The notes under the pieces were generated by a model that saw only the letters and a list, made by a program, of their open reading frames with translations, was not told where the DNA came from and searched no databases. A stretch of DNA of 64,000 nucleotides from Pseudomonadota bacterium. GTDB lineage: Bacteria > Pseudomonadota > Alphaproteobacteria > UBA1280 > RI-95. Where the stretch lies: assembly GCA_016125375.1 (NCBI GenBank), contig WGLU01000001.1, positions 310,001-374,000 of the forward strand, in the 5' to 3' direction. Position 1 is the first letter of the stretch. The number at the start of each line of letters is the position of its first letter. The translations under genes were made by a program, and so were the position numbers. Shown here piece after piece: positions 1-64,000 of the stretch.

Positions 1-250
1 CATGATGCATGATGTGCGCCTGAAAGACCCTAAGTCGCGCCTGCAGGAGTTGTTGCAGAGCAAAGGACTGCCGTTGCCTGAATATTATCAGGAGTCGGTG
101 AAGGGCGAGGCCCATGCGCGGGTGTTCGTCTTCCGCGTTAGTACACCTACCCATGGTGAAGGGACGGGCGAAGGGACCTCTAAACAAGCGGCACAGCAGG
201 CAGCTGCAGCAGATTTACTTGAGAAAATTACTGGAAAGAAGCACGCATGA
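1..250 (+). CDS. rnc: Ribonuclease III, C-terminal part (partial)
   Basis: This is the 3' end of a gene that begins before the window. The visible 82 residues form a double-stranded RNA-binding domain: a 'KSRLQELLQSKGLPLPEY' start, an 'HARVFVFRV' strand, and a closing helix rich in 'KQAAQQAAA' that normally contacts dsRNA. RNase III cuts dsRNA during rRNA and mRNA maturation. The catalytic domain lies outside the window. The stop overlaps the era start (ATGA at 247-250), and rnc-era-recO is a classic bacterial operon, which supports the call. The in-frame ATG at 5 is internal to the gene and is not its start. Confidence 0.93.
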   Translation, partial: MMHDVRLKDPKSRLQELLQSKGLPLPEYYQESVKGEAHARVFVFRVSTPTHGEGTGEGTSKQAAQQAAAADLLEKITGKKHA

Positions 251-1152
251 CCCAATCCCCCGTTAAAAGCCGTTGCGGCTTTGTTGCGATTATTGGTGCG
301 CCGAATGCGGGTAAATCCACGTTTATGAACGGGGCGCTGGGTGAAAAAATAGCGATTGTTACACCAAAGGTGCAAACTACCCGAATGAATATGCGGGGCA
401 TTCTGACCGAGGGCGATACGCAGATGGTCTTTGTGGATACGCCTGGTATTCACAAACCACGCCGTCAGTTTGACAAGGCAATGGTCAATGCTGCCTGGCA
501 AGCTTCAAGCGATGCTGATGCTGTGCTACTGCTGGTGGACGCACAAAAGGGGTTCAACGGTGATGTACAGCGTATTCTGGCTGATATTGCCGAAGTAAAG
601 GCGCCTAAGATTCTGGTCCTGAACAAAGTGGATAAAATGCCGCGCGAAAAACTGCTGCCGCTGATGGGTAAGGCAGGTGCAATGGGCGTTTTCGACCATA
701 TTTTTGCCATTTCTGCCCTCAAGAATGACCGCATTAAGGACGTCATCAAGTGTCTGAAAGGCTATATGCCCGAGGAGCCGTTCCACTACGATCCGGAAGA
801 CCTCACGGATACGCCGATGCGCGTCATTGCGGCGGAAGTTACACGCGAACGTGCTTTCATGCTGCTGGGGGATGAAATTCCGTATTCTGTGAATGTAGAA
901 ACTGTTGGTTACGTGGTACAGGAAGACGGTTCTATCAGAATCGACCAGAACATTCTGCTGGAGCGTGACGGGCAGAAGAAAATCGTTATCGGTAAGGGCG
1001 GCAGCATGCTCAAGAAAATCGGTGAGCAGGCCCGTAAAGCGCTGAGCGAAATGACCGGGGCCGAAGTGCACCTGTTCTTGCAGGTGAAAGTGCGCGAAGG
1101 CTGGGCCAGTGACCCGCACCTGATGCGCAGTCTGGGCCTGAGCGACAAATAA
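247..1152 (+). CDS. era: GTPase Era
   Basis: A 301-residue protein of usual Era length. It has the P-loop GAPNAGKS (residues 17-24), the switch motif DTPG, and NKVD for guanine recognition, followed by a C-terminal KH domain whose RNA-binding loop reads 'VIGKGGSMLKKIG'. Era binds the 3' end of 16S rRNA and acts as a checkpoint in assembly of the 30S subunit. It is translationally coupled to rnc by an ATGA overlap and is followed 10 bp later by recO. Nothing appears to be missing. Confidence 0.97.
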   Translation: MTQSPVKSRCGFVAIIGAPNAGKSTFMNGALGEKIAIVTPKVQTTRMNMRGILTEGDTQMVFVDTPGIHKPRRQFDKAMVNAAWQASSDADAVLLLVDAQKGFNGDVQRILADIAEVKAPKILVLNKVDKMPREKLLPLMGKAGAMGVFDHIFAISALKNDRIKDVIKCLKGYMPEEPFHYDPEDLTDTPMRVIAAEVTRERAFMLLGDEIPYSVNVETVGYVVQEDGSIRIDQNILLERDGQKKIVIGKGGSMLKKIGEQARKALSEMTGAEVHLFLQVKVREGWASDPHLMRSLGLSDK

Positions 1153-1162
1153 GGCACTTGCC

Positions 1163-1873
1163 GTGGCCGAGCGCGCAGATGAAGGAATAGTTCTGAGAAG
1201 CTGGCCAAATGGCGAAGGCCATGCGATTGTGTCGGTTTTCTCCGCCCATCATGGCAGGGTGCAGGGCTTGGTCAAAGGAGGTGATAAAAAGAAGGCGCTT
1301 CTTCAGCCTGGTAATTTGGTCACCTTTGTCCACCGCCGTCGGTTAGACAGTCAGCTCGGCACCCTTTCCCCGGATTTAGAAAAAGATATTTGCGGCCTGG
1401 TCTTTTACAGCCCCGCGCGGTTACATATGCTCCGTTATGTAGGGGAACTGCTGTACTATGCGTTGCCGGAAGAACAGCCGTATCCACGCTTTTTTGACAC
1501 GCTCCGACGTTTCGTGACAGAGTTGAATGGTGCCAAGACATGGCAGCGACTGGCTTTTCTGGAACTGGATTTACTGGGTGCTCTGGGGTTTGGGTTGGCC
1601 CTTACACCGGAAGAGGCCGTGACAGATGCGCATGGTAGCCCACTTTACTATGTATCGCCGAAAACAGGCAGAGCAGTGAGTCGGGAAATGGGGATGCCTT
1701 ACCATGATAAAATGCTACTGCTCCCGAAACTTTTTGGTGGGGTTGAAGGCGGATTCCTTGACGTTTTCAAATTAACAGGGCATTTTCTTAGGGTTGCGCT
1801 GGCAGAAAGAGATTTGCCAAGCCGCAAAACCTTACTTGAACTTGGCACCAAATCGGATTTTACAGACGCATGA
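1163..1873 (+). CDS. recO: DNA repair protein RecO
   Basis: A 236-residue protein with the RecO pattern: an N-terminal OB-fold opening '[19 protein letters not shown]', then '[12 protein letters not shown]', then a helical domain with '[16 protein letters not shown]'. RecO anneals SSB-coated single strands and loads RecA with RecR in gap repair. The likely start is a GTG at 1163, since no ATG fits the expected N-terminus. The cysteine zinc cluster found in some RecO proteins is not seen. The stop overlaps the parC start (ATGA at 1870-1873), so the two are probably co-translated. Confidence 0.9.
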
Positions 1874-4233
1874 GTCAGCTTATTCAGGCCAGTTTTACGG
1901 ACGAGATTAAATCGCGCTATTTGACCTATGCGCTTTCGACCATTATGTCCCGCGCATTGCCCGATGTGCGCGATGGCCTTAAGCCCGTTCAGCGCCGCGT
2001 GATGTACGTGATGCGCACATTGCGCCTGGACCCAGACAAGGGTTACAAAAAATGCGCCCGTGTAGTGGGTGATGTGATTGGTAAATACCACCCGCACGGT
2101 GACCAGTCGGTTTACGACGCGATGGTGCGTCTGGCGCAGGACTTTGCCCTGCGCTACCCGTTGGTGGACGGACAGGGCAACTTCGGCTCGATTGATGGCG
2201 ACAGTGCGGCAGCCATGCGTTACACCGAGGCACGGATGACCAAAGTCGCCCAGTGGCTGATGAAGGATATAGATTCCGGCACTGTTGACTGGCGCAGCAA
2301 CTATGATGAAACAGAATCTGAGCCGGTGGTTTTCCCCGGATGCTTCCCCAACCTGCTTGCCAATGGCGCTACGGGTATTGCTGTGGGGATGGCAACAAGC
2401 ATACCGCCCCATAACGTGGGCGAGATTTGCAACGCCCTTAAAGTTCTGCTGAAAAATCCTGACGCGACGACCAAGCAACTGACACGGTATATCAAAGGGC
2501 CGGACTTCCCGACCGGTGGGGTATTGGCAGAAACGGAAGAAGCGATTGACCAGTGCTACGAAACCGGGCGTGGTTCTTTGCGTTTGCGGGCAAAATGGGA
2601 GCGGGAAGAGCTAGCCCGCGGCATGTACCAGATTGTTATTACGGAAATCCCATTCCAGGTGCAAAAAAGCAAGGTGATTGAAAAAGTCGCCGACCTGATT
2701 TTTGACAAAAAACTCCCCTGGCTTGCCGATGTGCGGGACGAGTCGGAGCGGGACATCCGCATCGTGCTTGAGCCGAAGAGCCGCACGGTTGACGCCGAGG
2801 CGCTGATGGAAGCGCTGTTTAAAACGACGGAGCTGGAAAGCCGCATCTCGTTCAACATGAACGCCATCAATGGGGCCGGCATGCCGGAATTGATGTCGCT
2901 CAAGCGGGTACTGGAAGAGTTTATTGCCCACCGCCGTGATGTGATGGTCCGTAAGGCCAACTGGCGGCTGGGTAAAATTGCCGAACGCCTGCACCTGCTG
3001 GCAGCCTACCTTGTGGTATATCTGAACATTGACGAGGTAATTGAGATCATCAAAACCAACGATGATCCCGCCCCTGTGCTGATGGAACGGTTTGGGATTG
3101 ATAAAATCCAGGCTGAGGCCATTTTGAATATGCGTCTGCGCAGTTTGCGCAAGCTGGAAGAAATGGAAATCCGCAGCGAAACGGATGCTCTGACCGCCGA
3201 ACAGGCAGGACTGAATGAGCTGCTGGTGAACCCAGAGAAGCAGACCGCCTACCTGACCGATGAGGTTGAGGCTATTAAGAATGAATTTGCAGATAAGCGC
3301 CGGACAGAAATCGGCTCTGCCCCATCTGCTGTTGTCATCCCGTTGGAAGCGCAGATTGAGCGAGAGCCTATGACTGTATTGCTCTCCAAACAGGGTTGGG
3401 TAAAGACGATTAAAGGGCACATGGCGGCCGATCAGGAAGTCAAATACAAGGAAGGGGATGAAGAAGCCTTCCGCCTGTTTGGTATGTCTACCCAAAACCT
3501 CTGCGTGCTGGCCGAAGATGGACGCGTGTACACACTACCCGTAAGCAAATTGCCAGCAGGGCGTGGTTTTGGTGAACCCATTAAGCTCATGGTGGAGCTG
3601 GAGCAGGGCATTGCACAGGCGTTTATTCTGGATGCCGATAAATATCTGGTTGCCTCTGCCAAAGGGTACGGATTTGTTGTTGAGGCCGGGAACTTGCAGG
3701 CACAGGTGCGTACGGGTAAACAAGTTCTGAACGTTAGCACAGGAGACAAAGCCAGGTTCTGCAAACCAGTGGCGGGCGATGCAGTTGCCTGTTATGGCGC
3801 TAACCGTAAGCTGCTTGTATTCCCACTGGCAGAGGTTCCCGAAATGCAGCGTGGTAAAGGCGTCAAATTGATGAATCTGAAGGACGCTGATCTGTTGGAT
3901 ATGGCTGTTTTCAGTCATGCGCTGGGCGTTGGTTTGAGTAATGGTAACGGCACACGCAGTAAGGTATTTACAGAACTGGAGTTCTGGCAGGGCAAGCGTG
4001 CACAAGCTGGCAAGCTTCCTCCGCATGGGTACCAGTCTGAACTGGCCTTTTACCTGCCCGAGGGAACATTGACGGCAGAAGATAGTGATCCGGGCGATGT
4101 ATCACAGGAAGAGCTGGCAACCAAGTCAGTCACAGAGCTGGTGACGGAAATGGTGAAGAACAGCAGCAAGCCCGAGCAGGCGGATTTGTTTGCAACCATC
4201 AGCGGTGATGATACCGATGGTGAAGATGATTGA
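1870..4233 (+). CDS. parC: DNA topoisomerase IV subunit A
   Basis: A 787-residue type IIA topoisomerase A subunit. The active-site tyrosine is Tyr118 in 'AMRYTEARM'. The breakage-reunion domain spans about residues 1-480, and a beta-pinwheel C-terminal domain follows. I assign ParC rather than GyrA for three reasons: a second, more GyrA-like homologue lies at 12287; this copy is shorter; and recO-parC is a frequent alphaproteobacterial neighbourhood. With ParE it decatenates sister chromosomes. In the quinolone-binding region the sequence is [12 protein letters not shown], so the Escherichia coli Ser80 position is Gln79 and Glu84 is Asp83. The C-terminal tail is acidic. Confidence 0.93.
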
Positions 4234-4367
4234 TGGCGCAGTAGATATTCCTGCTTCTGTATAGGTACATCCTCTGGTAGTATTTTCATGACGTAGGTTA
4301 CGCGTCGTGCGTTTGGGCGTACGCTCGGAGCTTGAGAGTTTTCTTGACTTTTTCATGGAGGTGTGTT

Positions 4368-4973
4368 ATGAATAAAACAGTGGCTGGAAATGTTTCCCGT
4401 TATCTAAAAACCTCCCTCCTTGTTTTATTTGGCCTCGCAGTTGTGTACGTGGCGTGCATCAACTTGTACGTCCGTTATGCGCCCTACGAATTGCCAAAGC
4501 CAACGGGCGTTGTACCTGACCTGAGTGCCTTTAAGCCGGACGAAGCGAGCCCTATACCGCTGGTAGAACAGCAGCAGATATGGGTGGCAGAGCAATACTT
4601 GTATGACCATGAGGGGAAGTACCAAAATCCTCAACTTGGGCTGGAAATATTTGTAAAACTTGCCCAGTCCGATAGTCCGGCAACAGCGGAAAGAGGGCAG
4701 GATGCGGTTATTCAGGCGGGGGCAATGTGTACCGAGCAGATTGCTGGCATTTACCAACTTAAGAGCTGGTTTTTATGGCGCAAAGCTAAGGTGCTGCCAA
4801 TAACCGATGCTGGCATGAGGGTTCTCTATAGCTGTTGGGAAAAACTTAAGCAGCGTGATCATGTAAAAGCAGATCGGGCGCTTGCTTTGTTAGTGGCGTC
4901 TAATTGCGTCAGAAAAAGCCCACTGTTTGAAGATACATTTGGAAAAGAGGTTCTCCAGCCATCTAACCGATAA
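4368..4973 (+). CDS. Unrecognised single-pass membrane protein, paralogue A
   Basis: I do not recognise the family. The 201-residue protein starts at ATG 4368 behind a good Shine-Dalgarno sequence (GGAGGTG at 4357-4363). A short basic N-terminus precedes one membrane helix at about residues 14-34 ('SLLVLFGLAVVYVACINLYV'), so the rest is probably periplasmic. Two cysteines in the C-terminal half match cysteines in paralogue B at 5253 and could pair. DNA at 4422-4633 is almost identical to 5298-5509, while the remaining C-terminal halves are only about one third identical. It sits between parC and lipB with two other small genes on the same strand. Confidence 0.75.
   Translation: MNKTVAGNVSRYLKTSLLVLFGLAVVYVACINLYVRYAPYELPKPTGVVPDLSAFKPDEASPIPLVEQQQIWVAEQYLYDHEGKYQNPQLGLEIFVKLAQSDSPATAERGQDAVIQAGAMCTEQIAGIYQLKSWFLWRKAKVLPITDAGMRVLYSCWEKLKQRDHVKADRALALLVASNCVRKSPLFEDTFGKEVLQPSNR
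4422..4633 (+). repeat. Direct repeat, copy 1 (within paralogue A)
   Basis: This block of about 212 bp recurs at 5298-5509, offset by exactly 876 bp. I find two substitutions inside it (a GCG/GTG codon near 4453 and a GTA/GCA codon near 4563). Both ends fall inside the coding sequences of the two paralogues, and similarity falls sharply on either side. Confidence 0.9.
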
Positions 4974-4996
4974 CCAATTTATGGGGAAAGATGCCA

Positions 4997-5230
4997 ATGA
5001 GAATGCCAGTAGATGATATTTTAGGTGCGTTAAAAGAGATAGGCATAAGCTACTTGCCTTTACTTGGTCTGGGTACTGGGTATATGCGAGAGATGGCACA
5101 GTATCATATTCGTACAATGGGAATGTGTGACCCTAATAATCCATCAGACAAGTACCTTTCTGAAGTTGGGCACAGCCAAAAAGCCTATGATATCTGGCAG
5201 GAAGAGTGCCATAAATACATTAACCGCTAG
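4997..5230 (+). CDS. Small unrecognised protein between two paralogues
   Basis: A 77-residue reading frame of unknown family. It has no clear membrane helix, although 'GISYLPLLGLGTGYM' is hydrophobic, and its C-terminal half has two cysteines and several His/Tyr residues. The frame has ATGs at 4991, 4997 and 5003; GGGGAAAG at 4983-4990 best suits the one at 4997. It lies 23 bp after paralogue A and 22 bp before paralogue B, on the same strand. It does not obviously align with either paralogue, so it may be a true third component or the remnant of another copy. Support is its spacing, ribosome binding site and position only. Confidence 0.5.
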   Translation: MRMPVDDILGALKEIGISYLPLLGLGTGYMREMAQYHIRTMGMCDPNNPSDKYLSEVGHSQKAYDIWQEECHKYINR

Positions 5231-5252
5231 CATAAAAAAGGGGAGCGCATAG

Positions 5253-5837
5253 ATGATAACTGGAAAAGTTTCTCGTTATCTGGCGACTCCCCTTTTAGTT
5301 TTATTTGGCCTCGCAGTTGTGTACGTGGTGTGCATCAACTTGTACGTCCGTTATGCGCCCTACGAATTGCCAAAGCCAACGGGCGTTGTACCTGACCTGA
5401 GTGCCTTTAAGCCGGACGAAGCGAGCCCTATACCGCTGGCAGAACAGCAGCAGATATGGGTGGCAGAGCAATACTTGTATGACCATGAGGGGAAGTACCA
5501 AAATCCCCAGCACGGCAATGCAATTTTGGATGAGATTGCAAAGTCAGACAATGCAGCTGCTGCCTACAAAGCAATGGAGTTGCGTGTGCATGATGCGTGG
5601 CTGTGCACGGAAACTATTCCATTTATTTACCAATTTAAGGATTGGCGCCTCCATCATTTGGCGCGTATTACGCCGGTGTCAGACGCTGAATTATTGCGTA
5701 TCTACTTCTATTGGCAAAAAGTGTATGAGCAGGATAAGCGCAGTGCGCATCTTTTCCTTAAATCATTAATGGATAAACCATGTCTGACCAAAAACCCTCG
5801 TTACAACGAAACATTTGGAAAACACACGGCCCTATGA
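5253..5837 (+). CDS. Unrecognised single-pass membrane protein, paralogue B
   Basis: A 194-residue protein of the same unknown family as the gene at 4368. The start at 5253 is preceded by GGGGAG at about 5240-5245. It has a short cytoplasmic N-terminus, one membrane helix at about residues 11-31, and a probable periplasmic domain. Residues from about 15 to 86 are almost identical to paralogue A in protein and in DNA. After that the match drops to about one third, though landmarks remain: a CTE-x-I motif followed by IYQ, a second conserved Cys, and a final TFGK. The pattern suggests recent duplication or gene conversion of the 5' half. No terminator is apparent before lipB, which converges from the other strand. 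Confidence 0.75.
   Translation: MITGKVSRYLATPLLVLFGLAVVYVVCINLYVRYAPYELPKPTGVVPDLSAFKPDEASPIPLAEQQQIWVAEQYLYDHEGKYQNPQHGNAILDEIAKSDNAAAAYKAMELRVHDAWLCTETIPFIYQFKDWRLHHLARITPVSDAELLRIYFYWQKVYEQDKRSAHLFLKSLMDKPCLTKNPRYNETFGKHTAL
5298..5509 (+). repeat. Direct repeat, copy 2 (within paralogue B)
   Basis: This is the second copy of the repeat at 4422-4633. It encodes most of the membrane helix and the first part of the outer domain of paralogue B. Near-identity at third codon positions points to a recent copy event or gene conversion rather than protein-level conservation. Confidence 0.9.
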
Positions 5838-5872
5838 TTGGTAAAACCCTCGCAGATATTGCGGGGATTTTG

Positions 5873-6526
5873 CTATGAAGCGTCTTGTACATGGGTTGCA
5901 AAGACACGTTCAAAATGGTGGGTGAGGCGTTCATCTACATCAGCCATGCTGGCCTGTACACCCAGCTTATGCAGGGAGGTAACGCCCTTGTCGGCAATGC
6001 CGCAGGGGATGATGCCGCGGAAATGGCCCATGTCCGGATGGATGTTCAGGGCAATGCCGTGAAAGGCAATCCATTTACGCACGCGCACGCCCACGGCGGC
6101 AATTTTTTCGGCACCTGCCGGGGTATCTACCCACACGCCCACCTCGTCACGGGTGTAGGCGCTGATGTCAAAGTCTTTCAGCGTGGCAATAAGCCATTTT
6201 TGCAGATCGCAGACGTAACCACGTAAGTCACGATTACGCTCACGCAGGTCGATAATCGGATAAACAACCCGCTGTCCAGGGCCGTGGTAGGTATAACGAC
6301 CGCCGCGGCCTGTTTTGATAACAGGGATGTTCAGCCCACCAATATAATCACCCACGGGCGCGGATGTGCCAGCTGTATAGACAGGTGCATGTTCGCAGAA
6401 GAATGCGGTCTGACCAGCCGTACCCGACAGCAGGCCGGCAACGGCTTGCTCCTGCATGGACAGGGCCTCGAGGTAGGGGACATCCTGCCCGATAAAGATG
6501 CGTTTTGTTGTATCGTGTGCTTGCAT
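5873..6526 (-). CDS. lipB: Octanoyl-[acyl-carrier-protein]:protein transferase LipB
   Basis: A 217-residue protein with LipB hallmarks: 'GRGGRYTYHGPGQ' near residues 73-85, Lys141 in 'KIAAVGVRV', and the nucleophile Cys175 in 'IIPCGI'. The 34-residue distance from Lys to Cys equals that in Escherichia coli LipB (Lys135, Cys169). It moves octanoyl from ACP to lipoyl domains of 2-oxoacid dehydrogenases and the glycine cleavage system. LipA is not in the window. The gene converges on the small paralogue cluster and diverges from tRNA-Leu, with only about 37 bp between. Confidence 0.95.
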   Translation of the reverse strand: MQAHDTTKRIFIGQDVPYLEALSMQEQAVAGLLSGTAGQTAFFCEHAPVYTAGTSAPVGDYIGGLNIPVIKTGRGGRYTYHGPGQRVVYPIIDLRERNRDLRGYVCDLQKWLIATLKDFDISAYTRDEVGVWVDTPAGAEKIAAVGVRVRKWIAFHGIALNIHPDMGHFRGIIPCGIADKGVTSLHKLGVQASMADVDERLTHHFERVFATHVQDAS

Positions 6527-6563
6527 CGCCTGCTAAAACTTGTTATTCACTTATCTGCCCTTG

Positions 6564-6650
6564 GCCGACGTGGTGGAATTGGTAGACACGCTATCTTGAG
6601 GGGGTAGTGGGGGTAACCCCGTGCCAGTTCAAATCTGGCCGTCGGCACCA
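6564..6650 (+). tRNA. tRNA-Leu (anticodon GAG)
   Basis: The 87-nt sequence folds as a class II tRNA. The acceptor stem is GCCGACG/CGTCGGC with discriminator A and an encoded CCA. The anticodon stem CTATC/GGTAG closes loop TTGAGGG, giving anticodon GAG. The variable arm (TGGGGGTAACCCCG) is long, and the T arm contains GTTCAAAT. It would read CTC and CTT codons. Confidence 0.95.
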
Positions 6651-6696
6651 ACCGTCCTCGTTGTCTTTGTTGTGCAGTAAAATGGGGCTCTCTGCA

Positions 6697-7365
6697 ATGA
6701 AAAACAGCTTTATCCATACCAACCGCTATCTGTTGCTGGCACTGGTGATTGTGTTCACCGTAGGCGGTTTTGTGCAGTTCTATTTTGATAAGGACGGCAT
6801 CTTCCAACGGATGCTCACAAACCGTGAGTTCATGCCTAACACTTCTGCCGAAACTGGCAGCGGCACACCCAAGATCGGTGGCGATTACATACTGGTTGAT
6901 CAAACTGGCAAGCCTTTTGGTTCTGAAAACTTGAAAGGCAAGTACGCTCTTATCAATTTCGGGTATGCCTCGTGCCCGGATATTTGCATAGAAAACCTCA
7001 CTACCATGAGCGAGGCTTACGATGACCTGCCCCAAGGCCTGAAAGATAAACTTCAACTGGTCTTTATTACAATCGACCCAGAGCGAGATACACCGGAGAA
7101 ACTGGCAGCATATCTACCCGCCTTCCATCAGGGCATTATCGGTTTGACGGGTACATCGGAGCAAATTGCAGATGTTGCCGGCAAGTTCCTGGTCTACCGT
7201 GCCAAACGTTCCACGGACGAGAAGGCTGGCAGCTACCTGATGGATCACTCTGCTTTCTTTTACCTGATGGGACCCGACGGTAAATACGTGATGCACTACC
7301 GCCATAAAACCGACCCGCTGGACATGAGCCGCCAAATTGCCGGTGCTGTGGCCGAACACTCCTGA
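6697..7365 (+). CDS. SCO1/SenC family copper chaperone or thiol oxidoreductase
   Basis: About 222 residues from ATG 6697; an in-frame ATG at 6682 is also possible. An N-terminal signal anchor ('YLLLALVIVFTVGGFVQFY') places a thioredoxin-like domain in the periplasm. The copper-binding CxxxC is present as CPDIC, and the distal His lies in 'MDHSAFFYLM', so both parts of the SCO metal site are kept. SCO proteins help mature the CuA centre of cytochrome c oxidase and may act in redox control. No oxidase genes are nearby. The reading frame extends back into the tRNA-Leu gene, but that part is not likely to be translated. Confidence 0.92.
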   Translation: MKNSFIHTNRYLLLALVIVFTVGGFVQFYFDKDGIFQRMLTNREFMPNTSAETGSGTPKIGGDYILVDQTGKPFGSENLKGKYALINFGYASCPDICIENLTTMSEAYDDLPQGLKDKLQLVFITIDPERDTPEKLAAYLPAFHQGIIGLTGTSEQIADVAGKFLVYRAKRSTDEKAGSYLMDHSAFFYLMGPDGKYVMHYRHKTDPLDMSRQIAGAVAEHS

Positions 7366-7375
7366 TTTGTGCATA

Positions 7376-7404
7376 TTGCTGGCTTAAGGCCAGCAAGCTA
7401 TACT
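7376..7404 (+). promoter_or_regulatory. Probable malic enzyme promoter with inverted repeat
   Basis: A -35-like TTGCTG (7376-7381) and a -10-like TATACT (7399-7404) are separated by 17 bp. A perfect 8-bp inverted repeat, TTGCTGGC-N5-GCCAGCAA (7376-7396), covers the -35 and most of the spacer, as an operator would. There is no T tract after it, so a terminator for the SCO gene is less likely. Confidence 0.55.
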
Positions 7405-7452
7405 GGAACACCAGCACCAAACAAAGATAAAGAATAACGGATACCACAACCG

Positions 7453-9750
7453 ATGACGCGCAAACAAACCGCCGGAAATGCCCTTCTGTACCATGCCCTG
7501 CCGCGTCCCGGTAAGCTGGAAGTAGTACCAACCAAACCCCTTACCACACAGGAAGACCTGTCGCTTGCCTATACGCCTGGCGTTGCAGAAGTATGCCTTG
7601 AGATTGCCAACTCGCCGGAAACAGCCAGCAGTCTGACGACAAAAGGCAATCTGGTTGCCGTTATCACCAATGGTACGGCCGTCTTGGGGCTGGGGAACAT
7701 CGGCGCACTGGCTGGTAAGCCAGTGATGGAAGGTAAGGCCGTCCTCTTTAAAAAGTTCGCCAATATCGACGTGTTCGATATTGAAGTCAAAGAAACTGAC
7801 CCGGATAAGTTCATCACCATTGTCGAGGCGCTGGAGCCGACTTTTGGCGGTATCAACCTCGAGGATATCAAGGGGCCAGAGTGCTTCTATATCGAACAGG
7901 AACTAGAACGGCGGATGAACATCCCCGTCTTTCATGACGACCAGCACGGCACGGCCATTATTGTGACGGCTGCGGTGATGAATGGTTTGGAGCTCACCGG
8001 CAAAGACAAGAACAAAATCAAGATTGTATGCTCCGGAGCAGGAGCAGCCGGTGTTTCGTGCATGCGGATGCTGGTCGCTGCGGGTTTCCCGAAAAAGAAT
8101 ATTACGATGGTCGACATCAACGGCGTCATTTACAAAGGCCGTAACGAGATGAACGACGTCATTGCCGAGTTTGCACAAGATACAAAAATGCGCACACTGG
8201 GCGAGGCAGTTGACGGTGCGGATGTGTTCATTGGTGTATCGGCTGGCGGCATCCTGAAAAAGGATATGGTCGCCAAAATGGCTGCAAAGCCTCTGATCTT
8301 TGCAATGGCAAACCCGACGCCAGAGATTACCCCTGAAGAAGTGCTGGAAGTGCGTGATGATGCGATTATTGGCACCGGGCGCTCAGACTATCCGAACCAG
8401 ATTAACAACGTTTTGTGCTTCCCTTACGTGTTCCGTGGCGCGCTGGATGTGGGTGCAACGCACATCAACATTCAGATGAAATTGGCAGCTGCCGAAGCCT
8501 TGGCTGCGCTGGCCCGTAAAGAGGCAGATGCAACGCTGGACAACGTTTATCAGAACAGTACGCTGCGTTTTGGCCCTGACTACATTATTCCTAAGCCGTT
8601 TGACCCACGCCTGATTGCAACAGTGGCACCCGCAGTTGCCCGTGCGGCGATGGAAACTGGCGTGGCAACGCGTCCGATCGAAGACATTCAGCAGTATGCA
8701 AATAGCCTGAAGGGGTCGTTTGACCAAAGCTTCTCGATCATGCGGCAGATTTATAATAACGCTGTGAATGACCCGAAACGCGTGGTTTATCCGGATGGAG
8801 AGGACCCCCGTGTGGTCCGTGCTGCCCAGAGCATCATTAACGAGGGCATTGCCCACCCGATGTTGATCGGCAACCCAGATGTGGTGCAGAAGCTCGTCCG
8901 CGAACATGGACTGAGCATGCGCGAAGGCAAGGATTACACCTTGATTGACCCGAAAAAATATGCGCGCGTGCCGGACTATGTGCAGATTTACTACAATATG
9001 CGCAAACGCGATGGGATTTTGCCGCCTGAGGCAGAAATCATCATGCGTTACCGCTGGGCTGCGCTGGCATCCATGATGCTGCGTGAGGGCGATGCCGACG
9101 CTATGGTTGCAGGCGCAACAGGTAAGTTTGACAAGTTCCTGCGGCAGGCCCAACAGATTATTGGTCAGCGCGAAGACGTGCTGGGCGTCTACGCACTCCA
9201 GCTCTTCATGCGCAAGGGCCGCGTCTTCTTTATGGGGGATACCAACGTTAACGTAGACCCGACTGCCGAGCAGATTGCGGAGATGACGCTGTTGGCATCA
9301 GAAACGATTCGCCGCTTTGGGATCACGCCACGGGCGGCGCTGCTGTCGCATTCGCACTTTGGTTCGGCCAACGATAAACCAGCCCGTAAGATGCGTACAG
9401 CACTGGGCTTGATTCAGGCCCGCGACCCGGATCTGGAAGTAGATGGTGAAATGCAGGCGGATGCGGCGCTGAATATGAAAATTATGCGCAAGACATTCCC
9501 AGACTCACGCCTGCAGGAGGAAGCAAATCTGCTGGTCATGCCAAGCATGGATGCTGCGAGCATTGCCTTTAATCTGATGCGCTCCATGACGACTTCTGGC
9601 GAGCATGTTGGGCCTATCCTGCTGGGGATGAATAAACCCGTGCACATTCTGTCTATTTACTGTACCGTAAGGCAAATTGTGAACCTGACTGCTCTGGCAG
9701 TGGTTGAAGCACAAGGCAGCGAAGCGACCTTTCAGGACTCGGCTGCTTAA
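7453..9750 (+). CDS. maeB: NADP-dependent malic enzyme with phosphotransacetylase-like domain
   Basis: A 765-residue hybrid protein. Residues 1 to about 430 are a malic enzyme: '[12 protein letters not shown]', the metal and substrate segment '[10 protein letters not shown]', and the Rossmann motif 'GAGAAGVSC'. About 440-765 resembles phosphate acetyltransferase, which in this MaeB type is generally regulatory (acetyl-CoA sensing) rather than catalytic. The enzyme converts malate to pyruvate and CO2 with NADPH formation. It has its own likely promoter at 7376-7404, and mgtE follows after 44 bp. Confidence 0.95.
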
Positions 9751-9794
9751 GAATAAATTAATCCCATAAGCGGAGGAGAAGAGGGAGATGATCG

Positions 9795-11171
9795 GTGCAG
9801 ACAGTCGACCGCAAAGCCCCAAAACCGCTTGGCCACAATCTGACCGAGCCTATTTATGAAGCTGTTCTGAAAGCGCTGGATGAAGAACCGGCGCGTTTGG
9901 ATGTGCTCCTGACACTCCTTCACCCGTCTGACATTGCCGACCTGCTTGAGCGGTTACCTATCCGGAACCGCCCCGAAGTGTTGCACCGCGTGCCCCACGA
10001 GGTATTGGCTGACGTAATTGCCAACGTTTCCTACGGTGTACAGGAAAATCTCCTCGAGGAAATGACCGAGGATGAGGTTAAGAATGTTCTGACCAATCTG
10101 GACTCGGACGATGTGGCCGATATTGTTCAGAACATGGACGATAATCTGGCCGACCAGACCCTTGAGATTATCCCTGAGATTCAACAGGCACTGCTGAACT
10201 ACCCGGAAGATACTGCGGGCGGCATCATGCAGTTGGAGGTTATCTCAGTCCCGAAGAGCTGGACCGTGGATAAATTGCTGGTTCACCTGCGCCAGAAGGC
10301 TAAAGACGATAGCCTGCCCGAGCGTTTTTCGACGGTGTGCATCACCGATCATACCCGTAAGTTGCTGGGAACGATTAATCTGTCCCGTCTTGTACGCATC
10401 CAGCCCAAGGAGCTGCTGGGCGATGTTATGCGGACAGACCCGGTTACCGTACAGCCAGAGGCAACCGAGAAAGACGTTGCCCAGCTGTTCGAGAAGTATG
10501 ACCTCTTCAACTGTCCCGTTGTGGACAAGAACAACCGTCTGTTGGGCGTCATTACGATTGACGACGTTCTGGACGTGATGATGGAACTGCATGAAAAGGA
10601 AATCATGCAGGCCGCCGGTCTGGAAGAGGGGGAGGACTTGTTTGCCCCGCTCGCCCGCACGACACAGAAACGTCTGCCGTGGTTAGTGATTAACCTGTTC
10701 ACAGCAATTTTGGCATCATCGGTGATTGCGTTGTTTGAAGATGCGATTGCCAAAGTCGTAGCATTGGCTGTCCTGATGCCAATTGTGGCCAGTATGGGCG
10801 GTAACGCGGGTACGCAAACGATGACAGTAACCGTGCGTGGTCTGGCCATGCGGCAGATTACCAAAAACAATACAACCATCCTGCTGCGCAAGGAGCTATT
10901 GGTGGGTACGTTGAACGGCTTGGTGCTGGGCATTTTGCTAGGCGGTGGGACCTTCCTTGTCTACCGCGATCCGATGATGTCGATCGTTATTTGCTCTGCG
11001 GCCATTTTTGCACACTTTTTTGCAGCATTGGCAGGCATTACCATTCCGGTCATACTCAGCCGTATGAAAAAGGATCCGGCCGTGAGCTCCGGCGTGTTTG
11101 TGACAACTGTGACGGATGTTGTCGGCTTTTTCGCCTTCTTGGGACTGGCATCATTACTGCTCCTTAAATGA
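9795..11171 (+). CDS. mgtE: Magnesium transporter MgtE
   Basis: A 458-residue protein with MgtE architecture. It has an acidic helical N domain with repeated 'DIADLLERL' and 'DVADIVQNM' segments, then two CBS domains (about 140-265), then five membrane helices from about 285 to the end containing 'PIVASMGGNAGTQT', the conserved ion-pathway segment. The cytoplasmic domains sense Mg2+ and close the channel. The start is taken as GTG 9795 behind GAGGGAG (9781-9787); the nearby ATG at 9788 is out of frame. The stop overlaps the next gene (ATGA, 11168-11171). Confidence 0.94.
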   Translation: MQTVDRKAPKPLGHNLTEPIYEAVLKALDEEPARLDVLLTLLHPSDIADLLERLPIRNRPEVLHRVPHEVLADVIANVSYGVQENLLEEMTEDEVKNVLTNLDSDDVADIVQNMDDNLADQTLEIIPEIQQALLNYPEDTAGGIMQLEVISVPKSWTVDKLLVHLRQKAKDDSLPERFSTVCITDHTRKLLGTINLSRLVRIQPKELLGDVMRTDPVTVQPEATEKDVAQLFEKYDLFNCPVVDKNNRLLGVITIDDVLDVMMELHEKEIMQAAGLEEGEDLFAPLARTTQKRLPWLVINLFTAILASSVIALFEDAIAKVVALAVLMPIVASMGGNAGTQTMTVTVRGLAMRQITKNNTTILLRKELLVGTLNGLVLGILLGGGTFLVYRDPMMSIVICSAAIFAHFFAALAGITIPVILSRMKKDPAVSSGVFVTTVTDVVGFFAFLGLASLLLLK

Positions 11172-12205
11172 CGAAAACGGTTGCCATCGTCGGGGCCGGA
11201 ATTATCGGCCTGTTTACAGGGTGGTGGTTTGCCCGGCATGGTTGGCAGGTGCGCGTCTATGAGCAGGGAAGTGGTTACGCACAAACGAGCCTCTCTGCTG
11301 CTGGTGCGCTCATTCCTTTTGACGGGTTGCAAAATGGCGCCAAGCAACGCTTGCAACGTCAAAGCCTCTGGCAATATCCTGCCATTATTCCCGAACTTGA
11401 AGCCGACAGCGGCATGTGCGTGCAGTATCGCATGTGCGGGCGCATCCGCTTACTGGCAGCTGATGACGTGACGCGTATGGAACGCGCTGTAGCAAAGGCC
11501 TCTAATTGGCCAGTTGTTCAGCCAGCACAAATGGTGGGTGCCGGTACGGGACATGCAGGCTTGGCTGAATTCCCAGCGCATATGCGTTGTGTAGTGAGTG
11601 CAACGCTGAACCCTCTGCGTATGCTGGAGGCCTTGCATAAAGCGATAGAAAAACACGGGGGCGCTGTTTTGCTTGAGCGGAAAGTGCGCCACTTGACGGA
11701 TATGGTAGGCGATGTGCGCATCAATACAGCAGGCATCTGGGCCGATGGGTTGACGGGTGTCTGGTTGGTGCCACTCAAGAAGCAGGCGGTGACGTTGGAA
11801 ACACGTGAGCCGCTGGATATTTCCATGATTGTGGAAGACCGCCATACATACATCATCCCACGTGCTGGGGGCTGCCAGTTTTATGTGGGTGCCCATGCTG
11901 ACCCGGCTGCAGGTATAGATTTTACCTCTACACCAGAAGTGGCCAATACACTGCATGCCGCGGCCGCACGTCTGATACCTGGCTTGGCACAGGCGCAGGT
12001 GGTGGCACGTCATGTGGGCGTGCAGCCTAAAACCCCGGCAGGCAGGTCGATGTATCTGGGTGCAATACCCCATGAACCCGACTGTTTTATTGCTGCTGGT
12101 CATGGCGGTGTTGGGTTTGGGATGGCGCCGGCGACGGCTGATATTCTGTTACAGCTTGCTGAAGGGCGTGTGCCGGATGTGGATATTGCGCCCTTTGCCC
12201 TCTGA
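11168..12205 (+). CDS. FAD-dependent amine/glycine oxidase (ThiO/DadA-like)
   Basis: A 345-residue flavoprotein of the DAO fold. It opens with the dinucleotide-binding motif 'VAIVGAGIIGLFTGW' followed by an acidic 'YEQG' ribose-binding end, and closes with 'AAGHGGVGFGMAPATA', the second FAD contact. Length and pattern match glycine oxidase ThiO and relatives, which would supply dehydroglycine for thiazole synthesis. No other thi gene is nearby, so the substrate is open (a D-amino acid or another secondary amine is possible). It is coupled to mgtE by an ATGA overlap. Confidence 0.75.
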   Translation: MTKTVAIVGAGIIGLFTGWWFARHGWQVRVYEQGSGYAQTSLSAAGALIPFDGLQNGAKQRLQRQSLWQYPAIIPELEADSGMCVQYRMCGRIRLLAADDVTRMERAVAKASNWPVVQPAQMVGAGTGHAGLAEFPAHMRCVVSATLNPLRMLEALHKAIEKHGGAVLLERKVRHLTDMVGDVRINTAGIWADGLTGVWLVPLKKQAVTLETREPLDISMIVEDRHTYIIPRAGGCQFYVGAHADPAAGIDFTSTPEVANTLHAAAARLIPGLAQAQVVARHVGVQPKTPAGRSMYLGAIPHEPDCFIAAGHGGVGFGMAPATADILLQLAEGRVPDVDIAPFAL

Positions 12206-12221
12206 AGAGGGCGTTTTTTTT
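12197..12221 (+). terminator. Intrinsic terminator after the flavin oxidase
   Basis: The stem GCCCTC/GAGGGC with tetraloop TGAA is followed by a long T run. The TGA in the loop is the stop codon of the oxidase gene, so coding sequence and terminator overlap. It separates the mgtE unit from gyrA. Confidence 0.9.
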
Positions 12222-12286
12222 GGTGGGGCGGGGGGTTTTGTGGTAAAGTCTAACGTCTTTTTAGGGGTTAAAACGGATAGAGAAAA

Positions 12287-14899
12287 ATGACCGACGATAT
12301 CATCACCCGGAACGCACACGTCAGCATTGAAGATGAAATGAAGCGCTCGTACCTCGATTACGCCATGAGCGTTATCGTGTCCCGTGCATTGCCCGACGTT
12401 CGCGACGGCCTTAAACCTGTACACCGCCGCGTCTTGTATGCTATGCGGGAATTGGGTAACGAGTGGAACCGGTCGTATAAAAAATCCGCCCGTATCGTGG
12501 GTGACGTGATTGGTAAGTACCACCCACACGGTGACCAGGCCGTTTACATGACGATGGTGCGTATGGCGCAGGACTTCTCTATGCGTTTGCAGCTCATCGA
12601 CGGGCAAGGTAACTTTGGCTCTATGGACGGCGATGCTCCGGCTGCTATGCGTTACACAGAGGTCCGTATGGCCCGTTCTGCCAGCTATATGCTGATGGAT
12701 CTGGACAAGGATACTGTCGACTTTCGTCCCAACTATGACGAAACAACCACTGAACCGGTGGTCATGCCCACCCGTATCCCGAACCTGCTGGCCAACGGTA
12801 CAGCAGGTATTGCTGTTGGTATGGCAACCAACATCCCGCCCCATAACGTGGGTGAACTGATTGACGGCTCCCTGATGCTGGTCGACAACCCCGAGACAAC
12901 GACGGAAGAGCTGATGGAAGTTATCCACGGCCCTGACTTCCCGACCGGTGGTTATGTCCTGGGGCGTGGCGGTATCCGCAGTGCATTTATGACAGGGCGC
13001 GGGTCGGTGACCATGCGCGGCCGCACCGATGTGGAAGAAAACAAGGATGGCCGCAAAGCAATTGTTATCAGCGAAGTACCATTCCAGGTCAACAAGGCCA
13101 AGCTGGTTGAGCGCATTGCCGAGCTGGTGAAAGAAAAGATTATCGAAGGCATCTCCGACCTGCGGGACGAATCGGACCGCGATGGTGTGCGGGTTGTGAT
13201 TGAACTTAAGCGCGATGCAGATCCGGATGTGATGCTCAACAGCTTGTTCAAACACACGCCTTTGCAGAGCAGCTTTGCTTACAACATGCTGGCGCTTGAT
13301 GCCGGTCGCCCCAAGCTGATGGGCATCAAGCAGATGCTGGTGGCCTTTATTCGTCACCGCGAGGATGTCATTACCCGCCGTACCAAATTCGAACTGAACA
13401 AGGCACGCAGCCGTGCGCACGTTTTGGTGGGCCTGGCATTGGCGGTTGCCAATATTGACGAGGTTATCAAGCTGATTCGTCACTCGCCAGATGCTCCAAC
13501 GGCCAAGAGCCAGTTGATGGAACGTCAATGGCCAGCCAGCGCAGTGCGCCCACTGATTGAGCTGCTGGGCGAAAAGTTTGACGGTGAGACCTACCGCATG
13601 AGCGATGCTCAGGCACAGGCGATTCTGGACTTGCGTCTGCAACGCCTGACTGGTCTGGAGCGTGAAAAAATCCAAGCTGAAGCAGATGAGATTTCTATCG
13701 AAATCCGCCGCCTGGTTGAGATTCTGGCCAATCGCGATGTGCTGCTGGCATTGCTCAAACAGGAGCTGGTAGAAGTTAAGGAAATGTTTGCAACGCCGCG
13801 TAAAACCGAGATTACCGACGCGGCTGCCGACTTTAATATTGAAGACCTGATTAAGCCCGAAGAAATGGTCGTGACCATTAGCGATGGTGGTTATGTGAAG
13901 CGCCAACCATTGGAAGACTACCGTGCGCAGCGTCGTGGCGGTAAGGGCCGCAGTGCGACCAAGATGAAGGAAGATGAACAGCTAGAAACGCTGTTTGTGG
14001 CGAATACCCACGACCCGATTCTGTTCTTCACGTCTACAGGTAAGGTTTACCGCAGCAAAGTATTCGAAATGCCGCTGGCAAGTCCAGGTTCTCGCGGGAA
14101 GGCCTTTGTAAACCTGTTGCCTTTGGAAAAAGACGAGCGTGTGCTCCGCGTCTTGCCAGTGCCGCAGAATCAGGAAGTGTGGAAGGGCATGGTTGCTATG
14201 TTTGCCACACGTAAGGGGCTTATCCGCAAAACGCCGTTGGTAGCATTCGCCAATGTTCACTCCGGCGGTATCAAGGGCATGAACCTCGAAGAGGGGGATG
14301 ATCTGGTAACAGTGACCATTTCGTCTGAAAGTGAAGGTGATGTGCTCATCAGCACTAAAGGTGGTCAAGCAGTACGTTTCCCCATCACTTCGTTGCGTAC
14401 AATTGCAAGCCGTACTGCCTACGGTGTGAAGGGGATTACACTGCGTGGTAAGGACGAAGTCGTTTCTATGCACGTCATCCAGCCGGAAGACCCGTTTATC
14501 CTGTCGATTACAGAAAACGGCTACGGTAAATCGACTGCACAGGAAGATTATCCTACCAAGAGCCGCGGCACGATGGGCGTGATTGCGATTAAGACCAATG
14601 ACCGGAATGGCGAGGTTGTGGTATCGATGCCTGTTTCGGCGGATGACCACATTATTATCGTGACATCTGATGGTCAGGTGATTCGTACCAGAGTGTCGGA
14701 TGTAAGTGTCATTGGCCGTAATACTCAGGGTGTACGCTTGTTCCGTGTGGATGGTGCCAAAGTTATGGGTGCCTGCCGGATTCCGGCACACCTGATGGAA
14801 GGCGTCGAAGACGATGTGGACACGCTTGAAGTATCGGAAGAAGACTTGGCCGCTGCAGCTGCAGAGGCTGCAGAAGAAGAGGCGCCTCAGGCTGAGTAA
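12287..14899 (+). CDS. gyrA: DNA gyrase subunit A
   Basis: An 870-residue GyrA. The active-site tyrosine is Tyr123 in 'AMRYTEVRM', and the C-terminal wrapping domain carries a GyrA-box-like 'QRRGGKG' near residue 550. It cuts and reseals DNA to add negative supercoils with GyrB. In the quinolone pocket the sequence is [12 protein letters not shown]: the Escherichia coli Ser83 position is Gln84 and Asp87 is Met88, both unusual and expected to weaken the drug's water-metal bridge. The protein ends in an Ala/Glu-rich acidic tail. It follows a terminator, and coaD begins 11 bp after its stop. Confidence 0.96.
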
Positions 14900-14910
14900 G
14901 GAGAGCCGAT

Positions 14911-15411
14911 ATGGGTAACCCTCGCGTTGCTGTATATGCTGGTACCTTTGACCCGCCAACAAACGGGCACTTGGATATTATCCACAGAGCATCGGCACTG
15001 TACGACAAGTTGATTGTGGCGGTATCGGGCCACGGGCGTAAAAAAACGCTGTTCGACCAGAAAGAGCGTATAGGCGTTATCAAAGACAGTATCACCGAAC
15101 TCAAGAACGTGGAGGTTATCGGCTTTGATAACCTCCTTTATGAGCTGGTAGAAAGCTTTGATGCAGGCGTCGTTGTGCGCGGATTACGCGTGACTGGCGA
15201 CTTTGATTTTGAATTCCAGATGGCGACCATGAATCACGAGCTGAGCAAGCAGTTTGAAACGGTATTCCTGATGGCACGTTCACGCCACACCATCATTTCA
15301 TCCACCATGGTGAAAGAGGTTGCAACGCTCGGCGGTGATGTAAGCCGTTATATTCCGGCTGCGGCTGTACCTTTGGTGCAGCGTTACTTCAAACAGGTCG
15401 GAACCAAGTAA
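14911..15411 (+). CDS. coaD: Pantetheine-phosphate adenylyltransferase
   Basis: A 166-residue protein of typical CoaD size. The nucleotidyltransferase motif is 'AGTFDPPTNGHLDII', and the second ATP-contact motif is the ISST(M)VKE segment near residue 130. It adenylates 4'-phosphopantetheine in the penultimate step of CoA synthesis. GGAG at 14900-14903 lies before the start. It is probably read from the gyrA transcript, as in other alphaproteobacteria where gyrA-coaD-cyclophilin-queA-tgt are neighbours. Confidence 0.95.
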   Translation: MGNPRVAVYAGTFDPPTNGHLDIIHRASALYDKLIVAVSGHGRKKTLFDQKERIGVIKDSITELKNVEVIGFDNLLYELVESFDAGVVVRGLRVTGDFDFEFQMATMNHELSKQFETVFLMARSRHTIISSTMVKEVATLGGDVSRYIPAAAVPLVQRYFKQVGTK

Positions 15412-15412
15412 C

Positions 15413-16006
15413 ATGCGGGCAGAGGCGCTGCTTACTTTGAGGCAGAGCCTGCCACGGACTTCGTTTTATTTTGTTCGGCATGGCCAAACAGATGCCAATA
15501 AAGCAAAGATCATCCAAGGACATTTGGACCATCCTTTGAATGAGGAGGGGATAAGCCAAGCGCGTGCTGTGGCGCGAATGGTTGCTCTGCTTTCGTGCAA
15601 GAGCTTGTGTGCCAGCGACCTCGACAGAGCTGTCACTACTGCCAGAATTATTGCTACTGAAATAGGCCATTCTGCTCCTGTTGATTGCTTCCCCGAGCTA
15701 AAAGAGCGGCATTTCGGCATCTGGCAGGGACGGCACAGAGACGAAATGGAACTGGTCAGAGTAACCGACCTTGCGGACATTGAAGGTGGCGAGGACTACA
15801 CGTTTTTTATCCAACGAATCACGGCCGGGTTGCACAAAGCATTGCAACAGAGCGGTCCTGTGGTTATTGTGTCCCACGGTGGGGTGTTCCGCGCCATGGG
15901 GCACTTGCTTGGTTTTGAGCCAATTAAGGCGGAGAATGCAGCGTTATATAAATTGACCCCGCAAACAGATTCGTCCGGCTGGATCGCCGAACGGATAACC
16001 GAATAA
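15413..16006 (+). CDS. Histidine phosphatase family protein
   Basis: A 197-residue member of the phosphoglycerate mutase-like superfamily. The catalytic 'FVRHGQTDAN' lies at about residues 21-30, the family 'ASDLDRAVTTA' segment follows, and the second catalytic His is in 'VIVSHGGVFRA'. Such enzymes dephosphorylate small phosphoesters through a phosphohistidine; the substrate cannot be told here. The start at 15413 is only one base after the coaD stop and has a weak ribosome binding site, suggesting translational coupling. Confidence 0.88.
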   Translation: MRAEALLTLRQSLPRTSFYFVRHGQTDANKAKIIQGHLDHPLNEEGISQARAVARMVALLSCKSLCASDLDRAVTTARIIATEIGHSAPVDCFPELKERHFGIWQGRHRDEMELVRVTDLADIEGGEDYTFFIQRITAGLHKALQQSGPVVIVSHGGVFRAMGHLLGFEPIKAENAALYKLTPQTDSSGWIAERITE

Positions 16007-16020
16007 GGAGAAAACCCACC

Positions 16021-16548
16021 ATGATGACCGCTTTGAAGAAAACACTGATGACAGGAGCCCTGCTGATGACTGCAGTCGCCGCTAAAGCCGCCGATGTTCC
16101 GGCCGGCAATTATGTGAAAATGGAAACAACCGAAGGACCGGTTGTGATGGAACTTTATCCGGACGTGGCACCTAAGCATGTTGAGTCCTTCAAAAGCCTG
16201 ATTGCCAAAGGTTTTTATGACGGTTTGACCTTCCACCGTGTTGTCCCCGGCTTCGTGGTTCAAGGTGGCGACCCGCTGGGTACAGGTATGGGTGGCCCCG
16301 GCTATACCATTCCGGCTGAGTTCAATAAAAAGCACCACGTGCGTGGTACTGTAGCTGCAGCCCGTTCGCAAGATCCGGACTCCGCTGGCAGCCAGTTCTA
16401 CATTGTGCTGGACGAGAACAACGTCCGCCATTTGGACGGTCAGTACACCATTTTTGGTCAGGTCATTTCCGGTATGGATAATGTCGACAAGATCAAGCAA
16501 GGTGACAAAATGACCAAGCTCACCATCAGCGAAACCAAGCCTGAGTAA
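16021..16548 (+). CDS. Exported cyclophilin-type peptidylprolyl isomerase
   Basis: A 175-residue cyclophilin with a Sec signal peptide (cleavage expected after 'AVAAKA', near residue 22). Catalytic landmarks are 'TFHRVVPGFVVQGGDP' with the key Arg, and 'SAGSQFYIV'. It would catalyse proline isomerisation in the periplasm. An AGGAG at about 16006-16010 precedes two adjacent ATGs (16021, 16024). It lies between the phosphatase and queA on one apparent transcript. Confidence 0.93.
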   Translation: MMTALKKTLMTGALLMTAVAAKAADVPAGNYVKMETTEGPVVMELYPDVAPKHVESFKSLIAKGFYDGLTFHRVVPGFVVQGGDPLGTGMGGPGYTIPAEFNKKHHVRGTVAAARSQDPDSAGSQFYIVLDENNVRHLDGQYTIFGQVISGMDNVDKIKQGDKMTKLTISETKPE

Positions 16549-16554
16549 GCTGAC

Positions 16555-18719
<2,165 letters not shown>

Positions 18720-18739
18720 AAAAAATTGCTAAAAAAGGG

Positions 18740-18768
18740 TTGCAATCTCAGCGTCGTAATTGTATCTA
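18740..18768 (+). promoter_or_regulatory. Probable promoter of tRNA-Lys
   Basis: TTGCAA (18740-18745) and TATCTA (18763-18768) are 17 bp apart, ten bases before the mature tRNA 5' end. Spacing and position suit a sigma70-type stable RNA promoter. Confidence 0.55.
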
Positions 18769-18778
18769 AAAGACCCGT

Positions 18779-18853
18779 GGGTCGTTAGCTCAGTGGTAGA
18801 GCAACTGGCTTTTAACCAGTTGGTCGTAGGTTCGAGCCCTACACGACCCACCA
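18779..18853 (+). tRNA. tRNA-Lys (anticodon TTT)
   Basis: The 75-nt cloverleaf has acceptor stem GGGTCGT/ACGACCC with discriminator A and encoded CCA. The anticodon stem ACTGG/CCAGT closes loop CTTTTAA, so the anticodon is TTT. The D arm is 'AGCTCAGTGGTAGAGC' and the T loop has GTTCGAGC. It would read AAA and AAG. Confidence 0.96.
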
Positions 18854-18871
18854 TTTATTTCCCATTAAAAT

Positions 18872-18895
18872 ACGCCGCTTTGACGGCGTTTTTTA
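18872..18895 (+). terminator. Terminator after tRNA-Lys
   Basis: ACGCCG-CTTTGA-CGGCGT followed by a T run, 19 bases after the tRNA CCA end. Confidence 0.85.
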
Positions 18896-18987
18896 ATTTT
18901 CTACATAAACATCTATTGACGGCTGGGGGCAAAAGGCATATACCAGCCCCTCGGGTCTCTTGAAGGACGCCGCTTATACCCTCAAAA

Positions 18988-19027
18988 CAAAACACCCCCG
19001 GCATTAAGTTCGGGGGTGTTTTGTTAT
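18988..19027. terminator. Bidirectional terminator downstream of the dioxygenase gene
   Basis: A 13-bp stem, CAAAACACCCCCG/CGGGGGTGTTTTG, with T-rich flanks on both strands. It lies just after the stop of the minus-strand dioxygenase (19033) and also backs up the tRNA-Lys terminator. Confidence 0.85.
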
Positions 19028-19032
19028 TTAAA

Positions 19033-20217
19033 TCAAGCTACTGCCTTCGGCTTTTCAAGCAAGTGCTTAGTGCTTTCATCGCGGTGCTTTTTGAGATACT
19101 TCATAAACGGCGTGCCACCGGTACCAACTTCTGTAGAGTTTGTACCGTCTTTGGCAGCCTGCTTGTTGATATAGCTGGCCGCATATTCCAAATGCATGGT
19201 GCGGAATGCTGCGACAAGGCTGACGCAATCGTTATAGAGGTCAACAACCTCTGCATTGCGGCTGTTTTGCGCAAAGTCCCTCAGCTTGCTGTGCTTTTGT
19301 ACGTCTTCGATAAACATACGGTGTTTGATTGGGCGGTATTGGTGCAGCTCCAGCAGATATTCGCGCAGCGGATCCATGGCATGGTCGATTTGGAAGAGTG
19401 CGTCCATTGTCGGAACGATGGAGCTTTGCGAGCCTGTCTGACCACGGAACTCCATGTGTTTGCCCCCAAAAGCATCAACACCTTCATACAGAACGCCTTG
19501 AGGCAAAGCCGGGTTGTTCTTCCAGCCGTGGATATACGGACGTACACGGGTGTAATAAGTGTACGGGTCGCAGGATTCGATCATGCGGCCCATAATCGGA
19601 TTAATATCCTTCCACGTATCGCGAACGGTTGTCAGTCCTTTGATAACGCCTTGGGTATCTTTTTTCTCTGCAGCTTCCAGCAGTGCCGGGATAGCGGACA
19701 GTGCACGGCCAGCAGTAGCCTCGATAGCAACGTGAACCATCACAAACCAGTTCTCGTCCAACCCTTTCAGGAAGTTCTGGACCATATAGATATTTTCCAG
19801 CGAAATAGGGCCGGTTTTATCGAACATGCCCCAGTTGTCCAACACATAGGCAGAGTAGGGAAGCAACGGGAATTGCTCCAATTTCTGGGAAATCTCATAG
19901 TAGGGCACCGCAAGGTTGCGCGGCAGACGATCGGAAGGCTCTTTCTCGCCCCAGATGTAGGCCTGTACAATAAAGGAGTAGTGCACCATAGCTGTGCGGA
20001 CTTGCTGCTCGGTCGCGACCTTCAGGAACTCGGTTACCTTGATTTCAGGAACCTTATCCAGGAACTTGCGCACACAACCAGTCGACAGATAATCCGAAAG
20101 CATCGCACCGGCTTCGATAATCGGTGCGAAGAGCGGGGGCAGGATAACCTCGTCAATATTATAGGTGGAGAGGAACCCGCGTTCGGGTGTGATGTCGTAT
20201 TTGGCGAGGTTCAGCAT
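19033..20217 (-). CDS. Indoleamine 2,3-dioxygenase family haem protein
   Basis: A 394-residue protein close in length to animal IDO1 (403). Family landmarks in order: 'LPRNLAVPYYEISQKLE', 'FRGQTGSQSS' (the haem/substrate loop, compared with SAGQSS in IDO), and His342 in 'FRTMHLEYA', at the place of the proximal haem ligand His346 of human IDO1. IDO enzymes open the indole ring of tryptophan with O2 to give N-formylkynurenine; bacterial members are less studied and may use other indoles. No kynurenine-pathway gene is near. AAGGAG lies before the start, and it diverges from the ybjQ-like gene. Confidence 0.85.
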   Translation of the reverse strand: MLNLAKYDITPERGFLSTYNIDEVILPPLFAPIIEAGAMLSDYLSTGCVRKFLDKVPEIKVTEFLKVATEQQVRTAMVHYSFIVQAYIWGEKEPSDRLPRNLAVPYYEISQKLEQFPLLPYSAYVLDNWGMFDKTGPISLENIYMVQNFLKGLDENWFVMVHVAIEATAGRALSAIPALLEAAEKKDTQGVIKGLTTVRDTWKDINPIMGRMIESCDPYTYYTRVRPYIHGWKNNPALPQGVLYEGVDAFGGKHMEFRGQTGSQSSIVPTMDALFQIDHAMDPLREYLLELHQYRPIKHRMFIEDVQKHSKLRDFAQNSRNAEVVDLYNDCVSLVAAFRTMHLEYAASYINKQAAKDGTNSTEVGTGGTPFMKYLKKHRDESTKHLLEKPKAVA

Positions 20218-20337
20218 AGCGCGCTCCTTCGGTGTTTTTCATAAAGACGCGTTATGGTGCATCAGGCAGTTAATACAGGCAAGTAAAACACTCGCTCTCC
20301 GGCATACTTGTGGTGCAACTGCGAATAGCCCCTCCGG

Positions 20338-20366
20338 TTGACAGCGCGGGCCATTCCATAGACAAT
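20338..20366 (+). promoter_or_regulatory. Probable promoter of the YbjQ-family gene
   Basis: A perfect -35 TTGACA (20338-20343) and GACAAT (20361-20366) are 17 bp apart, about 35 bases before the start codon at 20400. Confidence 0.65.
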
Positions 20367-20399
20367 GCATACACAAGAATATAAGGAATGTATCTGCCT

Positions 20400-20729
20400 A
20401 TGCTGCTGACAACGACATTTTACGTAGAAGGGTATCGTATCCGCCGTTATGGCCCTCTGGTTGCTTCGGAAGCCGTCATGGGTACAAACATCTTCCGCGA
20501 CTACTTTGCCAAGGTCCGCGATGTCGTGGGCGGTCGTTCAGGTGCTTTCCAGACTGCGTTGGCGGAAGCCCGTGAGCAAATTCTCCACGAGATTCAGATT
20601 CAGGCCCAAAAGTCGGACTGTAATGCCATTATCGGTATCGATATTGACTATGGCGAGATCTCCGGCGGTGGTAAGACAATGCTCCTGGTGGCTGCCCAGG
20701 GGACGGCGGTGTATATAGAGCCAGAATAA
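20400..20729 (+). CDS. YbjQ/UPF0145 family protein
   Basis: A protein of about 109 residues opening 'MLLTTTFYVEGYRI', the usual YbjQ beginning (TTT-x-x-EG). It includes 'GTNIFRDYFAKVRDVVGGRS', 'AREQILHEIQIQA', and the closing 'CNAIIGIDIDYGEI' strand. Members form ring-shaped oligomers and have been described as possible heavy-metal-binding proteins, but the cellular role is unknown. I choose ATG 20400 over 20388 because it gives the family N-terminus; AAGGA lies at 20383-20387. This is the last plausible host gene before the phage-like island. Confidence 0.85.
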   Translation: MLLTTTFYVEGYRIRRYGPLVASEAVMGTNIFRDYFAKVRDVVGGRSGAFQTALAEAREQILHEIQIQAQKSDCNAIIGIDIDYGEISGGGKTMLLVAAQGTAVYIEPE

Positions 20730-20757
20730 TCCAGACATAATAACTGTATACTTCTTC

Positions 20758-20787
20758 TTGACCTGCGTACCACTTTGGGGGTATAAA
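20758..20787 (+). promoter_or_regulatory. Promoter at the left end of the phage-like island
   Basis: TTGACC (20758-20763), an 18-bp spacer, then TATAAA (20782-20787). The same hexamers with the same spacing recur at 21513-21542. It would drive the regulator gene at 20953 through a 5' leader of about 160 nt. Confidence 0.65.
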
Positions 20788-20796
20788 GTTTGTCAC

Positions 20797-20817
20797 GCCC
20801 ATTCGTGGGCTTCTTCT
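20797..20817 (+). terminator. UUCG-capped hairpin just after the first island promoter
   Basis: GCCCA-TTCG-TGGGC (20797-20810) followed by TTCTTCT. The expected transcript would begin within a few bases of this hairpin. It could be a weak terminator or a 5' stabilising stem-loop; the broken T tract makes either possible. Confidence 0.45.
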
Positions 20818-20849
20818 AAGGCATGTACCGCTAAGGGCTTGACCTTATC

Positions 20850-20867
20850 TATAATGCGCTTGCGCAT
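20850..20867. promoter_or_regulatory. Inverted repeat next to a TATAAT box
   Basis: A consensus TATAAT (20850-20855) merges into ATGCGC-TT-GCGCAT (20854-20867). A good -35 is not seen at the correct distance. It could be an operator or a weak activator-dependent promoter for the gene at 20953. Confidence 0.3.
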
Positions 20868-20952
20868 CCCTTATATTGCACAAAGATTTTGCAGGACCTC
20901 CCTGTACCTATTGTGCTGCCATCATGTAACCAATTTATAAGGACGGATACGA

Positions 20953-21483
20953 ATGACACCGTTTTACTTTACCGATGTCTATCAGGCTGTAACGTGGGCG
21001 ACTGAAGTGTTGCGTAAGCAACGGTTCCCCAAAATCAGCCCTGTTTATAAAGAACTGTTGTTGCAAAATGCTGAAGAGTCACGCCAGACAGTAACAACAT
21101 GGTTTGGTGAAGCTGCCAATCTGCCTCAGGACAGTCATGACCGGTATGCACTGGCAATGGAAGTATATAAGCACATCGGTCAATTGGATGAAGAGCAGCA
21201 GCTCCTCATAAAAGTAAAGTTCTGGGGCGATTACCGTACCTCCGACACACTTGCCCGAGCACTACGAGAGCAAGATATTCTGCGCCGCAAAGGCATCCGA
21301 ACACGGTTGAACTATCGCTACAGTGACCGGCAGACGGGCATTATACTGGGCGTAGATCATAAGACTGTCGCCCGTAGGCTAGAGAAAACATGGGAAGCGC
21401 TAGAAGCAGCGCTTGCTCGTGGCGGCCTTGTGCTTAGCCAGCAATCCATAGCAGATGAGGACGCTATTGCGCGTACCGCATAA
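20953..21483 (+). CDS. Phage-type HTH regulator, possible late-gene activator or antiterminator
   Basis: A 176-residue soluble protein. The C-terminal third ('YSDRQTGIILGVDHKTVARRLEKTW') looks like a sigma region 4 type helix-turn-helix, and the middle is helical and charged. In layout it recalls small phage proteins of the DUF6362/ArpU/Q type, but I cannot assign a family firmly. Its position is telling: it is the first gene of the island, and its stop is followed within 30 bp by a strong promoter and a terminator in front of the terminase genes, as with Q proteins of lambdoid phages. No nuclease or recombinase motif is seen. The start at 20953 has AAGGACGG upstream. Confidence 0.6.
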   Translation: MTPFYFTDVYQAVTWATEVLRKQRFPKISPVYKELLLQNAEESRQTVTTWFGEAANLPQDSHDRYALAMEVYKHIGQLDEEQQLLIKVKFWGDYRTSDTLARALREQDILRRKGIRTRLNYRYSDRQTGIILGVDHKTVARRLEKTWEALEAALARGGLVLSQQSIADEDAIARTA

Positions 21484-21512
21484 CACAAAAACCGGGGCGT
21501 CGCATTTTTTAC

Positions 21513-21542
21513 TTGACCCGGCGCCCCAAACTGTGCTATAAA
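21513..21542 (+). promoter_or_regulatory. Probable late promoter of the phage-like island
   Basis: TTGACC (21513-21518), an 18-bp spacer and TATAAA (21537-21542), a twin of the promoter at 20758. An inverted repeat GGGGCG (21494-21499) / CGCCCC (21522-21527) straddles the -35 and may be a binding site. Confidence 0.7.
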
Positions 21543-21553
21543 ATAAACACAAT

Positions 21554-21575
21554 CGGGAGAGCTCCCGGTTTTTTT
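21554..21575 (+). terminator. Intrinsic terminator directly after the late promoter
   Basis: CGGGA-GAGC-TCCCG followed by GTTTTTTT. It starts about 11 bases after the -10 box, so a transcript from 21549 or so would end after roughly 25 nt unless read through. It also stops transcription coming from the regulator gene. Confidence 0.75.
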
Positions 21576-21625
21576 ATTTTGTGCCCTTCGGCACCTCTCC
21601 ATTCAGCACACGCAGAGGGAATACC

Positions 21626-22072
21626 ATGACAGCCTTGATCAGCAAGGCGGGCTCAGCCATGAACCCGCACACATTATCGTGCCTGATAGAAATACTCACG
21701 ACACCTGACAATGACGGCATGACCCAAGCACAGGTAGCTGAGATGGCAGGTATATCGGAACGTACTGTCCGGAATTATCTAACACCGGAAGTCTGGGAGG
21801 AGATCCGCAAGATACGCCTCGCAGTCATGGCAAGGTCGTTGGCACTTGTAGACCGCGCATTGTTTGCAAAAGCAGCAGGTGGGGATGTATCCGCCGCTAA
21901 ACTCATCTACAGCAGATGGGACGAACACAAAGAGGTGGCACGCAAACTGACCCCTTGGTCAGAAGAACTAACCGCCATAGACGCTGAACTGAAGCAGTTG
22001 CAAGAGGAGATAGACGCCCTTGAAGCAGGCAGCCGTATTAAAACAGAAACAACTGAGTCTGCTCAGGCGTAA
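21626..22072 (+). CDS. Terminase small subunit (HTH protein)
   Basis: A 148-residue protein starting at ATG 21626 behind AGAGGGA. It has an N-terminal helix-turn-helix ('MTQAQVAEMAGISERTVRNYL') as in DNA-recognising small terminases, a helical middle, and a C-terminal coiled-coil-like stretch ('AELKQLQEEIDALEAG') suited to oligomerisation. Small terminase rings pick the packaging site and hand DNA to the large subunit. The identity rests mainly on its position directly before, and overlapping, the large terminase gene. Confidence 0.8.
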   Translation: MTALISKAGSAMNPHTLSCLIEILTTPDNDGMTQAQVAEMAGISERTVRNYLTPEVWEEIRKIRLAVMARSLALVDRALFAKAAGGDVSAAKLIYSRWDEHKEVARKLTPWSEELTAIDAELKQLQEEIDALEAGSRIKTETTESAQA

Positions 22073-23381
22073 GCATGTCCTGTTGGGACAGCAGCCGCAC
22101 ATTAAGTACGTGCCGCACAGCAAGCAGTCACAATTCCATGCAGCAGGAGCCGAGAGTAAAGAGCGCCTCTTCCTAGCCGGTAACCGGTGCGGTAAGACAT
22201 TCTGTGGTGCCTTTGAAATGGTTGTGCACTTGACCGGCTTTTACCCACCGTGGTGGTGCGGCAAGCGCTATGACAAACCGATACAGGGTTGGGCAGCCTC
22301 GATAACTGCGGAGATGACGCGGGATATTGTTCAGCGCACATATCTGGATTTTATTCATCCGGATTTAATCGTGCGCAAGACGATGCGCAAAGGTGTTTCT
22401 GATGCCTTGGATGTGCTGCATGTGCGTCATATCAGCGGTGGTACATCCGTTCTTGGCTTTAAATCGTTTGATCAAGGCAGGGAGAAGTTTCAGGGCACAT
22501 CACGGCATTTCATCCATCTGGATGAGGAGCCCGACATGGCAATTTATGAAGAATGCCTGATGCGTACATTGGATGTAGGGGGGAGCCTCATCCTGACGAT
22601 GACACCGCTAAAAGGTATGACAGACGTATGTGCCCACTACATGGAGGGAAGTGACCCGCATCGGGCGATTGTTCAGGCAACATGGGACGACGCGCTGCAT
22701 CTGGAATCTGCGGAAAAAGACAAACTGCGCAGCTCGCTGCGCCCTCACGAATTGGAGGCCCGGGAGAAGGGTATCCCGTCATTGGGCAGAGGGAAGGTCT
22801 ATACCGTTAAGGAAGCAGACATTACTTGCGAACCCTTTGAGCTGCCACCGACATATCGCCACGCATTTGGGATGGACTTTGGGTGGAGCAACCCAACCGC
22901 CGTTGTGTGGGGTGCTTTGGATCCGGAAACGGATATCCTCTACCTCTACGACAGTTATGCCCGAAGTGAGCAGACACCGGCTCAGCATGCTGCATCTATC
23001 CATACTCGGGGGGAATGGATTCCCGGAGTATGCGACCCGGCCGGACAAAGCCAGAGTCAACATGACGGTAAATCCCTGATGGAGGTTTACAGTCAACAGG
23101 GGCTTTACCTGACACAAGCAGATAATGGTGTCGAAGCCGGCCTCATGGCCGTGCTGGAACGTATGCGCACAGGCAGATTGAAAGTTTTCAACACCCTCGA
23201 AGGCTGGTGGCAGGAGTTTCGCCTGTACCGACGGGATGAGAATGGCCGCATTGTCAAACGGAGCGATCACTTGATGGATGCCACACGGTACTTGGTCATG
23301 TCAGGCCTCCCCTTGGCAAGGCCTGCACCTGCGGCACGTAAAACGGCACCTGTAAGGAAACGCGACTGGACAACCCTATAA
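22020..23381 (+). CDS. Phage terminase large subunit
   Basis: A 453-residue packaging motor from the chosen TTG start. The ATPase has Walker A 'AGNRCGKT' and Walker B 'FIHLDEEPD'. The nuclease domain has a first metal-binding Asp in 'GMDFGWSNPTAVVWG' and a late Asp in 'DHLMDATRY'. It resembles podoviral terminases. The frame has no ATG near its beginning; TTG 22020 has AGAGGAGA (22004-22010) at good spacing and overlaps the small subunit by 53 bp, suggesting coupled translation. All key residues appear intact, so the enzyme is probably functional. Confidence 0.92.
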   Translation: MKQAAVLKQKQLSLLRRKHVLLGQQPHIKYVPHSKQSQFHAAGAESKERLFLAGNRCGKTFCGAFEMVVHLTGFYPPWWCGKRYDKPIQGWAASITAEMTRDIVQRTYLDFIHPDLIVRKTMRKGVSDALDVLHVRHISGGTSVLGFKSFDQGREKFQGTSRHFIHLDEEPDMAIYEECLMRTLDVGGSLILTMTPLKGMTDVCAHYMEGSDPHRAIVQATWDDALHLESAEKDKLRSSLRPHELEAREKGIPSLGRGKVYTVKEADITCEPFELPPTYRHAFGMDFGWSNPTAVVWGALDPETDILYLYDSYARSEQTPAQHAASIHTRGEWIPGVCDPAGQSQSQHDGKSLMEVYSQQGLYLTQADNGVEAGLMAVLERMRTGRLKVFNTLEGWWQEFRLYRRDENGRIVKRSDHLMDATRYLVMSGLPLARPAPAARKTAPVRKRDWTTL

Positions 23382-23396
23382 CAAAGGACGCCCCAC

Positions 23397-23729
23397 ATGG
23401 ATAGAAGAGGACGCACAATAACGTTGACCACAACCGGCTTTAGCGAGCCGGTTTTTTTATGCCCTAATGCCAATACGCTGCACATGGTGCTGGTGACGCC
23501 TAAGGCTGGTTATGCGCGCCTTGAGTATACCTATGACCCTCCCAGCCGTATCCGTAATTACCCACACAGCGTTGCGTGGATTGAACATGACGCCGGCGCC
23601 ATTCGCACTGACATGGGCGACTGCCTGTGGGGAGAGCCTTCGGCAATTCGGTTGCGCCTATGCGGACCGCATGCAGAAGCCTCGTTGACAATCAAACCTT
23701 ATCAACCGGAGAGAGTGGACAACCCATGA
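23397..23729 (+). CDS. Small phage protein of unknown role
   Basis: A 110-residue protein, unrecognised, with beta-rich composition, 4 cysteines and no membrane helix. AGGACG lies before ATG 23397, and the stop overlaps the portal start (ATGA at 23726-23729), so it sits within the late operon. Its codons 12-21 contain a complete intrinsic terminator (23432-23458). Either the gene is translated through that hairpin, or the terminator belongs to the terminase transcript and this gene has grown over it. Confidence 0.6.
   Translation: MDRRGRTITLTTTGFSEPVFLCPNANTLHMVLVTPKAGYARLEYTYDPPSRIRNYPHSVAWIEHDAGAIRTDMGDCLWGEPSAIRLRLCGPHAEASLTIKPYQPERVDNP
23432..23458 (+). terminator. Intrinsic terminator inside a phage gene
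   Basis: AACCGGCT-TTAGCG-AGCCGGTT, a perfect 8-bp stem followed by five further T. It lies 50 bases after the terL stop and inside the frame at 23397. Confidence 0.8.
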
Positions 23730-25438
23730 GTACTGATATTCTCAAACGCGTCAAAGGATACTTTGAAGAAGCTGTACAGGCACCTGCCTATCGCACATGG
23801 CTTGCTGATGCCAAAAAGGCCTGGGCTTTTTATGATGGCGAACAATGGACGGCCGATGAAGTGCAGAAGCTGGAAGAGTACGGTCAGGCGCCCATCGTCA
23901 TCAACAAGATTGCCCCTAAAGTAGACAACGTCGCCGGCACAGAAATTGCCAGCAGGACACGTATTATCTACCGCTCCCGCTCCGGTGAGGCGGGAGAGGA
24001 GGAAACAGCCAAGGCACTTTCCGACCTCGCACTCTATGTAGCGGAGCGTAGTGAACAGGCGATTGAACTGTCCAACATGTTCAAGGCCGGCCTGATTACA
24101 GGTGTGGCATGGCTCGACGTCGGCATCGAAGACGGCGAAGAAGGGGCTGTTGTTTTCAACCGTTATGAAAACGAGATGCAGGTCGTTTGGGATAGTGCTG
24201 CAACCCGACAAGATTACAGTGATGCACGGTTTGTGTGCCGGGAACGCTGGCTGGACGAGGAAGAGGTTAAACGCCTGTTCCCTGAGACAGCAGATAGCCT
24301 GTTGTCTACCACATCGGCCGAAGAACGTACGCGGTTTGGCGCCCGCCCGCTTGGTGAGGATGTTATCTACTTCAACAGCGACCGTAAACTCTGGCGCGTC
24401 ATTGAAGTACAATACAAACAGACCGAGAAACTCTACCGAGTGCGCACGGTAACCGGTGAACCGGTGTTGACTTTTGACAAAGCAGAGGCGCGCCAGATTA
24501 ATGCTGAAGATACTCTGGACGTTACATACGCACCAAGGGTGCATGTAGCTTACTACAGCGGCAACGTGCTTTTGGGCCACGAACCTCTGCCGTATCTGCA
24601 CAACCGCTTTACGCTGATTCCGTATCTGTTCAAACGCGACCGTAAAACGGGAGCACCGTATGGTCTGGTCAGGACCGCTATTGATCCGCAGCGCGAATTG
24701 AATAAGCGCCGATCTAAGGCAATGCACCTACTGAATACCGCTCAGGTAATTGCGGATGTGGATGCAGTGGACGATCCAGACATGCTGGCGCGAGAAGCGG
24801 CACGCCCTGACGGCATGATCCTTAAACGTCCGGGTAAGGACCTACGCATTATCCGCAACACGGACCTGGCTGCGAGTCAGGTTAGCGTTATGGAAAAGGC
24901 AGCGCTCGATATTCAGGAAGTTATGGGTGTTTTTGATGAGGCTATTGGCCGTCATACAAACGCCACATCAGGCGTTGCTATTCAGACACGGCAAATGGCT
25001 AGCAACACGAATCAGATGTTTGCTTTTGATGCTCTGCGCAGAACCAAAAAAATGCTCGGCCTGACAGTGTTGGCCCTCATTCGCCAGTACTTCACAAACG
25101 AAATGACTATTCAGATTACCGATAACCTCAGCGCACCGCGACTGGTTCGCCTGAACCAACCCCTCAGGGATGAGCAGGGCAACACCATGCTGCGAGATGA
25201 CGGTAAACCGGTAATCCTGAACGATGTGCGGACAGGCATCTTTGATATCCACGTAGAAGAGGTGACTGACGCACTGAGCAGCAGGGAGCTGGAACTATCC
25301 CAGCTGCAACTGCTGATGCAGGCAGGCGTGCCTGTACCTCCGCAGATGCTGGTAGAAGCCTCAACGCTCCGTAACAAGGAGCAACTCATCCGTGAGCTGG
25401 ATGGGCAGGCGCAGCCATCAGCGTCAAAACCCCTTTAA
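23726..25438 (+). CDS. Podovirus-type portal protein
   Basis: A 570-residue protein from ATG 23726 (GGAGAG upstream; ATGA overlap with the gene before). Its beginning ('AWAFYDGEQW', 'APIVINKIAPKVDNVAGTEI') and the stretch 'TGVAWLDVGIEDGEEG' are typical of P22-like and related podoviral portals. The later part has the long helical stem and crown region. Twelve copies would form the ring through which DNA enters and leaves the capsid. It follows terS and terL in the expected order. Confidence 0.88.
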   Translation: MSTDILKRVKGYFEEAVQAPAYRTWLADAKKAWAFYDGEQWTADEVQKLEEYGQAPIVINKIAPKVDNVAGTEIASRTRIIYRSRSGEAGEEETAKALSDLALYVAERSEQAIELSNMFKAGLITGVAWLDVGIEDGEEGAVVFNRYENEMQVVWDSAATRQDYSDARFVCRERWLDEEEVKRLFPETADSLLSTTSAEERTRFGARPLGEDVIYFNSDRKLWRVIEVQYKQTEKLYRVRTVTGEPVLTFDKAEARQINAEDTLDVTYAPRVHVAYYSGNVLLGHEPLPYLHNRFTLIPYLFKRDRKTGAPYGLVRTAIDPQRELNKRRSKAMHLLNTAQVIADVDAVDDPDMLAREAARPDGMILKRPGKDLRIIRNTDLAASQVSVMEKAALDIQEVMGVFDEAIGRHTNATSGVAIQTRQMASNTNQMFAFDALRRTKKMLGLTVLALIRQYFTNEMTIQITDNLSAPRLVRLNQPLRDEQGNTMLRDDGKPVILNDVRTGIFDIHVEEVTDALSSRELELSQLQLLMQAGVPVPPQMLVEASTLRNKEQLIRELDGQAQPSASKPL

Positions 25439-25453
25439 GAGAAGGAATGAAGC

Positions 25454-26026
25454 ATGAATTACCCTGACTATGATGCCGGTAAGGCGGAAGCCCTGATGTC
25501 GGCACTGGACGGTTTGACGGCCGGGCCAGTTGCAACAGAGGTTGCAGAACAGCCTGTACCAGCCGCAGGCCCTGCTACGACAAGCAAGCCAGATATTACA
25601 GAGCTGCAGAAAATCGAAGCTTCTGTGCGTGGGGCGCTTGCGCTCTTTGGTATCGATTATGACGCTTATATCAACTACGCCCCCACAGCTGCGTACGGGA
25701 TGGCCTTGGCCAGCAACCCCGCACTTGTCGAGCGTATCGGGCGGTCGGAGATGCCCTTGGTTGAAGCCTTGCGCATTGCCCTGGCCTATGCACCGTATGC
25801 CGAGTTTGCCGCCAAATACGGCAATAATCCGGATGATATCCGTAACGCTATCCGTAAAGAGGTGGAGCAGGAACAGGGTGCCAATAGCACGCCTGAGCCG
25901 ACCGCTGCGGAGCGTTTGTTCAATTCCCGTCTGCCGGCATTTTCGTCTGCAGCGGGCGTAGCTGCCCCTAAAGCGGCAGGCAGCGAGCCGAAAAGCGGGC
26001 TGGATGCCCTTTTTAACCGCCGCTAA
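25454..26026 (+). CDS. Putative capsid scaffold protein
   Basis: A 190-residue protein of no family I recognise. It has an Ala/Pro/Glu-rich N-terminal part, a helical middle ('MPLVEALRIALAYAPYAEFAAKYG'), a charged helix and a short basic C-terminal end ('GLDALFNRR'). A small, low-complexity, helical protein coded between portal and major capsid genes is usually the scaffold, and a basic C-terminus often binds the coat. No serine protease motif is present, so a P22-like reusable scaffold is more likely than a protease fusion. This is an inference from position and composition. Confidence 0.55.
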   Translation: MNYPDYDAGKAEALMSALDGLTAGPVATEVAEQPVPAAGPATTSKPDITELQKIEASVRGALALFGIDYDAYINYAPTAAYGMALASNPALVERIGRSEMPLVEALRIALAYAPYAEFAAKYGNNPDDIRNAIRKEVEQEQGANSTPEPTAAERLFNSRLPAFSSAAGVAAPKAAGSEPKSGLDALFNRR

Positions 26027-26058
26027 GACGTAACACTCTGACAATCGGGAAAGAGAAT

Positions 26059-27090
26059 ATGGTAGCAACAATTCAAAATACACATGGTGTGTCGGCCGAG
26101 CAGTGGTCGACCGAGGTCTTTAGCGAGTACCTGAGCAACAACCCCTTCTACTCGTTCATGGGCGCTAACACCAACAGCATCGTACAGGTCAAGGAAGAGC
26201 TGACCAAAGCGCCAGGTGATGCCATTACCGTACAGCTGCGCGCGCGTTTGAGCGGCGCAGGCGTAACCGGTGCCACCACCCTGAAAGGTAACGAAGAAGA
26301 TCTGGTTTTCTATGACCAGAAGCTGACTGTGGACACTATTCGTCACGCAGTTATCCTGCGCGGTGAAATGAGCCAGAAGCGTGTTGCATTTGACCTGCGT
26401 AACCAGGCACGTGATGCACTGGTTGACTGGGCCAGCAACAAAATGCGTACAGATATCATCACCGCACTGACAGATACCAGTGTTGGCCGTGACCGCACCC
26501 GTTATCTGTACGGCGCGACTGATGCCAACTGGAATGCCACACATGCCACTGCTCTGGCAAACGTGGATGCAACAACAGATAAGCTGACAACTGACCTCAT
26601 CTCCCGCGCCAAGCGTAAGGCGATGCTGGAAGGTTCTCACCGTATCCGTCCGTTCCAGGTTAAACAGAACGGCCGCGTGGATGAGGTCTTTGTCCTGTTT
26701 GCACATCCGTATGCCGTGCGTGATTTGCTGGCTGATCAATCCTTCCGTGACGTGAATACCTACCTGCCTGGTTCGGTGAACGAGTCGGTCATGGTGCATG
26801 GTCAGCGTTACAAAGGTATGTGGGACGGCGTTATGATCTTCGAAACCGAAGATATGCCCATTGTTGAAGATGCAGGTGCTTCCAGCATCGATGTTGCCCA
26901 CAACGTCCTGTGTGGTGCACAGGCCTGTGCTATCGCATGGGGTAAAACCACAAACTACAAAGAAGAGAACGATGACTACGGCCATGAAAATGGCTTTGCC
27001 ATCGATGAAATCCGCGGCGTAGAAAAACTGGTCTTTGATGACATCGACCACGGGTTGGTGAACGTATTCACCGCTGCGGTGGCTGACTAA
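26059..27090 (+). CDS. Major capsid protein, N4-gp56 / Phage_capsid_3 type
   Basis: A 343-residue protein. The beginning ('EQWSTEVFSEYLSNNPFYSFMG'-like, then 'GDAITVQLRARLSGAGVTG') and the next segment ('LKGNEEDLVFYDQKLTVD', 'RHAVILRGEMSQKRVAFDLR') match the N4-gp56 capsid family, an HK97-fold coat without a large N-terminal propeptide. It would form the icosahedral shell. The gene is intact and is followed by a strong terminator, so capsid message could be made in excess over tail message. Confidence 0.88.
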   Translation: MVATIQNTHGVSAEQWSTEVFSEYLSNNPFYSFMGANTNSIVQVKEELTKAPGDAITVQLRARLSGAGVTGATTLKGNEEDLVFYDQKLTVDTIRHAVILRGEMSQKRVAFDLRNQARDALVDWASNKMRTDIITALTDTSVGRDRTRYLYGATDANWNATHATALANVDATTDKLTTDLISRAKRKAMLEGSHRIRPFQVKQNGRVDEVFVLFAHPYAVRDLLADQSFRDVNTYLPGSVNESVMVHGQRYKGMWDGVMIFETEDMPIVEDAGASSIDVAHNVLCGAQACAIAWGKTTNYKEENDDYGHENGFAIDEIRGVEKLVFDDIDHGLVNVFTAAVAD

Positions 27091-27106
27091 GTCAGTCGAA
27101 CAGGGG

Positions 27107-27134
27107 AGGGGCAGGTAACTGCCCCTTTCTTTTT
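27107..27134 (+). terminator. Intrinsic terminator after the capsid gene
   Basis: AGGGGCAG-GTAA-CTGCCCCT followed by TTCTTTTT in the 61-bp gap between the capsid and adaptor genes. T7 has its late terminator in the equivalent place. Confidence 0.85.
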
Positions 27135-27151
27135 ATGCAAGGGAGCCGACG

Positions 27152-27775
27152 ATGAACGTAAGTCAAATCCGCGACCGGATTATCCAGATCAGCCATAACG
27201 AGGATGCCCCGGACACTGCGCTGAAGAGCAAGGCCCTGGACTGGCTCAATAGCGCTTACCACGAACTGATTGACGAGCTGATGCCGCTGCTGGAAAGGCA
27301 GCTGAAAACAACTGTTGCTCAAACAGTCACTGCAGGCCAGACCATCCTGCCTGCCGATGCCTATCGGCTTGTACTGGTACGTGATGCCAGTACTGGCAAA
27401 GTTTATAAAGAACAGTCTTTCACCCGCATCAAGGCCGAAGAAAACAGTGCAATAGACGGTACCTTCTGGCTAGAGGGGCAAACGCTGATTTTTGCAGGCA
27501 CTGCCCCCGAAACGGTGGAGGTTACATATCTGCCGACCGTCCCTGAACTGGGCGAGGAAGATACGGAAGAAGACATTATGGTGCCGCAGCAGTTTCACTC
27601 TGCCCTTGTATGGGGTGGGCTTGTCTGGTCGGCCATTTATGAACGTGGTTTGTCTACGCAGTCGGAACTCGCTCTGTTCCAACAAAAATGGGAAGAAGCC
27701 AAACAACGTGTCCGGCAGTCGATGGGGATTCGTCCAACGTACAGCCGTTCCACACGCCATGTTGACTACCTGTAA
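27152..27775 (+). CDS. Head-to-tail adaptor protein
   Basis: A 207-residue protein. The start 'MNVSQIRDRIIQISHNEDAP', then 'ALDWLNSAYHELID', and the beta middle ending 'VEVTYLPTVPEL' resemble podoviral head-tail adaptor proteins, the gp4 position in P22. The C-terminal part is helical and ends in 'TYSRSTRHVDYL', as connector proteins that dock on the portal often do. It sits directly after the capsid gene and before the tail hub gene. Family membership is likely but was not checked by a profile search. Confidence 0.7.
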   Translation: MNVSQIRDRIIQISHNEDAPDTALKSKALDWLNSAYHELIDELMPLLERQLKTTVAQTVTAGQTILPADAYRLVLVRDASTGKVYKEQSFTRIKAEENSAIDGTFWLEGQTLIFAGTAPETVEVTYLPTVPELGEEDTEEDIMVPQQFHSALVWGGLVWSAIYERGLSTQSELALFQQKWEEAKQRVRQSMGIRPTYSRSTRHVDYL

Positions 27776-27787
27776 AGGAGTCGGAAA

Positions 27788-29542
27788 ATGAAACGTAATT
27801 TATCCGTTATCACGGTGCCGTTTCCGCCACGTATGATGTCGACAAGTCGTAACCCGACTGCCATGCCGGTAGAGTACGCTCGGGACGTACTCAACATGTT
27901 TACACTGACCAGTGGAGCTGGCTCTAAACGCAACGGCGTTCAAAAAGTTGGTAATGCCATTGGTGGTGATGAAACAATTCTGCGGCTGATGCATTTTGTT
28001 CCGGCGTCCGGCGCCCTACAGTTATTGGCAGTGACAGATGCCGGCTCTATTTATTTGTATGATGATGGTGATTGGACCAGCGTGTACACAGGGCTTTCTA
28101 CCAGTGGCCACGTCCGCTGGACACACTTTGGTAACCACTTGGCACTCTGTAACGGCATAGATACACCGCTGAAATGGGATGGCACGAGCTTTTCTAAAAT
28201 CAGCCAGTGGATCCAAGATGATGGCATCGACCTGACATATGTGGACGGCGATACACTCACCTTTACAGGTGACGAAACACTCTACCCCGCAGGGACGGAA
28301 GTAAAGCTACGCCTTGGCAGCGGAACATATGTGGAAACCACCGTGCTTAGCGTATCGGCAAGCAGTGGTACCGTAACCCTCAACCTAAGCGATGCAGTTG
28401 CAACAGCCGCGTTGGATGAACTGCATTACAAAGCATATCCGCCTGCTTTTGCCTTTATCATGGCCGCCCATAACCGTTTGTGGGGCCTTGGCACGGGAGC
28501 CCTGCAAGCAAATGGTTTCAGCGCAAACGCTGACCGCAACCGCGTTTATTACACAGACGGTCTGAACGACCCTGATGCATGGCGAAATGATGATGGGTTC
28601 CTTCAGCACATCAACCTGAATGATAAAACACCTACGAGTGATGAACTGATTGCCATGGCCATTAAAGATGGTCTGACAGTGTTCTTTTTCCGCAACTTTG
28701 CCCAGGTATGGGCAGGTACAGACCCTACAGCAACGGGAGATTTCACCTGGCAGAAAACAATCTCTGTCGGCACCGTTCATGGAGATCTGGTTGTAAATCT
28801 GCCGAATGATATCGGCTTTTTTACCCGCTATGGTGCGCGGACAATCAGTCGTGCCCTACAGACAGAACAGTTGGATGTAAGCGACCTGGGCTCTGATGTA
28901 GACCCCACCATTGCTGGTGCGATACAGGAGATTACAGCCACCGACAATGCCTACCGTGACGCGCACACGTTCTACGAGGATCGGCAGGGCTGGTTCGGAT
29001 TCAAGCTCGGCAACGTTGTTGTGGTTTATCAGGTTGCCTCTGCCGCATCAGGCTGGGCACGCTTTGATGGTCTGTTTGCTGATGCGACAGCCTTTATGAA
29101 TACCCCTGATGGCAAGCTCTATCTTGCCAGCGGCGGGCAACTTTATGTGTATGACCACGATACATATGACGATGATGGTGAAGCCATCCAGACCCGTTGG
29201 TGGACGCCGTGGCTGAACTTCAGCAGCGACTTCAAACGATGGGCCAATAAATATGTGGAATTGGTCACAGAGCAGGGTGCACCTGTCAACATTACCTTAC
29301 GACGCTACAAGTCTTACAACAGCTCCAGTTCTGTGAGCCAGGAACTCACCGCAACCACAGCCGCAGATTACTGGGATGACGGTGATTGGGATGATGCCCT
29401 ATGGGACAACGGCTACCCTAAGCCTGCCGTAGTGCGGGACGGATATGTGGCTGATGTGCTGGCTTACGCCGTTGAAAGCTCTACAACAACGGGGCCTATG
29501 ACTATTTTCGGTTTTAAACTATATGGAAAGCAGGAACGATGA
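27788..29542 (+). CDS. Tail hub / tail stabilisation protein (P22 gp10-like position)
   Basis: A 584-residue, almost all-beta protein with repeated Trp/Gly-rich blades ('VRWTHFGNHLALCNG', 'MAAHNRLWGLGTG', 'GFFTRYGARTISRALQTEQ') that suggest a beta-propeller, as in P22 gp10 and the gp12-type nozzle of T7-like phages. Its size, position after the adaptor and lack of membrane segments support a tail hub that closes the capsid exit. A short Asp/Trp-rich patch ('DYWDDGDWDDALWD') near the C-terminus may bind metal. The stop overlaps the fibre gene (ATGA at 29539-29542). Confidence 0.7.
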   Translation: MKRNLSVITVPFPPRMMSTSRNPTAMPVEYARDVLNMFTLTSGAGSKRNGVQKVGNAIGGDETILRLMHFVPASGALQLLAVTDAGSIYLYDDGDWTSVYTGLSTSGHVRWTHFGNHLALCNGIDTPLKWDGTSFSKISQWIQDDGIDLTYVDGDTLTFTGDETLYPAGTEVKLRLGSGTYVETTVLSVSASSGTVTLNLSDAVATAALDELHYKAYPPAFAFIMAAHNRLWGLGTGALQANGFSANADRNRVYYTDGLNDPDAWRNDDGFLQHINLNDKTPTSDELIAMAIKDGLTVFFFRNFAQVWAGTDPTATGDFTWQKTISVGTVHGDLVVNLPNDIGFFTRYGARTISRALQTEQLDVSDLGSDVDPTIAGAIQEITATDNAYRDAHTFYEDRQGWFGFKLGNVVVVYQVASAASGWARFDGLFADATAFMNTPDGKLYLASGGQLYVYDHDTYDDDGEAIQTRWWTPWLNFSSDFKRWANKYVELVTEQGAPVNITLRRYKSYNSSSSVSQELTATTAADYWDDGDWDDALWDNGYPKPAVVRDGYVADVLAYAVESSTTTGPMTIFGFKLYGKQER

Positions 29543-30900
29543 GTACAAAATACCAACGACCTAGCGGTAGCTACGCCGGAAGCACCGAGCTTACCAACCG
29601 CTCTAAATACCAAAACGATGCGGGAGCAGAGCCGCGGGTACCTATTTCCAGCACAAAAATTGATGGCGATTTTAACTATGTCATCGATGCCCTGAATGCG
29701 ATTGATGAGGCCTCTGGCAGCCGCGCCAGCATTGATGACCGTATGAGTGTGGCGCTAAATGCGGACGGTACGCTTAAAGGCTCGGTGGTCGCATCGATTG
29801 ACGAGTGGGTCTTGTTTCAGGCGATAAATCTGAACCGTAGCAATAACACAACAGTTACCTGTGATGGCGACCAGACGGGCATCTTCAGTGAAGGTCGGCG
29901 CGTGCGGATTAGTATCGCCTCCCGAACCGTCTATGGCGATGTGGCGTCAGCATCTTACGACAGCAGCATTACAACAATCGTTTTTGATGGCCTGACAGAT
30001 GCAAATGGTAGTCCCGAGGCATTGGAAACAACGCCATCTGCTCTCTATTACAGTTACATCCGAGGCAGTTTCAACGGCAATATGCCGAATGCAAGCCATC
30101 ATCTGCGGTTGAAAAACGAGGTGCCGTTGCTACGTTTGCTCGATACAGGCACGAGTGGTAAAGAATATGCCCTGCGCAGTTGTGCCGGCGCGTTAGAAAT
30201 TGTCGAAAATACTGGCACAATGGCCAGCCCTGTGTGGGAAATACGCGCAACAGTCAACGAAGACGGCATTCAGCTTGATACATCATGCTTGCCACTCTCC
30301 ACACTGAGCGATGGCACCGCAGACAGGCTGATGGGTTATAACGGCTCGGGTACACCGACAGAGGTCACAGCCGGTGCTGGCCTTGCTCTTAGCAGCGGTT
30401 CACTGAGTGTTGTGAGTGGGACATCAGCAGGTGATTTGGTCGCGTTGGACGGTTCTGCCAAGCTGCCCGCAGTCGATGGCAGCCAGCTGACGAATCTGCC
30501 ACCAGCAGGTCTGGTTAAGCAGGTTGTAGAAGGAACGTACAGCTCTACACGTACTTTTGCTTCCACAACCTTTTCAGATGTTGTTAGTGCCTCAATTACT
30601 GTTGCTAGCGGCTCTAAGGTACTTGTCAATGTGTCGTACCCAATGCGTATCGGCGGTGGGTCTTCCCTGGTGGTAGGTAGTGCACGTCTTTTGCGAGGCG
30701 GCACAACCTTGTTTACCACGGACCGGGCATGTGGCATGAGCGTTGACCAGGAGGGTTGCATGATTTCCTACTGCTACTTGGATACACCCCCCTCTGCTGG
30801 CACGTATACATATACTGCACAGGCAGCGCGGTATTCCGGTTCTTTCAACCTGTTTGCAGAAACCCCACAAAAAATCATTCTGGAGGAAATCAGTGCATGA
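29539..30900 (+). CDS. Tail fibre or tail spike protein
   Basis: A 453-residue protein. The N-terminal 90 residues ('ISSTKIDGDFNYVIDALNAID') look like a virion-attachment domain of the kind that begins many phage fibres ('KIDADFN' type). The middle is Ser/Thr/Gly-rich beta structure, and after 'LDGSAKLPAVDGSQLTNLPP', a phrase common in fibres, the last 130 residues form a probable receptor-binding head. It would decide host recognition. It is coupled to the hub gene and overlaps the next small gene by four bases. Confidence 0.75.
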   Translation: MSTKYQRPSGSYAGSTELTNRSKYQNDAGAEPRVPISSTKIDGDFNYVIDALNAIDEASGSRASIDDRMSVALNADGTLKGSVVASIDEWVLFQAINLNRSNNTTVTCDGDQTGIFSEGRRVRISIASRTVYGDVASASYDSSITTIVFDGLTDANGSPEALETTPSALYYSYIRGSFNGNMPNASHHLRLKNEVPLLRLLDTGTSGKEYALRSCAGALEIVENTGTMASPVWEIRATVNEDGIQLDTSCLPLSTLSDGTADRLMGYNGSGTPTEVTAGAGLALSSGSLSVVSGTSAGDLVALDGSAKLPAVDGSQLTNLPPAGLVKQVVEGTYSSTRTFASTTFSDVVSASITVASGSKVLVNVSYPMRIGGGSSLVVGSARLLRGGTTLFTTDRACGMSVDQEGCMISYCYLDTPPSAGTYTYTAQAARYSGSFNLFAETPQKIILEEISA

Positions 30901-31190
30901 CAACTGAACAACTTGCTGCAGCTATGGCTTATCTTTATCCCTCTGGCGGATACATTATCGACGGGTTGGTCATTCACATGGATGAGAATGTTCCGTCACC
31001 TGATGCTGAAACAATCGCTTCTGCTTTGAACACGGTTGCAGGCTTGACCTATCAGGAGCAGCGTCGCCAGGCTTATCCGCCGATCGGTGACCAATTGGAC
31101 GCCATTTGGAAAGGAGGTCTGGCCCGTGCAGACATGCAGGCACAAATTGAAGCTGTAAAGGCTGCCTATCCCAAGCCGAATGAGGTGTGA
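30897..31190 (+). CDS. Small tail-associated phage protein
   Basis: A 97-residue protein starting at ATG 30897 (ATGA overlap with the fibre stop), with TCTGGAGGAAAT just upstream. The segment 'RRQAYPPIGDQLDAIWKGG' is very common in small proteins encoded next to phage fibre genes and probably marks a fibre-associated or assembly factor. The precise role is not known. It has no membrane helix. Confidence 0.65.
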   Translation: MTTEQLAAAMAYLYPSGGYIIDGLVIHMDENVPSPDAETIASALNTVAGLTYQEQRRQAYPPIGDQLDAIWKGGLARADMQAQIEAVKAAYPKPNEV

Positions 31191-31194
31191 CATC

Positions 31195-31659
31195 ATGCCA
31201 AACATGGAATTTGCCCCCTTAGAGAAACATCATCTGCAGGAGCTGTACTATCTGATGGTTCAACAGGATTTTCCTGATGTGCCAGATAGCTATCAGGAGG
31301 CTGAGCCATATCTCATGGATGCGGAAAGCTTCGGTGCATTCGAAAATAACCGGCTTTGTGCCGGTTTTTTGTTTGGTGAACGAACGGATACATCCGCCTT
31401 TATAGATGTCGTGTGTGCGCCAGCTTACCACGGGAAATGGGCAACTTTTCACACGCTATCACGTTTGTACGATGTGGCGTTCCGTCAAATGGGCCTGTCT
31501 TTTGTCTGGGCGCAACCACGTAATCCGCGCGCACTTAAAGCAGCACTCAAGGCCGGGTTTCTTGTGGCTACAAGTGCTGATCAGGACCATGAGCAACCGT
31601 ATGTGATTTTAACCCCAACGCGTCTTAAGGCGCGTTTTTTGAAAGCATTGGAGGAGTAA
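31195..31659 (+). CDS. GNAT-like protein in the virion operon
   Basis: A 154-residue protein starting at ATG 31195 behind GAGGTG. The fold order (beta strand 'ENNRLCAGFLFGER', 'SAFIDVVCAPAYHGKW', helix, 'FVWAQPRNPRALKAALKAGFLVAT') fits a GNAT N-acetyltransferase, although the acetyl-CoA loop (R/QxxGxG/A) is poorly kept ('YHGKWATF'). Similar proteins are found beside the fibre and ejection genes of podoviruses. It may modify a virion or host protein, or it may be structural. Two terminator-like hairpins lie inside it (31348 and 31617). Confidence 0.65.
   Translation: MPNMEFAPLEKHHLQELYYLMVQQDFPDVPDSYQEAEPYLMDAESFGAFENNRLCAGFLFGERTDTSAFIDVVCAPAYHGKWATFHTLSRLYDVAFRQMGLSFVWAQPRNPRALKAALKAGFLVATSADQDHEQPYVILTPTRLKARFLKALEE
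31348..31370 (+). terminator. Intrinsic terminator inside the GNAT gene
   Basis: AACCGGC-TTTGT-GCCGGTT, a 7-bp stem ending in a TTTTTT run (31365-31370). The hairpin codes for 'NNRLCAGFLF' in the reading frame. Confidence 0.7.
31617..31640 (+). terminator. Second terminator-like hairpin at the 3' end of the GNAT gene
   Basis: AACGCG-TCTTAAGG-CGCGTT with four further T, 20 bases before the stop codon. It could stop transcripts before the ejection-type gene. Confidence 0.6.
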
Positions 31660-31660
31660 A

Positions 31661-32422
31661 ATGGGTTCGTTGTTTTCCCCTAAAGTACCGTCTGCACCAC
31701 CGCCACCGCCAGCGGCAACCTATAGAGATGAAATTGGTGGAACCGAACAGGTGCCTATTACAAATCCGGACGGGTCGACAACTTACATCACCCGGCAGTT
31801 GCCGTTGACTGAAGAGCAGCAACAAGAAAAGGCTGCATTTGAGGGCATTATGCAGTCAGCCCTGGACGAGATTAAACGCCTGTCCACAGATGACTTTGCA
31901 GATGACCCGGCTGTTAAGTCCGTACTGGATGACTATACGGCTGAGCAGTCAAAAGTACTCAGTGATGTATTTACCAACCGTAGTGATACAGAAGAAGCCG
32001 TTCTCGCCAAACGTGGATTGGCAGATTCCAGCGCAGCGCAGGATATTCGACGCCAGCGTCAGAAGGATGAGTTGGATGCACGCAGCTCCCTGCAACGACA
32101 GGCGAACCTGTTGAAAGATGATATTCGTAACGAGCGAATTAACCTGCAGCAAAACCTCTACAACATTGCGGCAACCAGACAGGATCTGAACAGCGCCAAA
32201 ACATTGCAGTCGGCAGCCAGTGGTTTTAACGCAGTCAGCAATGTGAACGCCTATAACCGGGCATCTTCATCCGATGCCTTCCGTAACAGCATTACCTCTC
32301 ACAATACAGGTCTGAACACGTTGGGTGTTCTTGCCTCAACGGCTGGAGCGGTGACTGGGGGCCCTGTAGGCGGCCTGATTGGAGCGGGTATCGCGCAAAC
32401 CTTTGCCGGCAGATTTTATTAA
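31661..32422 (+). CDS. Putative internal virion / DNA ejection protein
   Basis: A 253-residue protein with GGAGGAG upstream. It begins 'MGSLFSPKVPSAPPPPPA', a proline-rich opening common in podoviral ejection proteins. A long charged helical part (about 50-190) follows, then a Gly/Ala-rich hydrophobic end ('VLASTAGAVTGGPVGGLIGAGI') that could enter a membrane. This fits proteins of the T7 gp14 / P22 gp14 class, which leave the capsid with the DNA. Large gp15/gp16-like partners are absent. Confidence 0.6.
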   Translation: MGSLFSPKVPSAPPPPPAATYRDEIGGTEQVPITNPDGSTTYITRQLPLTEEQQQEKAAFEGIMQSALDEIKRLSTDDFADDPAVKSVLDDYTAEQSKVLSDVFTNRSDTEEAVLAKRGLADSSAAQDIRRQRQKDELDARSSLQRQANLLKDDIRNERINLQQNLYNIAATRQDLNSAKTLQSAASGFNAVSNVNAYNRASSSDAFRNSITSHNTGLNTLGVLASTAGAVTGGPVGGLIGAGIAQTFAGRFY

Positions 32423-32434
32423 GGAGTATTTACC

Positions 32435-32800
32435 ATGAATGACCAAACAATTCAGGAATGGCACCAGAACGAATTTCTGCCCTGGAAAGAAGCCATGCTC
32501 AAGACACGTGACATGCGTGTACGATTTTCCCAGAAGGTACGCCAGCATGCCGCGGAACTGAAATATATCGTATCGTTGTTGTTGGAACACCGCGGACGCG
32601 AGGCTGTGCGCCATTGGAACCGTCTGGAACTGGAGCCTGCCTTGCAGATGCTGGAACTTTCAGCAGACCGCTTGGTCATCGAAACCTTGGACGGTGAAAA
32701 GTTTGCGGTGCCTATCGATGCACTACTGACAGATTTGCAGAAGATGGTCGAAGGAAAGACAACGGCCCCGGTTATGACTGCTCAAGCAAGCGGTTCTTGA
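32435..32800 (+). CDS. Unrecognised phage protein at the end of the structural operon
   Basis: A 121-residue, mostly helical soluble protein with no known motif. AAGGAG precedes ATG 32435, 12 bp after the ejection-type gene. Its last 29 bases overlap the end of a gene on the opposite strand (32772-33269). It is the last forward gene before the strand switch. Confidence 0.55.
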   Translation: MNDQTIQEWHQNEFLPWKEAMLKTRDMRVRFSQKVRQHAAELKYIVSLLLEHRGREAVRHWNRLELEPALQMLELSADRLVIETLDGEKFAVPIDALLTDLQKMVEGKTTAPVMTAQASGS

Positions 32801-33269
32801 TATCCTCGGCCAGGTTTTGGTCGGCCTGCTCATCGTGCAGCTCGCTTGCGATGACTTCTGCCATCAGTTCCTGCCAATCAATCTCGTCAGCACTAGGGAA
32901 AATACGCTGGTCGAGATAAATCTCCCAGAAAAGGGCAATTTCGTTGCTGATACGCGGGTCGATAATCGACTGCCGTTGATAGCCCAGAATGGCTGTGTCG
33001 TGCAGGGCGATAATCACCTGCTTGCGCGTATGGTAAGCGAGGTTGCCCTTGAAGGTAGAACCCAATACAGGCTTGAGCATGTCATAAAGCTCTTCTTCTT
33101 CCTGTACTAGTCCTTGCGAACAGCGGGGATCAGTCGGGGCAAGATAGCCGTAGCGTGTTATCAGTTCAATAGGGGCAGGGGGAAAGGTAAAGTCCAGCTC
33201 TTCATCATCCCGCGTGAGAATGATGTTGTATTTGAATGGATGAATGGTCTGGCCTTTGACGTACTTCAT
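32772..33269 (-). CDS. Unrecognised protein encoded against the phage operon
   Basis: A 165-residue soluble, acidic protein of unknown family. The start at 33269 has a good GGAG, with GAGGAGG further upstream. It begins 'MKYVKGQTIHPFKYNIILTRDDEELDF' and has a helical, Glu-rich C-terminus. It is the only minus-strand gene in the island, has a divergent promoter region on its right (33270-33360), and overlaps the 3' end of 32435-32800. Such lone reversed genes in prophages are often expressed on their own ('morons') or act in control; which applies here is unknown. Confidence 0.65.
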   Translation of the reverse strand: MKYVKGQTIHPFKYNIILTRDDEELDFTFPPAPIELITRYGYLAPTDPRCSQGLVQEEEELYDMLKPVLGSTFKGNLAYHTRKQVIIALHDTAILGYQRQSIIDPRISNEIALFWEIYLDQRIFPSADEIDWQELMAEVIASELHDEQADQNLAEDIKNRLLEQS

Positions 33270-33319
33270 GGCTTCTCCTTACCTTGAGCTTACCTCCTCT
33301 GCCTTTTGTCTGCAACAGA

Positions 33320-33348
33320 TTGATACGCAATACGTTTCTAGTTTACAT
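33320..33348 (+). promoter_or_regulatory. Possible promoter of the lysis genes
   Basis: TTGATA (33320-33325), 17 bp, TTACAT (33343-33348), in the gap between the reversed gene and the lysis set. Transcription would begin very close to the start codon at 33361. Confidence 0.4.
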
Positions 33349-33360
33349 ATGGTGATTGTC

Positions 33361-33540
33361 ATGACGCATTCCTATGCACACCTCGTGGAAGATATCCGCG
33401 AAATCCGTACAGAACTGAAAGATATCCGCCGGGAAATGAACCGTAATAAAGGCTTTATCGGTGGTATCGCATGGGCCTTCGGTGCTCTTAGTATTGCGCT
33501 ACAGATTATTATCCAGTGGGTTAAAGGAGGCGGACATTAA
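33361..33540 (+). CDS. Small membrane protein of the lysis module
   Basis: About 59 residues from ATG 33361 (an in-frame ATG at 33349 is possible). A charged coiled-coil-like N-terminal part ('EDIREIRTELKDIRREMNR') is followed by one membrane helix ('GGIAWAFGALSIALQIIIQWV'). Small proteins with this layout next to an endolysin are often holins or holin regulators. The ribosome binding site is weak. The stop shares its last base with the amidase start (33540). Confidence 0.6.
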   Translation: MTHSYAHLVEDIREIRTELKDIRREMNRNKGFIGGIAWAFGALSIALQIIIQWVKGGGH

Positions 33541-33923
33541 TGCGCCCGATTACACATCACATCATCCATTGCTCGGATAGTACTTTTGGCGATGTTAAAA
33601 CCATACGTGGCTGGCATTTGCAACGTGGTTTCCACGATGTCGGATATCACTTTGTCATTCGCACAGACGGTGAAATCGAAGTCGGCCGTTTGCTAACAGA
33701 GGTAGGTGCTCATGTTGAAGGACACAATAGCACGAGCATTGGCACCTGTCTGATTGGGAAAACGGATTTTACCGGGGCCCAGTTCAAAGCGCTCAGACGG
33801 CTCCATGAATCTCTGGCAGATCTGTTCCCGGGGATTGCAACCGCCCCTCACAACGCATTCAATCCTCACAAAACCTGTCCCAACTTTAATGTGGCTCAAG
33901 CTCTGAAAGGAGAACTGTCATGA
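33540..33923 (+). CDS. N-acetylmuramoyl-L-alanine amidase (T7 lysozyme-like endolysin)
   Basis: A 127-residue Amidase_2 enzyme very like T7 gp3.5. Zinc ligands appear to be His10 ('IIHCSD'), His104 and Cys113 ('HKTCPNFN'). Tyr36 in 'DVGYHFVI' and Lys111 match the T7 catalytic Tyr46 and Lys128. It cuts the amide bond between muramic acid and the stem peptide. No signal peptide is present, so it needs a holin to reach the wall; membrane proteins lie on both sides. Confidence 0.92.
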   Translation: MRPITHHIIHCSDSTFGDVKTIRGWHLQRGFHDVGYHFVIRTDGEIEVGRLLTEVGAHVEGHNSTSIGTCLIGKTDFTGAQFKALRRLHESLADLFPGIATAPHNAFNPHKTCPNFNVAQALKGELS

Positions 33924-34297
33924 TGGCGTTACTTCCGCTTATTGGTCCGCTCTTGAGCCTGTTCCGCCGGAGGGGCGTGGAGGGTGTAGCTCAAGATGCC
34001 ACTGAGCAGGTTGTTTCTGCGCTTGAAGCTTTTCTACACAAAGATGAAGAAGCGGCAAAGTTGACAGCGGACTACATGGATCAGGCCCGCAAACATGACA
34101 TCGCGACCTTTGACGCGCAAGACCGTTTCGCCAACCGCATGCGTGCCTGTGTAAGACCGGCCTGCACCTTCGTGGCGCTTTGCTGGTACGTCTATGCCCG
34201 CGCTAATGGGATAGAGTTGCAGCCGGAAGATTATGCCATCATTGGCGGTATTCTGGCTTTCTGGTTTGGCTTCCGTCCGTTCGAGAAACGGCGTTAA
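33920..34297 (+). CDS. 3-TM holin family protein (GTA-holin-like)
   Basis: A 125-residue protein coupled to the amidase by an ATGA overlap. It begins with a hydrophobic stretch ('MMALLPLIGPLLSLF'). A helical middle follows, then 'NRMRACVRPACTFVALCWYVYA' and 'YAIIGGILAFWFGFRPFEK', two further membrane segments. The 'RPxxxF' and 'FWFGFRP' pattern fits the 3TM holin family found in gene transfer agents and phages of alphaproteobacteria. It would open the membrane for the amidase. Its stop overlaps the stop of the converging SDR gene. Confidence 0.75.
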   Translation: MMALLPLIGPLLSLFRRRGVEGVAQDATEQVVSALEAFLHKDEEAAKLTADYMDQARKHDIATFDAQDRFANRMRACVRPACTFVALCWYVYARANGIELQPEDYAIIGGILAFWFGFRPFEKRR

Positions 34298-35082
34298 CCT
34301 TGCACAGGTCGGTTACGGCGCATGGTAACACCACCCAACCATACCACGAGCCTGCGAGGAAACAATCGAGGTAGGCATGTTGCCAGACTGTTACGCAGAC
34401 CAGGCACACAGATGCGTTTGCGCCCGAGTGAGGCCAGCGCCAGTTTCACCACATCATCGGCGCTGGCTGCTTTTGTATCAAACTCCTTGCCCATGCTGGC
34501 GGTACGTCCGAAACTGGTAGCTGTCGGACCAGGACAGAGTGCCATAACATCTATCGGAAGGTGCTTGAGTTCTTCAGCAAGTGCCTCGGTGTAATGGAGG
34601 TTATAGGCCTTTGTCGCCGCGTAGGTAGCAAAGCAGGGCAGGGGCATAAAGCCAGCAACACTCGCGACTACAATCATGCCCGCTCGTCGGTGATTGGTGT
34701 GAGCACGTTCAACCATGCCGCTTAAAAGTGCGCGTGTCAGGTATGTTGTTGCAACAACGTTCACCTGCGTCATGCCTTCTTCATTTGCTATGGAGTTATC
34801 CAGCACCGGGCCATAGAAACCGTAGCCAGCATTATTGATAAACAGATCCACCTCAAACCCGTTGGCCCATTCGGCCAAAGCTTTGCGTTGTTCTGCATCG
34901 GCTACATCAGCGGGGAATATTTCCACCTTGCGGCCATTTTTTGAAAGTTCTTCACGTAGCTCCTCAAGCTTTTTAAGATTTCTCCCTGTTAGGAGAAGAG
35001 TTGCCTGTTGCGGGAGCTGCCGCGCAAAGCTTTCTCCCAACCCGCTGGTCGCTCCGGTAATCAAGGCACACTGATACTGCAT
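34294..35082 (-). CDS. SDR family NAD(P)-dependent oxidoreductase
   Basis: A 262-residue classical SDR: cofactor motif 'TGATSGLGESFA', 'NNAGYG', catalytic Ser in 'VASVAGF', and 'YAATKAYN' with the Tyr-x3-Lys pair. It probably reduces or oxidises a small carbonyl or alcohol substrate; the class (DltE/YqjQ-like) does not settle which. AAAGGAGC before the codon at 35082 decides the start over longer options. The stop codons of this gene and of the phage holin share the palindrome TTAA at 34294-34297, so the island ends exactly here. Confidence 0.9.
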   Translation of the reverse strand: MQYQCALITGATSGLGESFARQLPQQATLLLTGRNLKKLEELREELSKNGRKVEIFPADVADAEQRKALAEWANGFEVDLFINNAGYGFYGPVLDNSIANEEGMTQVNVVATTYLTRALLSGMVERAHTNHRRAGMIVVASVAGFMPLPCFATYAATKAYNLHYTEALAEELKHLPIDVMALCPGPTATSFGRTASMGKEFDTKAASADDVVKLALASLGRKRICVPGLRNSLATCLPRLFPRRLVVWLGGVTMRRNRPVQG

Positions 35083-35142
35083 AGCCGGCTCCTTTAAAAT
35101 CTGCTTGGCTTTTTGGCCATTCTTTATAACAATCAGCCCCAC

Positions 35143-35232
35143 GGAGGTGTGGCTGAGCGGTTGAAAGCACTGGTCTTGAAAACCAGCAGGGGTTAACGCC
35201 TCTCGTGGGTTCGAATCCTACCACCTCCGCCA
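35143..35232 (+). tRNA. tRNA-Ser (anticodon TGA)
   Basis: The 90-nt class II tRNA has acceptor stem GGAGGTG/CACCTCC, discriminator G and encoded CCA. The anticodon stem CTGGT/ACCAG closes loop CTTGAAA, giving TGA. The long variable arm is AGGGGTTAACGCCTCT, and the T loop contains GTTCGAAT. It would read TCA and related codons. Confidence 0.96.
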
Positions 35233-35234
35233 CT

Positions 35235-35271
35235 ATAAAACAAAACGCCTAAGACGGGCGTTTTGTTTTAT
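35235..35271. terminator. Terminator after tRNA-Ser
   Basis: A 15-bp stem, ATAAAACAAAACGCC/GGCGTTTTGTTTTAT, with a 7-base loop. A- and T-rich arms make it work in both directions. Confidence 0.85.
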
Positions 35272-35362
35272 CCACCGATTAATGACACCTGCCAGTTTTA
35301 GTAAACTGACGGGTTTGCGCCTTCCACCATAAAAGTGTGCCAAACAGGAGGGAGCAGAAATA

Positions 35363-35854
35363 ATGAGCCAGAACATCCAAGGTATACACGGTCACATGGT
35401 GTTGGGCGTAGATGCGGATAACAAGCCGTACAGCGTATACGATGAGTACGAAGACCCTAATAAACACTCTGCAAAAGACCGCCTTGTCCTGACCTTTGGC
35501 ACAAATGAACAGGGACAGAGGGTTGTCAAAAGCATTGAGCGCTCCGGCGCAGCAGTTGCACCTGTTATTCAGGCTGCCCGCGCGGCAGGATTGCCTAAGG
35601 ACGCCGAACAACAAATGATTCAAACGCTGACTGCCCCCAACAAAGCCGCCATTATGGGCGTGGAGTTTGAAGTTGGTGGCCCAGCACATGGCCGTGTTGC
35701 CGATATGGACAAGGTACACGAGCCGGAAGTGCAGAATGCCTTGAAAGCCGCTCAGGAAAACTATTACGCAGCGTCTTTTAGCACAGTAAACTTTGGTAAC
35801 CTGACAAAGGAAAGCGGCGTGGAGCGCGAGCAAGAAGCAGCTCATGCCCGTTAG
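35363..35854 (+). CDS. Unrecognised soluble protein
   Basis: A 163-residue protein with no family I know. It is preceded by GGAGGGAG at a good distance from ATG 35363. It has no signal peptide or membrane helix; the N-terminal third is polar with many Tyr and Asp ('YSVYDEYEDPNKHS'), and the rest mixes helices and strands. It stands alone between the tRNA-Ser terminator and its own strong terminator (35871), so it is a single-gene unit. Clear start and stop signals argue that it is real. Confidence 0.7.
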   Translation: MSQNIQGIHGHMVLGVDADNKPYSVYDEYEDPNKHSAKDRLVLTFGTNEQGQRVVKSIERSGAAVAPVIQAARAAGLPKDAEQQMIQTLTAPNKAAIMGVEFEVGGPAHGRVADMDKVHEPEVQNALKAAQENYYAASFSTVNFGNLTKESGVEREQEAAHAR

Positions 35855-35870
35855 GTATAACGAGAGAATA

Positions 35871-35899
35871 AAAGGGCGGGTTCACCCCGCCCTTTTTTA
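35871..35899. terminator. Convergent terminator
   Basis: AAAGGGCGGG-TTCA-CCCGCCCTTT followed by TTT, between the orphan gene and the helicase that runs toward it. It can serve both. Confidence 0.9.
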
Positions 35900-38545
35900 T
35901 AGAAAGTTTTTAATCCGTTCTTCAGCTTGTCCCAGCGTGACCCGTTCTATGCGCACGCCTTGTGGAATACCCATCAGTTCAGCACTATTCGTGCGTCCAT
36001 CCAGAATCACAAAAACACCTCGGTCGCTCTGATGCCGGACCAGTCGTCCAAACGCTTGTCGTAAAGCCCTGCGCGTTACATCCTGCCTGTATGCATTCCC
36101 AAAGGCTTTCACGCGTGCCATAAAGAGCAGCGAGGGGACCGCACGTGGGACTTTGTCGTAAACTACAAGCCGCAGGGATCTGCCCGGTACATCTACACCC
36201 TGGCGCATGGCATCGGTTCCGAGTAGACAGCTGTTCTCATCGGCACTGAACATCTCTACCAGAGATCCGTTATCCAGAGGGTCAATGTGCTGTGCAAACA
36301 GGTCTACGCCATCTTTCTGTAAGGCATTCCGGATCGGCTGATAACTGTCCTTGAGTCTTTTGATAGACGTAAACAGCCCGAGTGCTCCGCCATGGCTGGC
36401 TTTGAAGAGGCGCCCCATAGCTGTAGAAAGCGCATGCGCATTACGCCAGTCAACATCCGTCACAACAAAAGCAACGGCCTGTTTCCCGTAATCGAGCACC
36501 TGCGGAAAAGAGGCGATTTCGCTGTGCATATCCGCATCAATGCCGCAAAGTTTCTTAGCCATTTCCCAACCGTTCTCATCATCGCTGGCACGCAGGCTGG
36601 CAGATGTCATGGCCACACCTGACATACGTGCCATAATCCCGCCGGAAAATGGGACCATCGGGTTAACCCAATGGCGTTTCATGCCCACATCAAACAGGCC
36701 GTGTTGCCCCGGTACCATTTCCACCCAGTCTACAAACTGTTCAGAATCACCGGCCGATGTCAGCAGTCCCTGCCAGGGGCGGAGCTGTGTTTCCATCCGT
36801 GTTTCTATCGCACGGCAAATGCCCGTCAATCGCTGCGCTATATCAGCAGCATCTTCATCCAGTTCTTCGCAGCAGGCCTGCAAGTAATCCACAAGTTTTG
36901 CCAGAGCTTTATTCAGCCCCATCAGCCATTCGGCCATTTCTGCGATAGCGCGTGTGGTTTGTGCATCGGCAGGGAGGGGGGCCTCAACCGCATGCGGGCC
37001 ATGTGCCTCTGTCGTCATGCTTTTCGCGTATCCGAGCAGCGCCTGCAGGAATCGTTCTCCAACCGTCAGTGTCTGCCCGGTCTGCAGGCGTTTCAACCAC
37101 CCGTCCTGAGGCAATTCCGACGCCGCATGAGCAACTGCGCCAACATATTCACCAAGCAGATTACCGCTGATATGGATGCCATACTTTTCGACCCGGCCCA
37201 TGATACCGTCCTGACTGCTATGGCCAAGCCAACCGGCCAGTTCGCGTAGTTCACGGCCTGAGAGGAAAATGGCAAAAGCCTGATCGGCCGCGTCAAAAAG
37301 GTGATGGGCTTCGTCAAATACCGCAAAGCGGGGCAAAGCATTTGGGCTGGTGCGCAGAGCGCTGCGGCCTGCGTAGATAGTGAGGGCGTGGTTCGCCACA
37401 ATCACATCAGCCTCGCGTGCCTGCTGAATGGATTTCTCGATAAAGCATTTGCGGTAATGCGGGCAGGCAGTAAACAGGCATTCGCCCTGTTTATCGGTAA
37501 AGCTGCCTATCGGCATGGTCTGCAACAGAGGGGGCAACCAACGCGGAAAATCACCGGACAGAACATCCCCGTGACGGGTTTCCTGTAGCCAACGGGCAAC
37601 AAAAGCCGGCAACATGTCCGTGCCTTTCTGCGCGGTTTCTTCAAACTTGAGCAGGCACAGGTAATTCTCGCGTCCTTTGCGGATGGCATAGTCCACCTTG
37701 ACGGGCAGGCGGGTAAGTGTCTGCTCGATCTGCCGTTGCAGGTTTTTGGTATAGGTACTCACCCATACCTGTTCATCCAAGCTTTGGGCAGCTTCTACTG
37801 CGGCGGCTAAATATCCCAGTGTCTTGCCTGTGCCCGTGGGCGCCTCCAACAAAGCAACCGACACACTCTCCCCATCGGCATGCTGCCACGTTTTGGCAAC
37901 ATCCGCAGCGAACGTATATTGGCTCTGGCGCTTTTCCGGCGATGCCGTGGTATGGCTGACCATCTCATCCAGCCGCGCGGCCACGTGTGTGGCATTCAGG
38001 GGGGCGTTGGGCTGAGGGTCACCGCGTTCGGCAAACTGCCAGCGCTGCAGATTGCTGACGGCGCCCATAAGCAGTTTTTCCGGATGCAGACGCGGTTTTC
38101 GGCGGGCAACGTCTATCCCGCGCATGTCGCATAACAACGGCGCCCAGTTCCATCCCGTTGCATGCAGATAACACAGGATATCATCCGCATCCTTCAGGCT
38201 GACAGCCTGCTCCAGCAGCATGCAGGCAATGTGCTTTAAAAGGGCAGCCTGAGCCGGGCCATCTTCCGGGAAAGGAATGCCTGCCAATCCCGCAAGCCCA
38301 CGGAGGGATGGGGCAAACTGTCGTGTAGGGTGGACAAAGGCACCCAGCTCCAGAACATCCAGTTGGGCACCAGTCTGAACATCTGTGTAGGCTGGCTTAT
38401 AGCAAACAAGCACGGGCGTATTATCTGCAGCGGCGCTGTAGGACGGCGTATCGCAATACAGTTGTGCCCGCCAGTGCACAAGGGCAGGGAGCGCCATAAA
38501 CGCCTCAAATGACGGGGCAGTTGGTGCTACAGCAGCTGATTGCAT
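35897..38545 (-). CDS. DinG-like ATP-dependent DNA helicase
   Basis: An 882-residue superfamily 2 helicase of the XPD/DinG group. After an N-terminal domain of about 200 residues come Walker A 'APTGTGKTLGYL', four cysteines of the iron-sulfur cluster (a Cys in 'ENYLCLLKF', then 'GECLFTACPHYRKCF'), the DEAH box 'VFDEAHHLFD', and late motifs 'AMRQGVDVPG' and 'QAFGRLVRHQSDRG'. DinG unwinds forked DNA and R-loops 5' to 3'. The N-terminal part has no obvious exonuclease residues. It diverges from mltB. Confidence 0.88.
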   Translation of the reverse strand: MQSAAVAPTAPSFEAFMALPALVHWRAQLYCDTPSYSAAADNTPVLVCYKPAYTDVQTGAQLDVLELGAFVHPTRQFAPSLRGLAGLAGIPFPEDGPAQAALLKHIACMLLEQAVSLKDADDILCYLHATGWNWAPLLCDMRGIDVARRKPRLHPEKLLMGAVSNLQRWQFAERGDPQPNAPLNATHVAARLDEMVSHTTASPEKRQSQYTFAADVAKTWQHADGESVSVALLEAPTGTGKTLGYLAAAVEAAQSLDEQVWVSTYTKNLQRQIEQTLTRLPVKVDYAIRKGRENYLCLLKFEETAQKGTDMLPAFVARWLQETRHGDVLSGDFPRWLPPLLQTMPIGSFTDKQGECLFTACPHYRKCFIEKSIQQAREADVIVANHALTIYAGRSALRTSPNALPRFAVFDEAHHLFDAADQAFAIFLSGRELRELAGWLGHSSQDGIMGRVEKYGIHISGNLLGEYVGAVAHAASELPQDGWLKRLQTGQTLTVGERFLQALLGYAKSMTTEAHGPHAVEAPLPADAQTTRAIAEMAEWLMGLNKALAKLVDYLQACCEELDEDAADIAQRLTGICRAIETRMETQLRPWQGLLTSAGDSEQFVDWVEMVPGQHGLFDVGMKRHWVNPMVPFSGGIMARMSGVAMTSASLRASDDENGWEMAKKLCGIDADMHSEIASFPQVLDYGKQAVAFVVTDVDWRNAHALSTAMGRLFKASHGGALGLFTSIKRLKDSYQPIRNALQKDGVDLFAQHIDPLDNGSLVEMFSADENSCLLGTDAMRQGVDVPGRSLRLVVYDKVPRAVPSLLFMARVKAFGNAYRQDVTRRALRQAFGRLVRHQSDRGVFVILDGRTNSAELMGIPQGVRIERVTLGQAEERIKNFL

Positions 38546-38647
38546 GCAATTTCTCTAGGTTTTTTCTGAATTGCTACACCATAAAACACTTCTACAAAAA
38601 GTGCACTTTTGTTATGCTGTTTCACGCAAAAAAGGAAGAAAATATCA

Positions 38648-39649
38648 ATGCACCTCTTGCGTCTTGGACTTGCAGCCGGATTTGTTTTTGCCTCTATCGG
38701 GGCAGTGCCATCCTTTGCTGCTGACGGTAAGGACGAGTTCCGTACTTTTATTGATGAGCTGGCGGACGATGTTGCCAAACAAGGCATGGACAAGCAACTG
38801 TTCTACCGTGCTTTCGAGGGTAATTTTACACCCTATACCCGTGCTGTTGAGCTGATACAGCAGCAGCCGGAATCCAAATTCTCCTTCACTAAATACAGTG
38901 CCTCCATGCTGTCGACGGCGCGCATTAAAAAAGGGCAAGAGAATTTTAAGGCCTATCACGACACCCTCCAGATGGTAAGCGACAAGTACGGCGTAGCGCC
39001 GCAAGTCATTGTCGCGCTGTGGGGCGTGGAGACCTTCTATGGCAAATGGCCGGGTAATCACAACATTATTCGCAGCCTCGCCACCCTTGCTTACGACTCG
39101 CATCGCAAAGCTTTCTTCCGCAAAGAGTTGATGGATGCCGTGCATATTCTGCAGGAAGGGCACATCACGCCGGAAGAGATGAAGGGCTCATGGGCTGGCG
39201 CGATGGGTCAGTGCCAATTCATGCCGTCCAGCTTTATGACATTCGCGGCCGACGGTGACGGTGATGGCCATAAGGACATCTGGAACAATCCCAAGGATGT
39301 TTTCGCCTCGACTGCCAACTACCTCAAACGTAGCGGCTGGCAAACTGGCAAACCGTGGGGCGAGCGTGTTGTATTGACCAAAATTCTGCCTCCTTTCAAA
39401 GTATCCGACCGCGGACTCAGCGAAGAAATGACGATTGCAGAGTGGAAAAAAGCCGGCATCAAAGCAGCCAAAGGTGACTTGCCCGCAGGCACGTCCAAAG
39501 CACGTCTGTTTATGCCAGAGGGGCCATCCAAAAAGTCGTATCTGGTGTATGAGAACTTCGACGTCATTCTGCGGTGGAACCGCTCCAGCTACTTTGCACA
39601 CAGCGTGCTGGCGCTGGCTGATGAAATTGCAAAAGGGACCGATAGCTGA
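38648..39649 (+). CDS. Lytic murein transglycosylase, MltB family
   Basis: A 333-residue exported protein starting at ATG 38648 behind AAGGAAGAA. The signal peptide ends near 'VPSFAADG'. The catalytic Glu is in 'ALWGVETFYGKWPG', and 'SWAGAMGQCQFMPSSF' and 'DIWNNPKDVFASTANYL' are the substrate-binding segments of the SltB/MltB fold. It cuts glycan strands with formation of 1,6-anhydro-MurNAc. There is no lipobox, so it is soluble in the periplasm. The stop overlaps the rlpA start by one base (TGATG), linking three wall genes. Confidence 0.93.
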   Translation: MHLLRLGLAAGFVFASIGAVPSFAADGKDEFRTFIDELADDVAKQGMDKQLFYRAFEGNFTPYTRAVELIQQQPESKFSFTKYSASMLSTARIKKGQENFKAYHDTLQMVSDKYGVAPQVIVALWGVETFYGKWPGNHNIIRSLATLAYDSHRKAFFRKELMDAVHILQEGHITPEEMKGSWAGAMGQCQFMPSSFMTFAADGDGDGHKDIWNNPKDVFASTANYLKRSGWQTGKPWGERVVLTKILPPFKVSDRGLSEEMTIAEWKKAGIKAAKGDLPAGTSKARLFMPEGPSKKSYLVYENFDVILRWNRSSYFAHSVLALADEIAKGTDS

Positions 39650-40581
39650 TGCGCCTGTACGTTCTGGCGCTTAGCGCGCTTGCCTTTATGCTGTCCAGCT
39701 GTACCGAGTTGCAACTGGCGACGCATTTCACAAAAGAAGCCCTGGATGAGCCAGCTCCTTACAACGCGCCGGCCATCACAGGCGCACGCAAGGTGGGCAA
39801 GCCTTATCAGGTGGAGGGCCTCTGGTATTATCCGCTTGAGGACTCTACCGGCTATAGCGCCAAAGGGATTGCGTCCTGGTACGGGAAAGAGTTCCATGGC
39901 AAGAAAACAGCCAATGGTGAAACGTATAACATGTACGACCTGACAGCCGCACACCCCACCTTGCCGCTGCCGACCTACGTACGCGTGACCAACCTGAATA
40001 ATGGCAAGTCCATTATTGTTAAGGTCAACGACCGCGGCCCGTTCCTGCGGGGCCGTGTCATTGATATGTCTTACCGCAGCGCCCAGCTGCTGGGCTATGT
40101 AGAGCAGGGGACCGCGCCTGTACTGCTCGAGGCGCTACCTGCCGATGGTACAATTATGCTGGCAAACCAACGCCCGGAAGAGGTGCCTTTTAAAAAGTAC
40201 GGGCACACGACCAAACAAGCTGCCGCAGAGGCACAGCTGACAAGGCCGGCCAGATTTACTGAACGTGTCAGTCAGCAACCGGTCACCCAAACTGTAACCG
40301 AAGAAGAAGCTCCGCCCTTACCGTCAACGCAAATTGCGACCGTCGAAAAAGTGCGGATTTTTGTTCAGACAGGCTCTTTTGGTGATAAGAGCAACGCAGA
40401 GCACCAGCGCAGTAAACTGGCTCATATGTTTACCAATAGTTACGTGAGTCCGGCCGAAGTAAAAGGCAAGACATTCTACCGTGTACGTATCGGCCCCGTA
40501 GAAAACGTGGAAATGGCCGATCAGGTACTCGCCCGCGCCGTACACGAAGGATATAAACAAGCCATTATTGTGGTTGATTGA
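39649..40581 (+). CDS. rlpA: RlpA family septal lipoprotein with SPOR domain
   Basis: A 310-residue lipoprotein: lipobox 'LSSC' (Cys18), then a double-psi beta-barrel with 'GIASWYGKEFHGKKTANGE' and 'VKVNDRGPFLRGRVIDMS' (the catalytic Asp region), a Pro/Thr linker, and a C-terminal SPOR domain (about 235-310). RlpA cleaves naked glycan strands at the septum, and the SPOR domain binds such denuded strands. It follows the transglycosylase gene directly. Confidence 0.92.
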   Translation: MRLYVLALSALAFMLSSCTELQLATHFTKEALDEPAPYNAPAITGARKVGKPYQVEGLWYYPLEDSTGYSAKGIASWYGKEFHGKKTANGETYNMYDLTAAHPTLPLPTYVRVTNLNNGKSIIVKVNDRGPFLRGRVIDMSYRSAQLLGYVEQGTAPVLLEALPADGTIMLANQRPEEVPFKKYGHTTKQAAAEAQLTRPARFTERVSQQPVTQTVTEEEAPPLPSTQIATVEKVRIFVQTGSFGDKSNAEHQRSKLAHMFTNSYVSPAEVKGKTFYRVRIGPVENVEMADQVLARAVHEGYKQAIIVVD

Positions 40582-40605
40582 GATTAAAGAGAAAGTGAGG
40601 AAAAC

Positions 40606-41745
40606 ATGCATCGCCCTGTTCTAAAATTTGGTTTGGCTGTTCTGGCAGCCCTGTCTGCCCATAACGCTGTTGCTGTTGATCTTGAGGTCGCGGCAAAAGC
40701 CTACGTGGTCGGCCACCCCAAATCCGGGCGCATCCTCATGAGCAAGGCGGCAGACGATCGCATTGAACCTGCCAGCCTGACCAAGTTGATGACGCTGTAC
40801 CTCACATTTGAAGCACTGAAAAATGGCGACATGAAACTGGATGACGAGATTCCGGTGAGCGAGAAGGCGTGGCGCAAAGGCGGCTCCAAAATGTTCATCG
40901 AAGTGGGTAAAACCGTCAAGGTGGATGACCTGATTAAAGGGATCACTGTCGCTTCGGGGAACGACGCCTGTGTTGCTCTGGCCGAGCATCTGGCTGGCAG
41001 CGAAGAAGGCTTTGCTGCTCTGATGAACGTTAAAGCCAGGAACCTCGGCATGACAGGCTCCAACTTTAAAAATGCCAGCGGCTGGCCTGACCCGGACCAC
41101 TACACAACACCGCACGACATGTATACACTGGCAAGCCGCATCCAGAAGGACTTTCCGGAGTTTTATCACTATTTCTCCATCCAGTCCTTTACCTATAACA
41201 ACATTACACAGTCCAACCGTAACGGTCTGCTGCGCCGTGACCCCAGTGTGGACGGTATGAAAACAGGCCATACCGAAACAGCTGGCTACCACCTGATTTC
41301 ATCTGCGGAAAAGAACGACGACCGTATCATCTCAGTCATGATGGGTACCGAATCCGAAAAAGCCCGCGAGAATGAATCCCTCAAAGTCATGGGTTGGGCT
41401 TTCAGCCAATTCGACCACTACAAAGCCCTGAAAGTAGGCGAGACTGTAGACCAGTCCGCTCCCGTCTGGATGGGTACCAAGGCCGATGTGCCGCTGGTTG
41501 CAGGCGACGACGTGAACCTTTTCCTCTCCCGCTCGGAAAAAGGCAAATTGAAAGCCGAAGTTGTTTACAATGCCCCGCTCAAAGCCCCGATTCATCAGGG
41601 TGAGAAGGTGGGTGAGATCCGCATTGAAACCGGTCTTCAGGATATGCCTGTTGTCACAGTACCGGCACTGGCCGCTGCCGATGTGCCGGAGCTCGGCTTC
41701 TTCGGTAAGGCCGTGATGGCGATTGCCAACAAGTTCGGTGAATAA
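40606..41745 (+). CDS. D-alanyl-D-alanine carboxypeptidase (PBP5/6 type)
   Basis: A 379-residue exported penicillin-binding protein. After a signal peptide come the active-site 'SLTKL' (Ser-x-x-Lys), 'SGND' (Ser-x-Asn) and 'KTGHTETAGYHL' (Lys-Thr-Gly). The C-terminal part has the PBP5 beta domain and ends in an amphipathic helix ('GFFGKAVMAIANKFGE') that tethers such enzymes to the membrane. It trims pentapeptides and so limits cross-linking. With MltB and RlpA it forms a wall-remodelling group. Confidence 0.94.
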   Translation: MHRPVLKFGLAVLAALSAHNAVAVDLEVAAKAYVVGHPKSGRILMSKAADDRIEPASLTKLMTLYLTFEALKNGDMKLDDEIPVSEKAWRKGGSKMFIEVGKTVKVDDLIKGITVASGNDACVALAEHLAGSEEGFAALMNVKARNLGMTGSNFKNASGWPDPDHYTTPHDMYTLASRIQKDFPEFYHYFSIQSFTYNNITQSNRNGLLRRDPSVDGMKTGHTETAGYHLISSAEKNDDRIISVMMGTESEKARENESLKVMGWAFSQFDHYKALKVGETVDQSAPVWMGTKADVPLVAGDDVNLFLSRSEKGKLKAEVVYNAPLKAPIHQGEKVGEIRIETGLQDMPVVTVPALAAADVPELGFFGKAVMAIANKFGE

Positions 41746-41748
41746 TAC

Positions 41749-42426
41749 GTGAGCATACCGTCCTCCCTTTTTGCAACATCGCCTGCGCTCTTTATCACCT
41801 TCGAAGGGGGTGAGGGCGTGGGCAAAAGCACGCAGATACGCATGCTGCGCACAGCACTGGAGGAGAACGGCCTGCTCAACCGCGTGGTCATGACGCGCGA
41901 ACCCGGCGGTTGCGACAACGCACTGGCACTGCGCAAGATGCTGGTGGAAGGGGATGCCGACCGTTGGGACGGCTTGTCCGAGTCGCTGCTGTATTCTGCT
42001 GCGCGTAATGAACACCTGCGTGAGGTGATACGGCCCGAGCTTGCCGGCGGCCGCTGGGTGCTGTGCGACCGCTTTGCAGATTCCACCACCGTCTATCAGG
42101 GTGAGGGGCGCGGCATGCCAAAAAGCGTGCTCGATTACCTCAGCGGTCTGGTTGTCGGCAACACGTGGCCAAACCTGACCTTCATCATGGATATGCCCGC
42201 AGGTGATGGTCTGTTCCGCGCGCGGGGCAGGCAGGAAAATATGTTTGAGAACCGCTTTGAGAGCCTGCAAGACAGCTTCCACGAACGTGTGCGGCAAGGC
42301 TTCCTGCGTATCGCACGGGAAAACCCTGACCGCTGCCGCGTCATCGACGCGCAAGGTACACCGGAGGAAGTCCATGCCCGTGTTTTCAGCACCCTTGTTG
42401 CCTACGTACAGGAGCGTGCGGCATGA
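41749..42426 (+). CDS. tmk: Thymidylate kinase
   Basis: A 225-residue kinase from GTG 41749. The P-loop is 'FEGGEGVGKSTQ', the DR(F/Y) motif is 'CDRFADSTTVYQGEGRG', and 'TREPGG' is the dTMP-binding segment. It phosphorylates dTMP to dTDP. The lid region 'RARGRQENMFENR' holds Arg residues as in Escherichia coli-type enzymes. An ATGA overlap couples it to holB, a pairing frequent in bacteria. Confidence 0.96.
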   Translation: MSIPSSLFATSPALFITFEGGEGVGKSTQIRMLRTALEENGLLNRVVMTREPGGCDNALALRKMLVEGDADRWDGLSESLLYSAARNEHLREVIRPELAGGRWVLCDRFADSTTVYQGEGRGMPKSVLDYLSGLVVGNTWPNLTFIMDMPAGDGLFRARGRQENMFENRFESLQDSFHERVRQGFLRIARENPDRCRVIDAQGTPEEVHARVFSTLVAYVQERAA

Positions 42427-43436
42427 CCGAAGGGCAGGCGCCACAAGCACCCATCGGCCACCTGAATGTGCAGCGGGAAATTCGTAAACTGCACGCAGAC
42501 GGCCGTCTGCCGCATGCCGTTCTGTTGCATGGCCCAAAGGGCATCGGCAAACGCTTGCTGGCCGATCGCCTTGCTTGGTACCTGATTTGCGGACAGGGCA
42601 ATGACCCGTTCGAGGGTTTTGGCTACAACCAGAGCGCCCCGGCGGTGCCGCAACTTTTGGCCGGTGCCTACCCGTATTTGCACATCCTTACGCCTGAAGA
42701 GGGGAAAAAGAGTATCCGCATCGAGCAGGTGCGCGAAAAGCTGCAAACCCTGTCACTAACCGCCGACGGCTGGCGTGTTGTCATTGTGGACAGTGCCGAT
42801 GAAATGACCGAAGGCGCTGCCAACGCGCTGCTCAAAACATTGGAAGAACCTAACAGCCGCACGCTGCTCATCCTCATCAGCCATAACCCGTCTAAACTGC
42901 TGCCGACGATTATCTCGCGCTGCCGCCAGTATCGCCTTAGCCCGCTGGAGGATGCCGATGTACGCACGGTACTCGCCGCCTGCGGTATTAGTGATACGGC
43001 AGAGCTGGCTACCCTCAGCGCCCTTGCCGCAGGCTGCCCGGGCGAGGCACTGCAAATCCGCGACATTGCGCCTAAGGTGCAGGCCTCACTGGAAAGTTTC
43101 TTCACAGCTGCACTCAGCGGACACGGCCATGCCAGTGCCCTGCAAACGGCAGAACTGTTGTCCGACAAAAAGCTCTCCGCAACCTCCGGTGCACTGCTGC
43201 TCTGGTGGTTGGCGGCATGCGCGCGCAAGGCCTCCGGCATGGGACTTACGCTACCGCCAGCCCAGGCTGGCCTTGTGGATAAACTCACCGCGCGCCTGCC
43301 GGCCCACGGCTGGGCACGGCTGCACGGCCATGTGGCACATCGGCTAAATGTGCAACAGGAGATTAACCTGCCGCTCCAGCTCACCCTTGAAAATGCCTTG
43401 CAGGATGTTATAACGTCTCTCGAAACCGCCGCCTGA
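42423..43436 (+). CDS. holB: DNA polymerase III subunit delta prime
   Basis: A 337-residue clamp loader subunit. 'HAVLLHGPKGIGKR' is the P-loop-like segment, 'IRIEQVREKL' and 'VVIVDSADEMTEGAANALLKTLEEP' are the AAA+ Walker B region, and 'LLPTIISRCRQY' is the SRC motif. It is part of the complex that loads the beta clamp. The zinc-binding cysteines found in many delta prime subunits are not clustered here. Confidence 0.93.
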   Translation: MTEGQAPQAPIGHLNVQREIRKLHADGRLPHAVLLHGPKGIGKRLLADRLAWYLICGQGNDPFEGFGYNQSAPAVPQLLAGAYPYLHILTPEEGKKSIRIEQVREKLQTLSLTADGWRVVIVDSADEMTEGAANALLKTLEEPNSRTLLILISHNPSKLLPTIISRCRQYRLSPLEDADVRTVLAACGISDTAELATLSALAAGCPGEALQIRDIAPKVQASLESFFTAALSGHGHASALQTAELLSDKKLSATSGALLLWWLAACARKASGMGLTLPPAQAGLVDKLTARLPAHGWARLHGHVAHRLNVQQEINLPLQLTLENALQDVITSLETAA

Positions 43437-43465
43437 GACGGCTCTTTTTCAGAAAGGCCCTTGTG

Positions 43466-44974
43466 ATGACCCGTACCGCCTATGTAACCACGCCCATCTA
43501 TTACCCCAGCGGCAAACCGCACTTGGGCAGCGCCTATACATCGCTGGCGGCGGACGTTTACGCCCGCTTCAAACGGCTGGACGGCTTTGATACCTACTTC
43601 CTGACCGGGACCGACGAGCACGGCCTTAAAATCCAGCGCGCAGCTGAAAAGGAAGGTCTGACCCCTCAGGCGTTTGTGGATAAAATGGCCGCGGACTTCA
43701 AACAGCTTACCCCCATGATGGGCCTGAGTAACGACCGCTTTATCCGCACGACCGACATTGACCACCTGGCCGCCGCAACCACCATGTGGCAGGCGCTGGA
43801 AAAGAACGGTTTCATCTATAAGGCAAAATACGCTGGCTGGTACAGCGTACCGGACGAAACGTTTTATACCGAAGAGGAACTCGTCGACGGCAAAAGTCCG
43901 GATAGTGGCCACCCTGTTGAATGGGTGGAGGAGGAATCCTACTACTTCAAGCTTTCCGCCTTCGGGGACAAGTTGCTCGCGTACTACGAGCAGAATCCCG
44001 ATTTCATCAAGCCCGATAGCCGCCGTAACGAGGTGATGTCCTTCGTCAAATCCGGCCTGAAGGACCTGTCCATTTCCCGCTCCACCTTCAATTGGGGTGT
44101 ACCCGTACCAGGGGACGACAAGCACATCATGTACGTGTGGATTGACGCCCTCACCAACTACTTAACCGCAACCGGCTGGCCCGATACCACCCATGCAAAC
44201 TGGAAGTACTGGCCCGCTGTGCATCTGGTCGGTAAAGACATTCTGCGTTTCCACGCTGTTTACTGGCCCGCCATGCTGATGGCGGCCGATGTCCCGCTGC
44301 CCAAGTGCGTATTCGCCCACGGTTGGTGGACGGTAGACGGGGCCAAAATGTCCAAATCCAAGGGCAACGTGATTGATCCGGCCCAGTTGGTGACCGAATA
44401 CGGTCGTGATCAGGTCCGCTATTTCCTGATGCGTGAAGTGCCGTTCGGCCAGGACGGGGATTTCTCCCACGCGCGGATGATTGACCGGATTAACAAAGAC
44501 CTCGCGAATGACCTGGGCAACCTGTTCCAACGGGTGCTCAGCATGGTCGCCAAAAATTGCGACGGTGTGGTGCCCGAGATGCTGGAGCTCTCCGCAGATG
44601 ACCGCACGTTGTTGGAAGTTGCCAAACACCTGCCCGCCAAAGTGCGCGATGCAGTAGAAGGGCTTGCGTTCAACAAAGCGCTGGACGCGATTTGGGAAGT
44701 TGTCAGCGCCGGTAACCGCTATATGGACAGCCAGAAGCCCTGGGAACTGAAGAAGACAGACCCCGCCCGTATGGCGCATTGCCTGCGCGTGCTGATAGAG
44801 AGCTTCCGCCCGGTGAGCGTTGTGCTGGAAGCCTTCATGCCCGAGTCTGCCAAGCGTATGCAGGAACTGGTTGGTGTAACTGATGCTGTACTGGAGCTGC
44901 CGTCGCTTGCGGCAGGAACACAGCTCCCCAGCCCAAGCGGCCTGTTCATGCGCATCCAGACCGAGGCCGCGTAA
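43466..44974 (+). CDS. metG: Methionyl-tRNA synthetase
   Basis: A 502-residue class I synthetase from ATG 43466 (a GTG lies just before). The HIGH motif is 'GKPHLGSAY', the KMSKS motif is 'AKMSKSKGNVIDP', and 'YVWIDALTNYL' and 'GKDILRFHAVYWPA' are the methionine pocket. No zinc-knuckle cysteines are present and there is no C-terminal tRNA-binding extension, as in the short alphaproteobacterial form. It is followed by tatD after 3 bp. Confidence 0.96.
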   Translation: MTRTAYVTTPIYYPSGKPHLGSAYTSLAADVYARFKRLDGFDTYFLTGTDEHGLKIQRAAEKEGLTPQAFVDKMAADFKQLTPMMGLSNDRFIRTTDIDHLAAATTMWQALEKNGFIYKAKYAGWYSVPDETFYTEEELVDGKSPDSGHPVEWVEEESYYFKLSAFGDKLLAYYEQNPDFIKPDSRRNEVMSFVKSGLKDLSISRSTFNWGVPVPGDDKHIMYVWIDALTNYLTATGWPDTTHANWKYWPAVHLVGKDILRFHAVYWPAMLMAADVPLPKCVFAHGWWTVDGAKMSKSKGNVIDPAQLVTEYGRDQVRYFLMREVPFGQDGDFSHARMIDRINKDLANDLGNLFQRVLSMVAKNCDGVVPEMLELSADDRTLLEVAKHLPAKVRDAVEGLAFNKALDAIWEVVSAGNRYMDSQKPWELKKTDPARMAHCLRVLIESFRPVSVVLEAFMPESAKRMQELVGVTDAVLELPSLAAGTQLPSPSGLFMRIQTEAA

Positions 44975-44977
44975 CAC

Positions 44978-45754
44978 ATGCTGGTCGATAGCCATTGCCA
45001 CCTCGATGACGAGCGGTTCAAAGACGACCTGCCCGATGTCCTCAAACGGGCAGGGGAGGCAGGTATTGACTATATGCAGACCATCTGCACACAAAAAGCG
45101 GACTTTCCTGTCATTCATAAAATGGCTTTGGAACACAGTAATATCTTCTGTTCCTACGGCATTCACCCCCACCATGCCGATACGGATATGGTGAGCGAAG
45201 AAGAGATTATTGCCCACGGTAAGCTCGATAAAGTCATCGGCATTGGCGAAACAGGATTGGACTATTACTACGATAACTCCGACCGTAAGGCCCAGCAGGA
45301 GAGCTTCCGCCGTCACCTGCGGGCGGCGCGTACGCTTGACCTGCCGGTCATCATCCATACCCGTGATGCGGACGCCGATACCATCGCCATTCTGGACGAG
45401 GCCAAGCGGGAAGGGGGCAACCGCCTGCTATTGCACTGCTTTTCCAGCACGCTGGAGTTGGCCGAATACGCAGTAGCCAACGGCATTTACCTTTCCGCCT
45501 CGGGCATTGTCACGTTTAAAACGGCTGATGTTCTGCGGGAGGCTTTTAAAATTGTCCCGCCCGAGCTCCTGCTGGTCGAAACCGACGCGCCGTATCTTGC
45601 GCCCGTGCCGCTGCGCGGCAAACGGTGCGAGCCTGCCTTTACTGCGACGACCGCCGCATTTGTGGCTGACCTTAAAGGCATGAGTCTTGAGGATCTGGCC
45701 GCTGTTACCACACGCAACTTCTTCCACCTGTTCAGCAAAGCCAAACAGGTATGA
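44978..45754 (+). CDS. TatD family metal-dependent hydrolase
   Basis: A 258-residue TIM-barrel enzyme with all expected metal ligands: His-x-His in 'DSHCHLDD', Glu in 'GIGETGLDYYY', His in 'VIIHTRDAD', His in 'LLHCFSS' and Asp in 'VETDAPYLAP'. TatD proteins are 3'-5' exonucleases and have also been linked to D-amino-acyl-tRNA deacylation. The holB-metG-tatD-MBL order is common in alphaproteobacteria. A degenerate relative lies 1.5 kb downstream as part of a fusion protein. Confidence 0.94.
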   Translation: MLVDSHCHLDDERFKDDLPDVLKRAGEAGIDYMQTICTQKADFPVIHKMALEHSNIFCSYGIHPHHADTDMVSEEEIIAHGKLDKVIGIGETGLDYYYDNSDRKAQQESFRRHLRAARTLDLPVIIHTRDADADTIAILDEAKREGGNRLLLHCFSSTLELAEYAVANGIYLSASGIVTFKTADVLREAFKIVPPELLLVETDAPYLAPVPLRGKRCEPAFTATTAAFVADLKGMSLEDLAAVTTRNFFHLFSKAKQV

Positions 45755-46560
45755 GCATCCCTGCCACTGTGACTGTTCTGGGCTGCGGCAATTCTATGGG
45801 CACGCCCGTTATTGGTTGTAGCTGCGCTGTCTGCACCGGTGGTAACCCCAAGAACATGCGGATGCGTGCCTCCATCCTGATTGAATCGGCAACCACAAAA
45901 GTGCTGATAGACTGCGGGCCGGATGTGCGGTATCAGGCGCTCAAGTTCGGCTTTACGACCGTCGACGCCGTTGTGCTGACCCATGCACACGCCGACCATA
46001 TTGGCGGCGCGGATGAAATCCGTAACTTCAACATCGCCAATAACGACTGGATGGTCGTCTATGGCGATATCGAAACCCTGCGGGAGTTTGCTCACCGCTG
46101 CGATTATATGTTCCATAACAGCCGCAATGTGGATGGCAACTGGTTCAAACCCTGCGTCATCGCCAGCCGGATTGAACACAATAAAGCCCTCACCATCGGC
46201 GACATTACCCTGCTACCCATCCATGCCAAACATGGCCGTATGGATGTGCTGGGCTTCCGCATTGGCGACTTTGCCTATATGACCGATTGTCATTTGATTC
46301 CGGAGGCATCACTGGCGCTGATGCAGGGGCTTGATACGCTGATTATCGACTGCGTAAACTGGGAGATAACGCACCCGTCGCCCACACATTCCGACTGGGT
46401 TAATACTGCCAAATGGATTGAACAGCTCGCGCCCAAAACCGCCTTCCTGACCCATATGTCCCATCATATGGACTATGCCGACACCGAGGCACGCACACCG
46501 GCCCACGTGCACCCTGCGCATGATGGCCTGCGAATCGACGTACTCAGCCGCTCTTTTTAA
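45751..46560 (+). CDS. MBL-fold metallo-hydrolase (PhnP-like)
   Basis: A 269-residue metallo-beta-lactamase-fold protein. The signature is 'THAHADHIGG', with later ligands in 'TDCHLI' and 'THMSHHMDY'. The start 'VTVLGCGNSMGTPVIGC' and the conserved Cys pair near it resemble PhnP, a cyclic phosphate phosphodiesterase. It lies directly after tatD with an ATGA overlap. The substrate is not known; a small cyclic nucleotide or phosphodiester is likely. Confidence 0.88.
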   Translation: MSIPATVTVLGCGNSMGTPVIGCSCAVCTGGNPKNMRMRASILIESATTKVLIDCGPDVRYQALKFGFTTVDAVVLTHAHADHIGGADEIRNFNIANNDWMVVYGDIETLREFAHRCDYMFHNSRNVDGNWFKPCVIASRIEHNKALTIGDITLLPIHAKHGRMDVLGFRIGDFAYMTDCHLIPEASLALMQGLDTLIIDCVNWEITHPSPTHSDWVNTAKWIEQLAPKTAFLTHMSHHMDYADTEARTPAHVHPAHDGLRIDVLSRSF

Positions 46561-46634
46561 GCCGTTCCTGCTTGCCTTAACAGCCGCCGACCCATAGCAT
46601 AAAAAGATATAAAAAACATAAGGCTAACCCGAAC

Positions 46635-47264
46635 ATGCATATCTCTGCTGCCGACGTACCAGCCCAGCAGTTTTACCATTTGCTCACGCAGACGGTTATC
46701 CCGCGCCCGATTGCCTGGGTCTTAAGCGACAATGGCAAGGGGGAGGGGATGGACCGTTACAATCTGGCGCCGTTCTCCTTTTTTAACGCCATGGCATCAG
46801 ATCCGCCGATGCTGGCATTCGCCATCTCCCGAAAGGAAGGCGGCAGCAAAAAGGACACTTGGGTTAATCTCGAAAACCAGCGGTTTTGCACGGTGCATAT
46901 CGGCCAAGTTGCCCAACATGAACCCCTTGTTGATTCGTCGGTGGAGTTGCCTCACGGGGTTTCAGAACTGCATCGTCAGGCGTATGAACTGGTGACGCAT
47001 GATGCACATCCAACACCGCGGATTGCAGAGGCGCCAATCGCCTTTTTCTGTGAGCTGGACCATATGCATCCGCTGGGAAAAGGCATCACAGCCGTTGCTT
47101 TTTGCAGAATTCATCACATATTTATAAACGATGCTGTTGTAAAAACGCTGCCCAATGGGCGGATTGTGGTTTCGGCAGCAGGCGTGGACCCTCTAGCCCG
47201 TTTAGGCGGTCGGGAATACGCCAAATTAGGGGACATCTTTCAACTGGACAGGCCTACCAAGTAG
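46635..47264 (+). CDS. Flavin reductase-like protein
   Basis: A 209-residue FMN-binding split-barrel protein: 'VIPRPIAWVLS', 'YNLAPFSFFNAMASDPPML' and 'KDTWVNLENQRFCTVHI' are the flavin-binding segments of the DIM6/NtaB group. Members reduce FMN with NAD(P)H for a partner monooxygenase or bind FMN for other uses. No monooxygenase lies next to it. A short gap with A-rich sequence (46561-46634) precedes it and may hold a promoter. Confidence 0.87.
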   Translation: MHISAADVPAQQFYHLLTQTVIPRPIAWVLSDNGKGEGMDRYNLAPFSFFNAMASDPPMLAFAISRKEGGSKKDTWVNLENQRFCTVHIGQVAQHEPLVDSSVELPHGVSELHRQAYELVTHDAHPTPRIAEAPIAFFCELDHMHPLGKGITAVAFCRIHHIFINDAVVKTLPNGRIVVSAAGVDPLARLGGREYAKLGDIFQLDRPTK

Positions 47265-47273
47265 GGGATTGTG

Positions 47274-49166
47274 ATGTTTAGGCACGATCAGGGTTGCTAT
47301 AAATGCGGCGGTCACCCGGGACACCGGACGAAAGACCGTGCCGTCCTGTACCAGTGCACCCAATGTGGATTCTATGTGTGCAACCAGCACCGTATCGGTA
47401 TCGGCGCCAATACCTGTCCTAACTGCAAGAGCAAGAAGTTCCGTACGGCGATGAGCCGCAACACCAGCATGAACAAAAAGTCTGGTGGCATGCCCAGCTC
47501 GGGCGGTTTTACAGCCTCCAAAAAATGGGGCATGAAACCCAAAGACAACCAGACTGTCGATATTGACGACGATTATCAGGAAAGTGACGGCGGTGGCGGC
47601 GGCGGTTTTGGGGCAGGCGGCGGGAACAACAAAGGCTCGAAGAGTCAGGGTGCCGTCCTTGCAAGCGACAAGGAAAACACACAGGTCAAAGTCGCCCGTA
47701 AGGAAGAAGTCTTTACCAAACAGAACAATACCCAATATATCTCGGCCGAGCAGGCAGGTAAGCTGCCCGAAGGTGTGCGCGACAGGTATGTGATTCAAGC
47801 GCCTTACATGAAAGACAATGGCGTCGATATGATGACCTTGTCTGATGTGGATATGGAGGGTAAAAGCTACGTTCTTGTCCGCGGGCCGGCTGGATCGGCG
47901 GAAGACGATGTCAAGAACATGGCCAATCGTCCGCCACAATCTCTTGCCGAGATGGAAGCAGATGAGGAACAGCCTGAGAAAGGCAAGTTTATCGGTCAAA
48001 GCGCTTTGGGCATTGCGGCTATCGAGTTCTCGCCAGCAGCTCCCAAAGATGCCCGCCAGAGCGAGCTCGAGGGTTTGAGCCTGAAAGCCAGTGTCACTAT
48101 TGTCGATGGGGAAGGAGATGAAGACGACCTTCCCGAGATAGCCGTTAAAATGGCGTTGCGTGCCGGCGGTAGCTCGACAGTTTCATCTCAGAGTCTGGAT
48201 GACGAGTCCAAAATCAAAGAACCTGAAGAAGAGCCGGAAGAAGAAGATGACGACAGCGACCCTTATGAAGGGTTGGATCTGGAAATGCTCAGCCTTGTAA
48301 AGGATAAGCAAAACGCTGTTCCCAAGATGATCTTCAGTGATGTGTACTTCCGCCTTACACTGCCCGAGAGCATTACCAAGTACGAAGCCTTCATGAAAGC
48401 CCGCAGTAAACAGGACAAACCGGATGATAACATCCAGATGGCTGTTATCTCGTTCGATCCGCGCCGTCTTGTATTATTCGACCAGATTATCGGTCTGCTC
48501 AAAAAATGGCCCCAGGTGTTTGGTGCAGCCGGTTACGGACCGCAAACGGTTAATAGTTTGCCTGCCACAGCATTGGATGACCTCCGTAAGCTTGTGCGTA
48601 AAAATGCCAAGATTATCGCTATTGGCGATGTTGGACTGGATCTGCACTTCTCCCCACATACAGTAGACAAGCAGGTCGACTTGATGGTTGCGCAGATCAA
48701 AATCGCTGCTGAGCTTGGTATGCCCGTGTACCTATCGGCCAAGAAAGCTGATGATGTGTTTGCCGCCGTGCTGGATGACCTCAAGAACCAAGGTATTGTC
48801 TTTCACGGGATTTTCAGCAGTGTCATTGAGAGCAAAAAGGTTCTAGAGGCAATTCTCAAACACCAGCTTTACGTTGCCATTCGCCCGGAGGTCTCCCACG
48901 AAGAGCAGGAAACGTACCGCAATTACCTCAAACACGTACATCCGTCACGCTTGTTGCTGGCCAGTGGATTCGAGCATACTGCGCCCTTTACACACCGCGG
49001 GTGGTGGAATGAACCTGCTTTTATTGAAGAAACCGCCCGTCATGCGGCAAAGCTTTACAATGTGAAGCCCGAGATTATGGCCACGCAGGCCTGCAAAAAC
49101 TTTGCAAAGTTGCTTTTTGCAGACCGGGACGATACTATCCCTGCCCAAGACTCCGGCAACAAATAA
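47274..49166 (+). CDS. AN1-like zinc finger protein fused to a degenerate TatD barrel
   Basis: A 630-residue protein from ATG 47274 (GGGG at 47264-47267; a GTG at 47271 is the alternative). The N-terminus has eight metal ligands: C8-x2-C11-x16-C28-x2-C31-x4-C36-x2-H39-x8-C48-x2-C51; 'YQCTQCGFYVCNQHR' is very like an AN1 finger. A long disordered middle follows with a Gly run (near residue 105) and an acidic patch (near 325). From about residue 360 the sequence follows TatD ('IGDVGLDL', 'FHGIFSS', 'NEPAFIEETARHAAKLYNV'), but most metal ligands are lost. It may bind nucleic acid or protein rather than cut. The function is unknown. Confidence 0.75.
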   Translation: MFRHDQGCYKCGGHPGHRTKDRAVLYQCTQCGFYVCNQHRIGIGANTCPNCKSKKFRTAMSRNTSMNKKSGGMPSSGGFTASKKWGMKPKDNQTVDIDDDYQESDGGGGGGFGAGGGNNKGSKSQGAVLASDKENTQVKVARKEEVFTKQNNTQYISAEQAGKLPEGVRDRYVIQAPYMKDNGVDMMTLSDVDMEGKSYVLVRGPAGSAEDDVKNMANRPPQSLAEMEADEEQPEKGKFIGQSALGIAAIEFSPAAPKDARQSELEGLSLKASVTIVDGEGDEDDLPEIAVKMALRAGGSSTVSSQSLDDESKIKEPEEEPEEEDDDSDPYEGLDLEMLSLVKDKQNAVPKMIFSDVYFRLTLPESITKYEAFMKARSKQDKPDDNIQMAVISFDPRRLVLFDQIIGLLKKWPQVFGAAGYGPQTVNSLPATALDDLRKLVRKNAKIIAIGDVGLDLHFSPHTVDKQVDLMVAQIKIAAELGMPVYLSAKKADDVFAAVLDDLKNQGIVFHGIFSSVIESKKVLEAILKHQLYVAIRPEVSHEEQETYRNYLKHVHPSRLLLASGFEHTAPFTHRGWWNEPAFIEETARHAAKLYNVKPEIMATQACKNFAKLLFADRDDTIPAQDSGNK

Positions 49167-49184
49167 CTTAACAGGTTCGGACTG

Positions 49185-50093
49185 ATGCTGTTCTTACAGT
49201 ACACCTATCGTTTTACTGTATGGCCTGCCTTATTGGGCAGCCTGTTCCTGTTGCACAGCATTATTACCAGCATGTTGCCCCATAGCAATATGGCGTTTTC
49301 CATCGCCTATATGTGCGCTATTGCGGGCCTGTACGTGCTCGAGCGTTTTCACCCGCAGGTACCAGAGTGGCTGAGCGACGACGGGCAGTCCATCAACGAT
49401 GTGCTGCTGACCCTTATCAGCAAGACATTTTCCTACGCTTTCTTGCAGATAAATCTCGTCCTTTTTGCTGTTCAGAAGTTGAGTGACTCGCAGCTTGGTG
49501 CACGTATAGCAGGGTGGGGGCTCTGGCCGCATCAATGGCCTTATACAGTACAGATTGCGGCCGGCTTATTGATGTGCGAGCTGTTCTTCTATTGGTATCA
49601 CCGACTTGCGCACGAGTTCAAACCGCTGTGGTGCTTCCATGCTGTGCATCATTTCCCAAAACGTCTGTGGGTGCTGAATACGGGGCGCTCCCATATTGTT
49701 GATAGCACATTGTTTATGGCGGGGATTATTCCGTTGGTCGCTCTTGGCGCATCACGGGAGCTGATCTCGGACCTGTTGATTATCACGGCATTCATCGGGC
49801 TGCTGTCACACGCTAATATTGCCGTACCCATGGGCCCGTGGCGTTATGTATTTAACGGCGCTGATAATCATCGCTGGCACCATAGTGTCAAAATGGATGA
49901 GGGTAACCGCAACTACGGGCAGAACCTGATGGTGTGGGACCACATCTTTGGGAGCTACTATCAGGACCCGTCGCGTATGCGGCCCAAGCGCATCGGCAGC
50001 AGCCTTAAACTGCCCAAAGACCTGATAGGGCAATTGCGGGAGCCTGTGGCAGCGTTTCGTAAGTCTCTGTCGCAGCCACTATGGTATAAATAA
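49185..50093 (+). CDS. Sterol desaturase / fatty acid hydroxylase family protein
   Basis: A 302-residue integral membrane protein with several helices and the diiron His boxes 'YHRLAHE', 'HAVHH' and 'NHRWHH', in the usual order. Family members hydroxylate or desaturate lipids such as sterols, carotenoids or fatty acids using O2. The lipid substrate cannot be read from the sequence. It starts 18 bp after the zinc finger gene on the same strand. Confidence 0.88.
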   Translation: MLFLQYTYRFTVWPALLGSLFLLHSIITSMLPHSNMAFSIAYMCAIAGLYVLERFHPQVPEWLSDDGQSINDVLLTLISKTFSYAFLQINLVLFAVQKLSDSQLGARIAGWGLWPHQWPYTVQIAAGLLMCELFFYWYHRLAHEFKPLWCFHAVHHFPKRLWVLNTGRSHIVDSTLFMAGIIPLVALGASRELISDLLIITAFIGLLSHANIAVPMGPWRYVFNGADNHRWHHSVKMDEGNRNYGQNLMVWDHIFGSYYQDPSRMRPKRIGSSLKLPKDLIGQLREPVAAFRKSLSQPLWYK

Positions 50094-50245
50094 CATAATA
50101 TACATTATGCGACAAATATCAGCTATACGATAGCCATACCCTTTTATCTGGCTCAGCCCCTTTGGTTTTGTTAGCCACAGGCCTTGTGGTATCCTGCATA
50201 AAAATAAGAAGATAAAACGACTCACCCACTGGGGACACTGAACCG

Positions 50246-51544
50246 ATGGCCAAACTCAACCGACGTCGCCTGCTCACCCGCCTTGGGCTCATGGCCGGAG
50301 CATCGTCGCTGAGCCTGATAAATCCATTCACCATCAAAGCAGCAACAGCTACGCCTACGGAAAATACAACACCGCCGGTCCTCAAGGGTGTTATCTATAT
50401 TGTTGGCGAGAATGGCACACTGCTGCCCGAAGCCCGTGGCCTTACCAAGGAGCAATGTTGCGTCATTCGTACCCTGGATCTGGAAACCGGCGCAACCAAA
50501 TATGCCATTCTGCCGGTGCACCGCGGTCACGTCGCCATTCATGCCGGCAATGGCAATATTCTGGTTGTCGGTCACCACGGTAACAGGAACGCATTTCTGG
50601 ACCAGAACCTGAACATTCTTAAAGTGCTTGATGCCCCCAAGGGCTACCTGTTCAGCGGCCATGGCCTGTACGACCCAAAACGTAATTACAATATTGTGCC
50701 GCTCCGGCATGAGGACCCCCAGAGCATTAAGGATACGGGTCTTTTACAGGTTTACGATGCATCCACGCTGGAGCTTGTTAAAACGGTGAGCAGCGGCGGA
50801 TTACACCCCCACGAGCCTAAATTTATTCCCGGTACCGATGAAATTGCCTGCACACACTACGGTGAGCTGTATACAAAAAGCCGCCCGTTCATTGCAGATG
50901 TTGTTGAGCCAAAACTGAGTATTCTTGACGCGGAGACACTCGCTGTTAAGCGGGAGTATGTCCAAAAAGACTACGCTATGCTCACGCACATGGATGTGGA
51001 TGATGAAGGCAACGCGTACTGCGTGCTTACACAAGCCATCAAAATCTACGACACTGAGAAACCTTGGGAAGAAGCCCTGCGCGACGCCGACATGCAGTTG
51101 CAGTCCCTGTATAACTTTCAGCGGGATTTCCCCCTCTCCTACCATGTGGCAGACCGCAAGCGGATAGAGATCCCCCTGCCAATGGTGCGTATCAACACCC
51201 AAACGGGTGAACGGCGCGATTTCTTTACGGGTTATGCCAACCACATGCGCGGCCAGTCGGTTGCCAAGAACAGCGTTGCCAAGGTGGCTATTGGCGTCTT
51301 TCACCATTCCGACATGATTATTAGCCATAAAACAGACAGTGATCAGGTCTTCATGATAGGCGCTGTGGATATCGGCCTGACCGATATCCGCGGTATATGC
51401 GAAATCCCCGGCACGCCTTATATGGCGATAGCCGGCAGTAACCGCGGTGTCGTCATTGTTGATGCCCGCAACTTTTCAGTTATCCGCAGATATAATGTGG
51501 AGACGCACGAGAACGTCCACCTTTCCGCCCGGGTATTTGCCTAG
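50246..51544 (+). CDS. DUF1513-type exported protein with Tat-like signal
   Basis: A 432-residue protein. The N-terminus 'NRRRLLTRLGLMAGASSL' is a twin-arginine-type signal, so export in folded form is likely. The rest is beta-rich with repeated His/Gly motifs ('RGHVAIHAGNGNILVVGHHG', 'SGGLHPHEPKF', 'EPKLSILDAETL') that match DUF1513, a propeller-like family of unknown role sometimes found with iron-uptake proteins. A 152-bp gap before it contains two short inverted repeats (50094-50109 and near 50132). It converges on a lipoprotein gene with stops overlapping in CTAG. Confidence 0.75.
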   Translation: MAKLNRRRLLTRLGLMAGASSLSLINPFTIKAATATPTENTTPPVLKGVIYIVGENGTLLPEARGLTKEQCCVIRTLDLETGATKYAILPVHRGHVAIHAGNGNILVVGHHGNRNAFLDQNLNILKVLDAPKGYLFSGHGLYDPKRNYNIVPLRHEDPQSIKDTGLLQVYDASTLELVKTVSSGGLHPHEPKFIPGTDEIACTHYGELYTKSRPFIADVVEPKLSILDAETLAVKREYVQKDYAMLTHMDVDDEGNAYCVLTQAIKIYDTEKPWEEALRDADMQLQSLYNFQRDFPLSYHVADRKRIEIPLPMVRINTQTGERRDFFTGYANHMRGQSVAKNSVAKVAIGVFHHSDMIISHKTDSDQVFMIGAVDIGLTDIRGICEIPGTPYMAIAGSNRGVVIVDARNFSVIRRYNVETHENVHLSARVFA

Positions 51545-52536
51545 TTCTGTACGGCGGCCCGCTTCAGGACGTCTGCCAGCCATTGGCCCGACCATAGCCC
51601 CAGCAAGGCGTGCGCCGGTCCTGCAGGCGGGGTTTTATAAAAGAGTATTTCTGCAGGCAGACTCTGGTAAAACGCCTTAGCGTCCGGCAGCGCCATCTGT
51701 TCATCATCATCGGAAAACATCAGAATCAGTGGTCGTTGCAGGTTATGGGTCCATGCGTAAACCAGCGCTCTAAGACTTTCCTGCGGGCACCATTGCCCTT
51801 CTCTCGGCTGCCCGCGCCCCGGGTTGAAAGCAAAAAGCATGTCATAGCCGCTGCCATTCTCTTGCGCTGCGGCGGCAATTGCCGCGAGCCCACCGGACGA
51901 TTGCCCCAAAAGCACCAAATGCTTATACCCAAATGCCTTGCGCAGAAAACTGGCGGCGTCCTGCAAGTGCCTAACGGCGTTCATGGTTGGTGTTTGATAG
52001 TCTGGCGCATCACAGTTACCGTAGTGCTCGCTGAGTCCTTGCTCGGTATCTCCGGCGCCCATGCGGTACACAAAAGCGACATCTGCATACGGATATAGGG
52101 CACGGATTGTATCCAGATAACCATAATGGTCATACTGCAACCGTGGTACCCCCGATTTGGGCGTGCCGTGTGTCAGAATAAAAAGGGTATCGGTGTTTTT
52201 GCGAGCCCGGTCAGTGAACAACCGGACATCCAATTTTGCTCCGTCCGACGGCATCATGATTTGTACAGCATCACCTGCGTGCGGCTGCGGCGCGCCTGCG
52301 TCGAAACGTTCAAAAACAGCTTTCTCCAGAACTTTTTCGGGAAGTCTCTCCGCATGCTCTGGCAGGTAGGGCTTAAGTACGTCCAGCTTATCGAGCTGCG
52401 TCTTACCGGCATAATAATCCAGTAATGCATGGATCACCTTCGACCGCGACGGTTCAACCTTATCAGCAGGCTGTCCACAACCCACCAGTATGGTTGTGGC
52501 AATTACTGTACAAATAACGCGGCCCAATGCAGGCAA
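51541..52536 (-). CDS. Alpha/beta hydrolase lipoprotein
   Basis: A 331-residue protein with a lipoprotein signal (lipobox 'LVGC', Cys20). The hydrolase fold shows the oxyanion segment 'LTHGTPKSG' and nucleophile elbow 'LLGQSSGG' (Gly-x-Ser-x-Gly), with a possible Asp in 'MFSDDDEQ' and His near 'AHALLG'. It would act on esters or amides at the envelope. The substrate is unknown. It lies 3 bp after the dCMP deaminase gene on the minus strand and may be co-transcribed with it. Confidence 0.8.
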   Translation of the reverse strand: MPALGRVICTVIATTILVGCGQPADKVEPSRSKVIHALLDYYAGKTQLDKLDVLKPYLPEHAERLPEKVLEKAVFERFDAGAPQPHAGDAVQIMMPSDGAKLDVRLFTDRARKNTDTLFILTHGTPKSGVPRLQYDHYGYLDTIRALYPYADVAFVYRMGAGDTEQGLSEHYGNCDAPDYQTPTMNAVRHLQDAASFLRKAFGYKHLVLLGQSSGGLAAIAAAAQENGSGYDMLFAFNPGRGQPREGQWCPQESLRALVYAWTHNLQRPLILMFSDDDEQMALPDAKAFYQSLPAEILFYKTPPAGPAHALLGLWSGQWLADVLKRAAVQN

Positions 52537-52539
52537 AAC

Positions 52540-53001
52540 TCAACCCGCCTTTTTGGCATCAACAATCTGGAAGTAGCGTATTTTCACACCGCATTCCTCG
52601 AACAGGTTACCCACGCGCTTGTTATGCTCGTCCCACTTCTGCTGGTTCGAGATGTTTTGCTCGCACACAACGACTTCCTTGATGCCGGCTTGCACCACAC
52701 CGCGAGCACAGTCCAGACAAGGGGTCATACTTACATATAGCGTGCAGTCTTTCATGCTGCTGCCGTGACGGGCAGCGTTATAAATGGCGTTGCGCTCGGC
52801 ATGCTCGAACCAGAAGTATTTCTCAGGGCGTTCAAACCGCTCCGGCACATTGTCATTCAAGCCGCGGGGGAAACTATTATACCCGGTAGAACGAATTTCC
52901 TTATCAGGTCCAACAACGATGGCACCAACCTTTGTGCTGGGGTCTTTGGACTTAACAGCCACATGCGTCAGCATACCTGCAAAATATGTATCCCAATCCA
53001 T
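52540..53001 (-). CDS. dCMP deaminase family protein
   Basis: A 153-residue zinc deaminase. Ligands are His in 'EHAERNAIYNAA' (HAE motif with the catalytic Glu) and two Cys in 'MTPCLDCARG' (PCxxC). The start 'MDWDTYFAGMLTHVAVKSKDPSTKVGA' is typical of dCMP/deoxycytidylate deaminases, which make dUMP for thymidylate synthesis. tmk is elsewhere (41749). ComEB-like proteins have the same fold, but size and motifs fit dCMP deaminase. Confidence 0.88.
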   Translation of the reverse strand: MDWDTYFAGMLTHVAVKSKDPSTKVGAIVVGPDKEIRSTGYNSFPRGLNDNVPERFERPEKYFWFEHAERNAIYNAARHGSSMKDCTLYVSMTPCLDCARGVVQAGIKEVVVCEQNISNQQKWDEHNKRVGNLFEECGVKIRYFQIVDAKKAG

Positions 53002-53087
53002 CGTCTTGCCCTCTTTTCGTCTTTCTTTTCAGTTTAAAGGCAAGCCCGTGTTTCTCACCACTATTTTCTGGCTATATGGAAAAAGTT

Positions 53088-53112
53088 AAGCCCCCTTTCG
53101 GGGGCTTGGCTA
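53088..53112 (-). terminator. Terminator after the redoxin gene
   Basis: AAGCCCCC-TTTC-GGGGGCTT (53088-53107), with a TTAACTTTTT tract when read on the minus strand. It ends the minus-strand redoxin transcript before the dCMP deaminase gene. Confidence 0.85.
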
Positions 53113-53119
53113 CCTAGCT

Positions 53120-53740
53120 CTAGTATTTAACAGAGCATCCGTACGGAATGGTTACTTTTTCCGTCACCGCGCCGCCTGCCAGGATCTCGTCAAGCGCCTC
53201 ACGGACGTAGTTACGGGCCATGCGGGCATCCGCGTGGATGGTATTCGCCTTGTTATCGATGGCCCCTGCATAGACCAGCACACCGTCGCGGTTAATCACA
53301 AACATATGCGGGGTTGTTTTGGCGCCATACAGACGGCCGACATCACCTTTAGGATCCAGCAAAATATGCGTCTGGTGGGATTGTTCCTTTTCTTGCACCT
53401 GCAGGGCTTCTTCTGCTGTGATGTATCCCTGATTACCTTCGGCTGAGGAAACAATGCTCAACCAGACAACACCCTTGTCGGTGGATTCCTTCTGGAGGTC
53501 CTGCATGTTGCGGGTATCGTAATGTTTGCGCACGAATGGGCAGTCTTTATTAAACCACTCCAGCACAACTACGTTGCCTTTGTAATCACTCAGCTTGTGG
53601 CTCTTGCCGTCTTCACCGGGGAGGGTAAAGTCAGGGGCTGGCTTGTCCACAGCAACGGCCACATCAGCCGCTTGGGCTGAGGGGTGCCACAGTACAGCGG
53701 CAGAAAGCAAAGCAATGGTAAAAAGTTTGGGCATTTTCAT
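53120..53740 (-). CDS. Exported redoxin (AhpC/TSA-like thioredoxin fold)
   Basis: A 206-residue protein with a Sec signal peptide ending near 'PSAQAA'. The domain has 'APDFTLPGEDGKSHKLSDYKG', a single redox Cys in 'NKDCPFVRKHY' in place of a CxxC pair, and 'TTPHMFVINRDGVLVYAGAID' with the cis-Pro. A second Cys lies only at the extreme C-terminus ('PYGCSVKY'), which could act as a resolving cysteine. It may be a periplasmic peroxiredoxin-like or thiol protein. Confidence 0.85.
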   Translation of the reverse strand: MKMPKLFTIALLSAAVLWHPSAQAADVAVAVDKPAPDFTLPGEDGKSHKLSDYKGNVVVLEWFNKDCPFVRKHYDTRNMQDLQKESTDKGVVWLSIVSSAEGNQGYITAEEALQVQEKEQSHQTHILLDPKGDVGRLYGAKTTPHMFVINRDGVLVYAGAIDNKANTIHADARMARNYVREALDEILAGGAVTEKVTIPYGCSVKY

Positions 53741-53802
53741 CTTGTTTATCCCTTATGTTGCCAATAAGTGATGTCTTCTTCGCCCGCAGATGTAAAAAGG
53801 TT

Positions 53803-54414
53803 TCAGTCGATACCCATTTTTGCTTCCATCAGCGAGCACATCGTATGCAGGAACATGATATGGCATTCCTGAATCTGAGCCGTAACATTATGGCGCACCA
53901 CAAAAGCCTTGTCGGCATATTTTACGGCAGCACCACCATCACGGCCCGCCAATAGAACGCACATGATGCCTTTTTCCTGCGCTACTTCGAAAGCTCGGAT
54001 AACGTTTTTACTGTTCCCGGAGGTAGAGATACCAATCAAAATATCCCCCTTCTGGCCCAAACCTGCCACCTGTCGGGAAAATACCTCGTCATACCCGTAA
54101 TCGTTCCCGATAGCCGTCAGGGCCGATGTATCCGTCGTTAGCGCAATAGACGGTAAAGACGGACGATCTTTCACAAAACGTCCGACAAACTCCGCTGCAA
54201 TATGCTGGGCATCGGCCGCGCTGCCGCCGTTCCCGCACAGCATCACTTTATTGCCGCTGTTCATGCAGGCCACAACATCGTCCGCAAAAGCGTCCAACTC
54301 GGCCGCAACCTCGTTAAAAAAGGTTTCTGTCACGCTCAGGTGGCTGGCCAGAATATCTTTCACCATGCCAACACCATCAACGGATTGCACCTTAAAAGCC
54401 GTATTTGCAGTCAT
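53803..54414 (-). CDS. gmhA: Phosphoheptose isomerase (SIS domain)
   Basis: A 203-residue SIS protein: 'LCGNGGSAADAQHIAAEFVGRF' type start with the conserved zinc-linked His and Glu region, 'ALTAIGNDYGYDEVFSRQV', 'GISTSGNSKNV' and 'IQECHIMFLHTMC'. It converts sedoheptulose 7-phosphate to glycero-manno-heptose 7-phosphate for LPS core or other heptose polymers. The next enzymes (hldE, gmhB) are not in the window. It is 11 bp after asnB and probably the last gene of that unit. Confidence 0.92.
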   Translation of the reverse strand: MTANTAFKVQSVDGVGMVKDILASHLSVTETFFNEVAAELDAFADDVVACMNSGNKVMLCGNGGSAADAQHIAAEFVGRFVKDRPSLPSIALTTDTSALTAIGNDYGYDEVFSRQVAGLGQKGDILIGISTSGNSKNVIRAFEVAQEKGIMCVLLAGRDGGAAVKYADKAFVVRHNVTAQIQECHIMFLHTMCSLMEAKMGID

Positions 54415-54425
54415 TCTATCACTCC

Positions 54426-56360
54426 TTAAGCCGCCAGCATCGTGGGGACTTTTTTATCCATGAACTGGCGGAGCCACAACTCGATCACCATCAGCGACAG
54501 CAGCGTATACGCTCCGTCCACCTTGCCGGATTTTGTATCCGCAATCAGGGTTTCGATACCCTGTGCGTCAAATAACCCGCGGGAGAGCGCCACGTCCGAC
54601 AGAACAACATCGCGCATGAACTGTTCCTTCTCGCCCACCATCCAACTGCGGATAGGTGCGCCAAAACCAGCCTTGCTGCGGTAAATTACATGCTTGGGCA
54701 GGCGGGCTTCCATCGCTTTTTTCAGGATGTACTTCCCTTCCCCGCCACGCAGCTTCATCTCAGGCGGCAGGTCAGCAGCAAAATCCAGCAGTTTGGGGTC
54801 CAACAAGGGTACGCGTACCTCAACCCCCGCAGCCATGCTCAGCTTGTCGGTGTAGTTGAGGTTATGGTCGGGTAAAAAGCCGAACAGCTCCATGTAAAGT
54901 TGGCGGTTGAGCAGGTGCTGGCCCTGGCATTCGTCCAACGTTTCTTCCAGGTGGTCGGCACGGCGACTCGCATAGGCCTGGCGCAGTTCCGGGCTCAATA
55001 CCTGCTGCAAAATGGCGGGTTCGGTATAGTAATAAGCGGCAATCAGCGCCTGATTGGCGTTGGTCGCCAGCAGGCGGCTCAGGCGCGTAAGCCTGCGCTT
55101 GAGCGTGCTGTTGCTCACCGGCAGGCTGCTCAGCAGGCCGGCGGCGGCCTTGCGGGCAAAGGTGGGCAGGCGGCTGTCCAGCTTTTGCTTCAGGTTCATC
55201 ACCACGTGGCGGCGGTAGCCGGAGAAAATATCATCCCCGCCTGTGCCGGACATCATCACCGTCATGCCTTTGGCGCGCGCGGCGCTGCAAATCGCTTTGA
55301 CGTAAATAGGCGCAGGGTCGGCCTGCGGCTCATCCAGATAGAACACCGTTTCGGGCAGACTTTCCAGACTCGCCGAAGTCATTTCAACTTCGTTCAGGCT
55401 CACGCCGAAGGTCTTGGCTACTTCGCGAGCATAAATCACGTCCTGCCCAAAGCCTTCGCTTTCGCCGTCCTGACCGGTAAAGCTGATGCAGAAGGTCTGG
55501 ATATCCGCCGGATTTTGGACTGTTTTGGCCATGCTGGACACAACGGTGCTGGAGTCTAACCCACCCGAGAGGAATGCCCCCACGGCCACATCGGCCACCA
55601 TTTGCTCGCGCACAACCTCATCTAGCAGGTTCAGCAGGTCCTGAGGTGTTTTATCGCGGTTATACTGGGGTTTGCCCTTCACCAACGGCGCCTGCGGCGG
55701 TTGATACCACCGTGTGGTGGTCATATGTCCACCTTTGACCATCATAAAATGGCCGGGCAGCAGCTTATGCACGCTTTTGAACAGGGTTTTCTCGCCCGGC
55801 GACCATAAGTAGCTGATGTACGAGAACAATGCTTCCTCATCTACATCCCTTTTTACTTCAGGTGATTGGAGCAAAGACTTCATTTCCGACGCGAACAACA
55901 TGCCGCTCGGCGTTACAGTATAATAGAAAGGCTTGATGCCCAGATGGTCGCGTGCTGCAAAAAGCGCCTTTTCCTGCTTGTCCCAAATGGCAAAAGCAAA
56001 GATACCACTCAGTTTTTCGACCATTTTTGTGCCATAGGCATCGTACAGCGGGGTCAGGATAGCCGTGTCGGAATTGGGGTTGAACTGATAACCTTTTGCT
56101 TTAAGGTCCTCTGCCAGCTCTTTGAAATTATATATTTCACCGTTAAAGACAATCACATAACGGCCATCGACGGATTGCATGGGCTGACCAGCAGCTTCCG
56201 ACAGGTCGATGATGGACAGGCGGCGGTGCGCCAGCCCTACGCCTGCTTTGGTATCCGTCCAAACGCCATCGCCATCGGGACCGCGGTGGGCCATAACGCG
56301 GTGCATCTGCCCCAGCAGGCGGGCATTAAAGTTGCCTACATATCCGGCAATTCCGCACAT
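54426..56360 (-). CDS. asnB: Asparagine synthase (glutamine-hydrolysing)
   Basis: A 644-residue two-domain amidotransferase. Cys2 after the initiator Met ('MCGIAGYVG') is the glutaminase nucleophile, with 'HRGPDGDGVW' and 'RLSIIDLSEA' close by. The synthetase domain has the PP-loop 'FLSGGLDSSTVV'. The length exceeds Escherichia coli AsnB (554), as in the AsnB copies of polysaccharide clusters, where the product may be an amidated sugar acid rather than free asparagine. AAGGAAG precedes the start, and it follows the bi-domain oxidoreductase by 16 bp. Confidence 0.9.
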   Translation of the reverse strand: MCGIAGYVGNFNARLLGQMHRVMAHRGPDGDGVWTDTKAGVGLAHRRLSIIDLSEAAGQPMQSVDGRYVIVFNGEIYNFKELAEDLKAKGYQFNPNSDTAILTPLYDAYGTKMVEKLSGIFAFAIWDKQEKALFAARDHLGIKPFYYTVTPSGMLFASEMKSLLQSPEVKRDVDEEALFSYISYLWSPGEKTLFKSVHKLLPGHFMMVKGGHMTTTRWYQPPQAPLVKGKPQYNRDKTPQDLLNLLDEVVREQMVADVAVGAFLSGGLDSSTVVSSMAKTVQNPADIQTFCISFTGQDGESEGFGQDVIYAREVAKTFGVSLNEVEMTSASLESLPETVFYLDEPQADPAPIYVKAICSAARAKGMTVMMSGTGGDDIFSGYRRHVVMNLKQKLDSRLPTFARKAAAGLLSSLPVSNSTLKRRLTRLSRLLATNANQALIAAYYYTEPAILQQVLSPELRQAYASRRADHLEETLDECQGQHLLNRQLYMELFGFLPDHNLNYTDKLSMAAGVEVRVPLLDPKLLDFAADLPPEMKLRGGEGKYILKKAMEARLPKHVIYRSKAGFGAPIRSWMVGEKEQFMRDVVLSDVALSRGLFDAQGIETLIADTKSGKVDGAYTLLSLMVIELWLRQFMDKKVPTMLAA

Positions 56361-56376
56361 ATGTTAAACTTCCTTC

Positions 56377-58512
56377 TTAAAGGTCGATGATGCGGTTTTC
56401 TTCGATGGACTGGTGCGCCAGCAGGGTTGCCAGCGTGCTGTCGTAAACCGACTCCGGCGTAATAATGTCCGGCTCCTGGCCTTGCATCACGGCGACAAAG
56501 TTTTCCATTTCAGCCGCCTGCCCTTTGTTGATGCCTGCGCCAGCCTTTACCTTCATCTGCTTGCCATTCTGGACGATGACACCGCCGGAGAAATTATCGA
56601 TAATCCCGATCATGCCGCCGCCGAATACCTCGATGTACTCCTTGCTGAACGAGGTGTCCCCGTCAGATGTGTACAGAATATTCGCTACGCTGCCATTGTC
56701 GAACTGGATGGTAATGGCGTAGTTATCCTGCCCTTCCCCGGCCATGGCGGAGATGCGGCTGGGGCGACCGCCCGACAGGTAGCAGGCCAAGTCAACAAAG
56801 TGGCAGCCTTCGCCCAGCAAACGGCCACCGCCTTCGGACTTGTCGAGCTGCCAGTTGTCACCGGCCAGCGAGCCCGCATTGACGCGGATGGTCACCTGAC
56901 GGGCACCCACATCCTTGAAGTTCTGCATAATTGCCTGCGTGTAGGGCGAGTAGCGCCGGTTAAAGCCCACCATCAGCACACGGCCGGAGGCCTTGAGCGC
57001 ATCAAAAATCTGCTCCAGCTGGTCGGTATTCAGTGCCAGCGGCTTTTCAACAAACACGTGCTTTCCGGCCTTGAGCGCACGGATGGTCAGGTCGGCGTGG
57101 GTATCGTGGCGGGTGGTAATGACCACCGCGTCGGTACGGGTGTCCTGCAACAGGCTGTCTACGGAGTCCGCAGCGTATTCAAACTTGAACTTCTCGCCGG
57201 TTTTGCGGGCGGACAGGCCGCCTTTGGAGACAACACCCACAAAGGCCGCATCCTTGACCTGTTTCAGGGCAGGTAGCAGCACGCCGCGGGCGTACGCACC
57301 GGCGCCAATGCAGCTAATGCCGATGGTGCCTTGCTTCGCTTCGATGGAACGCAGCATCACGCGGCTGGTTTTACGCTCACCCACAGGGCGTTTGTAAGTC
57401 AATACCACACCCAGTGAGCGCTGCTCTTTGTCGCCAATCAGGGCGTAGGCATCTGCCGCATCGTCAATGTCATAGGTATGGGTGGTCAGTTTGGCCACAT
57501 CTATGCGGCCCGTTGCCATCAGGCGGATGGCCTCGGCAAGGTTCTCCCGCTCGGTCCAGCGCACCCAGCCCACGGGGTAATCCTGGCCTTTTTTCTCATA
57601 ATTCGTATCGTAGCGTCCGGGCCCGTAGGAGCGCGACACCACAAACGACAACTCTTTCTTCATAAAGGCGCCGTAGTTGACCTCGGTACCAGCTTTACCG
57701 GTCATTACCACGCGGGCGCGGTCGCGTGCCCACTTGGCGGCGCTTTCCAGCGGCTCGTTACTGTCGGTCGCAGCACAAATGATAATGCTGTCAAAACCTT
57801 TACCACCGGTGAAGGTTTTCACCTTCGCATCCGGGTTGCCGCTGCCCAGCAGGTGCACCTCGTGGGCGCCGCATTCCAGCGCCAAACCGGTGCGGTGCGG
57901 GTCGTAATCCATCCCAAAAACCTGACAACCGGCGGCGGATGCCAACTGAACGGTCAACTGCCCGACCAGACCAAGCCCCAGCACCAGCACATGGTCACCG
58001 AGGACGGCCTCGCTGTTGCGGAAACCCTGCATGGCAATGGCAGCTACGGTTGCGTAGCAGGCCTGCTCGAACGGCAGACTGCCCGGCATGGGCACAACAA
58101 GGTTTTTAGGCACAACATTGAGCTCGGCATGGTTGGCAATGCCAGCACCAGCCATCGCCACGTAGTCGCCCACTTTATAGGTTGTTTCCAGCCCTTCGCC
58201 GACGGCCACAACTTCGCCAGCGGCGGAATAGCCCAGCGGCAGAGGCTCCTCTAAGCGGGAGAACACGGCTTGCGCGGTGGAGATAATCCCGTCGCGTGCC
58301 ACACGGGCCACAACCTGCTTCACCAGGTCAGGGCGCTCGGCAGCCTTACCGGCCAGCGATTTTTGTGCAAAATCCATCAACATACGCTCCGTCCCGGCGG
58401 AGATGAGCGATGCGCGCGTTGCAACCAGCACCTCGCCTTTTCCGGGCATGGGAGACGGTACATCCAGCAGTTCCAATTGGCCGTTACGCACGTTTTGCAC
58501 AACTTGTTTCAT
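56377..58512 (-). CDS. Bi-domain oxidoreductase (MDR dehydrogenase + Gfo/Idh/MocA)
   Basis: A 711-residue fusion. Residues 1 to about 340 are an MDR (alcohol dehydrogenase-like) unit with Rossmann motif 'VLGLGLVGQLTVQLA'. About 365 to the end is a Gfo/Idh/MocA unit with 'CIGAGAYARGVLLPAL', 'VVITTRHDTHADL' and 'VEKPLALN'. Such fusions occur in surface polysaccharide loci and are thought to modify nucleotide sugars. I place the start at 58512 (GTGAGG upstream) rather than four codons earlier. It heads the asnB-gmhA unit; a terminator separates it from wecC. Confidence 0.9.
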   Translation of the reverse strand: MKQVVQNVRNGQLELLDVPSPMPGKGEVLVATRASLISAGTERMLMDFAQKSLAGKAAERPDLVKQVVARVARDGIISTAQAVFSRLEEPLPLGYSAAGEVVAVGEGLETTYKVGDYVAMAGAGIANHAELNVVPKNLVVPMPGSLPFEQACYATVAAIAMQGFRNSEAVLGDHVLVLGLGLVGQLTVQLASAAGCQVFGMDYDPHRTGLALECGAHEVHLLGSGNPDAKVKTFTGGKGFDSIIICAATDSNEPLESAAKWARDRARVVMTGKAGTEVNYGAFMKKELSFVVSRSYGPGRYDTNYEKKGQDYPVGWVRWTERENLAEAIRLMATGRIDVAKLTTHTYDIDDAADAYALIGDKEQRSLGVVLTYKRPVGERKTSRVMLRSIEAKQGTIGISCIGAGAYARGVLLPALKQVKDAAFVGVVSKGGLSARKTGEKFKFEYAADSVDSLLQDTRTDAVVITTRHDTHADLTIRALKAGKHVFVEKPLALNTDQLEQIFDALKASGRVLMVGFNRRYSPYTQAIMQNFKDVGARQVTIRVNAGSLAGDNWQLDKSEGGGRLLGEGCHFVDLACYLSGGRPSRISAMAGEGQDNYAITIQFDNGSVANILYTSDGDTSFSKEYIEVFGGGMIGIIDNFSGGVIVQNGKQMKVKAGAGINKGQAAEMENFVAVMQGQEPDIITPESVYDSTLATLLAHQSIEENRIIDL

Positions 58513-58600
58513 GGCGAGCCTCACTTAACTTAAAAAACCGTGGCAACTTTACACCAAAACCACTCTCAAGGCGACAGGAAAGCATGCCCAAAATGCGCAA

Positions 58601-58620
58601 AACCGCCCTTCCGGCGGCTT
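58601..58620 (-). terminator. Terminator after wecC
   Basis: On the minus strand CCGCC-GGAAG-GGCGG followed by TTTTGCGCATTTT, 20 bases after the wecC stop. It would separate wecC from the bi-domain oxidoreductase unit. Confidence 0.7.
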
Positions 58621-58639
58621 TGCTAAATGTTATCGCAGC

Positions 58640-59851
58640 TTATCCCATCACCCGTTCAAAAGTGCCCCGGGTATCGATAATCTGCTTGCCGGCCAACTGC
58701 CCGAGGGTAATGTCCTTAAAGGGCTTATGATCGGTCAGCATGACCAGAATGTTGGCCTGTGCCAGCGTTTCATCCAGTGTGGCCAGTTTGAAGCCGTTCA
58801 TCGCATCGACATAGGGTTCACAGACGATGATTTCCGCATTCGTTGCGCGTTTAAGCGCATGGGCAATCTCGACCGACGGTGACTCCCGCAGGTCGTCCAC
58901 ATCCGGCTTGTAGGCCATACCCAGCAGGCCAATCACAGGCTTGGTGGCAGATTTGCTGGCGGCTTCCATCACCTTGTCCACGACCCAATGGGGCTTGCCG
59001 TCGTTCACCTCACGCGCGGTGCGGATGAGCTTGGCCTCTTCCGGCGCAGCAGCAACAATAAACCACGGGTCCACCGCAATGCAGTGGCCACCGACGCCCG
59101 GACCCGGTTGCAGAATATTCACACGGGGGTGGCGGTTGGCTAAGCGGATAAGTTCCCACACGTTGATGCCCAACTTGTCACAAATCAGGGACAGCTCATT
59201 GGCAAAGGCGATATTGACATCGCGGAAGGCGTTTTCGGTCAGTTTGGCCATTTCCGCCGTGTCGGATGTTGTCTCCAGCACCTCGCCCTTCACAAAGGTA
59301 CGGTAAAAATCTGCCGCCGTTTTGGTGGACGCCTCGTCCACCCCGCCGACAACGCGGTCATTTTCCACCAACTCACGCAGGATTTGCCCCGGCAGAACCC
59401 GCTCCGGGCAATGGGCAATGTGCAGCTTGCCAACCAGCTCAGGCCGTTTGGCGTAGATAATCTCGGCCACATCCACGCGGGTTGCACCAATGGGCGATGT
59501 GGACTCCAAAATCACCAGATTCCCAGCTTCCAGTACCGTGCAGATGCTCTCGGCCGCTTTGCGGACATAGGTCATGTCGGGCTTTTTATCAGCCAGAAAC
59601 GGCGTAGGCACGGCGAGGATGAAAATATCCGCCTTCTGCGGGCTGGTGAAGGCTTTCAACTTGCCGCTCTCGACAGCTTTATGCACAGCCACGTCCAGAT
59701 CCGGCTCCACGATGTGGATTTTACCCTGATTGATAATGTCCACCACTTTGGGGTTCACGTCCATCCCCGCAACCTGATAGCCCTTGCTTGCCAGCAAGGT
59801 GGCGGTTGGCAGGCCGATGTAACCCATTCCGATAACGCTGACGGTCTTCAT
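58640..59851 (-). CDS. wecC: UDP-N-acetyl-D-mannosamine dehydrogenase
   Basis: A 403-residue UDP-sugar 6-dehydrogenase. It has the Rossmann start 'VIGMGYIGLPTATLLA', the conserved 'TENAFRDVNIAFANEL', the catalytic Cys in 'GPGVGGHCIAVDP', and 'LGMAYKPDVDDLRESPS', whose DDLRESP form is that of WecC rather than UDP-glucose dehydrogenase. It oxidises UDP-ManNAc to UDP-ManNAcA, a precursor of surface polymers. The epimerase WecB is not in the window. The start at 59851 removes 19 residues that do not fit the family. Confidence 0.9.
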   Translation of the reverse strand: MKTVSVIGMGYIGLPTATLLASKGYQVAGMDVNPKVVDIINQGKIHIVEPDLDVAVHKAVESGKLKAFTSPQKADIFILAVPTPFLADKKPDMTYVRKAAESICTVLEAGNLVILESTSPIGATRVDVAEIIYAKRPELVGKLHIAHCPERVLPGQILRELVENDRVVGGVDEASTKTAADFYRTFVKGEVLETTSDTAEMAKLTENAFRDVNIAFANELSLICDKLGINVWELIRLANRHPRVNILQPGPGVGGHCIAVDPWFIVAAAPEEAKLIRTAREVNDGKPHWVVDKVMEAASKSATKPVIGLLGMAYKPDVDDLRESPSVEIAHALKRATNAEIIVCEPYVDAMNGFKLATLDETLAQANILVMLTDHKPFKDITLGQLAGKQIIDTRGTFERVMG

Positions 59852-59955
59852 GGTGGTGTTTTCTCCAATCTGCATAAAAAACTTGCTGGGGCTATATTGC
59901 CTTGCCATGCGCCGTCGTCAAGGGTAAACAGGAGAACAAAGAGGGAGAATCGACC

Positions 59956-60786
59956 ATGCAGGCCTTTGATGAACTGATAGAGATTTGCCGTAAACTGCGC
60001 GAGCCAACCAAAGGCTGCCCATGGCATCACGAGCAGACCATCCCCTCCCTCGCGCCTCACACCCTGAGCGAAAGCTATGAGCTCATCGACGCCATCGAGG
60101 CAAACGATATGCCCAACTTGAAAGAGGAATTGGGCGATTTACTGTTCCATATTGTGCTGTACGCCCAACATGCGGCGGAGGCTGGCCAGTTTTCCATTGA
60201 AGACGTGGTAGCCGAGGTGAACGAAAAAATAAAGCGCCGCAAGCCGTATGTCTTTGATGAAGCAGTTACAGAAGCCCCAACGCTGACCACTCTGCGAGAA
60301 AATAAAGTCTGGGATAAAATCAAAAAGGCCGAGAAAGAAGCCAAAGGCGAAAAACGCGAGAGCATTCTCGACGCCACGCCACGCTCCATGCCGGCGCTTG
60401 CTGCCGCCCACGACATTCAAAAACGCGCCATCCGAGCCGGTTTCACATGGGATACCATCGAGAACTTTTATAAGAAGATCGACGAAGAACTGGCCGAGGT
60501 GAAAGAAGCCATCGCCAGCGGCGATCAAGAGCATATTACCGAAGAGGTTGGCGACATGCTGTTCGTCAGCGCCATCCTCGGCTGGTATGGCAATACAAAT
60601 CCGGAACTCGCCCTGCGACAGGCCAACGCCAAGTTTGCCCGCCGCTTCAAGTACGTTGAAAAACACATGAAGGCCGAAGGACTGGACATGGACTACAAAA
60701 ACATGGCCCGCATGGACGAGCTCTGGTTGGACGCTAAAAAGCTTGAGAAAGCCGGTAAATTGGAAGATACCGCCAAATCTGCCTGA
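59956..60786 (+). CDS. mazG: Nucleoside triphosphate pyrophosphohydrolase MazG
   Basis: A 276-residue protein with two MazG domains. The first has 'CPWHHEQTIPSLAPHTLSES' type start and the metal-binding 'NLKEELGDLLFHIV'; the second has 'EELAEVKEAI' and 'HITEEVGDMLFVSA' with ExxE pairs. It hydrolyses (d)NTPs to monophosphates and lowers mutagenic or ppGpp-related nucleotides. ATG 59956 has GAGGGAG upstream. It diverges from wecC. Confidence 0.95.
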   Translation: MQAFDELIEICRKLREPTKGCPWHHEQTIPSLAPHTLSESYELIDAIEANDMPNLKEELGDLLFHIVLYAQHAAEAGQFSIEDVVAEVNEKIKRRKPYVFDEAVTEAPTLTTLRENKVWDKIKKAEKEAKGEKRESILDATPRSMPALAAAHDIQKRAIRAGFTWDTIENFYKKIDEELAEVKEAIASGDQEHITEEVGDMLFVSAILGWYGNTNPELALRQANAKFARRFKYVEKHMKAEGLDMDYKNMARMDELWLDAKKLEKAGKLEDTAKSA

Positions 60787-60807
60787 GCGATTTGGGAATC
60801 CCTGAAA

Positions 60808-60834
60808 AAGTGCGCTGTTTGGCGCGCTTTTTTA
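60808..60834 (+). terminator. Terminator after mazG
   Basis: AAGTGCGC-TGTTTG-GCGCGCTT (one T:G pair) followed by TTTTT, 22 bases after the mazG stop and touching the end of the converging comEC gene. Confidence 0.8.
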
Positions 60835-62820
60835 TTGCCACATTCTGCCGGATGTATACGTGTATACAAGCTCATGCATTACATGAGGTTTGAGGTATAT
60901 TTCCTTTGAAATATAATTGATTACAATATGTTCGCCGGTGCATACATCCGTGTTTTGTTCTTTTTGTCCGGCAATCAGCCACATACGGTCACAATCGTCC
61001 TTTTCCGGAAGAGCATGACCATTTAGCGCCAACAGGTTTTTATCCCCTGCCAACGTATACACGCAACCGACAGCATCGCAGGGGATTGCAGCATCCGGCG
61101 CGATAACAGTTATATGGCGCATCTGCGCCATACGTTTGAGTGTAAAACGGGTATCGTCCGAAGTTGCCTGCGTTGCCAGATAGTATGTGTTCCCTGCCTT
61201 GCGTACCAGAACAGTCGCCCCGCGGTCCAGCAACAGGACATCGGGCCGCTCGGAAGCAGCAGGCAACAGGAAAAGGACAACTACCAGCAGAGCGAATGTG
61301 ACAAAAGACAGCAACTTAAGGCGTGCCATATAGAGTAAACAGCCCGCCCAAGCCAGCAGCAACACCCATAACCCGCCCTGCTGCGGTACGGTGAACACCC
61401 AATCCAACGACGCACCTGCATGGGCCAGTTTGCTTAACAGTTGACAGCTTTGGGCATACAGCGCGTCAACACGGGTTATTCCGCCTACAAACTGACCGCC
61501 CAGACTGGCAAGGGCCAGCGGCATGACCACAAAACCCATCAGCGGTATGGCCGCCAGATTGGTGATAAAGCCTGCCAGCGACACCGTACCAAAATGTAAG
61601 GCTGCCAGAGGCATCGTCGCCAAACCTGCAACGACAGATGTTGCCCATACCCCCTGCATGTAGCCGAGCCTGCGCACCCATGGCACTGTCGAGCGGCGCT
61701 CGCTCGGCTGAGCGCGACTCCAGAGTACTAGAGCAAGCGCGGCAATGAAGGACATCTGGAAGGACGGCCCCAAAGCTTCCTCCGGCCACAGCCAAACTGC
61801 CGCGATAGCGGCAAGCCCCAGAATATGCAGCGTGCTGCGTATACGGTCCAGCATGACGGCGAGCAGCAGCGCCGCAACCATCATCAGCGCGCGCATGGTC
61901 GGGATACTCATCCCCGCGAGGATGCTGTAGCCAAAAGTTGCGGCCAAGGCACATACGGCGGCAATTTTGCGGATCGGGTAATGCAGCGTCAGCGCCGGCC
62001 ATAGCGCCAAAAGGCGTTGCAGACCAAAAAACACCATACCGGCGACCATCCCCACATGCAGGCCAGAAATGGCCATCAGGTGGGCCAGACCACTGGCACG
62101 GAAGTCTCCCGCCACGTCATCTTTAACATACCCGCGCACACCGGTTGTCAGGGCTGCCGCGACGCCGTTAAACGCCCCCAGTCTGGCAGCAATACGGCTA
62201 CGCACCATGGCCAGCCTGTCCAACAGCAACCGTTGCTCGGGCGGTGTGCTGTAAAAGTCCCCAAGGACCATGCCGGAGGCCCCTATTCCGTCCCAAAAGG
62301 CGCTGCGGCGGTTATTATAATCGCCGTCAAAGGCGGGCAAGGCAGGCGCGAAGAGCTGCGCCTCCGCACTGACGATATCGCCTATCGCCAGTTTGGCCGC
62401 ACGGCTGGCATGCACACTGAGGCGGATACGCGGGGGTACAATATCGCCTTGCGCACCGTACCCTTCTGTCCCCTCCAGCGTCAGACGCAGATAGGGTGGA
62501 TTGGCTTCCATGGCGCTGACGTGACCGGTTACCCAGAGCCGCGTGCCATTGTATCGGGCGTCCAGCAAGGGTGTGGACAGTAGACGGGCATGCAGCGCGC
62601 AGACTGTCACGGTTGCCAGTACCATCGCCCCTGCGGCAACCCCGACATAGACCAGCGGCCAGCGGCGCGCAAACACGGCAAAGCCCACTGCTACCATTGA
62701 CAACGTAGCCGCGACTGCTACATTTGGCTCGGACGGCAGGACAAAATACAGCCACACCCCTGCAAAAGCCGCAAACGCAAGCACGAGTGTGTGCCCTGCG
62801 TGGCCGAACAGACGGGTCAT
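60832..62820 (-). CDS. comEC: ComEC/Rec2 family membrane protein
   Basis: A protein of about 662 residues from ATG 62820 (a TTG at 62841 would add seven). It has an N-terminal DUF4131 part with three helices and an OB-like segment, then the competence domain with 'LAHLMAISGLHVGMVAGMVF', and many membrane helices to about residue 520. The last 140 residues keep only traces of a lactamase-like end and lack its His ligands, as in many alphaproteobacterial ComECs. It would form the inner-membrane channel for single-stranded DNA uptake. It is divergent from gltX. Confidence 0.9.
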   Translation of the reverse strand: MTRLFGHAGHTLVLAFAAFAGVWLYFVLPSEPNVAVAATLSMVAVGFAVFARRWPLVYVGVAAGAMVLATVTVCALHARLLSTPLLDARYNGTRLWVTGHVSAMEANPPYLRLTLEGTEGYGAQGDIVPPRIRLSVHASRAAKLAIGDIVSAEAQLFAPALPAFDGDYNNRRSAFWDGIGASGMVLGDFYSTPPEQRLLLDRLAMVRSRIAARLGAFNGVAAALTTGVRGYVKDDVAGDFRASGLAHLMAISGLHVGMVAGMVFFGLQRLLALWPALTLHYPIRKIAAVCALAATFGYSILAGMSIPTMRALMMVAALLLAVMLDRIRSTLHILGLAAIAAVWLWPEEALGPSFQMSFIAALALVLWSRAQPSERRSTVPWVRRLGYMQGVWATSVVAGLATMPLAALHFGTVSLAGFITNLAAIPLMGFVVMPLALASLGGQFVGGITRVDALYAQSCQLLSKLAHAGASLDWVFTVPQQGGLWVLLLAWAGCLLYMARLKLLSFVTFALLVVVLFLLPAASERPDVLLLDRGATVLVRKAGNTYYLATQATSDDTRFTLKRMAQMRHITVIAPDAAIPCDAVGCVYTLAGDKNLLALNGHALPEKDDCDRMWLIAGQKEQNTDVCTGEHIVINYISKEIYLKPHVMHELVYTYTSGRMWQ

Positions 62821-62882
62821 GGCATCCAGATGTTTTGTCAAAGCCGTTTAACCGATTAATACAAGTGAGAGCACTCTACCCC

Positions 62883-64000
62883 ATGACAACGGTAAAAACC
62901 AGATTCGCCCCCTCGCCCACAGGCATGCTGCATATTGGCGGTGCCCGCACGGCGTTGTTCAATTACCTGTATGCGCGTCATACAGGCGGTGAATATCTGG
63001 TCCGTATCGAGGATACCGACGCCGAGCGGAACACGCCCGAGGCGGTGGATGCCATCCGTCAGGGTCTGACATGGCTGGGCCTGATGCCCGACAGTGACTG
63101 GGTTTTCCAGTCCAAACGGCTGGATGCCCACAAGGCGGCAGTCGAAAAACTGCTTGCCGCTGGCCATGCCTACAAGTGCTTCTGCACCACAGAAGAGCTG
63201 GATGCCCTGCGTGCCGAGGCCGAATCTAAAGGGCAAGCCTTTAAGTACCCGCACATCTGGCGCGACCGTACCGACCACCCGGCCGGTAAACCATTTGTCG
63301 TACGTATCAAGCTGCCGCTGGACGGCACCACGAGCTGGGACGACGCCGTGCAAGGACGTATCGACTACCCCAACACCGAGCTGGACGACTTCATTATCGC
63401 CCGTTCCGACGGCACGCCCGTTTATAACCTTGCCGTTGTGGTGGACGATATCGACATGGGCGTGACCCACGTGCTGCGCGGGGATGACCACATCAACAAT
63501 ACGCCCAAACAAATTGCTATCTACAAGGCGCTGGGCGCTGCCATCCCCACTTTTGGTCACGTGCCGCTGATTCACGGGCCGGACGGTAAAAAGCTCTCCA
63601 AACGTCACGGGTCTGTTTCCACTCTCGCTTACAGGGATATGGGTTACCTGCCGGAGGCGCTGCTCAACTACCTGATGCGTCTGGGCTGGAGCCACGGCGA
63701 TCAGGAAATCATGTCCATCGACGAGGCCGTGGCCGCTTTTGATATGACCCACATCAACAAGGGTCCGGCCAATTTTGACTTTGCCAAGCTGGACTGGCTG
63801 AATGCCCATTACATGAAGGCCGCCGCACCGGAGCGACTGGTGGAACTGATGACGCCGTTCCTGAAGGCACCGCTGACACCGGCTAAACGCGACTTGGTGA
63901 TTAAAGGCATGCCGGGGCTGGTCCAACGCGCCAAGCGCCTGACCGAACTGGCCGAGGCCGCCCATATCTATCTGGACGAGCCGCCCTTCGCCTTTACCGA
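62883..64000 (+). CDS. gltX: Glutamyl-tRNA synthetase, N-terminal part (partial)
   Basis: The gene runs off the window; 372 residues are visible. The HIGH-like motif lies in 'RFAPSPTGMLHIGGARTALF', the KMSKS-like motif is 'GKKLSKRHG', and 'RIEDTDAERNTPEAVDAI' and 'LRGDDHINNTPKQI' are typical GltX segments. It charges tRNA-Glu (and tRNA-Gln where GatCAB is used). ATG 62883 has only a weak GTGAGAG upstream. The start region is shared with the divergent comEC gene. Confidence 0.96.
   Translation, partial: MTTVKTRFAPSPTGMLHIGGARTALFNYLYARHTGGEYLVRIEDTDAERNTPEAVDAIRQGLTWLGLMPDSDWVFQSKRLDAHKAAVEKLLAAGHAYKCFCTTEELDALRAEAESKGQAFKYPHIWRDRTDHPAGKPFVVRIKLPLDGTTSWDDAVQGRIDYPNTELDDFIIARSDGTPVYNLAVVVDDIDMGVTHVLRGDDHINNTPKQIAIYKALGAAIPTFGHVPLIHGPDGKKLSKRHGSVSTLAYRDMGYLPEALLNYLMRLGWSHGDQEIMSIDEAVAAFDMTHINKGPANFDFAKLDWLNAHYMKAAAPERLVELMTPFLKAPLTPAKRDLVIKGMPGLVQRAKRLTELAEAAHIYLDEPPFAFT

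Follow-up and report, generated by a model that had tools for sequence, protein, structure and literature searches.

The window, that is, the whole stretch of 64,000 nucleotides that was analysed, carries between host genes a complete P22/Pam1-type podovirus particle cluster of ~13.3 kb (20953-34297; Table 1). This island is probably a domesticated, vertically inherited set of podovirus particle genes with a function like that of a gene transfer agent (GTA), its DNA content and transfer being inferred. The best reading, likely and still without particle, packaged-DNA or transfer evidence, is that a podovirus was independently domesticated here into a new, GTA-like particle that packages DNA. 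The cluster comprises TerS, TerL, a P22-family portal, scaffold, capsid, adaptor, nozzle, fibre, amidase and holin, and all the genes claimed for it are whole open reading frames. No integrase, repressor or replication gene was found in the 19-35.2 kb of the window, and the integrase-family matches of its genome (G000) all fall outside the window. The flanks consist of host genes, namely queA-tgt-tRNA-Lys, IDO (minus strand) and ybjQ (plus strand) on the left, and SDR (minus strand), tRNA-Ser and a helicase (minus strand) on the right. A preliminary description, made from the sequence alone, had claimed intact packaging, capsid, tail and lysis genes, the absence of integrase, repressor and replication genes, host flanks, and conservation of the Walker, nuclease and amidase residues; all of this held, the last point in the relatives as well as in the window. 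Its island start at 20758 is refined to 20953, where the first island gene begins, as 20758 is a TTG coinciding with a promoter-like TTGACC-N18-TATAAA.

Table 1. Features of the island and its conserved flanks (window coordinates; percentages are identities).
Feature	Position	Strand	Basis
ybjQ (YbjQ_1/PF01906), host gene, conserved left flank	20388..20729	+	PF01906 E 2.9e-29
Promoter-like TTGACC-N18-TATAAA with imperfect palindrome TACCACTTTGGGGGTA (palindrome 20768-20783)	20758..20787	+	read from sequence
orf176, basic HTH protein, sigma-70 region-4-like	20953..21483	+	10 homologues aligned
Intrinsic terminator between orf176 and terS	21551..21570	+	
TerS, small terminase, N-terminal HTH	21626..22072	+	phrog_24579 E 1.5e-8
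TerL, large terminase (ATPase + nuclease)	22038..23381	+	PF03237 E 2e-20, PF17289 E 2e-15
orf110, small conserved protein	23397..23729	+	same-position homologues: L036 (55%), G390 (33%), G370 (28%)
Portal protein, P22 family	23720..25438	+	PF16510 P22_portal E 7e-117
Probable scaffold	25454..26026	+	between portal and capsid
Major capsid protein	26059..27090	+	PF13252 E 7e-47
Head-tail adaptor	27152..27775	+	PF24175 SU10_adaptor E 2e-13
Tail nozzle / tail tubular protein	27788..29542	+	24% identity with a Megaira phage 'tail tubular protein'
Tail fibre-like protein	29539..30900	+	role inferred from position
Small protein phrog_9114	30894..31190	+	E 1.6e-12
GNAT-like protein	31189..31659	+	PF00583 E 2e-4; position same in relatives
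orf253, probable internal/ejection virion protein (function inferred)	31661..32422	+	38-53% in relatives
orf121, conserved	32435..32800	+	20-45% in relatives
orf165m, conserved gene inside island	32772..33269	-	58-68% in relatives
Small membrane protein, lysis accessory	33346..33540	+	adjoins amidase in relatives, conserved
N-acetylmuramoyl-L-alanine amidase (endolysin)	33540..33923	+	PF01510 E 4e-12, phrog_822 E 8e-40
Holin-like membrane protein	33920..34297	+	9 homologues
tRNA-Ser(TGA), conserved right flank	35143..35232	+	

Structural comparisons support the assignment of the main packaging and head proteins. The nuclease domain of TerL matches PDB 4dkw (E 3e-36), the portal matches that of Pam1 (7eep, E 3e-33) and the capsid protein, 67-87% identical in relatives, matches 9vye (E 3e-57) and 7eel (E 1e-29). 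In TerL, the Walker A (GNRCGKT), HLDEE, DFGW, CDPAG and DHLMDA motifs are intact in the window and in relatives, as are the H/H/C residues of the amidase; the start codon of TerL is uncertain, the longest open reading frame beginning at 22020. The scaffold has no family match and is 27-52% identical in nearly all relatives, while the nozzle reaches 38-55%. The fibre has a conserved N-terminus and a variable C-terminus, relatives aligning mainly over residues 1-143 up to 1-321. The holin, which the preliminary description had likened to the 3TM holins of GTAs, gives only a sub-threshold hint in this direction (Pfam GTA_holin_3TM; E 0.27 in the window, 0.07 in the best of nine relatives). Finally, orf165m is likely to be a host gene lodged within the island; it also lies between ybjQ and SDR in the island-free G004 and G005, is limited to the two orders described below, and has no family, no PDB match and no confident fold (AF2 pLDDT 41).

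The TerL, portal and capsid families are those of Pam1/Pan3-type and P22-like phages (Pseudanabaena phages Pam1, Pam5 and Pan3, the Megaira phage and the IMG/VR contig L115). The 40.9-kb L115 has the island's order TerL-portal-MCP-adaptor-nozzle-fibre-orf253 at 26-52% identity (38% for orf253). All of these are free phages, about 35-62 kb in size, whereas the island has no early region, no integrase and no close phage relative. The best GenBank phage matches reach identities of 33% for the portal, 37% for the capsid and 47% for TerL, and among the 2.9 million contigs of IMG/VR only two short ones clearly exceed about 35% portal identity; one of these two carries host flank. The portals of the islands group in a single clade (support 99).

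The same cluster is found in about 16 further genomes, in a single copy per genome and with a largely shared gene order. Within the window's order four of six genomes carry it, within a sister order 12 of 18, and an even class sample of 385 yielded just two further capsid matches, both weak. These relatives are metagenome-assembled genomes (MAGs), some of them incomplete, and the hosts are small-genome, uncultured Alphaproteobacteria; one of the two orders seems to include the MAG MarineProteo1. The locus is conserved as well, with ybjQ (78-94% identical) immediately 5' of the island in five relatives spanning both orders (G001, G370, G390, G399 and L036), and tRNA-Ser(TGA) on its right in G001, G389 and G390, to the right of a decayed remnant at the same site in G087, a genus-mate of a carrier, and to the right of the empty site in G004 and G005. 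The cluster has decayed, moved or been lost in some members of the two orders, and the G389 island has an internal deletion. Inspection, which was not an exhaustive scan, revealed no integrase, replication or repressor gene in any copy.

In 14 genomes, the island and GyrA trees have 8 of 11 splits in common, with a Robinson-Foulds (RF) distance of 6 against a minimum of 16 in 5000 permutations; their distances correlate (Mantel r 0.90) and the island evolves at 1.24x the rate of GyrA. G391, a 54%-complete MAG whose GyrA is a fragment, was left out of this test; adding it leaves 6 of 12 splits in common, and again none of the permutations comes down to the observed RF. Exact agreement between the island and GyrA trees is rejected by the AU test (p 0.0002 and 0.02), so that limited exchange or single-gene error is still possible and inheritance can be called only mostly vertical; the host tree rests on GyrA alone. 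With this restriction, the cluster has been inherited vertically and has co-diversified with its hosts across two orders. It is intact and under purifying selection (dN/dS 0.05-0.38 by NG86, wherever dS could be estimated). The checks proposed in the preliminary description, a search for the island at the same place in relatives and dN/dS estimates, thus come out in favour of its option of a domesticated particle of the GTA kind, and neither of its refuters, an integrase-bearing full prophage at the site or relaxed selection, was found; GTA function, meaning random host DNA and its delivery, remains undemonstrated. Its options of a recent deletion remnant and of a satellite are not supported.

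According to the first of these, related temperate phages would have integrated repeatedly at the tRNA-Ser locus, each losing its integrase and early region. A tRNA does flank the island, and the G087 remnant and the G389 deletion show that decay occurs. Against this, in the window the SDR gene separates the island from the tRNA, which lies 3' of it; its ends lack repeats, no copy shows an integrase on inspection, the trees follow the host, the cluster evolves at only 1.24x the GyrA rate, and phage collections hold nothing close. The tRNA-Ser was rejected as attachment site, as pieces of it and the island ends show no repeats, and no att-like repeat was found at the window's island. The features of a temperate prophage (integrase, att sites, lysogeny control) are not met, and this explanation is rejected as very improbable. 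The same verdict applies to a capsid-forming satellite borrowing replication and mobilisation from a helper phage. In favour of it, the island is compact, with structural and packaging genes only, but it has its own nozzle, fibre and lysis genes, descends vertically, and has neither an integrase or excision gene nor a second Terminase_6N gene in its genome; satellite features (integrase/excision genes, dependence on helper tails) are not met. A third alternative is a non-integrated or otherwise active phage, conserved by chance, with early genes elsewhere in the genome. Genes acting in trans are possible, because orf176 lies away from the particle genes in five genomes, but co-diversification across two orders at a fixed locus, with one copy per genome, is not expected of such a phage, which makes it highly improbable.

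A domesticated particle with another job (DNA-filled or empty particles for killing kin or rivals, lysis-driven release of nutrients or biofilm material, or defence) is harder to dismiss, since vertical descent, purifying selection, lysis genes and a variable fibre C-terminus fit any beneficial particle. It is nevertheless considered unlikely, as TerS and TerL are kept with complete ATPase and nuclease residues, for which a pure killing or lysis device would have no use; tailocins are devices without capsid and terminase.

As for control of the GTA-like cluster, the AF2 model of orf176 (pLDDT 82.6) has sigma region 4 as its best PDB folds (E 0.25 but probability 0.9-1.0), and its relatives match Sigma70_r4_2 (E 5e-6); assignment to DUF6362 failed the threshold. 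In five genomes orf176 stands alone next to ybjQ. A terminator lies 20-125 nt 5' of terS in six of eight genomes (2.3% of the window's 120-bp stretches contain one), and antitermination, as in the Caulobacter GTA, is suggested because terminators precede terS. orf176 is tentatively proposed as activator/antiterminator of the cluster, an inference from sequence in which the sigma-4 similarity is weak by E-value. The promoter and palindrome upstream of orf176 are only a possible lead: the palindrome pattern occurs once in the window and is kept in the close relative L036, it is not kept in more distant relatives, and a scan for sigma-70 promoters found no more of them than in shuffled sequence. 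CtrA-type regulation was rejected, the sole TTAA-N7-TTAA match in the window (9747) being off the island.

The literature searched contains no published podovirus-type GTA and no description of this cluster. RcGTA and CcGTA (Rhodogtaviriformidae, type I) are likewise Caudoviricete-derived, intact clusters of ~14 kb with long vertical inheritance and activators encoded outside the main cluster. CcGTA is controlled by GafZ, an antiterminator with a sigma-like HTH, and has terminators inside the cluster (PMC11150451), similar to the control proposed here, and the headful-type TerL of these GTAs is related to P22-like TerLs (PMC7947584). They differ from the island in its P22-family portal, PF13252 capsid, SU10 adaptor and short-tail nozzle, with no homologous head-tail genes recognised (by family assignments only, portal and capsid belonging to P22_portal and Phage_capsid_3, without direct comparison with RcGTA proteins), in its lack of a CtrA-like site and in its TerS with HTH. 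Retention of this DNA-binding HTH (window, L036, G001, G389 and G390; missing from G394) sets the window's TerS apart from known GTAs. In the window, it is a caution against random packaging of host DNA. RcGTA is not, as the preliminary description had it, the known alphaproteobacterial GTA, since BaGTA of Bartonella (Bartogtaviriformidae) is a separate type II. Like the island, BaGTA is a strongly constrained cluster, with a core of ~14 kb that occupies one site in every species of its host group and with separate phage-derived genes (PMC3610622), but it is confined to one genus and has a phage-derived run-off replication origin and nearby secretion-system cassettes, none of which is seen beside the island.

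Of the six features listed for GTAs (PMC9662315), particle proteins derived from caudoviricetes and mostly vertical inheritance with host co-diversification are met. Full endogenization, often over several loci, is met because the cluster is chromosomal, at the same locus in members of two orders, and because five genomes have the regulator gene separate from the particle genes. The other three are encapsidation of mostly random host DNA, a head too small for the GTA's own genes and delivery to other cells; a head of phage size, if the island makes one like that of Pam1 (36-kb genome), would hold the whole 13.3-kb cluster, against one of these criteria. In the proposed mechanism, orf176 would bind DNA and turn on the cluster in some of the cells, probably acting as activator and, at the terminator before terS, as antiterminator; TerS and TerL would load host DNA into heads in headful fashion, lysis would follow through amidase and holin, and short-tailed particles would deliver the DNA to kin. 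A bolder reading, which the balance of evidence favours only by a narrow margin, is that a short-tailed P22/Pam1-type particle gave rise to a new, independently exapted GTA class before the two orders split. Such a class would have a sigma-4-like antiterminator of its own and might carry larger loads of host DNA, up to phage size, than known GTAs do.

The genetic basis is known for only a few independent origins of GTAs, namely types I and II and that of Brachyspira (PMC9662315), and other GTAs are missed because the main detection program was trained on RcGTA-like sequences (PMC11841831). The hosts are known from MAGs alone and their routes of gene exchange are unknown, and intact, split, decaying and lost copies of the cluster offer a natural series. 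If the reading is true, phages of another type have also been domesticated to package DNA, and control by a sigma-like antiterminator would be convergent.

The window, which spans positions 310001-374000 of contig C9, comes from a genome of 1.98 Mb that is 97.7% complete. Between the host genes ybjQ and SDR (a short-chain dehydrogenase gene, followed by tRNA-Ser(TGA)), the phage-type genes lie on the plus strand, and one minus-strand gene, orf165m, is enclosed among them. Family searches identified the two terminase subunits TerS and TerL, an amidase, a portal of the P22 family, a capsid of family PF13252 and an adaptor of the SU10 type. In the PDB, profile searches gave 4dkw as a match for TerL, 9vye and 7eel for the capsid, and 7eep (the Pam1 portal) for the portal. 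The catalytic residues of TerL and the amidase are conserved. The searches turned up neither an integrase nor a repressor or replication gene in the island, and the preliminary description of a particle island lacking these genes and flanked by host genes on both sides is confirmed. Every phage-integrase-family match of the genome falls outside the window, the whole genome contains only one Terminase_6N gene, and comparison of the island ends revealed no common repeat above chance. The island is adjoined by a gene of the indoleamine 2,3-dioxygenase family (IDO; PF01231, E 2e-87), which is also present in the close relative L036.

Coordinates of the island features, its borders and corresponding loci in relatives
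Feature	Locus	Positions	Strand
IDO gene	window	19033-20217	-
ybjQ, host gene, left border	window	20388-20729	
Promoter-like site	window	20758-20787	
Promoter-like site	L036	about 640-665	
Terminator-like hairpin	window	23432-23453	
Terminator-like hairpin	window	27102-27131	
Terminator-like hairpin	window	31348-31366	
Terminator-like hairpin	window	31617-31636	
orf165m	window	32772-33269	-
orf165m counterpart	L092	10293-10799	-
SDR host gene, right border	window		
tRNA-Ser(TGA), after SDR	window	35143-35232	
Apparent portal-scaffold fusion of G389	L098	13997-14971	
terS of G394	L101 into L102	21580 onward	

The portal is present in three of the five other genomes of the window's order (55-60% identity), and the capsid profile retrieved 15 GTDB MAG loci (67-78% identity). 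When 385 genomes sampled across the class were searched, strong capsid matches came only from the window's own order and a single sister order, with weak matches in two further genomes. The cluster occurs in 12 of the 18 sister-order genomes, as a single copy each time. The gene order orf176-terS-terL-orf110-portal-scaffold-capsid-adaptor-nozzle-fibre-GNAT-orf253-orf121-orf165(-)-orf64-amidase-holin is nearly universal, and in family f3 the portal has been relocated behind the nozzle/GNAT genes. In the island tree, 'MarineProteo1_Bin2' (L032) clusters with the f3 members of that order; MarineProteo1 has been described as a group that branches early with respect to Alphaproteobacteria (PMC8879329).

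Occupation of the same chromosomal place in relatives, proposed earlier as a check, held for several of them, through ybjQ on the left and/or tRNA-Ser(TGA) on the right. On the left, ybjQ adjoins the island in L036, which also has IDO, as the window does, in G001 from the window's order and in the sister-order genomes G370, G390 and G399; the right neighbour is tRNA-Ser(TGA) in G001, G390 and G389. L036 (IMGVR_UViG_3300045922_001054) is listed as viral, yet bears the IDO-ybjQ host flank: it is a misclassified chromosomal fragment, and such fragments are a hazard for viral catalogues.

The site is also found without the cluster. In G004 and G005, island-free genomes of the window's order, ybjQ-orf165m-SDR-tRNA-Ser(TGA) follow one another with no island genes in between, so that this is an empty or emptied island site; loss is the simplest reading, because both genomes are nested beside the window's genome in the GyrA tree (support 96/98). 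G087 (L213), a congener of the carrier G390, retains a decayed remnant at the identical site, where ybjQ is followed by shortened nozzle, GNAT and orf253 and after these by orf121, orf165m, orf64, amidase, holin and tRNA-Ser; TerL, portal and capsid are gone and the lysis genes are still open. An internal deletion in G389 fuses the N-terminal half of the portal to an apparent scaffold C-terminus, which could represent early loss in an otherwise whole cluster or an assembly error. Finally, orf176 stands beside ybjQ without adjacent particle genes in G201, G395, G396, G397 and G398; of these, G201, G397 and G398 have the capsid on a different contig from orf176, and it was undetected in G395 and G396 (MAGs 68% and 89% complete). 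The product of orf165m (165-180 aa, no known family) occurs only in the two orders, where it is 58-68% conserved; the gene is opposite in strand to the island, yet also occurs in island-free genomes, and might be a host gene or a retained regulator or immunity gene of the particle.

Descent was assessed in 14 genomes with an island tree (TerL, portal, capsid, adaptor and nozzle) and a GyrA host tree. They share 8 of 11 splits (RF 6; minimum RF of 16 over 5000 label permutations), and their patristic distances correlate with r 0.90, reached by none of 5000 permutations; the island evolves at 1.24 times the rate of GyrA. An exactly shared topology is rejected by the AU test (p 0.0002 with island data, p 0.02 with GyrA data), the conflicts being the placement of G370, that of G389/G293 and the order inside G392-G394, and inheritance is therefore vertical for the most part, not provably in its entirety. 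Selection had been proposed as a second check: dN/dS is 0.05-0.38 in close pairs (NG86) where dS could be estimated, and since dS is near saturation the safe statement is only that it is far below 1; no sign of relaxed selection was seen.

The island is remote from catalogued phages. Only two short IMG/VR contigs (5-6 kb) have a portal above about 35% identity, one of which is cellular, as its ybjQ/IDO host flank indicates; the next full-length portal matches are at 33%, and the top GenBank phages reach 33% for the portal, 37% for the capsid and 47% for TerL. Against 73 IMG/VR portals, the island portals form a single clade (support 99). Among phage contigs, the closest collinear one is L115 (40.9 kb), which has TerL-portal-capsid-adaptor-nozzle-fibre-orf253 in this order at 26-52% identity; by inference from it, the cluster probably descends from a short-tailed phage of about 40 kb.

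Regarding regulation, the orf176 protein is basic and all-helical (AF2 pLDDT 82.6). Its closest PDB folds belong to region-4 domains of sigma factors, with a probability of 0.9-1.0 but E-values of 0.25 and weaker, and part of its homologues match Sigma70_r4_2 (E 5e-6). A terminator lies 20-125 nt upstream of terS in six of eight genomes (2.3% of the window's 120-bp stretches contain one), and further terminator-like hairpins within the cluster would require read-through. In Caulobacter, control of the gene transfer agent (GTA) cluster rests on activation through GafY/IHF and on GafZ, a sigma-like HTH protein that lets RNA polymerase pass in-cluster terminators (PMC11150451). From the orf176 fold, the terminators and this precedent, it is proposed that orf176 would activate the cluster and antiterminate; the likeness, a sigma-like HTH protein plus terminators in the cluster, is one of analogy, and homology is not claimed. 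As inferred from protein families, TerS and TerL would perform headful-type packaging, amidase and holin would lyse the cell and the short tail would serve delivery. At the promoter-like site, the -10 overlaps a palindrome (TACCACTTTGGGGGTA in the window, TTATACCCCTTTAGAGGTATAA in L036), a possible operator.

The small terminases of known GTAs have no recognisable DNA-binding domain (PMC11841831). In contrast, TerS of the window, L036, G001, G389 and G390 keeps an N-terminal HTH, and packaging in the window's organism could therefore begin at preferred sites. The G394 TerS (90 aa) has no recognisable HTH, apparently lost, so that the families may represent natural stages in losing the specificity of packaging. 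A head of phage size would accommodate the entire 13.3-kb cluster; this point and the retained HTH speak against a GTA. Three of the six GTA features of PMC9662315 are met on genomic evidence, and the other three need particle, content or transfer data. Altogether, the island is very probably a domesticated, vertically inherited, phage-derived particle cluster, for which a GTA-like function is the best single reading and a likely one, with particles, DNA content and transfer only inferred. It appears to differ in phage ancestry from both described alphaproteobacterial GTA types, and would therefore be a novel GTA variant.
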